The notes under the pieces were generated by a model. The model had not been told where the DNA came from, did not search any database, and saw only the letters and a program-made list of their open reading frames with translations. The position numbers were made by a program, and so were the translations under genes. A stretch of 33,120 nucleotides of DNA, taken from positions 1-33,120 of the IMG/VR virus record IMGVR_UViG_3300043786_000297. One strand, written 5' to 3'. Source of the stretch: a virus. Positions 1-33,120 of this stretch are shown here, in pieces. The stretch's first letter is position 1. Each line of letters opens with the position of its first letter.

Positions 1-50
1 CCCGTAGGCGTCATCTCTGTCGCTAACTGATTAATTTTTTTTGATTCCAT
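1..50 (-). CDS. Tail fibre gene, 5' end only (variant allele)
   Basis: The ATG at 48-50 overlaps the TAA stop (50-52) of the upstream neck gene as TAATG, and about 16 codons remain before the window ends. The first 11 residues (MESKKINQLAT) equal those of the full-length fibre gene starting at 33039, but the following residues differ (EMTPTG here, NVSPQT there). It is the same locus reached from the other contig end, carrying a different sequence. It is truncated by the window edge, so nothing more can be said about this version. Confidence 0.8.
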   Translation of the reverse strand, partial: MESKKINQLATEMTPT

Positions 51-131
51 TAATAAGTATAATTTGTAGGCACCTGGCACCTGTTGTTTATAAATGGTAA
101 ATTCAAAGTAATATCACACTTGACACCTGCT
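18..131. repeat. Terminal overlap, left copy (matches 33007-33120)
   Basis: Bases 18-131 align without gaps to 33007-33120 with four mismatches (27, 30, 42 and 74). The last 57 bases are identical. Each mismatch falls in a codon third position and is synonymous in either the fibre or the neck gene. This is best explained by a circular or circularly permuted genome whose contig ends overlap but come from different strains. Confidence 0.85.
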
Positions 132-499
132 AAAAAATCAGGATCAGATTCCGTAAAATATGTAATTGGAATGTTATCCCCGCAAGTCCAAGTAACTATC
201 CCATAATCTAAAGGATATCTTAATTGAGCAATAAAATCTTGTGCTACCAATGTTTGATCTGATAAAACTTCCGTTTCGTTTGTTTCCTCTGATAGCATCC
301 TATCCATAAAGTAAAAACTAAAATTATAATCTATTTCCTTAGCACCTATTGTAGCACCCGTTAACGTAAAAAACATAGCAGGATAAGTAACCTCGCCATT
401 GCTTAAACGTTCCCAGACATCGCCAAAATAAACAAAATTAATCTGTTCGTGGTCGTTTCCTATCTTTGTCAGTTCTTTGACTATTTGGTTTAATGTCAT
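50..499 (-). CDS. Neck or tail-completion-like structural protein (149 aa)
   Basis: The protein is soluble and mixed alpha/beta, with no signal peptide or membrane helix. It begins with a helix (MTLNQIVKEL) and ends in a beta-rich segment (GVKCDITLNLPF). It lies after the portal and connector genes and directly before the fibre, ending in a TAATG overlap with the fibre start. That position fits a head-tail joining or tail terminator protein, but the role is inferred from context and size only. The 3' 80 bases occur again at the right edge of the window with a single synonymous change. Confidence 0.5.
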   Translation of the reverse strand: MTLNQIVKELTKIGNDHEQINFVYFGDVWERLSNGEVTYPAMFFTLTGATIGAKEIDYNFSFYFMDRMLSEETNETEVLSDQTLVAQDFIAQLRYPLDYGIVTWTCGDNIPITYFTESDPDFLAGVKCDITLNLPFINNRCQVPTNYTY

Positions 500-566
500 T
501 CTTTTTTGCTTTTTCCAAATAAACTTTTAGCTTATTTTGGTTTTTTATAGTTACTTGTTTACTCAT
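438..566 (-). CDS. Small basic protein overlapping the neck gene (42 aa)
   Basis: The ATG at 564-566 directly follows the stop of the connector gene (568-570), filling an otherwise empty 68-base gap. The product (MSKQVTIKNQ...) is a lysine-rich helix with a basic, probably disordered C-terminus. Its last 62 bases overlap the start of the neck gene in another frame. The first ~22 codons are therefore the independent part and the C-terminus could be a by-product of the overlap. The function is unknown. Confidence 0.45.
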   Translation of the reverse strand: MSKQVTIKNQNKLKVYLEKAKKNDIKPNSQRTDKDRKRPRTD

Positions 567-567
567 A

Positions 568-1161
568 TTAGCAGCATCCAATATTACCCTGATACCTTTC
601 CTCGAATGTTTTTTTATTTTTCCCGTCGTAATCATCATTGCAGCAAGCATCCCCTAAATACATTGAAACCGTGTAACCTTCATTATCAGGCTTGATTGAA
701 TCAATGCCGCTACCAAAGTTTAAGTAGTTAGGATATAAAGCATTGTTTTGTTTTAGGTATTTAATTAACCTTTGCTTGTAAAATTCTGCTCTTGCCTTGT
801 ATCTATTTGCCACGTCAATCATATCTTGCATTGAAGGACTTTCTTGATTCTCGCCCGTCTTTCTTAAAAGCCCTTTGTTGTAAAACTGAAAAGACAATCC
901 CTGTGGTAATTCAGACATTACAAAATAGATTAATGTATCTACTATGTAATCATCTAATAAAGTCGTTTGTAAATTTGTGTATGTATTGGTATCAACCGCC
1001 GTTTGTAATTCATTGTAAAGTGCTGATCCTAAAGCAGGCAAAATATACATATCTTGCGCCGTCTTGATTTCAGGCAATACTAATTTTTCATCTACGTTTG
1101 CGTGTAATCCTGTTCTGTCCTTAATTGACTGAACTGATATAAATAAAGTATTCTTGCTCAT
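568..1161 (-). CDS. Head-tail connector-like protein (197 aa)
   Basis: The start is the ATG at 1159-1161, which overlaps the portal stop (1161-1163) as TAATG. An in-frame ATG at 1206 would lie inside the portal gene and is less likely. The protein is mainly helical with an N-terminal SVQSIKDRTGL segment and a C-terminus containing paired cysteines (ACCNDDYD and a final CC). A helical protein of about 200 aa immediately after the portal is where gp6-type head completion proteins are normally encoded. No diagnostic motif is visible, so the name rests on position and shape. Confidence 0.5.
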   Translation of the reverse strand: MSKNTLFISVQSIKDRTGLHANVDEKLVLPEIKTAQDMYILPALGSALYNELQTAVDTNTYTNLQTTLLDDYIVDTLIYFVMSELPQGLSFQFYNKGLLRKTGENQESPSMQDMIDVANRYKARAEFYKQRLIKYLKQNNALYPNYLNFGSGIDSIKPDNEGYTVSMYLGDACCNDDYDGKNKKTFEERYQGNIGCC

Positions 1162-2957
1162 TATTTTTTTCTTGTTACTATGTTTGAAACCCATTGATGT
1201 CTGCACTCTGGGCTATGTTTGCCACTTGATTCTGTGTACCAACCGCCTTTACGATCCCAAACCGAATAACCTAACCTTGCACTCATTAACTCTATTTCGC
1301 TACGGCTATATAGCTTTTTTGCTTCTAATAAAGCCACACAAAAAGGACGGCTTGTATCTATGTCTGATTTACTAAATCCAGATCTCCATTCATAGGAATA
1401 TCTAATAAGCAACTCCGTTGTCTGTGGCTTAATTTTTTCTAAAATATTCTTTAAAGGCTCTGTCAAAGTATGCTCCGTGATCACATTTTCATCAATCCCT
1501 GTTCCTATTGTGTATTGTTTTGGTTGGATATGCCCGTCATCAATCAATTTTTTAATCACTTGATTGATAGTATCCACGTTTTGATCTAAGGTAGTCGCCA
1601 AAACTTCTGGCGTTATTCTTTTATCCTTAGCCATTAAATCAAGCACATTCGCTTGTAATTGGTTTACCTCTGCAAATAACTGATATTCAGAATCGTCATT
1701 AAAGCGCGTTCTTGACTTCCAAATATTGTATGAAGCCTTATCCTCGCCAAACTCAAAAAATACGCTAAAATCGTCCTTAAATTGCGCAGATTGGACAACT
1801 GTAACCGCTTCCTCTGGTGCTTGATATTTACTCATATCAATACCCGCCTTTTCAAGCAACCATTCTTTTGGTGCAATCTCTTTTAAAAGATTTTCTGTAA
1901 ACTCAAATCCAATCGGCTCTGTTGGAATAATATGTAATTCTGCGTCCTCAATGCCTCTGTACTTAAATAGCATATTAAATACACCTTCAAGGTGCATTTG
2001 CTTACTATTAACGTAAGTATTTTTAAAAATCTCATATCCGTCGCGCATTTCCGAACGGCTACCTAATTTACCCGCTTCTGCAATACCAAAGATTGAAGGC
2101 GTTGTAATTTGATGTCCGCAGAAAATATTAGTTTGAATTAGCATATCCACACGCCCAAAATCTTCTTTTGTAATATCAGAAGTTCCCAGATCATCAACGA
2201 TAGGCTTTCTTGCACTATCATTTACGAAAGCTAAAATAAACTTCTTGCCATCTGATCCGCTAAATCTATTTGTAAAGCGTTTTTCAATATTGCGCTTTTC
2301 ATCATCCGAAGGATCGCCATTAGGTAAAGTAATAAGTTTACTTGCAGAAAACCCTGTCTGTGCATTAGCTAAAACGTGCTTAGATATTTCAATATCTGAT
2401 TCTATGTAATTAAGCGCACCAAAGTAACCTGGCAAAGAATAATAACCCATATTTGGGCGGTATTCTTTAATATAAAGGATTTGCTTGCCGTATGGATTAG
2501 CAGGATTAAAAGCAGGGTAAACCTCCGCCTTTTCTGCCCTATCCCCCCAATCTTCCTTATACCAAAATTGTGTATTGTCTTTATTGGTACGAATCTTAGT
2601 GTAATCACAATGCCATATTTCAACCAATTGACCTGTAACTGACCAAATAATCTCTAAATAATAACCTCCAAATAATTCAGCATCTAAAGACACCTTTCTT
2701 GTTAAATCTTCAAGGCTTTCCATTCTATTAACTTTCTTAATAAAAGGATCTGCCTCTGGACTTCCTGACCAACCATTTGCAGTAATATAATGCACCTTGC
2801 TTTTTATGATAGCATTATGCTTGGCTGACTTATTAAAAAGTTCAACTAAGTAGTTTGGGTAATCGTTGCGATCGCCATACTGAATATATCCTTCGCCTTT
2901 CTTTTCTTTAAATTCAGGCTGCTTGGCTTCCGCAAATGTTAGTACTCTTAAATCCAT
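1161..2957 (-). CDS. Portal protein with C-terminal extension
   Basis: At 598 aa this is the expected length for a phage portal. It forms the dodecameric ring at one capsid vertex through which DNA is packaged. The region around residues 40-380 has the portal pattern: NDYPNYLVELFNKSAKHNAI, a middle wing region, then GHQITTPSIFGI and SRSEMRDGYEIFKN in the stem/crown part. Residues ~430-500 look like a winged-helix segment. The final ~60 residues carry SRPFC, RKGGWY and PECRHQW, resembling the end of MuF-like minor head proteins, so the gene may fuse portal and minor-head functions. It overlaps the 124-aa gene before it by one base (TAATG). Confidence 0.85.
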   Translation of the reverse strand: MDLRVLTFAEAKQPEFKEKKGEGYIQYGDRNDYPNYLVELFNKSAKHNAIIKSKVHYITANGWSGSPEADPFIKKVNRMESLEDLTRKVSLDAELFGGYYLEIIWSVTGQLVEIWHCDYTKIRTNKDNTQFWYKEDWGDRAEKAEVYPAFNPANPYGKQILYIKEYRPNMGYYSLPGYFGALNYIESDIEISKHVLANAQTGFSASKLITLPNGDPSDDEKRNIEKRFTNRFSGSDGKKFILAFVNDSARKPIVDDLGTSDITKEDFGRVDMLIQTNIFCGHQITTPSIFGIAEAGKLGSRSEMRDGYEIFKNTYVNSKQMHLEGVFNMLFKYRGIEDAELHIIPTEPIGFEFTENLLKEIAPKEWLLEKAGIDMSKYQAPEEAVTVVQSAQFKDDFSVFFEFGEDKASYNIWKSRTRFNDDSEYQLFAEVNQLQANVLDLMAKDKRITPEVLATTLDQNVDTINQVIKKLIDDGHIQPKQYTIGTGIDENVITEHTLTEPLKNILEKIKPQTTELLIRYSYEWRSGFSKSDIDTSRPFCVALLEAKKLYSRSEIELMSARLGYSVWDRKGGWYTESSGKHSPECRHQWVSNIVTRKK

Positions 2958-3331
2958 TATTGTCTTATTTTATAAGTGTCCGTTGTAGTATATTCCGTGA
3001 AATTGAAAGGCGTTCCGACTAACTCCATAATCCCTGATTCTAATAAATTTAAACCCGCAGGATTAAGGTTAGATGTACTTGTCTGTTCGTATATATCGTA
3101 ATCATATTGACCATTTAAAGCAGTACTAAAATTAGTATTTGTAACGATACTAAATTCATTGTATCTGTCCTTATATTGGCTTATGTCTGTGTTATTTAAC
3201 CTAACAAATTTAACCTCTGTATTTGCGCTTCTATTAGTAAATACAAACAAATAGTTTGGATTAGTCAATAATTGCTTTTCAGTTAAAGTCAAAATTATGT
3301 TTTGGGTTGATCCTTTTGTTAACCTAATCAT
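2957..3331 (-). CDS. Putative virion structural protein (124 aa)
   Basis: A beta-rich soluble protein starting MIRLTKGSTQNIILTLTEK and containing PNYLFVFTNRS and NGQYDYDIYEQ. It is the first gene after the terminator at 3377-3408 and its stop overlaps the portal start, so it is translationally coupled to the portal. Proteins of this look are frequent in Bacteroidota phage structural modules, but their role is unknown to me. The leader (3332-3376) contains a small TAGCT/AGCTA hairpin at 3343-3356 and no clear promoter. Confidence 0.6.
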   Translation of the reverse strand: MIRLTKGSTQNIILTLTEKQLLTNPNYLFVFTNRSANTEVKFVRLNNTDISQYKDRYNEFSIVTNTNFSTALNGQYDYDIYEQTSTSNLNPAGLNLLESGIMELVGTPFNFTEYTTTDTYKIRQ

Positions 3332-3376
3332 ATAAACTATATAGCTAAAAAGCTAATTTATTGCATATACTACAAT

Positions 3377-3408
3377 AAAAAACCGCCGAACCAATGAAGG
3401 AACGGCGG
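3377..3408 (-). terminator. Intrinsic terminator after the tail-tube-like gene
   Basis: CCGCCG (3383-3388) pairs with CGGCGG (3403-3408) around a 14-nt loop that can add a CC/GG pair. On the minus strand it is followed by six T residues (3377-3382). It lies 26 bases after the stop of the 3434 gene and is strikingly GC-rich for this genome. Confidence 0.8.
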
Positions 3409-3433
3409 CAAACCTATAAACCTATGAAAAAAC

Positions 3434-3955
3434 TTATGCGCCTGCGGTTGTCAATACAGAATAAACTGCTTGTGCAACGCTTGGTGCTAATGCGGCTTCT
3501 GCACCTGTAAAGGTTAAAGTGAATCCACTTCTGTCGCCTTGTGCAGTACCCGTTCCCGCAGTACCGGCAGTTAAATCTAATCCTCTTGTTTTACCAAGAT
3601 ACCAATAATTGCCATTTGAATCTTTTACTACTGCAATCAAAGTATTTTGAGCAAGCAATAAAATTTCGTTTCTTGTAGCGGTTTGTAATTTATTTAATAC
3701 AACCATTAATTCCTGTGCATAAAATACAGTTCCATTCTGTACGTTAGTAGTGATTGTTTGATTCATCATTGATGTATCTTTCACTTGCTCGTATTTGTAG
3801 AATCTTTTACCTGTTGCCTTTGTTAATGTTGTAATCACTCCGCTTGCTTCGGTTGTTGCAGTTACGTTGGCTGCTTCTATGAAATACACTTCCGTAACAC
3901 CGCCTAAGCTATCTCGGCAGTCTAAAGTATATCCAGATGTTAATGCGCACGGCAT
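3434..3955 (-). CDS. Tail-tube-like (major tail) structural protein (173 aa)
   Basis: A cysteine-containing N-terminus (MPCALTSGYTLDCRDSLGG) is followed by alternating beta strands, a threonine-rich stretch and a C-terminal segment (GDRSGFTLTFTGAEAALAP). Small, Thr/Gly/Ala-rich beta proteins of this size that repeat in the virion are typical of major tail proteins. The gene stands alone between two terminators (after the capsid gene and after itself), which suits a product needed in high copy. The identity is inferred. A capsid decoration protein is the main alternative, because the gene follows the capsid gene. Confidence 0.55.
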   Translation of the reverse strand: MPCALTSGYTLDCRDSLGGVTEVYFIEAANVTATTEASGVITTLTKATGKRFYKYEQVKDTSMMNQTITTNVQNGTVFYAQELMVVLNKLQTATRNEILLLAQNTLIAVVKDSNGNYWYLGKTRGLDLTAGTAGTGTAQGDRSGFTLTFTGAEAALAPSVAQAVYSVLTTAGA

Positions 3956-3966
3956 AATATATAATT

Positions 3967-4005
3967 TAAAATTTTATTAAAAATGGGGGGCGATTAAACC
4001 CCCCA
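3967..4005 (-). terminator. Intrinsic terminator after the major capsid gene
   Basis: A seven-base stem (3984-3990 with 3999-4005, including GGGGGG/CCCCCC) closes an 8-nt loop. On the minus strand it is followed by ATTTTTAATAAAATTTT. It begins a few bases after the capsid stop codon and would reduce read-through into the tail-tube-like gene. Confidence 0.75.
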
Positions 4006-4009
4006 ATAA

Positions 4010-4963
4010 TTATGCTAAGATAAACTTAACGATCTCATCTGGGAACGCTACGTTTACACCCATTTTGAATTCACTTACAAAACGAACTTGATCAGCTTCT
4101 TTTGCGTAGAAAATTTCAAACTTCTCTTCCTCGTTCAATAAATCTGTTCCTAAGAACAAGTTAGATAAACGCATTGCGTAAACCTTGTTAGTTCCGTTCA
4201 AACCTGCAAGTGCTACAACTTTGATCATAGTACCTGGTAATACGAACTCGCTATCAGCTTTTACATCAATTGAATAATGGAACTGATTTGCGTTCTTTAA
4301 TGCAATAGTGTAAGTTCTAAATACGTCTTGACCACAGAAGATAGTCATATCATCAGCAGCTACAACTTGTGCAGGGATTGCTTGATATACACCATCAAAA
4401 ATGCTGATTACATTACCAGCAGTAATTGTGCTTAAAGGCGCACCACTGATAAAAGTAGAAGCGTTAGCAGCTACAACACCTGTTGCAGCACCAATTAACT
4501 TAACAAGCCCGTCAAATTTAGATAGATTCGCATTGCCAGACGTTGTATCGCCCTGCCATAACGCAGTTTCTAATTGAGCAGCGATTGTTTTTGCTTTCTT
4601 CTCAGCAAATTCTTGCTCAAAAGGAATTGAATCATACATTGATCCTGTTGGTAATGCTTTTTGTAAGTACTTAGATTCCAAGTCTTTAGGACATAAAGAT
4701 TCGTTTACTTTAATTTTTCCAACTGTTACTGTTCTTTGAGTAAAAGTTGTAGAACCAGATGCGTTAAATCCGCAAGATCCACCTGCTTGGAAGATCGCGT
4801 CTGTGTCCATAATGTTAATCGTTTCAGCAGACTTTACGCCCACCATAACGTTACCTGCGCTTTTAATTAAAGCTGCGGTTTTTGCTCCTAATACAGAATC
4901 AGTTACCAATAAGGCTTCGTTTTGCTCTGTATAAGCTGCTAATGCGTCTACGTTAAATGCCAT
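4010..4963 (-). CDS. Major capsid protein
   Basis: A soluble 317-aa protein with no membrane segments. A helical N-terminus (MAFNVDALAAYTEQNEALL) leads to a long beta/alpha body with GSMYDSIPFEQEFAEKKAKT, a spine-like helix (KTIAAQLETALWQGD) and a C-terminal domain ending SEFKMGVNVAFPDEIVKFI. This matches the size and layout of HK97-fold capsid subunits. The upstream scaffold and prohead protease genes and the terminator directly after it are the expected context. No long N-terminal delta domain is present, consistent with the separate scaffold gene. Confidence 0.85.
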   Translation of the reverse strand: MAFNVDALAAYTEQNEALLVTDSVLGAKTAALIKSAGNVMVGVKSAETINIMDTDAIFQAGGSCGFNASGSTTFTQRTVTVGKIKVNESLCPKDLESKYLQKALPTGSMYDSIPFEQEFAEKKAKTIAAQLETALWQGDTTSGNANLSKFDGLVKLIGAATGVVAANASTFISGAPLSTITAGNVISIFDGVYQAIPAQVVAADDMTIFCGQDVFRTYTIALKNANQFHYSIDVKADSEFVLPGTMIKVVALAGLNGTNKVYAMRLSNLFLGTDLLNEEEKFEIFYAKEADQVRFVSEFKMGVNVAFPDEIVKFILA

Positions 4964-4975
4964 TGTTATTAATTT

Positions 4976-5584
4976 TTATTTGTTTAAAATTGCGTTTCTA
5001 TATTTTTCTAATCTTTGTTCTTTAATGCCCTTTGTATTTACAAACTCATTAAAGCTATTTGGTTTTTTAATAGGATCTTCGCTTGGCGTATTTGAAAGTG
5101 CTTCGATTAATTCAGCTACTTGTGCAAATCCTTGCTTAACCTTATCTTCTAAATCCAAAACTTTTGCGTCAGATACATTCTTAGCTTCAATTAATTCAGC
5201 AATCTTTGCTTCAAATTGTTCAGCCATTTCTTGAATCTTTTTATCTTTGTAATCTGCTCCCGCTTCAACTTCTGTATCAACTTCTGGACTTGCTTCTACT
5301 ACTTTAGTTTCAATAGCGGTAATTTTTCCGTTCTCGTCTAAAGTAATTTCTGATCCGTCCATTAATTCGTGATCCCCTGCCGGTGCAGGTTGCCCTTCAA
5401 TAGTTACTAAACCGCCAATCTCTAAAGCTGAAATCTCAACCTTAGTTCCGTCCATTAATGAATATTCTGCCATTTCAACCTTAGTTTCCTCAACTTTAGG
5501 GTTATTAGCTTCATCTTCTTTAACAGGCGCAGCATTGTCCTCAAACAAAGCCTTAATTTTTAAAATTGCTTCCTGTGCGTTCAT
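4976..5584 (-). CDS. Capsid scaffolding protein
   Basis: A 202-aa acidic protein between the protease and the capsid gene. The N-terminal half contains two related segments built on LMDGTKVEI and LMDGSEITL, separated by GLVTIEGQPAPAGDHE. The C-terminal half (about 105-160) is a charged coiled coil (KKIQEMAEQFEAKIAEL and onwards). The last ~35 residues are basic and probably contact the capsid. Composition, coiled coil and position match scaffolds that the protease digests during prohead maturation. The 38-base gap upstream holds a hairpin at the end of the protease gene. Confidence 0.75.
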   Translation of the reverse strand: MNAQEAILKIKALFEDNAAPVKEDEANNPKVEETKVEMAEYSLMDGTKVEISALEIGGLVTIEGQPAPAGDHELMDGSEITLDENGKITAIETKVVEASPEVDTEVEAGADYKDKKIQEMAEQFEAKIAELIEAKNVSDAKVLDLEDKVKQGFAQVAELIEALSNTPSEDPIKKPNSFNEFVNTKGIKEQRLEKYRNAILNK

Positions 5585-5610
5585 ACTTTTTTTATTATAT
5601 AGTTAAAAAA

Positions 5611-5639
5611 TAAATAGTTTATCACTTAACTTGTGATAA
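5611..5639 (-). terminator. Hairpin over the prohead protease stop, weak terminator
   Basis: TTATCAC (5619-5625) pairs with GTGATAA (5633-5639) around a 7-nt loop. It covers the protease stop codon (5622-5624) and is followed on the minus strand by an A/T-rich tract with six T residues. The stem is AT-rich and the T tract is not immediate, so it may attenuate rather than terminate. Confidence 0.4.
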
Positions 5640-6215
5640 TATTTTTTTGATTGCATCAACCATAGACGCAACCTTGTTTACTTCCTTCGGTTTGTAGGTA
5701 AATAACCCCTCTACGCTGAATCCCATTATATCCCCGTTTTTAACCTTAGCCCAAGCCTCGTCATTATCCACGATCATAGATCCAAACCAACTGCCAACAG
5801 GCGCATCTTCAAAGCCTTTCATTGGCATAATACCACGCGAAGGATCTGATATAAAACTTTCAAATAAAGTAACGCCCTCAAATTGTTGGTTAGAATCGTG
5901 CATTAAATTTACATTGCTCTGGAATCCTTTTTTAAAAAACTTCTGAACAATTTTAAGAATAGTGTCTGAACTAAAAGCCACATAGTAATCGCCATAAGTA
6001 GCATCAGACCTAAAAATAGGCGTATCAGCCAACATAATAGCACCCGAAATAATACGGCGATCTTCATTTGTTACCTCAAATTTTTGGGTTTTATTAAAAG
6101 CGTTCCAATTCTTTTGTATTGCAGGACGATCAACTAATGCAATGAAATCAACTTGTGAATCATCTTCTATGCTATCCGTAATGTCCAACATATAAATAGG
6201 TATCTCTGTATTCAT
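5622..6215 (-). CDS. Prohead maturation protease, XkdF/S78-like
   Basis: A 197-aa serine protease that processes scaffold and capsid during head maturation. The probable catalytic histidine is His106 in NLMHDS, and the serine is Ser167 in GFSVEG. Between them lies APVGSWFGSMIVDNDEAWAK, typical of the XkdF family. The N-terminal DFIALVDRPAIQKNWNAF segment is also characteristic. It is encoded directly before scaffold and capsid. The start ATG at 6213-6215 is preceded by an A/T leader without Shine-Dalgarno; the tape measure gene ends 35 bases upstream. Confidence 0.85.
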   Translation of the reverse strand: MNTEIPIYMLDITDSIEDDSQVDFIALVDRPAIQKNWNAFNKTQKFEVTNEDRRIISGAIMLADTPIFRSDATYGDYYVAFSSDTILKIVQKFFKKGFQSNVNLMHDSNQQFEGVTLFESFISDPSRGIMPMKGFEDAPVGSWFGSMIVDNDEAWAKVKNGDIMGFSVEGLFTYKPKEVNKVASMVDAIKKILSQVK

Positions 6216-6249
6216 ATCTTTAAATAGTTTATTTGTGAATATTTATCGT

Positions 6250-8055
6250 TTAACTAAATCTTGCCCTTTGTCTTATGGCTGCCATTCTTTGCTGATTGCC
6301 TGTTATATCTGTTTCAATAACGTATGCCCTGACTGCTTGATTGCCTAAATCATTTATTGATTCTCTGCTTATATTTGTAGTTTGAGCAACAGGTAATTGT
6401 GGAATCATTGGGGCTTGGGTTGATATTGCAGGAACTGAACTTGTACCTGTGCCACCATTTCCCGCTTGATTAATTTGTTGAATACCATTTACAGAAGCAG
6501 CAATAACAGAAGCAATAGACAACGCGCCACCAATTCTTGAAGGAATAAAAGCAGGGTTAGGAATGCCTGGCGGTAAAATAGCGGGAACGGTGTTCATCTG
6601 TGTAATAATCTTAGCAATAGCTGCACCTTTCTCAATTAATAAACCCGCGATTGCAACTGACTTATTTTTCCCTGCTATCTGTCCTAATAAATTACCTGCT
6701 TGTTCTGCAAATCCAAGATATTGTAATTCCATTGCAGTTTTTGCTTCTTGTTCAGCTTTTTTACTTGCAGTAATATCCTTATCAATATCCTGCTCTTGCT
6801 TTGCATATTTAGCAATAATCTCTAATCTTTCCTTTTCTGAAAGTTCTAAATTTGATAATTCTATTGCTTTTTGTTCTGCAATATATGCTTCCTTATTAGC
6901 TAATCTTTGTTGATCTGCTTCAAAATCAATATCTAATAAATCATTTTCGTAATCTATATCTGTTATTAGGTTTTGTATATTTTGAAAATCTAATGCTCTT
7001 TTTTTCTCTGCCCTTTCCTCATCAAGCTGCATTAATCGTTGTTGAAGTTCCGTATCAAATTGTTCGTAAGCCCTTGCGTCTGCTTGTGCTTTTTCAATCC
7101 TTGCTTTTTCCTCTGCTTCCCTTTTATCTGATGCATCTTTTCTTTCTTTAGCAGCCGTTTCATTTGCTTTCTTAATTCTATTGGCTTCGTTTAAATCTAA
7201 TACTTGCAATTCCGTATTTAAGTCAGCCCTTTTTTGTCTTTCCTCGTCCGTTGTATCTTTTACTAATTTTATTTGATTTAAAATCCTTTCTCTTTTTTTC
7301 TTATATATTTCATCCTCTTTACCACCTTGTGCTTCTAAAATCTTAATTTGATTGTCTATTGCCTTATTTGAAGTTTCTATACTTAATTTGAAATTATCTT
7401 GCACCCTTGCTGCTTCGCTTGTAATACCAACAAAATCAGTTATTCCCTGAACGATATTTTTAATTTGATTGCCAAATTCAATTAAGCCTGGAAATAAATT
7501 AGTTAAAGTTTCTTTTACTTTCTCAAAGTTTGCTATTAGTAAACCCAATCCAACGGCTAATGCACCAACCCCTGTTGCTATTATTGCGCCTCTTAATGTA
7601 CTAAATGCGCTTACAACTTGCGTTCTAATAACGGCACCTAATTGCTTAAAGCTATCAATGCTTTCCCCTACTGCTTGTAAGCCTTGAGATAAAGCCATAG
7701 CACTTTGAACTTTTACTAAAGTTTTTTGCAAGTCCTCACTTTCAGATCCAAATAATGCCATAGCACCTTGAACGGCTGCAAATCCACCCGCAACGCCAGA
7801 TAAGGATGCCGTTAATGCTTTAAACTTTGCATCTGGATTAAAGGCTTCTGTTAATGCTCTTGCATCCCCAATCCTATCCCTTAATTCTGCTGCCCTTTTT
7901 GCTGCCTCAATAGCTTCCTTAGATGTCGCACCGAACTTGTCTGATAATTTAACTACATCCGCCTGCGCTTCTCTTAATTGTGATTTAAGTGATCCGATGG
8001 ATTTACCTGCCTGATCCGTATTGACATTTATGTTTAAATCTAAATTCTGTGCCAT
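6250..8055 (-). CDS. Tail tape measure protein
   Basis: A 601-aa protein with the tape measure layout. The N-terminal coiled region contains SIGSLKSQLREAQADVVKL. A hydrophobic glycine/alanine segment follows at about residues 155-180 (IIATGVGALAVGLGLLIANF), then a long charged coiled coil (about 230-445) rich in E, K, A and Q, and a small-residue-rich hydrophobic C-terminal region. Tape measures span the tail lumen and set its length. At about 1.5 angstrom per residue this predicts a tail near 90 nm. The start overlaps the stop of the minor tail gene (TAATG). Its position after the minor tail genes and before the capsid genes is unusual. Confidence 0.85.
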   Translation of the reverse strand: MAQNLDLNINVNTDQAGKSIGSLKSQLREAQADVVKLSDKFGATSKEAIEAAKRAAELRDRIGDARALTEAFNPDAKFKALTASLSGVAGGFAAVQGAMALFGSESEDLQKTLVKVQSAMALSQGLQAVGESIDSFKQLGAVIRTQVVSAFSTLRGAIIATGVGALAVGLGLLIANFEKVKETLTNLFPGLIEFGNQIKNIVQGITDFVGITSEAARVQDNFKLSIETSNKAIDNQIKILEAQGGKEDEIYKKKRERILNQIKLVKDTTDEERQKRADLNTELQVLDLNEANRIKKANETAAKERKDASDKREAEEKARIEKAQADARAYEQFDTELQQRLMQLDEERAEKKRALDFQNIQNLITDIDYENDLLDIDFEADQQRLANKEAYIAEQKAIELSNLELSEKERLEIIAKYAKQEQDIDKDITASKKAEQEAKTAMELQYLGFAEQAGNLLGQIAGKNKSVAIAGLLIEKGAAIAKIITQMNTVPAILPPGIPNPAFIPSRIGGALSIASVIAASVNGIQQINQAGNGGTGTSSVPAISTQAPMIPQLPVAQTTNISRESINDLGNQAVRAYVIETDITGNQQRMAAIRQRARFS

Positions 8056-10082
8056 TATAAAAAATATTTTGTTTCAATAACCTTTAATAAACTAATTTTC
8101 GTTGTCTTATATTCCATTGGGTTAAACCCGTCTACTTTATTGAGTCTAAATAATACCCCGTCAATCCAATAAAACTTACTAAAGTCTAAGTTCATAATAT
8201 CAAGCGTATCCAATAAAGCCGAACAAGATAATAACTTTGAATCCTTGCTTGTTATTTCCGCTATATATTCACTATGATAGGCGTTAAATACATTAGTCGT
8301 AGGATAAGTTGTAGCATTAAATTGAATCTCAAAAGGTACGCCAAAGTTAATATCGTTTGTAGGCGCATAAGGATCGTTTAAATGCCCGCCATATCCATAG
8401 GTAGTAAGGGTATCAAGTACTGATAAATTATTTAATATATTATAACTCGTTCTACCTGTGATCTTTTTAGCTTGCATAATCCTGATAACACTATCCATTG
8501 AATTTTCTTTTGTGTTATTATCAGATACCTTATAAATAGCAGGGTAAATTTTATCTGTTCCTGTCTTTTGGTATAAAACACTCGGCGCAAAGATTACATC
8601 AAGCGTGTCTGTTTCTTTGCTAAAATCAAATTCAGTATCATAAATTCTATCCCCGTAGCTTTCATTGTATTTTTTTTGATAATTCTCATTGTAAAAATCA
8701 TTATCCTCTTTAAACTTGTAATGAAAATATCTTGCGTTTAATTCACTCATTGGCTTGATACTCAAAGGCTTCGCCCTGTCTATTTTATTTGACCAATCTA
8801 AAGCCGTTGCACTTGTTTCTGGATAAAAATTAATATATGGTTTTATCATTATCTTTTTTTCATCCCAAGTATCTTCATACACATATAAATTAAACATCTT
8901 TGTAATGCTTAAAAAAAAGTCTCTTTGAAATATACCTTTAGGGATTGTATCATTAATAACTAATGCATCCCCATAAGCTACATCAACAGGCACAGAAGAT
9001 TCAGAAAAAAAAGATACTTCGCCCTCTGTTATCGTAACAGGTGGATCATCTCTATTAGGTGCGGTATTGGTAAATCTAAAACTAATTGCATCATTTGTAT
9101 TTATTAATAATTCAAATTCCCCACCTAATCCAACTCCGTCAGCAAAACTTGATTCATAAACGCTTACGCCATTTTTTAAAATATAAAAAACACCGCTTGT
9201 TGATTCCCCTGAAAATGAATATAACATCTTTAGGGTTATAGAAGCTGCGCCTGTATAAGTAAATACGCTATTAGATGAACTTGCAACTAATCCTGATCCT
9301 GTTACCGTTGTAAATCTATAAAGGCTTGATCCTGTAATCACAAAGTCAGTCGTTCTTGTAGCTACGGGAAAGTCGCTTGTGGTCTTTGTTAAACTCTTTT
9401 GATTGTGCGGTATTATAAGCCTATTAAATAGTTCCTGATCGCCAGATAACAAATCTAAAGTATATGTATAACTCGTTCCTTCAAATATCTTTTCTAAATA
9501 CTCCGCAACATATAAAGCAGGGCGAAAGGCTTTTACTTGAAAATTTACTTTATCCGTGCTTACATTTCCGTAATCAATCAATGGATAAAAGTAACCTGAT
9601 CCTGCAACGCTATCCCAACTTGCTTTAATATTAGTTATATTATAAACGTGATTGTATTCGCTAAAATCTAAATCTGTTAATCTCTTGTTTCCTAATGTAG
9701 TCATAAAACCGCCTAACTCCCCAATAACAGAGCATTGATATTCGATAGTTTTATTATCAATAACAATTTCTAATATCCTTAATGTTCCTTTAAATATTTG
9801 GATTTTATCAATAAATATTTTACAATTAGCTTGTTTTGAAGCGTTAAAATTGTAGTTAACATTCGGTAAATTGTCATCAGTATCATTCGCATTTGCTAAA
9901 TCAAATATGAATCCAAATATTTTATTGTTTGTAGCCGTGCCCGTTATGGATATTGTTTTACTATAATTGGTGTTCTTACTACCAAAGTCAGTAATGTCAT
10001 CAATAGTATAAGTAAACTCTGTACTAATATCCTCCATTAAATCAAGGCTAAAATCCTCTATATATATTTCCGTTCTAATCAT
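8055..10082 (-). CDS. Large minor tail protein (675 aa)
   Basis: A mostly beta protein with no membrane segments, starting MIRTEIYIEDFSLDLMEDIS. The N-terminal part (ITDFGSKNTNYSKTISITGT) resembles a segment common in Bacteroidota phage tail proteins. A middle serine/glycine-rich jelly-roll-like region follows (about 240-370), then a C-terminal part with DWSNKIDRAKPLSIKPMSEL. The position next to the tape measure suggests a distal tail or tail-associated (Dit/Tal-like) baseplate component. No lytic domain motif is seen. Confidence 0.6.
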   Translation of the reverse strand: MIRTEIYIEDFSLDLMEDISTEFTYTIDDITDFGSKNTNYSKTISITGTATNNKIFGFIFDLANANDTDDNLPNVNYNFNASKQANCKIFIDKIQIFKGTLRILEIVIDNKTIEYQCSVIGELGGFMTTLGNKRLTDLDFSEYNHVYNITNIKASWDSVAGSGYFYPLIDYGNVSTDKVNFQVKAFRPALYVAEYLEKIFEGTSYTYTLDLLSGDQELFNRLIIPHNQKSLTKTTSDFPVATRTTDFVITGSSLYRFTTVTGSGLVASSSNSVFTYTGAASITLKMLYSFSGESTSGVFYILKNGVSVYESSFADGVGLGGEFELLINTNDAISFRFTNTAPNRDDPPVTITEGEVSFFSESSVPVDVAYGDALVINDTIPKGIFQRDFFLSITKMFNLYVYEDTWDEKKIMIKPYINFYPETSATALDWSNKIDRAKPLSIKPMSELNARYFHYKFKEDNDFYNENYQKKYNESYGDRIYDTEFDFSKETDTLDVIFAPSVLYQKTGTDKIYPAIYKVSDNNTKENSMDSVIRIMQAKKITGRTSYNILNNLSVLDTLTTYGYGGHLNDPYAPTNDINFGVPFEIQFNATTYPTTNVFNAYHSEYIAEITSKDSKLLSCSALLDTLDIMNLDFSKFYWIDGVLFRLNKVDGFNPMEYKTTKISLLKVIETKYFL

Positions 10083-11309
10083 TTATCTAAATTGACTATT
10101 TGTGTATTTACCTACTTCAATTCCTATTTCAAAATTAAATAGCTTATCGCTTACTTCTAATTTATATTCGTAGTTTGTTTCAGCTATTGTTACAGGGAAA
10201 TAAGCACCTTGCACCTCCATATAACATATAGTGCTTGCTACTAATTGCGCAAGCCATTCGTAATCCTGTTGGCTAACCCAATCGCTTATTAGCTTATACT
10301 TATCTGTATGCTGAATAGAATAGTTTAAAGTTGTTTCATTGTACTTATTGTAAGCATCATTATTTCGCATCTGATTGCCTACTAACTGCCAATCATTACG
10401 CCTATATGAAGCCCTTTTAAACTCGCTTGATCTCTTATTGACCAATGCAAATTTCATAGTATCCCAACCGCCTAATCTATTAAGAAAGTGTAAATTGTAT
10501 TGCTTAAACTTAGGATAGCACTTTTGAACGAATTTAAGTTTACGTGATTCTGCCACCCCTAATTTTAAATAAACATTATATCCGTAAGTATTCTCTGTAA
10601 TTAATGTTCTACCTGCAAAGGTATTGATATGCCCTGCTTGTAGGTTAAATAAATTCATCTGTCCTGTTAGCGTTACGTTTCCACTTGCCGTATCAATAAC
10701 CGCACCTGCTTCGTTTATTACATCAACGCAACCAATATAAGATCCTGCAGTTATTTTAAGATAGGTTGCAAAAAAATTATCGCCGTATTCTAAAACAATA
10801 TTATCTGTATCCCTTTCTGTAAGCCAATCATCTGTAAAGTTCTCTATTAATAGATTATCATAATAGTCAGATAAAACCAAAGGCGTGTTATTATTTACAA
10901 ATAGAATGTCAGCAAATAAAGGTGGGTAGTAATTGTAAGCACTTAAATTTCCAGATGCTAAATTATAGTTACTGATTGATCCTGATGCATTTAGATATTC
11001 CTCGCCTACCCTGTATTGATAATCAACCTTGATCTTATCGTTTGTAGCTACAAGGATTGAATTGCCAGAAGGCTCAAAGTAGTTTTGAACATAAGCCCTA
11101 ACCACAGGGCTTGAATTGTAAATGCCATAGCTACCCTCTGCGCTTGGGGCGGGATATATCTTTGTTCTGCTAACCTGTGCGCCATCTATGAATATATCAT
11201 AAATAAACTTAAAGGAAGTTTCGCCTACATTTGTAGAACTCGCTACAAACCAAAGGTCGTCGTGCATACTGCTATAAGTTGCAGGACTACTTTCTATTGT
11301 TATTGCCAT
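10083..11309 (-). CDS. Minor tail protein (408 aa)
   Basis: A beta-rich soluble protein starting MAITIESSPATYSSMHDDLW, with an aromatic-rich body and a C-terminal segment containing QQDYEWLAQLVAS and VSDKLFNFEIGIEVGKY. It abuts the 675-aa tail protein without a gap and overlaps the end of the gp10-like gene by 23 bases, so the three are one translational unit. A tail tip or baseplate role is inferred from position. I recognise no enzymatic motif. Confidence 0.55.
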   Translation of the reverse strand: MAITIESSPATYSSMHDDLWFVASSTNVGETSFKFIYDIFIDGAQVSRTKIYPAPSAEGSYGIYNSSPVVRAYVQNYFEPSGNSILVATNDKIKVDYQYRVGEEYLNASGSISNYNLASGNLSAYNYYPPLFADILFVNNNTPLVLSDYYDNLLIENFTDDWLTERDTDNIVLEYGDNFFATYLKITAGSYIGCVDVINEAGAVIDTASGNVTLTGQMNLFNLQAGHINTFAGRTLITENTYGYNVYLKLGVAESRKLKFVQKCYPKFKQYNLHFLNRLGGWDTMKFALVNKRSSEFKRASYRRNDWQLVGNQMRNNDAYNKYNETTLNYSIQHTDKYKLISDWVSQQDYEWLAQLVASTICYMEVQGAYFPVTIAETNYEYKLEVSDKLFNFEIGIEVGKYTNSQFR

Positions 11310-11955
11310 CTTTTATTTCGTTTGCTATTTGTGTAATTTTTATTTCAACGTCAAATCCTAATGCTGCATTCATAATCTTTTGAAAAGCAGATCCAAATAC
11401 GCTATCCCTCGCCTTATCAAAATACCTTGTAGATCTTAAACCTTTTCTATGTATTGACTTTGCTATTGCCGCCGCTATACTCTTTTTGCTATCAATCGCT
11501 TTTAGTTCTACTCCAAGTTTACTATATTTTTTTACTGCAATTGTTTTTAGTTTATTGTATTTAAGCCAACCTTCTACAACTGAAACAGGTATTGACTTTT
11601 TATTGTTTTTAAAAGCGTATGGCGTTTTGCCGTCTGCCTTTATGTTTTTAGTTCCCTTAACCCCTTGATTCACAAAATCCCAATATTTAGATGCAGGCTC
11701 ATTCTTAGGGTAACCCATTGACAAAGTATAAGTAGTGCCAAATTTAGTAACCTGAAACCTAATATCAGCTATATTTCCAGATGCGATTGATTTGTTTGCG
11801 TTCAAATTATCAATAGCCTCTTGTTGAAATTCTGCGCCGTATTTTAGAAGGATTGCTTCAATTACAGGCATATCTGGATTGATAGTCCTTTCTTGCCCTA
11901 ATGTGCTTAAAAAACCATCTGCTATCGCCTTTGCCTGTGCCTGACTAATACTCAT
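11287..11955 (-). CDS. HK97 gp10-like or tail-completion protein (222 aa)
   Basis: A basic, helical 222-aa protein with an N-terminal helix pair, a central strand region (IADIRFQVTKFGTTYTLSMG) and a lysine-rich C-terminus. Size, charge and location at the start of the tail module fit the gp10-like head-tail/tail-completion family, though no exclusive motif can be named. It is the first gene after the terminator at 11992-12019. Confidence 0.45.
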   Translation of the reverse strand: MSISQAQAKAIADGFLSTLGQERTINPDMPVIEAILLKYGAEFQQEAIDNLNANKSIASGNIADIRFQVTKFGTTYTLSMGYPKNEPASKYWDFVNQGVKGTKNIKADGKTPYAFKNNKKSIPVSVVEGWLKYNKLKTIAVKKYSKLGVELKAIDSKKSIAAAIAKSIHRKGLRSTRYFDKARDSVFGSAFQKIMNAALGFDVEIKITQIANEIKDGNNNRK

Positions 11956-11991
11956 AACATTAAATAGATAAACGGCTTAAATATACCGCAC

Positions 11992-12019
11992 AAAAAACCC
12001 CCACCATATTGGCAGGGGT
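11992..12019 (-). terminator. Intrinsic terminator after the tail chaperone genes
   Basis: ACCCC (11997-12001) pairs with GGGGT (12015-12019), with a further CCA/TGG pairing nearer the loop across a small internal bulge. On the minus strand it runs into six T residues (11992-11997). It lies shortly after the end of the frameshifted chaperone frame at 12031. Confidence 0.75.
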
Positions 12020-12030
12020 AAACCACAAAT

Positions 12031-12300
12031 CTACAATTGTCTATGTAACTCCCTATCGTAATCCGCTTTTGCTTTTAGATAAGACAATGTATTTAAAGCC
12101 TCTATTGTTAATCTATCGTAAACTTCCTCAACTCTGATATTTTCGTGGTCGGCAATAAGTTTGGCTGAATAATGCCATCCAAAATATTGCATAAATCTGC
12201 TACCACTTGGTTGCATTGCTCCTTCGTCTGTCCTGTCATCATCATTTTGGTCACCAAATAATCCCTTGTAACTTCGATCCAATTTCTGTATACTTGATAA
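12031..12300 (-). CDS. Tail assembly chaperone, frameshifted C-terminal part (GT-type)
   Basis: An open frame lying -1 relative to the upstream chaperone frame. It has no ATG at its start (the first usual start-like codon is a TTG at 12280-12282), yet it continues 77 bases beyond the end of the upstream frame and encodes a coherent helical product (SRFMQYFGWHYSAKLIADHE, then a C-terminal helix). It is best read as the T extension of a G/GT chaperone pair made by -1 slippage at 12300-12306. The fusion would be about 249 aa (160 from the first frame plus 89). Such chaperones coat the tape measure during tail tube assembly. Confidence 0.7.
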   Translation of the reverse strand, partial: LSSIQKLDRSYKGLFGDQNDDDRTDEGAMQPSGSRFMQYFGWHYSAKLIADHENIRVEEVYDRLTIEALNTLSYLKAKADYDRELHRQL

Positions 12301-12779
12301 AAAAAAACCAACGAAAAATATACGTCTTGAAAATTAGCTTGTAAAATATCATCCGCATAATCTTCGTGCTTCGCTGCGTCGTACTTATCATCAACCCAGA
12401 ATCCAAGCCAATTTCTTTTTTGTGGCATAACCATTGTAGCACCTAACTTATGCAGATTGCCGTATATATCCCCTACGAATGCTTTGCTTTCTACATACCT
12501 TCCGAATGGCATCCTTGTAACATCATAAATCAATCGGTATCTTTTGCCGTTTACCTTTATGATCTTTACAGGTTTACCTTCTGGTAAACTATTTAGAAAA
12601 TCGCACTCTTTTAGCTTTGCCTTGTACTCCGCTTGGGTTAAGCTATCCACTTGATTTTCAGTCATATTATAAACAATGCCTATAAGTTTAAACGACTTTT
12701 CTATTTCGTCGTCTTGTTTATTTGCAAGTGTTTTTACAATATTCTGATATTGCCAAACGCTAATATTATTCCATTTCAT
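12108..12779 (-). CDS. Tail assembly chaperone, G-type (223 aa)
   Basis: A soluble, helical protein starting MKWNNISVWQYQNIVKTLAN, with a D/E-rich central part. The ISVWQYQ and ENQVDSLTQAEY segments resemble tail chaperones and other short-tail-assembly proteins of Bacteroidota phages. It contains a run of nine T residues in frame (codons 157-160) and overlaps a -1 open frame, the classical organisation of the lambda G/GT pair. It is unusual in being separated from the tape measure by three tail genes. Its start overlaps the end of the 52-aa gene by 14 bases. Confidence 0.65.
   Translation of the reverse strand: MKWNNISVWQYQNIVKTLANKQDDEIEKSFKLIGIVYNMTENQVDSLTQAEYKAKLKECDFLNSLPEGKPVKIIKVNGKRYRLIYDVTRMPFGRYVESKAFVGDIYGNLHKLGATMVMPQKRNWLGFWVDDKYDAAKHEDYADDILQANFQDVYFSLVFFYQVYRNWIEVTRDYLVTKMMMTGQTKEQCNQVVADLCNILDGIIQPNLLPTTKISELRKFTID
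12300..12306 (-). other. Probable -1 frameshift slippery site (T TTT TTT)
   Basis: Minus-strand codons read GTT TTT TTT TAT, giving the heptamer T_TTT_TTT within a run of nine T residues (12299-12307). The -1 frame is open from just upstream of this site (after a TAA near 12337) to the stop at 12031. The site therefore lies in the narrow window where slippage must occur. Confidence 0.7.
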
Positions 12780-12924
12780 AGCACGAAGTTACTAAAAGTT
12801 CTTGGATATCCTGGTCTGATTCTAAGATTTCATCAATCTTATTTAATACATCTGCGCAAGTAAATGGCTGCCCTGACTTGCATTGTTGATCCACCCAATC
12901 CCGAAGGTCAGTTAATTGTTTCAT
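12766..12924 (-). CDS. Small acidic protein (52 aa)
   Basis: ATG at 12922-12924 and TAA at 12766-12768. The product (MKQLTDLRDWVDQQ..., ending VTSCYEME) is acidic, with two predicted helices and three cysteines. It fills the gap between the methyltransferase and the tail chaperone, overlapping the latter by 14 bases. Frame, start context and tight spacing support a real gene. No function is recognised. Confidence 0.65.
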   Translation of the reverse strand: MKQLTDLRDWVDQQCKSGQPFTCADVLNKIDEILESDQDIQELLVTSCYEME

Positions 12925-12986
12925 AGATAGTTTTATTTACACGATTTTAAAATTTCTAAACATAAATCTTCTGGAATTTTACTTCG

Positions 12987-13547
12987 TTAATAAGCACCTT
13001 TTAAACCTTGTGTTCCTGTTCTTGAGCCTCTTGGTGCTGCGATATGGCAGTCATCCCCATTCTTGCACATAGGTCTTGGAATCCATTTTTCGCTATTAGT
13101 CCAGATATCAGTTGGCTTCATCCTTGTATCGCCATATTGACAATATGTAATACTTTGTCTTTTGAAATTATCCATAAAATGCATTTTCCTTAATAAACCT
13201 CTGGGATTTTCAATAAAGAAATATTTAGGCTTAAAATAGTTAATTATTTCTATTGTTTTTTTGGCTAATTCAATACCAAGTTTAGCAGTATCTGTTTTAG
13301 GTATATAAGCATTTTTGCCTCCTGTCCAATGATGCCCTAAAGCTGCAACACTAAATCCCGTACAAGGCGGGGATGCCCAAATAATATCAGGTTGAAATGG
13401 AACTTTATTTATATCAAAATCTAAAATACTTGTAACATAATCAATCTTTTCAAAATTAATTAAATCACTTGAAAAAACTTCATAACCTAAAATTTCAGAT
13501 GCTTTGCCTATTGAACGGCTCCCTGCAAACAATTCCAATACTTTCAT
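12987..13547 (-). CDS. C5-cytosine DNA methyltransferase, C-terminus cut by an in-frame TAA
   Basis: A 186-aa Dcm-type enzyme that would methylate cytosine at C5. Motif I is LELFAGSRSIGKA (4-16). The catalytic Cys62 is in ASPPCTGFS and motif VI is IENPRG (112-117). A later segment reads CQYGDTRMKPTDIWTN. It is short and has no obvious target recognition domain, as in other small phage Dcm proteins. After GAY the frame meets TAA (12987-12989), but the next 17 codons (RSKIPEDLCLEILKSCK, to the stop at 12933) continue the expected ending. A GAA-to-TAA change is the simplest explanation. Catalytic motifs are intact, so activity may remain. Confidence 0.85.
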   Translation of the reverse strand: MKVLELFAGSRSIGKASEILGYEVFSSDLINFEKIDYVTSILDFDINKVPFQPDIIWASPPCTGFSVAALGHHWTGGKNAYIPKTDTAKLGIELAKKTIEIINYFKPKYFFIENPRGLLRKMHFMDNFKRQSITYCQYGDTRMKPTDIWTNSEKWIPRPMCKNGDDCHIAAPRGSRTGTQGLKGAY

Positions 13548-13903
13548 AATATAAATTTTTTTAGTCCGTTTGCGCTTGTCATTATTGCCTCCGCCCTTTG
13601 TGTCAGGCTTTCAATCTGGTTTAGCAATTCCGCCTTATCCTTTGTGCAATAGTATCCGTTTGAAGTACCCATAACAGGAAGTATGCCTTCGGATCTAATA
13701 AAGTTAATTATCTTTCTTAATCTTGGCTCACTAAATAGCTTGATGCCATACCTGGCTTTATTTTCGTTTATTGCGTTTACAATATCCGCACCCTTAATAG
13801 GATTATCTTTTGTCTTGGTGCTTAATCCTTTAATGATTAAAGGCACAAGTTTCTTTTCGTCCTCTGTTAATTCCTTTGTGATTTCCTCAAAGTTAGTTAT
13901 CAT
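13544..13903 (-). CDS. Conserved phage protein, winged-helix-like (119 aa)
   Basis: A soluble protein with an acidic N-terminus, a central helical segment (GADIVNAINENKARYGIKLF), then EPRLRKIINFIRSEGILPVM and GYYCTKDKAEL, and a C-terminal coiled helix. The pattern of a recognition-like helix followed by a GYY strand suggests a winged helix-turn-helix, possibly regulatory or DNA-associated. It overlaps the methyltransferase start by 4 bases (ATGA). The function is not known. Confidence 0.6.
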   Translation of the reverse strand: MITNFEEITKELTEDEKKLVPLIIKGLSTKTKDNPIKGADIVNAINENKARYGIKLFSEPRLRKIINFIRSEGILPVMGTSNGYYCTKDKAELLNQIESLTQRAEAIMTSANGLKKFIL

Positions 13904-13913
13904 AGTATAGGTT

Positions 13914-14087
13914 TTAAGATACGTCTGCCAATGCTAAATTTACCATTTTTAATTGAATCCTTAACTCTTTATTTTCCTTTTCTTTTAATCCTAATTCCTT
14001 TTCAATCTTTGCAATCCTTTCTATAAGTAGCTCATTTTCCAGGCGTATCATATATTCTTGCCCCATTAAATAATTATTCTTAGTCAT
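13914..14087 (-). CDS. Small coiled-coil protein (57 aa)
   Basis: ATG at 14085-14087 and TAA at 13914-13916. The product (MTKNNYLMGQEYMIRLENEL..., ending NLALADVS) is a single charged helix with heptad spacing through LLIERIAKIEKELGLKEKE, so a dimeric coiled coil is likely. It is 10 bases from the next gene. Nothing suggests a specific role. Confidence 0.65.
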   Translation of the reverse strand: MTKNNYLMGQEYMIRLENELLIERIAKIEKELGLKEKENKELRIQLKMVNLALADVS

Positions 14088-14103
14088 AAAATTGATTTAA
14101 AAA

Positions 14104-14166
14104 GCCGCCCAAAGTCCACAAATTACTATCATTGTTATTTTTTAATATTAAAAATCTTCAGGCGGC
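14104..14166 (-). other. GC-rich inverted repeat enclosing an AT palindrome, possible terminator
   Basis: GCCGCC (14104-14109) and GGCGGC (14161-14166) are perfect inverted repeats around a 51-base AT-rich interior that contains a perfect 16-base palindrome (14139-14154, TTTTTAATATTAAAAA). On the minus strand the outer stem is followed by five T residues. It lies in the 85-base gap after the zinc-ribbon gene. It could be a long-loop terminator, an RNA processing structure or a protein binding site. Confidence 0.45.
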
Positions 14167-14172
14167 GTAAGT

Positions 14173-14355
14173 TTATAATTTGTTTATTTGTTCTTGTTCT
14201 AATAAGCTATCTGTTTCTCTATCTTGTTCTAATTCCTCTTGTGATGTTTCCTCCTCCTCGTCCTCATCTTCCCAATCGCAATGTTCTAAGCAATCAGGAC
14301 AAATATCTATTTCGTCAAAGTTTGTATGTGCGCCGCAGCAAGTTGAATATGGCAT
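14173..14355 (-). CDS. Small zinc-ribbon, acidic-tail protein (60 aa)
   Basis: Cys6-Cys7 (STCCGAHT) and CPDC at 19-22, followed by Cys26 (EHCDWED), suggest a single zinc-binding knuckle. The remainder is a strongly acidic tail (WEDEDEEEE and further). Small proteins of this design are common in phages, but their role is not established. It may bind host proteins or nucleic acid. It belongs to the small-gene cluster behind the 14695 promoter. Confidence 0.7.
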   Translation of the reverse strand: MPYSTCCGAHTNFDEIDICPDCLEHCDWEDEDEEEETSQEELEQDRETDSLLEQEQINKL

Positions 14356-14357
14356 AG

Positions 14358-14486
14358 TTATAAATTTTCAATTAAAGCCGTTAATAATAAAGCACCGCCC
14401 ATTATATACCAAAACCATTTTTCGGTAAGGCTTTCCGCTTTGTATTGCTCGTTTCTTTTTTCTTGTAAGGTTTTTAATCTGTTCAT
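14358..14486 (-). CDS. Single-pass membrane protein (42 aa)
   Basis: ATG at 14484-14486 and TAA at 14358-14360. A charged N-terminal helix (MNRLKTLQEKRNEQY) leads into one hydrophobic segment (WFWYIMGGALLLTALI, about residues 25-40). It lies 2 bases upstream of the zinc-ribbon gene. Topology suggests a short inner-membrane protein; the function is unknown. Confidence 0.65.
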   Translation of the reverse strand: MNRLKTLQEKRNEQYKAESLTEKWFWYIMGGALLLTALIENL

Positions 14487-14500
14487 ATTAATTTATTTTT

Positions 14501-14674
14501 TTAATTAAAAAAATAAGAAGGTACTTCAAAAACTTCTTTTGAATCTTGCCACATAGCTTTGATATAAGATTCTCCGTTATAAAAGAAATTTCTTTTTAAT
14601 ATGGCAACCTTGCCTTCTAATGTTCCGAAAATTGTGCTTGTTTTTGAACAAGTAATTAATTGTAAATTTTTCAT
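14501..14674 (-). CDS. Small soluble protein, first gene after a promoter (57 aa)
   Basis: ATG at 14672-14674 and TAA at 14501-14503. The product (MKNLQLITCSKTSTIFGTLE..., ending VPSYFFN) looks like a small all-beta fold. It is the first gene after the TATATTTG promoter at 14695-14702, giving a leader of only about 14 bases. Being promoter-proximal suggests it is made early or in quantity, but no family is recognised. Confidence 0.65.
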   Translation of the reverse strand: MKNLQLITCSKTSTIFGTLEGKVAILKRNFFYNGESYIKAMWQDSKEVFEVPSYFFN

Positions 14675-14694
14675 AGTTTTTTGGTTTTGTTATA

Positions 14695-14702
14695 CAAATA
14701 TA
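14695..14702 (-). promoter_or_regulatory. Bacteroidota-type promoter (-7 box TATATTTG)
   Basis: The minus strand has TATATTTG, an exact match to TAnnTTTG, the -7 element of the Bacteroidota primary sigma factor. The surrounding 19-base context (ATAAAAGGTGTATATTTGT) is shared, apart from one base, with the promoter at 26104-26111. No clear -33 TTG is visible at the usual spacing. Transcription would start near 14688 and serve the small-gene, methyltransferase and tail chaperone unit. Confidence 0.7.
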
Positions 14703-14708
14703 CACCTT

Positions 14709-14730
14709 TTATACATATTTTATACATATT
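14709..14730. repeat. Tandem 11-bp repeat in the promoter region
   Basis: TTATACATATT occurs twice head-to-tail (14709-14719, 14720-14730), just upstream of the -7 box. A related TTATACAAATA overlaps the promoter at 14690-14700. The repeat occupies about -20 to -45 and could bind a regulator on one face of the helix. Confidence 0.6.
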
Positions 14731-14752
14731 ATTAATATTTATTTAAAAATAT

Positions 14753-14784
14753 GATAAGCGGTAAATATCAAGGATAAGCGGTAA
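14753..14784. repeat. Pair of 12-bp direct repeats upstream of the 14695 promoter
   Basis: GATAAGCGGTAA occurs at 14753-14764 and 14773-14784, 20 bases apart start to start, in the gap between the end of TerL and the promoter. On the minus strand this is TTACCGCTTATC twice, about 50-80 bases upstream of the predicted transcription start. Two turns of DNA separate the copies, so a dimeric activator could bind both on the same face. Confidence 0.65.
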
Positions 14785-15936
14785 TTAAGCAAAGGCGTAT
14801 CGCCCTGATCCCCTTTTATAGTTAAAGTTCTGCCAGGCTAAAGCTAATGCCATAACACAATCGTCGTGGAATCCCGAAGGCGCAGAATACCTTACGCCAT
14901 TAGCCGTAAACTGATATTCAAATACGTCCAATTCGTCTACGATTACCCCCGCAGGATAGCCTATCTTGTTTTGTTGGATTGCCTGCGCCAAGCCCTCCAT
15001 TAGTTGTTGCTTTGATTGACTTGTAAACTTTAAGCCTTCTATGTTTACCCCTTCCCTAATCAAATCCTCAAGGATAGGATCGCCAACGCCCGTGCTATCT
15101 GCTAATATAGGCGCAATAGATAGCCTTTTAATGTTTGCTTTAGTATTATGCCAATCCATTTGAAAGCGGTCAAAATAAGCCACGTTACCCCCATTATCAA
15201 GCCCTATGATAACGGTAAAGTCAACAGACTTAGCAAGATCAATACCATAAGCCACAATTTGCTGCGCTGATATTGGTTTAATACATCTTTGAATAAAATT
15301 GTTACCGAAAGGGTTGGCACTGTTTTCGGAAGGGTTTGCAAGATATTCCTGCTCAAATACAACCTCTGGCAATTGCAATCGTGCCTCGTCTATTTCCCTT
15401 GTATTTATATATGGATTATCGTAGGTGCTAAATTTAAAACTTTGCCAATCATTTTCCCCCTGTTTCATAAACATTGAGTAAAAAAAGTTCTTGCCTCTGG
15501 GCGTGGATAGGAATACCGCCTTACCTTGATAATCGGTTAGCGTTGGGCGAATACTATTCTGCCATCCTGATTCTAAGTCAGGGATAAATGCAGCCTCATC
15601 TATGATTACTAAATGAAACTTGCGCCCTCTTAAATTGTCCAATCGTTCCCCTGTATAAAATTCAATTGATCCGTTATTAGGGCAATATATCTTTAAGTTG
15701 CTGATATTGTTTTTAAAAGGAAGTGCTGCCGTAAGCCTTTCAAAAAATGCCTTTGCCAATTTATACGTTGGCGTTATGTATGCAACTTGACCGCCTTTGA
15801 TTGCTTCGCTGATTGCAAGTATCTGGGATAGTTCTGATTTGCCGAAACGACGTCCGCACATAACCACAATAAAACGGCTATCGCATTCTAATATCTTCTT
15901 TTGGTTTATATGCGGACTTGGTAATTCTATGCGCAC
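14785..15936 (-). CDS. terL: Terminase large subunit
   Basis: A 383-aa ATP-driven DNA packaging motor and nuclease. Walker A is CGRRFGKS (27-34), Walker B is LVIIDEA (109-115) and the coupling motif is LSTPRGKN (143-150). The C-terminal RNase H-like nuclease shows acidic residues in YGIDLAK (Asp233), LADSTG (Asp280) and FHDD (Asp358/359). The start is GTG at 15934-15936, overlapping the TerS stop as TAGTG, so it is translationally coupled. It is short compared with many TerL proteins (about 450-550 aa), but both domains are complete. Confidence 0.95.
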   Translation of the reverse strand: MRIELPSPHINQKKILECDSRFIVVMCGRRFGKSELSQILAISEAIKGGQVAYITPTYKLAKAFFERLTAALPFKNNISNLKIYCPNNGSIEFYTGERLDNLRGRKFHLVIIDEAAFIPDLESGWQNSIRPTLTDYQGKAVFLSTPRGKNFFYSMFMKQGENDWQSFKFSTYDNPYINTREIDEARLQLPEVVFEQEYLANPSENSANPFGNNFIQRCIKPISAQQIVAYGIDLAKSVDFTVIIGLDNGGNVAYFDRFQMDWHNTKANIKRLSIAPILADSTGVGDPILEDLIREGVNIEGLKFTSQSKQQLMEGLAQAIQQNKIGYPAGVIVDELDVFEYQFTANGVRYSAPSGFHDDCVMALALAWQNFNYKRGSGRYAFA

Positions 15937-16295
15937 TATAAAATAGTTTTGCCTTCAACAAATACAACCTCGATCCTGGTATCTTGCTGAATATCCATTT
16001 GTTCTTTAGGCTTGCCATATACTCTGGTTAGTAATGTATCTAAGGAATATAAGCTGCCCTTTTCTAAAGACTTACGCATAGCTGCTGCAATAGTCTTTTC
16101 TAATATCGTAGCCTTTGGATTATCCCAAACCTTTTTAAGTTCCTCCATATCCATTGACATCATCACTTGGATCGTATCGTTTATTTCGCTTAGCTTATAA
16201 CCTTGCTCTTTTAGCAAGCTAACATATTTACGCGGACGTCCATTTGGGTTACCTGATTCACCTGGCTTAAATGGTATTAAATGTTCTTTGCTCAT
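15936..16295 (-). CDS. terS: Terminase small subunit-like DNA-binding protein (119 aa)
   Basis: The N-terminus FKPGESGNPNGRPRKY (9-24) is the PGxSGNPxGRP signature seen in many phage proteins encoded before TerL. A helical middle and C-terminal strands (RIEVVFVEGKTIL) follow. Position and size support a small terminase that selects packaging sites. The stop overlaps the GTG start of TerL. Four bases separate it from the ParB-methyltransferase gene upstream. Confidence 0.75.
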   Translation of the reverse strand: MSKEHLIPFKPGESGNPNGRPRKYVSLLKEQGYKLSEINDTIQVMMSMDMEELKKVWDNPKATILEKTIAAAMRKSLEKGSLYSLDTLLTRVYGKPKEQMDIQQDTRIEVVFVEGKTIL

Positions 16296-16299
16296 TCTG

Positions 16300-17523
16300 T
16301 TATTGTTCTGTTTTTATATATGCTTGTCCGTTTCTTTTTACTTCTAAAGTCGGATCAAGTTTTTGCATCCTATCTAAAATCACTTGGCAATATTTAGGAT
16401 CAAGTTCCATACCAAAGCATTTGCGTTTAAGTTGATGTGAAGCTACCATTGTAGTTCCTGTTCCACAAAATTGATCTAAAATAATATCTTTTTCTTTTGT
16501 AAATTGTAATGCCCATTCTGGTAAATCTATTGGGAAAGTTGCAGCGTGAACGTGAGAAAATTCATTATTTCTATTTGGTTTACCTCTGTATATATTAGGA
16601 ATTGTTCCTCTAAAATTTGCATTAGGTATTGCTCTTGAAGCTTTATCTTTTGAAGATATAAAGAACATATACTCCCAAGCAGATGTCATTACATTTTCAG
16701 CCATTGCAGGTGCTCCGTGTCCTTTATCCCATATTGCAACATCTATAAAATTATCTTTATATTTATTTAGGTATTCAATTAATGCTATTTTATTACCTGC
16801 TAAACTTTGTATATTACAAATTAAATAATCACTATACAATATTGCGTTATTTGTAAATCCTATCAATAAATTTAAATAATTGTCTTTTGTTTGATTATCA
16901 TTGTATTCATTGTACTTGTTATCAGTTGTATGTGTATTACCACTTAAAGCCTCGCTTTTACCTGCATTGTAAGGTGGACTTGTAAATGACATATTTGCCT
17001 TTTGTCCGTTCATTAGCTTTGCAACTTGTTCGCTATCCATACTATCGCCACAAAGTAATCTGTGTTCGCCTATCTCAAATAAATCGCCTAATACTATGTC
17101 CGTTTCAATACCGCCATCTGGAACGGCAAAGTCATCTTCCTCTGCTTCTAATACATTTGATTCAAAGTTAGGTATATCTAAACCCCATTCAGTTAATTCT
17201 TTTGCATCCCAATTATTTGCAAGATCATCCCAATCCCATTCGCCATATCCTACGTTATCCTTTACAATAAATTCTTTTTGTTGCTGCTCGTTCCAATCAA
17301 CTATTTCAACTGCGACCTCTGTATGCCCTGCTTCCTTAATTGCCTTTAGGCGCATATTCCCACCAAGTACAACCATATCCTTGTTAACTACAATAGGTCT
17401 TACATTTAACATATCAGGAAAATCTTGTATTGACTTTACTAATTTTTTAAACTTCTCATCTTTAATTAAACGGGGATTGTTAGGGTTTGCAATTACTTCC
17501 GTGATCTTGACTTTTTTTATCAT
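16300..17523 (-). CDS. ParB-like domain fused to a DNA methyltransferase
   Basis: Residues ~1-120 form a ParB/Srx-type domain (VIANPNNPRLI, then VVLGGNMRLKAIKEAG with its GGxxR-like motif). The rest is a beta-class amino-methyltransferase: motif IV TSPPYN (181-186) precedes the AdoMet-binding motif I QFCGTGTTMVA (about 351-361). The SPPY form is often, but not only, seen in N4-cytosine enzymes, so the modified base (N4-C or N6-A) is uncertain. No cognate restriction enzyme is visible. It probably protects phage DNA from host nucleases or marks packaging substrate. It lies immediately before the terminase genes. Confidence 0.9.
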   Translation of the reverse strand: MIKKVKITEVIANPNNPRLIKDEKFKKLVKSIQDFPDMLNVRPIVVNKDMVVLGGNMRLKAIKEAGHTEVAVEIVDWNEQQQKEFIVKDNVGYGEWDWDDLANNWDAKELTEWGLDIPNFESNVLEAEEDDFAVPDGGIETDIVLGDLFEIGEHRLLCGDSMDSEQVAKLMNGQKANMSFTSPPYNAGKSEALSGNTHTTDNKYNEYNDNQTKDNYLNLLIGFTNNAILYSDYLICNIQSLAGNKIALIEYLNKYKDNFIDVAIWDKGHGAPAMAENVMTSAWEYMFFISSKDKASRAIPNANFRGTIPNIYRGKPNRNNEFSHVHAATFPIDLPEWALQFTKEKDIILDQFCGTGTTMVASHQLKRKCFGMELDPKYCQVILDRMQKLDPTLEVKRNGQAYIKTEQ

Positions 17524-17534
17524 AGGTTTTTGAT

Positions 17535-17657
17535 TTATCTTCCCTGACCTCTATATGCTTTTGGTCTTTGGCTATGTTTGTTATAGGATTTCTTAGCGTG
17601 TCCGCATTTCCTTTTACCAAAATTAACCTTTTTTGAATCACTTTTAACCTTTGCCAT
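17535..17657 (-). CDS. Small very basic protein (40 aa)
   Basis: ATG at 17655-17657 and TAA at 17535-17537. The product (MAKVKSDSKKVNFGKRKCGH..., ending AYRGQGR) has about a third of its residues as Lys or Arg, with a CGHAKKSYNKH core and RGQGR end. It resembles small ribosomal or nucleic-acid-binding peptides. It overlaps the HNH gene by 14 bases and precedes the methyltransferase by 11. A DNA- or RNA-binding packaging accessory is plausible but not shown. Confidence 0.7.
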   Translation of the reverse strand: MAKVKSDSKKVNFGKRKCGHAKKSYNKHSQRPKAYRGQGR

Positions 17658-17901
17658 CTATTTTTTTATTGTGTATGTCTTTTAAATAATCATAATGAGT
17701 TTTTGTATCCCCCATAACAATATGGCATTGCCTACATAATGCCTGTAAATTTTCAATCTTATCTGCCTTATTAGATCCCCCCATTCCCCGTGCGTCTATA
17801 TGATGAATGTCTACCGCTTTAGATCCGCAAGCCTCACAAGGTATAAAGTCCTCTATTCCGTAACCGAAATAATCCAGATATATTTTTACGTGCTTTTTTA
17901 T
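17644..17901 (-). CDS. HNH endonuclease with a probable ATA start (85 aa)
   Basis: The HNH fold is clear: CEACGS (zinc pair), DIHHIDARGMGG (first His motif), then KIENLQALCRQCH (Asn, zinc pair and His). Small HNH proteins next to the terminase assist DNA packaging in HK97-like phages. The frame has no ATG before the catalytic region. The most fitting start is ATA at 17899-17901, overlapping the stop of the 277-aa gene, giving the common N-terminus xKKHVKIYLDYFG. The stop is TAA at 17644-17646. Confidence 0.85.
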   Translation of the reverse strand: MKKHVKIYLDYFGYGIEDFIPCEACGSKAVDIHHIDARGMGGSNKADKIENLQALCRQCHIVMGDTKTHYDYLKDIHNKKIDGKG

Positions 17902-18731
17902 TTGTCTGCTTTTGGATGTCCTTTAGGCAATAAATCATAATCCGTAGTGTACTTTGAATTTTGCGGTCTGCCATTCTTTAACAAATATAGGAATGCGTTA
18001 ACCCTTGCAAATGCCCATTGAGAAGCTGATCTAACCAATGGCGAACGGCTTGTATTATATGCGCCTAATCCTCTTTGAAATACTGACTTCAATGCTCCTA
18101 AATTTGCTTTGCCGTATTTGGTATTGCTTTCCTTATCGTTAAATTCCTTTGCCTTATCTTGTAATGTCTTTTCTTGTTCTGCCGTTACCTCTGCGCCTCT
18201 TTTACCGCTTGCATCCCCTTTAGCACTTCCTTCGCCTTTTGGATTAGGGTTTTTAGTATCTGACTTTGGTGCTTTTGGACTTGATCTTATACCACCCCTT
18301 TCGCCAACTTCTGCAAATTTTTGTTTATCTATTTCTGCAAGTTTTCTCTGCGCCCAACTAACCCCTTCGTCGCCTCCCCAAGCCAACCACATAAGCGCAC
18401 CGCAATCGTTCTTAGGATCGCCCTTGCTATTTTCCCTATGCCTTTCAAAACTTGACATTCTTGCGATTGTTTCCCTTGATATGTTTTCGCCCTTAGCTAT
18501 TTGATTAGCCCTTGTCCAACCTACTAAAGTTCCGCAACCTCTATCGTTTTCTTTTTTGATATTTAAAGCCCTGCGTGCGTTTGCTTTCGCCGCCTCTGGA
18601 TAATCATTATAACTATCCACCATTGAAACCCTGATTGCAGCCCAAACGCTTTGAGCCTTTTCCTCTGTATCAAAGATGCAAGCACCTGATCCAATTCTAT
18701 ATTTCCCGTTTGAGCATTTAATTACAGGCAT
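17898..18731 (-). CDS. Modular protein of unknown function, possible virion-associated (277 aa)
   Basis: Three parts are visible. The N-terminal segment has KCSNGKYRIGSGACIFDT (two Cys). The middle part (about 40-130) has ALNIKKENDRGCGTLVGW, ISRETIARMSSFERHRE and DCGALMWLAWGGDEG. A Lys/Ser/Gly/Pro-rich linker follows (about 145-190). The C-terminal segment has ASQWAFARVNAFLYLLKNGR and DYDLLPKGHP. Similar middle and C-terminal segments occur attached to phage head-morphogenesis proteins and in other viral proteins, but I cannot assign an activity. It overlaps the GT-B gene by 14 bases. Confidence 0.6.
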   Translation of the reverse strand: MPVIKCSNGKYRIGSGACIFDTEEKAQSVWAAIRVSMVDSYNDYPEAAKANARRALNIKKENDRGCGTLVGWTRANQIAKGENISRETIARMSSFERHRENSKGDPKNDCGALMWLAWGGDEGVSWAQRKLAEIDKQKFAEVGERGGIRSSPKAPKSDTKNPNPKGEGSAKGDASGKRGAEVTAEQEKTLQDKAKEFNDKESNTKYGKANLGALKSVFQRGLGAYNTSRSPLVRSASQWAFARVNAFLYLLKNGRPQNSKYTTDYDLLPKGHPKADK

Positions 18732-19725
18732 TTCCTATTAGTTTATTATAAATAGCAAACCTCTGTTTATTTACTTCGTATAAGTTAAAGTTCTTATTGC
18801 AATACTCATATAGATCATTTCCGTACTGCTTTCTTGCTGCCTGATCGTGGGTTAATAGCTTGATCCAATAATACCAATCCTTTTGACTATTAACGTGGCA
18901 GGCGGGATAAAATCCCTTATAAGGATGTACGTTGCTTACGATAGCAGGGTTTTTCTTTGATGCCGTTTCTAATACTTTTAAATTAGACTTCATTGAATTA
19001 AACTTAGAATCAACTAAAGGGATAAGGCTTATGTCTGAATCACAATAAGCCGCCATATATTCCGTTACAGGATTGTAGTTATATATCGTAGGCTTTAGCT
19101 TTAAGCCGTTTGTAAAAGCGCAGATCATATTATCCCAAATATGTTTTTCGCCTTCATTGTATCCTGCTATGATTGTTCTTACAGGGAAGTTTATACGTTT
19201 CATTGGGTTGCGTAGTATTTCCAAATCCTTGCCGTGTGTTCCTGATCCTGACCAAAACAATCTGACAAGATCCGAAGGCTTTTTTTCTAATACAAATTGT
19301 TCCTCGCCGTATGGAATGGCATTAGGCAATATTTGAACGTTTGTATTGTGCTTGTATATTTCCTCTGCTAACCTTTCGTGGGTGCAAGTACAAAGGTCTG
19401 CTATCAATAACCAACTTATAATCTGCTCTGGTATCTTTTTTAAAATATAATCCTGATAAAGTATATGTGAAGGTTCAAGATGCCAATAATCGTCATTATC
19501 AACTACCAATTTAAAGCCATACTTTTTGCGCCATTCAATCATCTGCTCTGGTTTAATGTTAGCAAGCATCCTATTCATAACCACAATATCAAACTTCCCC
19601 TCAAATGTTTCCTCGCTTAACGTATCCGTAATCAAGCAATAATCTTTTTTCATATTAACCAACGGCATCATAATTCTATGATAGCCCACCCCGCTTTGCT
19701 TACTTGTTATTGCTAAAATTCGCAT
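18718..19725 (-). CDS. GT-B fold glycosyltransferase (GT4-like)
   Basis: A 335-aa cytoplasmic enzyme without membrane segments. The N-terminal Rossmann half starts MRILAITSKQSGVGYHRIMM and continues with DIVVMNRML and VVDNDDYW. The C-terminal half has VRLFWSGSGTHGKDLEIL, then CDSDISLIPL and SNLKVLETASKKNPAIVSNV, the latter carrying the nucleotide-sugar-binding Glu in an LKVLE helix as in GT4 enzymes. It is the last gene of a four-gene carbohydrate cassette and overlaps the GT2 gene by 13 bases. The sugar and acceptor are unknown. Confidence 0.8.
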   Translation of the reverse strand: MRILAITSKQSGVGYHRIMMPLVNMKKDYCLITDTLSEETFEGKFDIVVMNRMLANIKPEQMIEWRKKYGFKLVVDNDDYWHLEPSHILYQDYILKKIPEQIISWLLIADLCTCTHERLAEEIYKHNTNVQILPNAIPYGEEQFVLEKKPSDLVRLFWSGSGTHGKDLEILRNPMKRINFPVRTIIAGYNEGEKHIWDNMICAFTNGLKLKPTIYNYNPVTEYMAAYCDSDISLIPLVDSKFNSMKSNLKVLETASKKNPAIVSNVHPYKGFYPACHVNSQKDWYYWIKLLTHDQAARKQYGNDLYEYCNKNFNLYEVNKQRFAIYNKLIGNACN

Positions 19726-20387
19726 CTAATTTTTTTTTCTGTATGGTATATAGGTTGATACTTTTCCCAAACCGCCTGCGCCTTTTGTAGGCTTGCATCC
19801 TTCATAGCCCTATACTCTGTGCCATTCCCCACATCGTGTCCAATATGTTCACTTCTTAGATCTGGAATATAGTAATTAGTAAAACCCGCAATGACAGCCC
19901 TTTCTGCATAATCCCTGTCCTGCATTCCGTATGGATCGTATTCAGTATTGTACCCGCCGATTGTGTCAATCAATTCCCTTGTTATAAAATTATTTCCAAA
20001 TGGCACGTGAGTTTTATGAATACCGTCCTGTAATGGCGGCAAATCCTCTACGCAATGTATTCCAATAATACCTGTTTTTGGTACTTTTTGCGCAAACATA
20101 ACCCAATTTTTAAGCCAATTAGTAGGTAGCAAAATATCATTTGCTAATAAGCATACGCCATCATATCCCCTTGTCATTTTAAGCCCTGCATTAACTCCCG
20201 CGCCTATTCCTCTTTTATATCCTACATTGCAATTTGTCCAATTAAATAAATCATAAGGAACTTGATTGCTACCATTATCTACTAAAAAACAATCGGCATC
20301 ATATCCAGAATTAAAAAAATTCTGATCAATTACGCGCTTTGTTAAATCGTTTCTATTTAAGGTTAATAAAATTACAGCTACATTCAT
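19713..20387 (-). CDS. GT2-family glycosyltransferase
   Basis: A 224-aa GT-A fold enzyme. The nucleotide-binding N-terminus is MNVAVILLTLNRNDLTKRVI with CFLVDNGS. The metal site is represented by LLANDILLP (AND in place of DxD), the acceptor region by HVPFGNNFITRELIDTIGGY, and the catalytic acid by GMQDRDYAER. A conserved His near the end (EHIGHDVG) fits metal coordination. It has no membrane anchor, so it is soluble. It overlaps both neighbours by a few bases (ATGA type). Confidence 0.85.
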   Translation of the reverse strand: MNVAVILLTLNRNDLTKRVIDQNFFNSGYDADCFLVDNGSNQVPYDLFNWTNCNVGYKRGIGAGVNAGLKMTRGYDGVCLLANDILLPTNWLKNWVMFAQKVPKTGIIGIHCVEDLPPLQDGIHKTHVPFGNNFITRELIDTIGGYNTEYDPYGMQDRDYAERAVIAGFTNYYIPDLRSEHIGHDVGNGTEYRAMKDASLQKAQAVWEKYQPIYHTEKKIRCEF

Positions 20388-20974
20388 TTTAATATATATG
20401 TTTTGCTTTCTGGTTTATCAATAATTAAACTATATCCGTTTACTTGCATTATTTCATTTATCTTATTCCATCCTATTGTTAATTTGTGTGTACCAACATA
20501 TCCATCCCAATCATTCCCTACGTCTGTTAATGGGGATTCAAAATGAATACATTTAACTCCTTTGCAATATTTAGCTAAATCTTCAAAATGGTCATTGCTT
20601 AGATGTTCAATAAAATGAGTAGCTATAATAAGATCTGCTTCTATTGTTCTTTTATCTTTAAACCAATCAAATTTTGTAGGCAAAATATAATTAACTTCTT
20701 TGCATTTAGTTGAACGAATTGCAGCTTCGCAAATTTCTATACCATACCAGGCTGATATATTAAAGTCTTGCATTGCTTGTTTGGCTAAATCGCCTTTCCA
20801 GATGCCGAACTCCAATACTATTGGTTTAGTGCATAGTAATAACGCTTCTTTTACATTATCATAGTTGTAATGATTCTGTTCTGGATAACGTGCTTCTAAT
20901 TCATTATGATAAGCTATTTGCTCATCAGTTGTCATTGTGTCGTAGCGTTCACGCCACTTGTCAAATTCGTTCAT
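20384..20974 (-). CDS. Class I SAM-dependent methyltransferase
   Basis: A 196-aa Rossmann methyltransferase: motif I is IVLEFGIWKGDLAK (about 52-65), motif II is WYGIEICEAA and motif IV is ADLIIATHFIEHLS. The ending (YSLIIDKPESKTYILK) is the usual strand hairpin. No DNA-specific motif such as xPPY is present, so the substrate is more likely a sugar or small molecule. Its place between an acyltransferase and two glycosyltransferases suggests it methylates a glycan or nucleotide-sugar. Confidence 0.8.
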   Translation of the reverse strand: MNEFDKWRERYDTMTTDEQIAYHNELEARYPEQNHYNYDNVKEALLLCTKPIVLEFGIWKGDLAKQAMQDFNISAWYGIEICEAAIRSTKCKEVNYILPTKFDWFKDKRTIEADLIIATHFIEHLSNDHFEDLAKYCKGVKCIHFESPLTDVGNDWDGYVGTHKLTIGWNKINEIMQVNGYSLIIDKPESKTYILK

Positions 20975-21453
20975 TTTTTTATATTTGGTGAAAGATATTT
21001 TGCAGGCACGCCCGCGTATTTACTAAATGATTCTGATTCCCCTTTAAAAAAAGCACTTGCTCCAATCATACAACCTTCGTTAATTACACTAAACTGATGC
21101 AATACTGCATTTAATCCAATGTTTGAATATTCTTTTATAACCGAATGTCCGCCTATTTTAGCACCGCAGCTTATTGTAACATTATCCCAAATATGGCAAT
21201 CGTGTCCGATATGCGCGTGCTTCATTATAAAACAATTATTTCCAATCGTTGTAATATCTTCCGTTCCTGCATCAATAGTAACTAAGCCTGTAATCATATT
21301 TCCATTTCCTATGATTACTTTCCCTATTGGTTTATCCCAATATTTTTTATGCTCTGCGGGATCGCCTATTATACAATAAGCCCCAATATAATTGTTATCG
21401 CCTATGATAACGTTATCGCCTATGATTGCCGTTGGGTGTATAAAATTTGCCAT
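20971..21453 (-). CDS. LpxA-like hexapeptide-repeat acyltransferase
   Basis: A 160-aa left-handed beta-helix protein. Hexapeptide repeats run from FIHPTAIIGDNVIIGDN onwards. AHIGHDCHIWDN aligns with the LpxA active-site region, so the catalytic His is conserved, and NAVLHQF matches the LpxA AVHQF segment that binds the acyl donor. It is shorter than LpxA (~260 aa) and lacks most of the C-terminal helical domain. The start is ATG at 21451-21453; the TTG 15 bases upstream would overlap the previous gene. A role in O- or N-acylating a sugar is likely. Confidence 0.85.
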   Translation of the reverse strand: MANFIHPTAIIGDNVIIGDNNYIGAYCIIGDPAEHKKYWDKPIGKVIIGNGNMITGLVTIDAGTEDITTIGNNCFIMKHAHIGHDCHIWDNVTISCGAKIGGHSVIKEYSNIGLNAVLHQFSVINEGCMIGASAFFKGESESFSKYAGVPAKYLSPNIKK

Positions 21454-21454
21454 A

Positions 21455-21676
21455 TTATTGTTTTTCAAACCATTGATATAATCGCATTACCATTTCGAAC
21501 TTACAAGCACCGCACCATACTGATACGATAAAATTAGGATCTAAATATGTCCTATAAATATGCTCGTACATTTTTAAGTCATCTAATTCAAGATTTCTAA
21601 TATACCCATTCTTTGCGCACTCATAGTTATTTATATTAGCCGCAAGCCATTCCCTATGCTCTTGTTTTATTTCCAT
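21455..21676 (-). CDS. Small cytoplasmic protein with a CxxC motif (73 aa)
   Basis: A helical protein with an N-terminal HREWLAANINNYECAKNG, a middle YEHIYRTYLDPNF and a C-terminal WCGACKFEMVMRLYQWFEK carrying CGAC. The paired cysteines could bind zinc or act in redox. It overlaps the membrane-protein gene by 10 bases, and the two may work together since both carry C-x-x-C-like pairs. The function is unknown. Confidence 0.65.
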   Translation of the reverse strand: MEIKQEHREWLAANINNYECAKNGYIRNLELDDLKMYEHIYRTYLDPNFIVSVWCGACKFEMVMRLYQWFEKQ

Positions 21677-21906
21677 AATGACCAGATTAGTTTTGTTATT
21701 ATTGGTGCTAAGAATCCCGCTATAAACATTGTACTTGTAATATTCTGGATTAATTCAGGCAGGAAATAGTGTATTGGCGCAAGCCACGCAGCCAAACAAC
21801 TTCCACAATTAAAGGGCTTGAAATTAATTCGCCATTTATGTTGTAGGTTATGAATCTCAATAAAAAATAATGATGCACAGATAGCAGTTATAATTGATAA
21901 AATCAT
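21667..21906 (-). CDS. Small membrane protein with CxxC (79 aa)
   Basis: The N-terminal hydrophobic helix is MILSIITAICASLFFIEI. A loop with FNCGSCLAAWLAPI follows, then a second hydrophobic region (MFIAGFLAPIITKLIW). This gives two or three membrane passes with a cysteine pair near the membrane. It overlaps the regulator gene by 4 bases (ATGA). The layout recalls DUF1360-type small membrane proteins, but this is only a resemblance. Confidence 0.65.
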   Translation of the reverse strand: MILSIITAICASLFFIEIHNLQHKWRINFKPFNCGSCLAAWLAPIHYFLPELIQNITSTMFIAGFLAPIITKLIWSLWK

Positions 21907-22388
21907 TTTCTAATATTTGTTTTCATTTGTTTTTTGGTTTTATTTATAGTCCGTATTATTGACATATATGGTATGCCTGTTTTACGGCTTAGTTCTTTAG
22001 CGTTCTTTTTAAAGTCAATAGCATATAATTTTAAGATCTCTTTGTTATACCAATGTAGCCCGTCCATATTTGTTTCTAACTTCTCAAGCATACTTTTATC
22101 ATAATCATCTGAAACAAAATCCTGATCTACAAACTCCGTGTAGTTTCTATAATTTTTATAAAAAGTACTTCTATCACTTTTAATCATATTGAGCATAATC
22201 CTAACTATGTAAAATTTTAACTCATTCCTTTCAAATAATCCTACTAACTTATTATCTTCCATTTCGCAAAGAACTAAAAAAACTTCTGCCTTTAAATCAT
22301 AACGCAACTCCTCTGGATGCATCTTGTCAAATGCGTCGTTGACCTCTTTTGAAGTCCAATACTGCGCTAAAATTTCATTTTTGACCAT
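21903..22388 (-). CDS. Sigma-70-like transcription regulator (161 aa)
   Basis: The N-terminal half (about 5-75) resembles a sigma region 2 helical bundle (DAFDKMHPEELRYDLKAEVF, then FYIVRIMLNMIKSDRSTFYK). After an acidic linker, residues ~110-155 form a region 4-like helix-turn-helix: YNKEILKLYAIDFKKNAKEL and TGIPYMSIIRTINKTKKQM. It probably redirects host RNA polymerase to phage middle or late promoters. It overlaps the nuclease gene by 22 bases. Divergence is high, so it may be an accessory factor rather than a true sigma. Confidence 0.7.
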   Translation of the reverse strand: MVKNEILAQYWTSKEVNDAFDKMHPEELRYDLKAEVFLVLCEMEDNKLVGLFERNELKFYIVRIMLNMIKSDRSTFYKNYRNYTEFVDQDFVSDDYDKSMLEKLETNMDGLHWYNKEILKLYAIDFKKNAKELSRKTGIPYMSIIRTINKTKKQMKTNIRK

Positions 22389-22681
22389 TCAACTAATGCG
22401 GGTTTGCTTTCTATTTCAGTACAAATATAAACTATTCCACCACATTCGTAAATATCTTTTAATCGTTCCCTTTGTTCTGGACTTAATTTATCCCCTATTT
22501 TTTTAACTTCAATAGCTGCATAAATACCCTTATCGTTGTAACCTTGCAGATCAGCCCATCCCTTTTCTATTGTTCCTTTACGCTTTCCGTATGGAATATT
22601 GTTTACTCTATTTAACCTGAATCCCGCATATTCAAGGTTTTTTTTAGCCCATTTTGTTAGGTCGTTTGCCGATATGTCCAT
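22367..22681 (-). CDS. VRR-NUC domain nuclease (104 aa)
   Basis: A minimal PD-(D/E)xK nuclease: GWADLQGY (Asp44), then AAIEVKK (Glu58, Lys60) and LSPEQRERL (Gln70), followed by GGIVYICTE. These are the VRR-NUC signature elements, with the Gln-containing helix. Stand-alone versions are typical of phages and act on branched or single-stranded DNA during recombination or replication. It lies in the replication module and overlaps both neighbours. Confidence 0.85.
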   Translation of the reverse strand: MDISANDLTKWAKKNLEYAGFRLNRVNNIPYGKRKGTIEKGWADLQGYNDKGIYAAIEVKKIGDKLSPEQRERLKDIYECGGIVYICTEIESKPALVEWSKMKF

Positions 22682-22839
22682 AGTAATTCGTAAAATTGTT
22701 TTTTAAAGGTAAGCCTATTTGTGTTATCAATCGCATCCTGTCTTGTAGGATAGCAATCAAAAAAATTAATAGTATAACAATATTTAAGGCTACCACAATA
22801 AGTATACTTAACCTGAAAAACTCTCAAAGTATTTGACAA
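22657..22839 (-). CDS. Small protein with a non-ATG start (60 aa or less)
   Basis: The frame spans the 127-base gap between the 247-aa gene and VRR-NUC. No ATG is available; TTG codons lie at 22837-22839 and 22825-22827, the latter giving LRVFQVKYTYCG as the N-terminus. The product is aromatic-rich, with FDCYPTRQDAIDNTNR in the middle, and looks like a small alpha/beta domain. It overlaps both neighbours (20-32 and 25 bases). The frame is credible because it fills the gap; the start is uncertain. Confidence 0.55.
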   Translation of the reverse strand: MSNTLRVFQVKYTYCGSLKYCYTINFFDCYPTRQDAIDNTNRLTFKKQFYELLWTYRQTT

Positions 22840-23551
22840 GTGCTAATTTTTTACATTGTAATTCAATAAAATCTTCTTTTTTAATTTCCTGACTAAACTT
22901 TTTTGCGTCTAAAGGATGCATTTTATTTAATCTGTATAAGTTATCTTCCCTCACTACTCTTATTGTTTCTAATATCTGATCCTGTGTAAAAGTTAACTTC
23001 CCTTGTTTTAAAAGGATCTTAAAAACTTTGTCTGCATTAAATACCCTATTAAAATCTTGACGCTTGCCATTTAACCAATCTTCTTTTGTAAAATCCACAA
23101 TTTCCTGTTCTGTTAATTGTTTTACGGGTTGTTCTGGTGGTGGCGGTATATTTTTACGAACTTGATTAGCTTTTGATTTATAAGCGTTCATTATCCCTGA
23201 TATGTACTTAGGGCTAAACTTTTCATAATGCTCAATATTGCAATCAAATTTACCTTGAACTGCCATTTTAAAAGCTATGCGCATTTCTTGTATTGTAAAA
23301 AAAGGATATGTAGATCGTATATAATCCTCAATTACTTCTAATTCAATCTTATCTGGAAGTCTTGTTAATCCAATTAAAGTAAATATATATGCTAAATTCT
23401 CACGAAGCGTTACAGGACTGATAAGGTTTAACTTATCCCCTTTAAAGGCTTCTATGATAGTCAGATCTTCTTTATCTATTAACCCACTTTGCAAGGTCGT
23501 CCATTCGTTTGCGACTTGCGGCAGTTGCGTCAGTATTTTTTGAATTTCCAT
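22808..23551 (-). CDS. Replication-module protein of unknown function (247 aa)
   Basis: A helical soluble protein with an N-terminal segment MEIQKILTQLPQVANEW. A central part follows: YIFTLIGLTRLPDKIELEVI, FFTIQEMRIAFKMAV and FSPKYISGIMNAYKSKANQ. A proline linker (IPPPPEQP) leads to a helical C-terminus. There is no Walker motif. Position after the DUF1376 protein and the linker-plus-helical-domain layout would suit a helicase loader or primosome component, as an inference only. Its first 80 bases overlap the end of the previous gene in another frame; no downstream ATG is near. Confidence 0.65.
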   Translation of the reverse strand: MEIQKILTQLPQVANEWTTLQSGLIDKEDLTIIEAFKGDKLNLISPVTLRENLAYIFTLIGLTRLPDKIELEVIEDYIRSTYPFFTIQEMRIAFKMAVQGKFDCNIEHYEKFSPKYISGIMNAYKSKANQVRKNIPPPPEQPVKQLTEQEIVDFTKEDWLNGKRQDFNRVFNADKVFKILLKQGKLTFTQDQILETIRVVREDNLYRLNKMHPLDAKKFSQEIKKEDFIELQCKKLALVKYFESFSG

Positions 23552-24092
23552 ATTTATTTTTATTTTGTAACCAAGTATTTACTCGGCGTTTAATATCAAA
23601 AAACTTTTGGGCTTCATAGCGTAATTTACCACTTTTTGATGGTTCTGTCCAATAATCTATAAATTCCTGGTATGATTCATTTAATAAATTTTTATAAGGC
23701 TCTATATTATTTATAAATATATCTTTATTTACATTTATAGTTTCAGTTTCAGTTTCCATATGCTTATGCATATGCTTAGCACTTGCTTCGCTTATGCTAT
23801 CATTTTTTACTGATTTAGCATTATTTCGCCTACTTTCTGTAAATTTTGACCTTCTTATAGATTCATTATACATTCTGTCATTTACAAAAAACCCATCTAC
23901 TTGATCAAATTTTTCGTAAATCTCATTATCATATGCTTTGCATATGCTTAGCATATCCTTTTCAGTTAGCTTGCCTTTTTGATGTTGTAGGCATAGCAAT
24001 CTGATATACTTTCCGACTTGTTCGTCAGTCATTGTAAATGTACCACTAAGAAAATCACTTGTGTAAAATAGCACTGCGGGATCTTTTGACAT
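23472..24092 (-). CDS. DUF1376-type replication protein (206 aa)
   Basis: The N-terminus is the DUF1376 signature: DPAVLFYTSDFLSGTFTMTD, then VGKYIRLLCLQHQKGKLTEK, a winged-helix-like region associated with phage replisome organisers. After a polar, Thr/His-rich linker (about 95-125) comes a second conserved segment with YQEFIDYWTEPSKSGKLRYE and FFDIKRRVNTWLQNK. The protein probably acts in replication initiation together with the DnaA-like protein encoded just upstream. The ATG (24090-24092) lies 3 bases after a 26-codon leader ORF and directly after the stem-loop element. Confidence 0.75.
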   Translation of the reverse strand: MSKDPAVLFYTSDFLSGTFTMTDEQVGKYIRLLCLQHQKGKLTEKDMLSICKAYDNEIYEKFDQVDGFFVNDRMYNESIRRSKFTESRRNNAKSVKNDSISEASAKHMHKHMETETETINVNKDIFINNIEPYKNLLNESYQEFIDYWTEPSKSGKLRYEAQKFFDIKRRVNTWLQNKNKYGNSKNTDATAASRKRMDDLAKWVNR

Positions 24093-24095
24093 AAA

Positions 24096-24176
24096 TTAAA
24101 AATGGATCGCAGGCTTACAGATAATGGTACTATCTGCTTGCCCTTGATCCAATATATTTGAACTGCGTTGTACCAT
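24096..24176 (-). CDS. Candidate 26-aa leader peptide ORF
   Basis: ATG at 24174-24176 and TAA at 24096-24098. The product starts MVQRSSNILDQGQADS and ends KPAIHF. It ends 3 bases before the start of the DUF1376 gene, so it could be translationally coupled to it. Its ATG lies exactly in the loop of the small stem-loop and the rest spans the large one. There is no homology signal, and the ORF could be incidental to the RNA structure. Confidence 0.3.
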   Translation of the reverse strand: MVQRSSNILDQGQADSTIICKPAIHF

Positions 24177-24181
24177 AACGC
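24103..24181. ncRNA. Two stem-loops with complementary 7-nt loops (kissing-loop element)
   Basis: Stem-loop A (24103-24151): TGGATC/GATCCA (6 bp), a 3x3 internal loop, GGC/GCC, a second 3x3 internal loop, CAGATA/TATCTG (6 bp) and loop ATGGTAC (24124-24130). Stem-loop B (24165-24181): GCGTT/AACGC and loop GTACCAT (24170-24176). The two loops are exact reverse complements over all 7 nt. On the plus strand B is followed by six T residues (terminator-like). On the minus strand A is followed by TTTTTAA just before the replication gene. Either strand could make the functional RNA, or the DNA could be an origin element. Confidence 0.6.
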
Positions 24182-24185
24182 TTTT

Positions 24186-24608
24186 TTATTCTTTTACAAA
24201 CTTACTAAAATTTTCAATCTCTTTTTCAATTTCATCAACTTTTTCTTTATACCATTTCTCTGTAAACATTAGGTTTTCAGCCGTTTTTATGTTATAAATA
24301 ACCGTTGTATGATCCCCAACCCCGATATGTTTAGCTATTTCATTAAGGGATAATTGAGTATATTTTTTAAGAATATAAGCCGCCGCCTTACGTCCAAAGA
24401 TAACGCTTTGCCTTCTGTTCTTAATCTGGATGCTTGTGTCAAATACATCCTCAACTAATTCAACTAATCTATGCGGCATAATGCTTGTAGGTACAGATCC
24501 AATAGCAATATCATCTGTTATCAAATTAGCTTTTACTAATTCTTTATGAAACATCCGTAAACTTTGCAACTGATCTTTATAACATTGTACTATATTGTTA
24601 TACTCCAT
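24186..24608 (-). CDS. DnaA domain IV-like DNA-binding protein (140 aa)
   Basis: Residues ~60-115 match the DnaA C-terminal DNA-binding domain: QSVIFGRKAAAYILKKYTQL, then LNEIAKHIGVGDHTTVIYNI, which contains the signature GxxDHTTV loop-helix that reads DnaA boxes. No AAA+ ATPase domain precedes it; the N-terminus is a short helical region. The protein could bind the phage origin or host DnaA boxes. It is encoded between a recombination protein and a replication protein, next to the stem-loop element. Confidence 0.85.
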   Translation of the reverse strand: MEYNNIVQCYKDQLQSLRMFHKELVKANLITDDIAIGSVPTSIMPHRLVELVEDVFDTSIQIKNRRQSVIFGRKAAAYILKKYTQLSLNEIAKHIGVGDHTTVIYNIKTAENLMFTEKWYKEKVDEIEKEIENFSKFVKE

Positions 24609-24610
24609 AA

Positions 24611-24823
24611 TTAAAATTCTAAATCATCATTAGCTAATTTTGTTTCCGTAGGCGCAACGTAATTATCTTCATAGATCTTATAATCAGGCTGCGCAGGTTT
24701 ATCCTTATAAGAATTAACCCACATATTGTAGCGTTGTCCGTTGATTGAAAACTTAATAACTTCCTTGCCGTCTTTGGTAGTGTTTTTCCAAGCACCCCAA
24801 TTTTCTTTTTTTACTTCTGACAT
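24611..24823 (-). CDS. Small beta protein with an SSB-like acidic tip (70 aa)
   Basis: The body is a predicted set of beta strands (NWGAWKNTTKDGKEVIKFSI, then QRYNMWVNSYKDKPAQPDYK). The last residues are KLANDDLEF, closely resembling the acidic-hydrophobic tip of bacterial SSB (DDDIPF) that recruits replication and repair proteins. No conventional SSB is seen in the window. It is only 2 bases from both neighbours. An SSB-like function or a mimic of the SSB tip is possible; the body is too short for a complete classical OB fold. Confidence 0.6.
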   Translation of the reverse strand: MSEVKKENWGAWKNTTKDGKEVIKFSINGQRYNMWVNSYKDKPAQPDYKIYEDNYVAPTETKLANDDLEF

Positions 24824-24824
24824 T

Positions 24825-25037
24825 TTATATTTGGTTTATGGATTCCTCTGAATCCTGTTTAAAAAATACTGCTTTAAATTCTGAATGTTTTTCCCAATGT
24901 TTTACAAAGGTAATCAATTGATCGTATGCTTCCTTATTATACCAAGCATAGTGATATATTTTTGCTAAAAGCATCTGCCTTTCCATAGGTAAAAGATTCT
25001 GCATACCTATTTCCAAATCTTGATAAGTTTCTTGCAT
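24825..25037 (-). CDS. Small helical protein (70 aa)
   Basis: A compact helical, aromatic-rich protein (MQETYQDLEIGMQNLLPMER, later HYAWYNKEAYDQLITFVKHW). It has no membrane segment or metal motif. It sits one base from the ERF gene and one base from the next gene, so it is part of the recombination/replication operon. The function is not recognised. Confidence 0.65.
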   Translation of the reverse strand: MQETYQDLEIGMQNLLPMERQMLLAKIYHYAWYNKEAYDQLITFVKHWEKHSEFKAVFFKQDSEESINQI

Positions 25038-25038
25038 T

Positions 25039-25584
25039 TTACTTGTTTTGGTTAGCTAAAATAATTTTATAAGCCTTGTCGTATTGCTCATTTGTAGTGT
25101 AAGCACTTATCTTGATAGCCTGTTTACTTTTAAGGCTTTCATCCCAGATAGTGTTTTCTAATAGAGCAATTAGCTTCATACGTTTTTCCTCTCCAACTTC
25201 GTCCTTATGCTCATTCGTAGAATCCGCATCCTTTGTGTCATCTATTGCAAATAAGCCATTAAGGGCGTATTTTCTGGCGTATGAACTCGCTGATCCTGTA
25301 ATCTGTGCTGCATCCATTCCTTTCTTTAGTTCCTCCTCGCGCGCCCAACCTTTTGAACTGATAGTATTATCTGTATCATCTAAAAGTGTTGCGGTTGCTT
25401 GAACATAAATCCTGTCCCCTACTTGTACTACCTCATCTGTAATTACTAATGCAGTTCCGTACTTAAATAAAATAGGTTTTACTGCTTCAATAATGTCCTC
25501 TGCATTTCGGTACTTATATTTACCAAATGCATTAAATTGTCCTTTTGGTGCTTTTAATTCAGCTTGAATTTTTACTAAGTTCAT
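25039..25584 (-). CDS. erf: ERF-family single-strand annealing recombinase
   Basis: A 181-aa recombination mediator that coats single-stranded DNA and anneals complementary strands. The ERF signature is clear: PKGQFNAFGKYKYRNAEDII (14-33), a middle beta region, then TGSASSYARKYALNGLFAID (about 101-120) followed by DTKDADS. The C-terminus (about 140-181) is helical, as in other ERF proteins. It is encoded near an exonuclease, a VRR-NUC nuclease and an SSB-like tip protein, so together they may support recombination-dependent replication. Confidence 0.9.
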   Translation of the reverse strand: MNLVKIQAELKAPKGQFNAFGKYKYRNAEDIIEAVKPILFKYGTALVITDEVVQVGDRIYVQATATLLDDTDNTISSKGWAREEELKKGMDAAQITGSASSYARKYALNGLFAIDDTKDADSTNEHKDEVGEEKRMKLIALLENTIWDESLKSKQAIKISAYTTNEQYDKAYKIILANQNK

Positions 25585-25601
25585 ATTGGTTTTTTTAAGG
25601 T

Positions 25602-25856
25602 TTAATACATATCCCCGTACTCCTCAAATTTTTCTGTCCATTCAGACATAGGGGTAAAAGGTATTGATGGAAATGGGTTTTTAGGTTGCTGCAATAAATG
25701 TGGATAGTAAACTGCCTTAAAATCCTTTAAATTTTTACGGGCATTTTTTAACAATTCATATCTTTTTTGAGCATTTGATTTATTGCTTATGTCAAATAGC
25801 CATTCATAATAACTTACCTTATCCCTAAGGTTTGATAGTTGGTATAATGTATTCAT
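25602..25856 (-). CDS. Hypothetical protein (84 aa)
   Basis: A basic, helical N-terminal part (MNTLYQLSNLRDKVSYYEWL then KRYELLKNARKNLKDF) is followed by a proline-rich segment with NPFPSIPFTPMSEWTEKF. It has no membrane helix or cysteine pair. It is the second gene after the 26104 promoter, three bases after the 69-aa gene. No family is recognised. Confidence 0.6.
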   Translation of the reverse strand: MNTLYQLSNLRDKVSYYEWLFDISNKSNAQKRYELLKNARKNLKDFKAVYYPHLLQQPKNPFPSIPFTPMSEWTEKFEEYGDMY

Positions 25857-25859
25857 TTT

Positions 25860-26069
25860 TTAATCTTTTGTTTCTAAAAATTTTTCCTCAAGTACTTGGG
25901 TAGTCGGTTTTAAAGATCCGCCCTGTGCTAACATTAAAAACTTTTCGTAGGCTTGATCTTTGTCATAGCTACCAGAATCAGATACAAAATAGCCATCCTC
26001 TTTTGTGTAAAAATAAGGATCATCAGGTTTGTTGTATTTCGTTTCCGAAACAAATTCAAATTTTTTCAT
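25860..26069 (-). CDS. Hypothetical protein, first gene of the early operon (69 aa)
   Basis: The ATG at 26067-26069 is chosen because an in-frame upstream ATG (26114) would lie before the predicted transcription start of the promoter at 26104-26111. The product (MKKFEFVSETKYNKPDDPYF..., later GGSLKPTTQVLEEKFLETKD) is charged and soluble, with an aromatic-rich N-terminal half. As promoter-proximal gene it is probably among the first proteins made. The function is unknown. Confidence 0.65.
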   Translation of the reverse strand: MKKFEFVSETKYNKPDDPYFYTKEDGYFVSDSGSYDKDQAYEKFLMLAQGGSLKPTTQVLEEKFLETKD

Positions 26070-26103
26070 AGTATTTATGCCGTATGGTTTTATTACGACA
26101 GGA

Positions 26104-26111
26104 CAAATATA
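26104..26111 (-). promoter_or_regulatory. Bacteroidota-type promoter (-7 box TATATTTG) of the replication operon
   Basis: The minus strand has TATATTTG, matching TAnnTTTG, in the context ATAAAAGATGTATATTTGT shared with the 14695-14702 promoter. It lies about 45 bases after the terminator at 26155-26180 and about 28 bases of leader precede the first ATG. A -33 TTG at normal spacing is not evident. Confidence 0.7.
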
Positions 26112-26154
26112 CATCTTTTATCCATAATATATACACTTTATTAATTTATTTTGC

Positions 26155-26180
26155 AAAAAAAAACCACTTTTTATAAGTGG
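26155..26180 (-). terminator. Strong intrinsic terminator ending the lysis operon
   Basis: CCACTT (26164-26169) pairs with AAGTGG (26175-26180) around a 5-nt loop. On the minus strand nine T residues follow (26155-26163). It lies 25 bases after the last gene of the fibre/lysis/exonuclease operon and isolates the next promoter. Confidence 0.85.
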
Positions 26181-26205
26181 CAATAAATTATATATAATTA
26201 TTTAT

Positions 26206-26454
26206 TTATATATCTTCCTCAATATCAAAGATTTCAGCGTGCATTTCCCCTATTACATTCGCAATAATATCCAGAGATTGCCTTCTAATTGTTTTAATCC
26301 TATTAGCTTCCATTTTAGAAACTAAAGTCAAATCAATATCTTCTACGGCTGATATTGCATAATAGGCGCAACTAATCAAATCACTTCGCGTGGTCGTTTC
26401 GGCATCTTCCCATTCTATTTCCTCGCTTATTTCTGTTTGTTTTTCCTCTGACAT
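26206..26454 (-). CDS. Acidic helical protein (82 aa)
   Basis: A very acidic N-terminus (MSEEKQTEISEEIEWEDAET) is followed by helices (SDLISCAYYAISAVEDIDLT, then RQSLDIIANVIGEMHAEIFD). It has no membrane segment or catalytic motif. It is the last gene before the terminator and overlaps the start of the 62-aa gene's stop by one base. Acidic small phage proteins can mimic DNA or bind host proteins, but that is speculation here. Confidence 0.6.
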   Translation of the reverse strand: MSEEKQTEISEEIEWEDAETTTRSDLISCAYYAISAVEDIDLTLVSKMEANRIKTIRRQSLDIIANVIGEMHAEIFDIEEDI

Positions 26455-26642
26455 TATAAATCTTTTAAAATTATTTCATCAGGTCTTTCTATTTCTTTAA
26501 ACTCCATTTTATTGCCGCCACGAATCTTTGCTAAAACATTTCTAATCTCTTGTTCAATTTCGTGGACTTCCTGAAGTTTTTTAGAAAAATAATCTTCTTG
26601 TTGGCATAACGTCCATTTATTAAATCCTTTTGGCATTTTCAT
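26454..26642 (-). CDS. Small helical protein (62 aa)
   Basis: A charged protein with a central amphipathic helix (QEDYFSKKLQEVHEIEQEIR). The start may be the ATG at 26642 or the one at 26636 (MPKGFNKWTL). It overlaps the end of the 67-aa gene by 23 bases. The function is not recognised. Confidence 0.6.
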   Translation of the reverse strand: MKMPKGFNKWTLCQQEDYFSKKLQEVHEIEQEIRNVLAKIRGGNKMEFKEIERPDEIILKDL

Positions 26643-26823
26643 CTGTTTTAATTTTTATAAGTTTTTTTAAATAAATTGACAAGTCCAAAGCTTCCTCGTA
26701 AGCGTGCTGCAACCATTCTAATTCTGTAAGATCTGTTCTGTCCATCGTAGTCAAGTATTCTTTTAATCCTTTTTCCTCACGATCTATCAAATCATTTATA
26801 ATATTATATAATATTTTTGACAT
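26620..26823 (-). CDS. Small MazG-like helical protein (67 aa)
   Basis: The segment DLTELEWLQHAYEEALDLSI has the WLQHAxEEALDxxxYL pattern found in small phage proteins that resemble one half of a MazG-type helical bundle (EExxD). The second MazG motif is absent, so nucleotide hydrolysis is doubtful. Its start overlaps the stop of the exonuclease gene by one base (TAATG). Confidence 0.6.
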   Translation of the reverse strand: MSKILYNIINDLIDREEKGLKEYLTTMDRTDLTELEWLQHAYEEALDLSIYLKKLIKIKTDENAKRI

Positions 26824-27557
26824 TATTTATCAGTTTTAGAATGAAATTTATTACAAGTTTTGCACTTATATTGAATCCTGGTTAATCCTGTTGCAGTTAC
26901 TACCTTATTATTCTTAATCAAATCATCTGATCCACATTCAGGGCAGCTTCCCCTATCTTCGCCAAAAATAACCCCGTAATGTGTTTTAGGCTCTATATGT
27001 GCGCTTAAAAGTTTAAAAACCTTTTCAAGCAATACCACATCTTTTTTACAATATTTAATCATTGCCTCCATAGCTACCTTATCCTTATTCAATAGAATGT
27101 TTTTCCAAAGGCTATATTCTGTCTTAATCTTTTGACCTATGCCTAAAAAATCCGCTATATAATTAAGCCTATTTGAATTAAATCTAAACTTCTGCCTGGC
27201 TACCTTTAAAGTATCAATAGTTGTATATTTTGGGAACATTTGGATATTGTGAAACAGGCACCTTGTCCTGATCCAAGCCAAGTCGAATTTATCCCCGTTA
27301 TGTCCGACCATTTCATTAGCCACATTTGCAACCTCAATAAATTGCTCAAGCATACGTTTGTCATTCTGCTTCGTATCCCATTGTAAAGCATAAACTTCCT
27401 TTTCATCTTCCCACTTATAACAAATACAAATAATTGCACGTTCTTGAATTATGTTTGAATAATCTATGTTTTTTTTATATCCTGCCTCCCAAAATAAGCC
27501 GATGTTAGGACTTGTCTCAATGTCAAAGAAAAGCCTTCTGCGTTTTGTTTTTAGCAT
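26823..27557 (-). CDS. DEDDy 3'-5' exonuclease with a C-terminal zinc ribbon
   Basis: A 244-aa RNase H-like exonuclease of the DnaQ superfamily. Exo I is FFDIETSP (Asp12, Glu14), Exo II is GHNGDKFDLAW (Asp92 region) and Exo III is MIKYCKKDVVLLEKV (Tyr169, Asp173). The last part carries CPECG (205-209) and CKTCN (232-236), a zinc ribbon probably for DNA binding. No polymerase is seen, so it likely works in recombination or nucleotide recycling. The start overlaps the endolysin stop as TAATG. Confidence 0.9.
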   Translation of the reverse strand: MLKTKRRRLFFDIETSPNIGLFWEAGYKKNIDYSNIIQERAIICICYKWEDEKEVYALQWDTKQNDKRMLEQFIEVANVANEMVGHNGDKFDLAWIRTRCLFHNIQMFPKYTTIDTLKVARQKFRFNSNRLNYIADFLGIGQKIKTEYSLWKNILLNKDKVAMEAMIKYCKKDVVLLEKVFKLLSAHIEPKTHYGVIFGEDRGSCPECGSDDLIKNNKVVTATGLTRIQYKCKTCNKFHSKTDK

Positions 27558-28015
27558 TATATTTGTTTGTATTGTGTAATTCCGTTTATTTTAGTTGCTT
27601 TTAAAATCTGCCTTCTGAGTCTATCTGAATAAGAAACGTGTACCCAAAATGGGTTTAATATATTGCCAAATTCCCAGATCAATTGATCAAAGGGAAGTTT
27701 ATTTTTTATAAAGTTAAAAACATCTGCATTGGTAACTCCATAGTTAGTATCATCCATATCAATATCAATAGCTTGCCCCAATGAATGCTGCGACGTATTA
27801 GCACCCCCTATTATGGCATTTAATTCCTTTGACCTATATCCGCTTGAAATTAAAATCGGGCATCTAAAATTGTATCTAATAGGCTCAAAAATATTTTCTG
27901 CTAATAGTTTTAAATTAGCAATATGTTCAGGTGGCGGCATATTAGCAATGCCATTACGCTTTGCTGATTCGCTACGAATCAACTCCGCTAATGTCAAATG
28001 TTCCGAGATTTGCAT
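27557..28015 (-). CDS. M15-family peptidase endolysin
   Basis: A 152-aa zinc-dependent D-Ala-D-Ala carboxypeptidase-like endolysin that cuts peptidoglycan cross-links. The zinc site follows the M15 pattern: ISSGYRSKELNAIIGGANTS then QHSLGQAIDID (His77, Asp84), and the last ligand in FWVHVSYS (His126). There is no signal peptide, so it needs a holin. The start is ATG at 28013-28015; the only upstream in-frame start is a TTG at 28037-28039 that would overlap the GIY-YIG gene. Confidence 0.9.
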   Translation of the reverse strand: MQISEHLTLAELIRSESAKRNGIANMPPPEHIANLKLLAENIFEPIRYNFRCPILISSGYRSKELNAIIGGANTSQHSLGQAIDIDMDDTNYGVTNADVFNFIKNKLPFDQLIWEFGNILNPFWVHVSYSDRLRRQILKATKINGITQYKQI

Positions 28016-28016
28016 T

Positions 28017-28580
28017 TTATTTATATTTACATTTATCAAAATGCCATTGTTTCATTGCGCCTCCTCTACCTTCTAATTTGCAATGTGGACATATTAATTT
28101 AGCTTTTTTAACACCTATTCTTGATAACCTCATTTTTTCTTTTGTTTCTTTAGAATGTTTTTTTCCAATTCTATATGCTCCAACATTTCTGCTTTTGCTT
28201 GCAATACTCATTCTATTCCTGGTTTGTTCTGATATTGGCTTTTTATTTTTTTGAGCAATACTCATTTTATTTTTAGCTTCATCAGTAAATTTTAAACCAT
28301 AAACACCTTCGCCACCATCAGTTAAATTAGATAAAATTCCTGTATTTAAGTCTTTTCTGCCGTATAAATTAATAAACTCTTTTTCTTTAATACAGGCTTG
28401 ATCCCAAGTTATATTATCTAAAAGTATTTCAACTTCATAATCAGATTTTGTAACTATCTTATTCCAAATATTATTTCTTTTTTGTATGCAATATGCTCTA
28501 CTATAATCAGAATCAGAGCCTATGCCAATATAAAAAGGCTCATTTTTATCTAATCTAATATGTCTATAAACGTACGGCAT
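28017..28580 (-). CDS. GIY-YIG homing-type endonuclease with NUMOD repeats
   Basis: A 187-aa free-standing endonuclease. The GIY-YIG core is at the N-terminus (PYVYRHIR, then FYIGIGS, with following basic residues) and continues to GILSNLTDGGEGVYGLKF. The second half has three NUMOD3-like repeats (LKFTDEAKNKMS, ISEQTRNRMSIAS and KHSKETKEKMRLS) that bind DNA. A C-terminal zinc knuckle (CPHC ... HFDKC) completes it. It interrupts the lysis genes, which is typical of homing elements. It overlaps the spanin by 17 bases. Confidence 0.9.
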   Translation of the reverse strand: MPYVYRHIRLDKNEPFYIGIGSDSDYSRAYCIQKRNNIWNKIVTKSDYEVEILLDNITWDQACIKEKEFINLYGRKDLNTGILSNLTDGGEGVYGLKFTDEAKNKMSIAQKNKKPISEQTRNRMSIASKSRNVGAYRIGKKHSKETKEKMRLSRIGVKKAKLICPHCKLEGRGGAMKQWHFDKCKYK

Positions 28581-29070
28581 ACATATAAAATAATCGTTTA
28601 ATTAATATGAATCCAATTAAAATGCCTAATAAGCCCCAAAATCGAAGCCTCCACTTTTTGCTTGTCTTTATACTATCCTGCAAAGAAGTCTTGTAAAAAC
28701 GCACAGAATCAATCATTATGCCTAATCTTCTTGTATCTACAATATATCCTGTATGTATTTGATTAACCTTAATAGTCTTTACTATCGTTTTAGCAGCCTC
28801 TTTTATGGTAATGTACTCGATCCCATTAATATTGATTGTATCTGTTTTGTAGTTAGTAATCGTATCAACAAGTAAGGTAGTATCATTCTTTGTAATTATG
28901 GTTGTATCATTCGCGCAAGGTCTTGTTTTTTCTAATTCCCTAAAAACCCTTTCGCTACTTTCTACATTATTTAAAACCTTACGTTCTGCCTTCATTACAG
29001 GATTGCAGGCTGAAATAAGTAAAAGCAACAATATTAAATATATTGCAAAGATCTTAATTTTATTTCCCAT
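28564..29070 (-). CDS. u-spanin candidate lipoprotein
   Basis: The chosen ATG (29068-29070) gives MGNKIKIFAIYLILLLLLIS followed by AC, a type II signal peptide with lipobox ISAC, so the mature protein would be outer-membrane-anchored. The central ~90 residues are periplasmic, with a threonine-rich and coiled part. A C-terminal hydrophobic helix (WGLLGILIGFILI) would cross the inner membrane. Lipid anchor plus C-terminal membrane helix in one chain is the u-spanin design that fuses the membranes at lysis. It lies between holin-like genes and the endolysin. Confidence 0.7.
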   Translation of the reverse strand: MGNKIKIFAIYLILLLLLISACNPVMKAERKVLNNVESSERVFRELEKTRPCANDTTIITKNDTTLLVDTITNYKTDTININGIEYITIKEAAKTIVKTIKVNQIHTGYIVDTRRLGIMIDSVRFYKTSLQDSIKTSKKWRLRFWGLLGILIGFILIKRLFYMYAVRL

Positions 29071-29251
29071 AACGCTTGTCATTAGGATTCAGATAGTTTA
29101 TTATTATAGGCAAAATTGATATAACTCCTGCACTAATGCATTCCTCTAATGTTATTAAATAAATATTTCCTTTAGCAATAATCATAGTAAGGACTGCTGA
29201 AACGAATACTTTTACCCAACTTCCGTAAATGGTATTTAAAAACTTCATCAT
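29060..29251 (-). CDS. Holin candidate (63 aa)
   Basis: Two hydrophobic segments (VKVFVSAVLTMIIA and AGVISILPIIINYL) separated by a short loop with ITLEECIS, and a charged end (NPNDKRYGK). Size, topology and position just before the spanin and endolysin genes fit a small class II holin. The ATG overlaps the stop of the 58-aa gene (ATGA); a second ATG is at 29248. Confidence 0.65.
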   Translation of the reverse strand: MMKFLNTIYGSWVKVFVSAVLTMIIAKGNIYLITLEECISAGVISILPIIINYLNPNDKRYGK

Positions 29252-29424
29252 TTTTTTACTCTTTTAGTGGCGTTGTAATAGTAACGGATCGCCATAATAC
29301 CAGAAAAGATAGCGACCAAACCCGCTATTAATGTAACGAATGGTTGTACTTGGGTTATCGTAATTGTAGCCGCAGTCATAGAAACGGCGGTATTCGCAAG
29401 GGCTTGGCTGCTATCTTGTGTCAT
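29248..29424 (-). CDS. Single-pass membrane protein (58 aa)
   Basis: ATG at 29422-29424 and TGA at 29248-29250. The polar N-terminal half is Thr/Ala-rich (MTQDSSQALANTAVSMTAAT). One membrane helix (FVTLIAGLVAIFSGIMAIRY) and a basic tail (NATKRVKK) follow. It begins directly after the 47-aa gene and overlaps the next holin candidate by 4 bases. It may be a holin partner (antiholin) or an alternative holin. Confidence 0.6.
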   Translation of the reverse strand: MTQDSSQALANTAVSMTAATITITQVQPFVTLIAGLVAIFSGIMAIRYYYNATKRVKK

Positions 29425-29568
29425 TTAGTCTTCTGTTAATTCTGTTTGCGGATTCTGTTCAGCATTTAATTTACCTAAGAACTGCAATAATGGTAAGCCA
29501 TAAGCAGTCGGGATAGTGTTGATAAATTGCTCTAATTCTTTTACTTGTTGTTCGTTTAATGTAATCAT
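29425..29568 (-). CDS. Small acidic protein (47 aa)
   Basis: ATG at 29566-29568 and TAA at 29425-29427. The product (MITLNEQQVKELEQFINTIP..., ending NPQTELTED) is an amphipathic helix plus a segment with YGLPLLQFLGKL. It abuts the membrane-protein gene with no gap. It is too small to assign; a lysis-cassette accessory is possible from position. Confidence 0.65.
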   Translation of the reverse strand: MITLNEQQVKELEQFINTIPTAYGLPLLQFLGKLNAEQNPQTELTED

Positions 29569-29572
29569 AGTT

Positions 29573-29980
29573 TTATTTTAAAATTAATAATATAAGTAAA
29601 ATTAATACTTTAATCAATACCGAAGTATATTCAGGTTTTATTTTTATAAATTCAGCTACCTTTCTAATAAATCTATCTGTATCTGCAGTTTTACCAACAT
29701 AAAATGCAGGTCTTTTTAAGACGATAATATTGCAAAGAATGTCAAAGCCAAACCAAAACAAAGTCGCAAAAAATACCATTGAAAAGAATCCATAAAGCGA
29801 CCAAACCAAAACATAAACTGATAAATGGTTTACACCCTTCCAAATATGCCATTTTTTATTGTGTTTGTAGGCATTATACGAATCGGTTGCATAAAGGTCA
29901 CGTTCTAAAAATTGGTGATTTTGATATAAAACCCAACTAATTAAGTGAATTAAAAATACTATGGTTAAAAATATTGTCAT
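29573..29980 (-). CDS. Membrane protein (135 aa)
   Basis: Three hydrophobic regions: MTIFLTIVFLIHLISWVLY at the N-terminus, VYVLVWSLYGFFSMVFFATL in the middle and a C-terminal VLIKVLILLILLIL. Histidines and lysines lie between them (QNHQFLERD, HNKKWHIWKG). It starts in the fibre stop (TAATG). A role in lysis or host-membrane modification is suggested by position; the family is unknown. Confidence 0.65.
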   Translation of the reverse strand: MTIFLTIVFLIHLISWVLYQNHQFLERDLYATDSYNAYKHNKKWHIWKGVNHLSVYVLVWSLYGFFSMVFFATLFWFGFDILCNIIVLKRPAFYVGKTADTDRFIRKVAEFIKIKPEYTSVLIKVLILLILLILK

Positions 29981-32900
29981 TATTTATTTATTAATGTTCT
30001 TAATTCTTCTATTTGTGCTTGTTGTTCTTCTATTTTTGTCATACACTCTTGTAATACTTTAATAGTAGCGTGATGTAAGTCAGAAGTATAAATTGCTTTT
30101 CTTTCAACTTGTTCATCTTCTAAAGTCCACATATCTGTATCAACAAACTCTGGTGCTACTGATTCTACTTGTTGAGCAATTACACCTATATTAAAATCAT
30201 CGTGCGTTTGGTCTTTATATTTAAATTTAACAATTTCAATAGCCTTAAACTTATCCCAATATGATTCTAAAGGTATAATATCCTTTTTAGTTCTTTCGTC
30301 AGAAAGGTTTACATTGTTTGCTTGATAGTTTTCAATACCTCCATTTGAACGAACTTCAAATCTTAGTGCAGTTGAATCATCTGCATATATAAATGAATTC
30401 GTACCGTTATTTGGAGATGCATTAGGATATTGCAATCTAATCCCGTATGGCGAAGCGGATGTGTTTGAAATATATACAGTCCATTCATCGGATGCATTAC
30501 TTCTAAGTTCGTGATAACCAATGCTTGCGTTATTATAAATTCCAGTATTACTTGCTTTTAAGAACCCCCCCGATGTGATTCTCATTCGTTCGGTATTGTT
30601 AGTACGAATTACCAAAGGATGGTTGCTTAATGAACCTACAATAGATACACTATTTGTATTATCTGCTGTTAATTGTGTTGTTATTGTTCCATTACTTACA
30701 TATAATTGTGGGTCACCTCCAGCCGATTGAAAATTTGCTAATAAAGGTGCGCCACTTGATGCAGTACTTCTAACATCTAATTTATACCCAGCATCTGTAC
30801 TCGTTCCGATTCCAACGTTTTGTCCAGAAGTAATTGTCATTGCTGGAGTAGCTGGCATTACTGCATTAAATTGTCTTGTGTTAAAGTGTAAGTTTAAACC
30901 CCAATCTGCAACCGCAGTTGTATTTATTAAAGCCGAAATTAAATCAGCACTTGCGTGTTTAAATGCAAATCCAGCATTTCTTACATCTCCAGTACCATCA
31001 GTTGCAGCAGTAGAACTACTTAAAATTGATGCATTTCCACCATTAACTTGAAATTTAGTATAAGGCGAAGTCGTTCCGATTCCAACTTTATTATTTGTAC
31101 TATCAACAAATAAAGTATCTGTATCAATAGTCAAATTGCCACTAAACGTACCTGTTGTTGCACTTAAACCACCTACTAATTGTAAAGCACCCGCACTTGT
31201 TAAGCTCATTTTAGTACCACCATTACTCCATACTACTCCACCTGAGCCATAAAGAAAACCTAAAGGTGTACCGCCACCTGAATATGTAGTATAATAGTTT
31301 GCAGCTACACCACCTTCTACATTAGAAACACCAATACCATTTTCCGAAATTATATCACCTGCAACTTTTAAACCTGCCGTTGGTGGCGATGTAGCACCCC
31401 CAATAGCAACATTGCTACTAAAATTTGCACTTGTACCTGTTAAAGCACCTGTGAATCTACCTGTTCCTACAAAATCATTATTAAATGTACTACCACCAAA
31501 AGTAGCTACACCTGCACCTCCATTTGCTTCAATGTGTACTACACCAGTTGCATTGTAATTAGCTAAAGTAACTCTATCAGATGTCCAATATAAAGCACCA
31601 CTACCTGCGGTCATTCCTGACAATCTATATGCAGATGCTTGCATAGTACTTGAGAAAACTGCACTTGTTCCGTTTAATGTACCTGTTAAAGTTCCACCTG
31701 CTAAAGGTAAATATGTACTTGCTGCTGAACTTGTTGTTAAGTATGTGCTTGAATCAACCGAACCATCTGCTTTAAGAAATTGACTTGAAGTTCCTCCTTT
31801 TTTTACGAAAGAATAAGCATAAACATTTCTAAAATTGAAACCACCCGAAATGCCTATATCATAAACATTATCTCCATTGGGTTGAACATTATTTACTGCT
31901 AAGTCTCTTAAAAGTATATCAAATGAACCCATATTTAAATTAGCCGTTGCACCTGTATAAGGTACATAAGTTGAAGCTGCAGAACTTGTTGTTAAGTATG
32001 TACTATTATCATAGCTTATAGTTGTTCCGCTAATCTTTACAAATCCTGTTCCACTTAAAGCAGGTTGTTTTCCGTTAAACGTACTCCAATCCGTTGAACT
32101 TAACTTACCTGTATTTGTAGCCGAAGCCACAGGTATATTAAAAGTATGAGTAGCCGTTGAACTTGAGATGTTAAAGTCAGTTCCGCTTGTTCCTGTCGCT
32201 AAAAATTGTACTTGTCTTGTTAAGTTATTTAACGAAGTCAAGCCCTTAGAAAAGGTTGTAATTACTTGACATAAATGATTGTTCTCTGTATGTAAAGTAA
32301 CTACTTTTGTATCTACGTTTACATAGATTCTAATTGCTATTCTATCTGTTATTGCTAAAGTAGTTTGAGTAACAGGGATAGCAAAATAATAAGGACTTAA
32401 TGTAGTTCCGTTTGTTAAATACTCTGGAACGCTTTGGCTACTTCCTATTAATGTAAAAGTTGAGCCATCATATTTATAAACCTCTGCATATACATAAGGA
32501 TTGTGATTATTAGAATTCACACTAAAATATAACTCACAATTAAAGTTTCCCGCAGGTACTTCTAATAAAGAAGGATCATTTGCGTCTGTTAAGAAACTTG
32601 CCACATATCCATTAGCTGAAATAGTAATATCAGTTCCCGCACCTGCAATTGGATCTTTACTTAATTCTCTATAATCAACACCTCCAATAGTACCTTGACT
32701 TACACTTGAATTCAAATAATAAGATACCGAACTTCCCCCGCCTGTTGATGTAGGAAAATCTGCCAATGCACCATCCCCTCTAACATATTGAGTAGCTGCT
32801 CCTGCAAATCCTATATTAATCGTTCCCGCACTTGTTATTGGACTGCCTGTTATTGTTAAAGCGTTGCCTGTTTCTGTAATACCTACGCTTGTAACCGTTC

Positions 32901-33039
32901 CAACTGTAGAAAATAAATTAGCTATCTGTAATAACGTAATCTTTTTACTTACTCCTGTAATCGGATCGCCTATAATTGTTAAATCAGAAGTTTGAGGCGA
33001 AACATTTGTCGCTAATTGGTTAATTTTTTTAGATTCCAT
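29980..33039 (-). CDS. Tail fibre / receptor-binding protein with S74 chaperone
   Basis: A 1019-aa fibre. The start is the ATG at 33037-33039, overlapping the neck gene stop; an ATG at 33069 lies inside that gene. The N-terminus (MESKKINQLATNVSP) is the likely attachment segment. The shaft is Ser/Thr/Gly-rich with repeats of TYLTTSSAASTY and VGIGT. The last ~108 residues are an S74 intramolecular chaperone: LSDERTKKDI (cleavage before Ser ~913, with the catalytic Ser-Lys pair), GVIAQQVE, and a C-terminal helix. The chaperone assembles the trimer, then cuts itself off. Confidence 0.85.
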   Translation of the reverse strand: MESKKINQLATNVSPQTSDLTIIGDPITGVSKKITLLQIANLFSTVGTVTSVGITETGNALTITGSPITSAGTINIGFAGAATQYVRGDGALADFPTSTGGGSSVSYYLNSSVSQGTIGGVDYRELSKDPIAGAGTDITISANGYVASFLTDANDPSLLEVPAGNFNCELYFSVNSNNHNPYVYAEVYKYDGSTFTLIGSSQSVPEYLTNGTTLSPYYFAIPVTQTTLAITDRIAIRIYVNVDTKVVTLHTENNHLCQVITTFSKGLTSLNNLTRQVQFLATGTSGTDFNISSSTATHTFNIPVASATNTGKLSSTDWSTFNGKQPALSGTGFVKISGTTISYDNSTYLTTSSAASTYVPYTGATANLNMGSFDILLRDLAVNNVQPNGDNVYDIGISGGFNFRNVYAYSFVKKGGTSSQFLKADGSVDSSTYLTTSSAASTYLPLAGGTLTGTLNGTSAVFSSTMQASAYRLSGMTAGSGALYWTSDRVTLANYNATGVVHIEANGGAGVATFGGSTFNNDFVGTGRFTGALTGTSANFSSNVAIGGATSPPTAGLKVAGDIISENGIGVSNVEGGVAANYYTTYSGGGTPLGFLYGSGGVVWSNGGTKMSLTSAGALQLVGGLSATTGTFSGNLTIDTDTLFVDSTNNKVGIGTTSPYTKFQVNGGNASILSSSTAATDGTGDVRNAGFAFKHASADLISALINTTAVADWGLNLHFNTRQFNAVMPATPAMTITSGQNVGIGTSTDAGYKLDVRSTASSGAPLLANFQSAGGDPQLYVSNGTITTQLTADNTNSVSIVGSLSNHPLVIRTNNTERMRITSGGFLKASNTGIYNNASIGYHELRSNASDEWTVYISNTSASPYGIRLQYPNASPNNGTNSFIYADDSTALRFEVRSNGGIENYQANNVNLSDERTKKDIIPLESYWDKFKAIEIVKFKYKDQTHDDFNIGVIAQQVESVAPEFVDTDMWTLEDEQVERKAIYTSDLHHATIKVLQECMTKIEEQQAQIEELRTLINK
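31727..32001. repeat. Direct repeats inside the fibre gene
   Basis: A 20-bp unit at 31727-31746 recurs identically at 31982-32001 and encodes the repeated TYLTTSSAASTY shaft segment. Such repeats allow in-frame recombination between fibre modules. Confidence 0.7.
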
Positions 33040-33120
33040 TAATAAGTATAATTTGTAGGCACTTGGCACCTGTTGTTTATAAATGGTAAATTCAAAGTAA
33101 TATCACACTTGACACCTGCT
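33007..33120. repeat. Terminal overlap, right copy (matches 18-131)
   Basis: The right end of the window repeats bases 18-131 with four synonymous differences (33016, 33019, 33031, 33063); the final 57 bases are identical. See the left copy for interpretation. Confidence 0.85.
33039..33120 (-). CDS. Neck protein gene, 3' end only (second copy of the terminal overlap)
   Basis: The last ~26 codons of the 149-aa neck gene (GVKCDITLNLPF onward), ending at the TAA 33039-33041 that overlaps the fibre ATG. It encodes exactly the same residues as 50-131, with one silent difference (CAA instead of CAG for Gln). It is cut by the window edge and is the same gene seen through the contig overlap, not an extra gene. 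Confidence 0.8.
   Translation of the reverse strand, partial: AGVKCDITLNLPFINNRCQVPTNYTY

Follow-up and report, generated by a model that had tools for sequence, protein, structure and literature searches.

Probable meeting of two tail-fibre haplotypes at the ends of a circular-map phage contig

Metaviromic and metagenomic islands at host-recognition genes combine a conserved backbone with an unalignable fibre segment, while the N-terminus of the fibre is retained and assemblies break at the variants (PMC3909814; PMC7468147). Assemblers halt where island variants compete, and many contigs of one such study were broken there (PMC7468147). The contig analysed here (33,120 nt, referred to in full as the window) agrees with these islands in all of these respects, but it belongs to a different, uncultivated phage group, and its break is seen as an inexact overlap of 114 nt between the ends of a genome that is otherwise closed. 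Its relatives conserve the backbone but lack the island or cannot be aligned there, and variants appear to be swapped by recombination between near-identical backbones (L016/L025 and three other pairs). As the fibre-island phenomenon is already well described, the addition made here is a member from an uncultivated group.

Two further described systems bear on the locus. S74-chaperone tail fibres (PF13884; PHROG 28766, tail fiber protein) resemble the fibre of the window, which has both C-terminal S74 and PHROG matches, and in the window's group the fibre body differs between relatives. The second system, circular-map metagenome contigs with terminal overlaps, is represented among the relatives by G003, G008 and G009, whose overlaps are exact and of assembler size (123, 123 and 127 nt), whereas the overlap of the window is inexact, very probably since two haplotypes meet there.

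Relatives were collected by scanning IMG/VR with the conserved 149-aa gene located just before the fibre gene (Table 1), which returned 416 matching stretches, 80 loci of which were kept. The term neck is used for this gene as a positional label only, because its product matches no Pfam or PHROG family. Neither known-phage DNA, searched with window 1–8000, nor a phage protein collection, searched with the neck product, contained a match; thus no cultured relative informs the locus. With its 416 stretches, the group lends itself well, as a natural series, to the study of how fibre bodies are exchanged where backbones are nearly identical. The neck gene is also present, at 97% and 80%, in two contigs (L108 and L109) that belong to a single metagenome bin of Chitinophagaceae (UBA8137), which weakly hints at a Bacteroidota host or at co-binned phages.

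Table 1. Features of the neck-fibre region in the window.
Feature	Coordinates	Strand	Remarks
Alternative-haplotype tip, redundant with the right end	1..131	-	Last 27 neck-position codons including stop, plus the first 16-17 EMTPTG-type fibre codons
Divergent 17-nt patch, fibre codons 12-17 (EMTPTG)	1..17	-	Identical in L010, L024 and L025
Conserved 149-aa gene just before the fibre, neck position	50..499	-	No Pfam or PHROG match
Hypervariable cassette: fibre body, C-terminus and next small ORF (29573-29980)	29580..32060	-	Mostly unalignable DNA compared with relatives
Tail fibre gene, 1019 aa from ATG 33039	29980..33039	-	C-terminal Peptidase_S74 chaperone domain; PHROG tail-fibre matches
Right-end copy of the neck-fibre locus, main haplotype	33007..33120	-	Exact in L003/L004, there joined to window base 132

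Terminal overlap and circular map

The two contig ends (window 18–131 and 33007–33120) match at 110 of 114 bases according to both a repeat finder and terminal BLAST (E = 3e-51 end to end), with mismatches at window 27, 30, 42 and 74 only. On the minus strand both copies encode the same neck-gene end (AGVKCDITLNLPFINNRCQVPTNYTY, followed by the stop) and the same fibre start (MESKKINQLAT), and all four mismatches, of which three fall in the fibre frame and one in the neck gene, are synonymous. The overlap coordinates and the four silent differences agree with the sequence-only reading. Between the last mismatch (window 74) and the contig end lie 57 nt, and bases 75–131 are indistinguishable from the main haplotype.

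That reading had taken the differences for real natural variants, which holds: window bases 1–73 are found exactly only in L024 and L025, while a 79-mer of the right haplotype is found exactly only in L003 and L004. The mismatches do sit at a contig end, where low coverage could produce sequencing or assembly errors. However, synonymous changes make up only 20% of the possible single substitutions in the overlap (35% of transitions), so four out of four are improbable under random error (chance approximately 0.002–0.008), and the left-tip base at positions 27, 30 and 42 is present in all 23 close relatives (L005–L027). Given these recurring variants, error was set aside as scarcely conceivable. 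The left tip is therefore the common haplotype of the group, and the right-end haplotype is the unusual one. The full 131-nt tip has no exact copy in the retrieved contigs, L024 and L025 each being one base away from it. The independence of L003/L004 and L024/L025 from the window's sample is assumed from their differing sample numbers.

When the right end of the window was joined directly to base 132 and compared with relatives, L003 (8,493 nt) and L004 (10,841 nt) were 100% identical to the joined sequence with no gap; in both, the neck gene is followed by the NVSPQTSDL fibre. The ends are likewise contiguous in the full contigs behind these loci, as G001 (11,384 nt, behind L003) is wholly identical to the joined map and G002 (behind L004) reaches 99.3% identity along a 19.2-kb stretch spanning the junction. 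The identity of L003 and L004 to the joined ends establishes a circular map of 33,120 - 131 = 32,989 bp, in which the neck-fibre junction occurs once and carries the NVSPQTSDL fibre. Two neck-fibre loci in one genome, whether by duplication or as alternative fibre cassettes, would account for the two partial copies in the contig. These copies are found only at the contig ends, however, the identical contigs have one junction, each of 16 relatives (several of genome length) has a single neck gene, and searches for a reverse transcriptase and a tyrosine recombinase were empty. A duplicated locus was accordingly set aside as very improbable. The contig is best handled as one complete circular-map genome, and its first 131 bases should be excluded when the sequence of this phage is read.

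Away from the junction, the identity of the L004 contig to the window falls to 91% at 18679–20178. In the same part of the window (18718–21468, minus strand) lies a sugar-related cluster, found here in a 33-kb phage, that combines a hexapeptide-repeat transferase and a weak match to glycosyltransferase 2 with two neighbours that had no match.

The EMTPTG allele and its carriers

The 17-nt patch at the extreme left end matches the main haplotype at 7 of 17 nucleotides (10 differ), the frame being kept and a proline shared (EMTPTG versus NVSPQT). Three contigs in the collection, L010, L024 and L025, have the EMTPTG start, and a degenerate pattern returned the same three. Those sharing the left tip encode MESKKINQLATEMTPTGSDLTIIGDP..., a different fibre body, and all three carriers continue with MESKKINQLATEMTPTGSDLTIIGDPITGVSRKITLLQLSATIGTGADLQGVTDNG..., whereas the fibre of the window continues ...NVSPQTSDLTIIGDPITGVSKKITLLQIANLFSTVGTVTSVGITETGN.... 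The expectation that the EMTPTG allele leads into a different fibre body is thus borne out by the fibre genes of relatives. The further claim that the two frames diverge completely after QLAT is not, as it was based on the 17 nt that were visible at the contig end. After the patch (19/30 identical nucleotides in its bin) the codons are near-identical again (SDLTIIGDPITGVS, 29/30 in the next bin), with 23/30 and 11/30 in the following bins; six codons differ, approximately 20 re-converge, and the bodies part at about codon 35–43. Codons 12–17 are therefore a local variable stretch ahead of a conserved one.

The upstream backbones of the three EMTPTG carriers are 91.6–92% identical to that of the window, and by this measure the known carriers are a sister lineage rather than the same phage with another fibre. 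Together with the NVSPQTSDL fibre of the window-identical contigs, this demonstrates a pair of related lineages rather than one backbone with two fibres.

Origin of the mixed ends

The contig is very probably a complete circular-map genome of about 32,989 bp that was opened at the neck-fibre region, with a left tip contributed by a sister haplotype. At least two co-assembling haplotypes would have been present at this region in the sampled population; at the left end the assembler may have come into the neck gene via the haplotype of the sister lineage, with the EMTPTG fibre, and at the right end it may have left via the phage's own haplotype, with the NVSPQTSDL fibre. With different haplotypes at its two ends the overlap would be inexact, and the circularity would go unrecognised. 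Reads of a sister phage, assembled together with those of this phage, would thus account for the tip; that the sample contained both haplotypes is judged from the contig alone. L025 and the main haplotype share an identical run of 118 nt in the neck gene, which makes such a switch feasible for a short-word assembler.

End overlaps occur in five of nine long relatives, at unrelated genes, and include, besides the exact ones mentioned above, inexact overlaps of 709 nt at 93% (G006) and 323 nt at 97.5% (G012) at other genome positions, while contig ends of relatives fall near window 3–4 kb, 18.7 kb, 24 kb and 29 kb. Being found at other loci, they identify end overlaps of this kind as something that mixed-strain assembly of circular maps produces in general. 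A linear genome whose direct terminal repeats have diverged from each other would agree with ends that are 96% alike, but the relatives end at unrelated positions with assembler-sized overlaps and the junction of the window lies inside identical contigs, and this explanation was set aside with little doubt. Among 80 relatives, ten contigs end no more than 1 kb past the neck gene on its downstream side; comparison with the upstream side is biased by the choice of locus and carries no weight here. The contig ends of relatives are not clearly clustered at the fibre. Tail-fibre diversity of this sort is real and well known, and the overlap is an ordinary by-product of its assembly.

The fibre cassette and its exchange

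In a 1029-aa reading of the fibre gene from a GTG start, residues 923–976 match Peptidase_S74 (PF13884) with 48.8 bits (cut-off 22). Comparison of the window with 23 relatives revealed 88–98% identity over the 3 kb upstream of the fibre, where bins were aligned in 19–23 relatives. The N-terminal third of the fibre could be aligned in about three quarters of the relatives, but bins of the fibre body in only 0–30%, and window 32060–29580 is mostly without alignment. Based on the tail-fibre and S74-chaperone matches and on established knowledge of fibres, the different bodies may be expected to bind different receptors.

Five pairs (L065/L066, L007/L015, L032/L036, L010/L025 and L016/L025) have 98–99% identical upstream DNA but fibres that are only 44–61% identical. 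L016 (SVSPQT) and L025 (EMTPTG), for example, show 97.9% identity across 2.5 kb of upstream sequence, while their fibres are 26% identical in an alignment anchored at the N-terminus. By zone, these two share 97–99% identity upstream, are unaligned at 300–900 nt of the fibre and reach 96–99% again at 900–1500 nt, a profile corresponding to the pattern that recombination would leave; swapping between near-identical backbones is also seen in L065/L066, L007/L015 and L032/L036. A reverse transcriptase (PF00078) had no match in the record, and a diversity-generating retroelement was therefore set aside. A fibre cassette switched by an invertase would call for a site-specific recombinase; of these the tyrosine type was looked for and not found in the genome. 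An ERF-family single-strand annealing protein (PF04404, 3e-39) is encoded at window 25039–25584 (minus strand) and is a candidate for fibre-body exchange. These results favour homologous exchange between co-infecting phages as the likeliest route, with the ERF-type protein perhaps helping.

The sequence-only reading had proposed that phages of this population share the neck gene and the fibre N-terminus and carry different fibre bodies. This is correct insofar as bodies are swapped among close relatives, but the part concerning this population is weakened by the roughly 92% identity of the EMTPTG backbones. Its stronger form, a recent within-population swap through which some of the phages with this same backbone carry the EMTPTG fibre, would explain why the contig passes unbroken from the EMTPTG tip into the window backbone, and such swaps between 98%-identical backbones do exist in the group (L016 versus L025). 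It is nevertheless considered unlikely, since every EMTPTG contig in the collection has the more distant backbone and both window-identical contigs bear the NVSPQTSDL fibre, giving a single clean junction close to what the proposal itself had named as its refutation. Still more doubtful is the idea that the sampled water held one backbone with both fibres at once through a very recent or ongoing receptor-binding swap, in which case the breakpoint would lie in the last neck codons or the first 11 fibre codons and the ERF annealing protein would probably be responsible. The mixture of two lineages at the contig ends remains the preferred explanation.

Variation was also observed elsewhere on the genome. 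Close to where the portal gene ends, a stretch (window 1782–1932) is absent from the alignments of many close relatives and forms another, smaller site of variation; around it many relatives have approximately 120 nt extra between the flanking matches. A 187-aa protein with a NUMOD3 motif, which by the look of its N-terminus may be a GIY-YIG-like homing endonuclease, is encoded between two lysis-region genes (window 28017–28580, minus strand). The site of this gene is empty in L006, L011 and L027, and only the two gene ends are left in L005.
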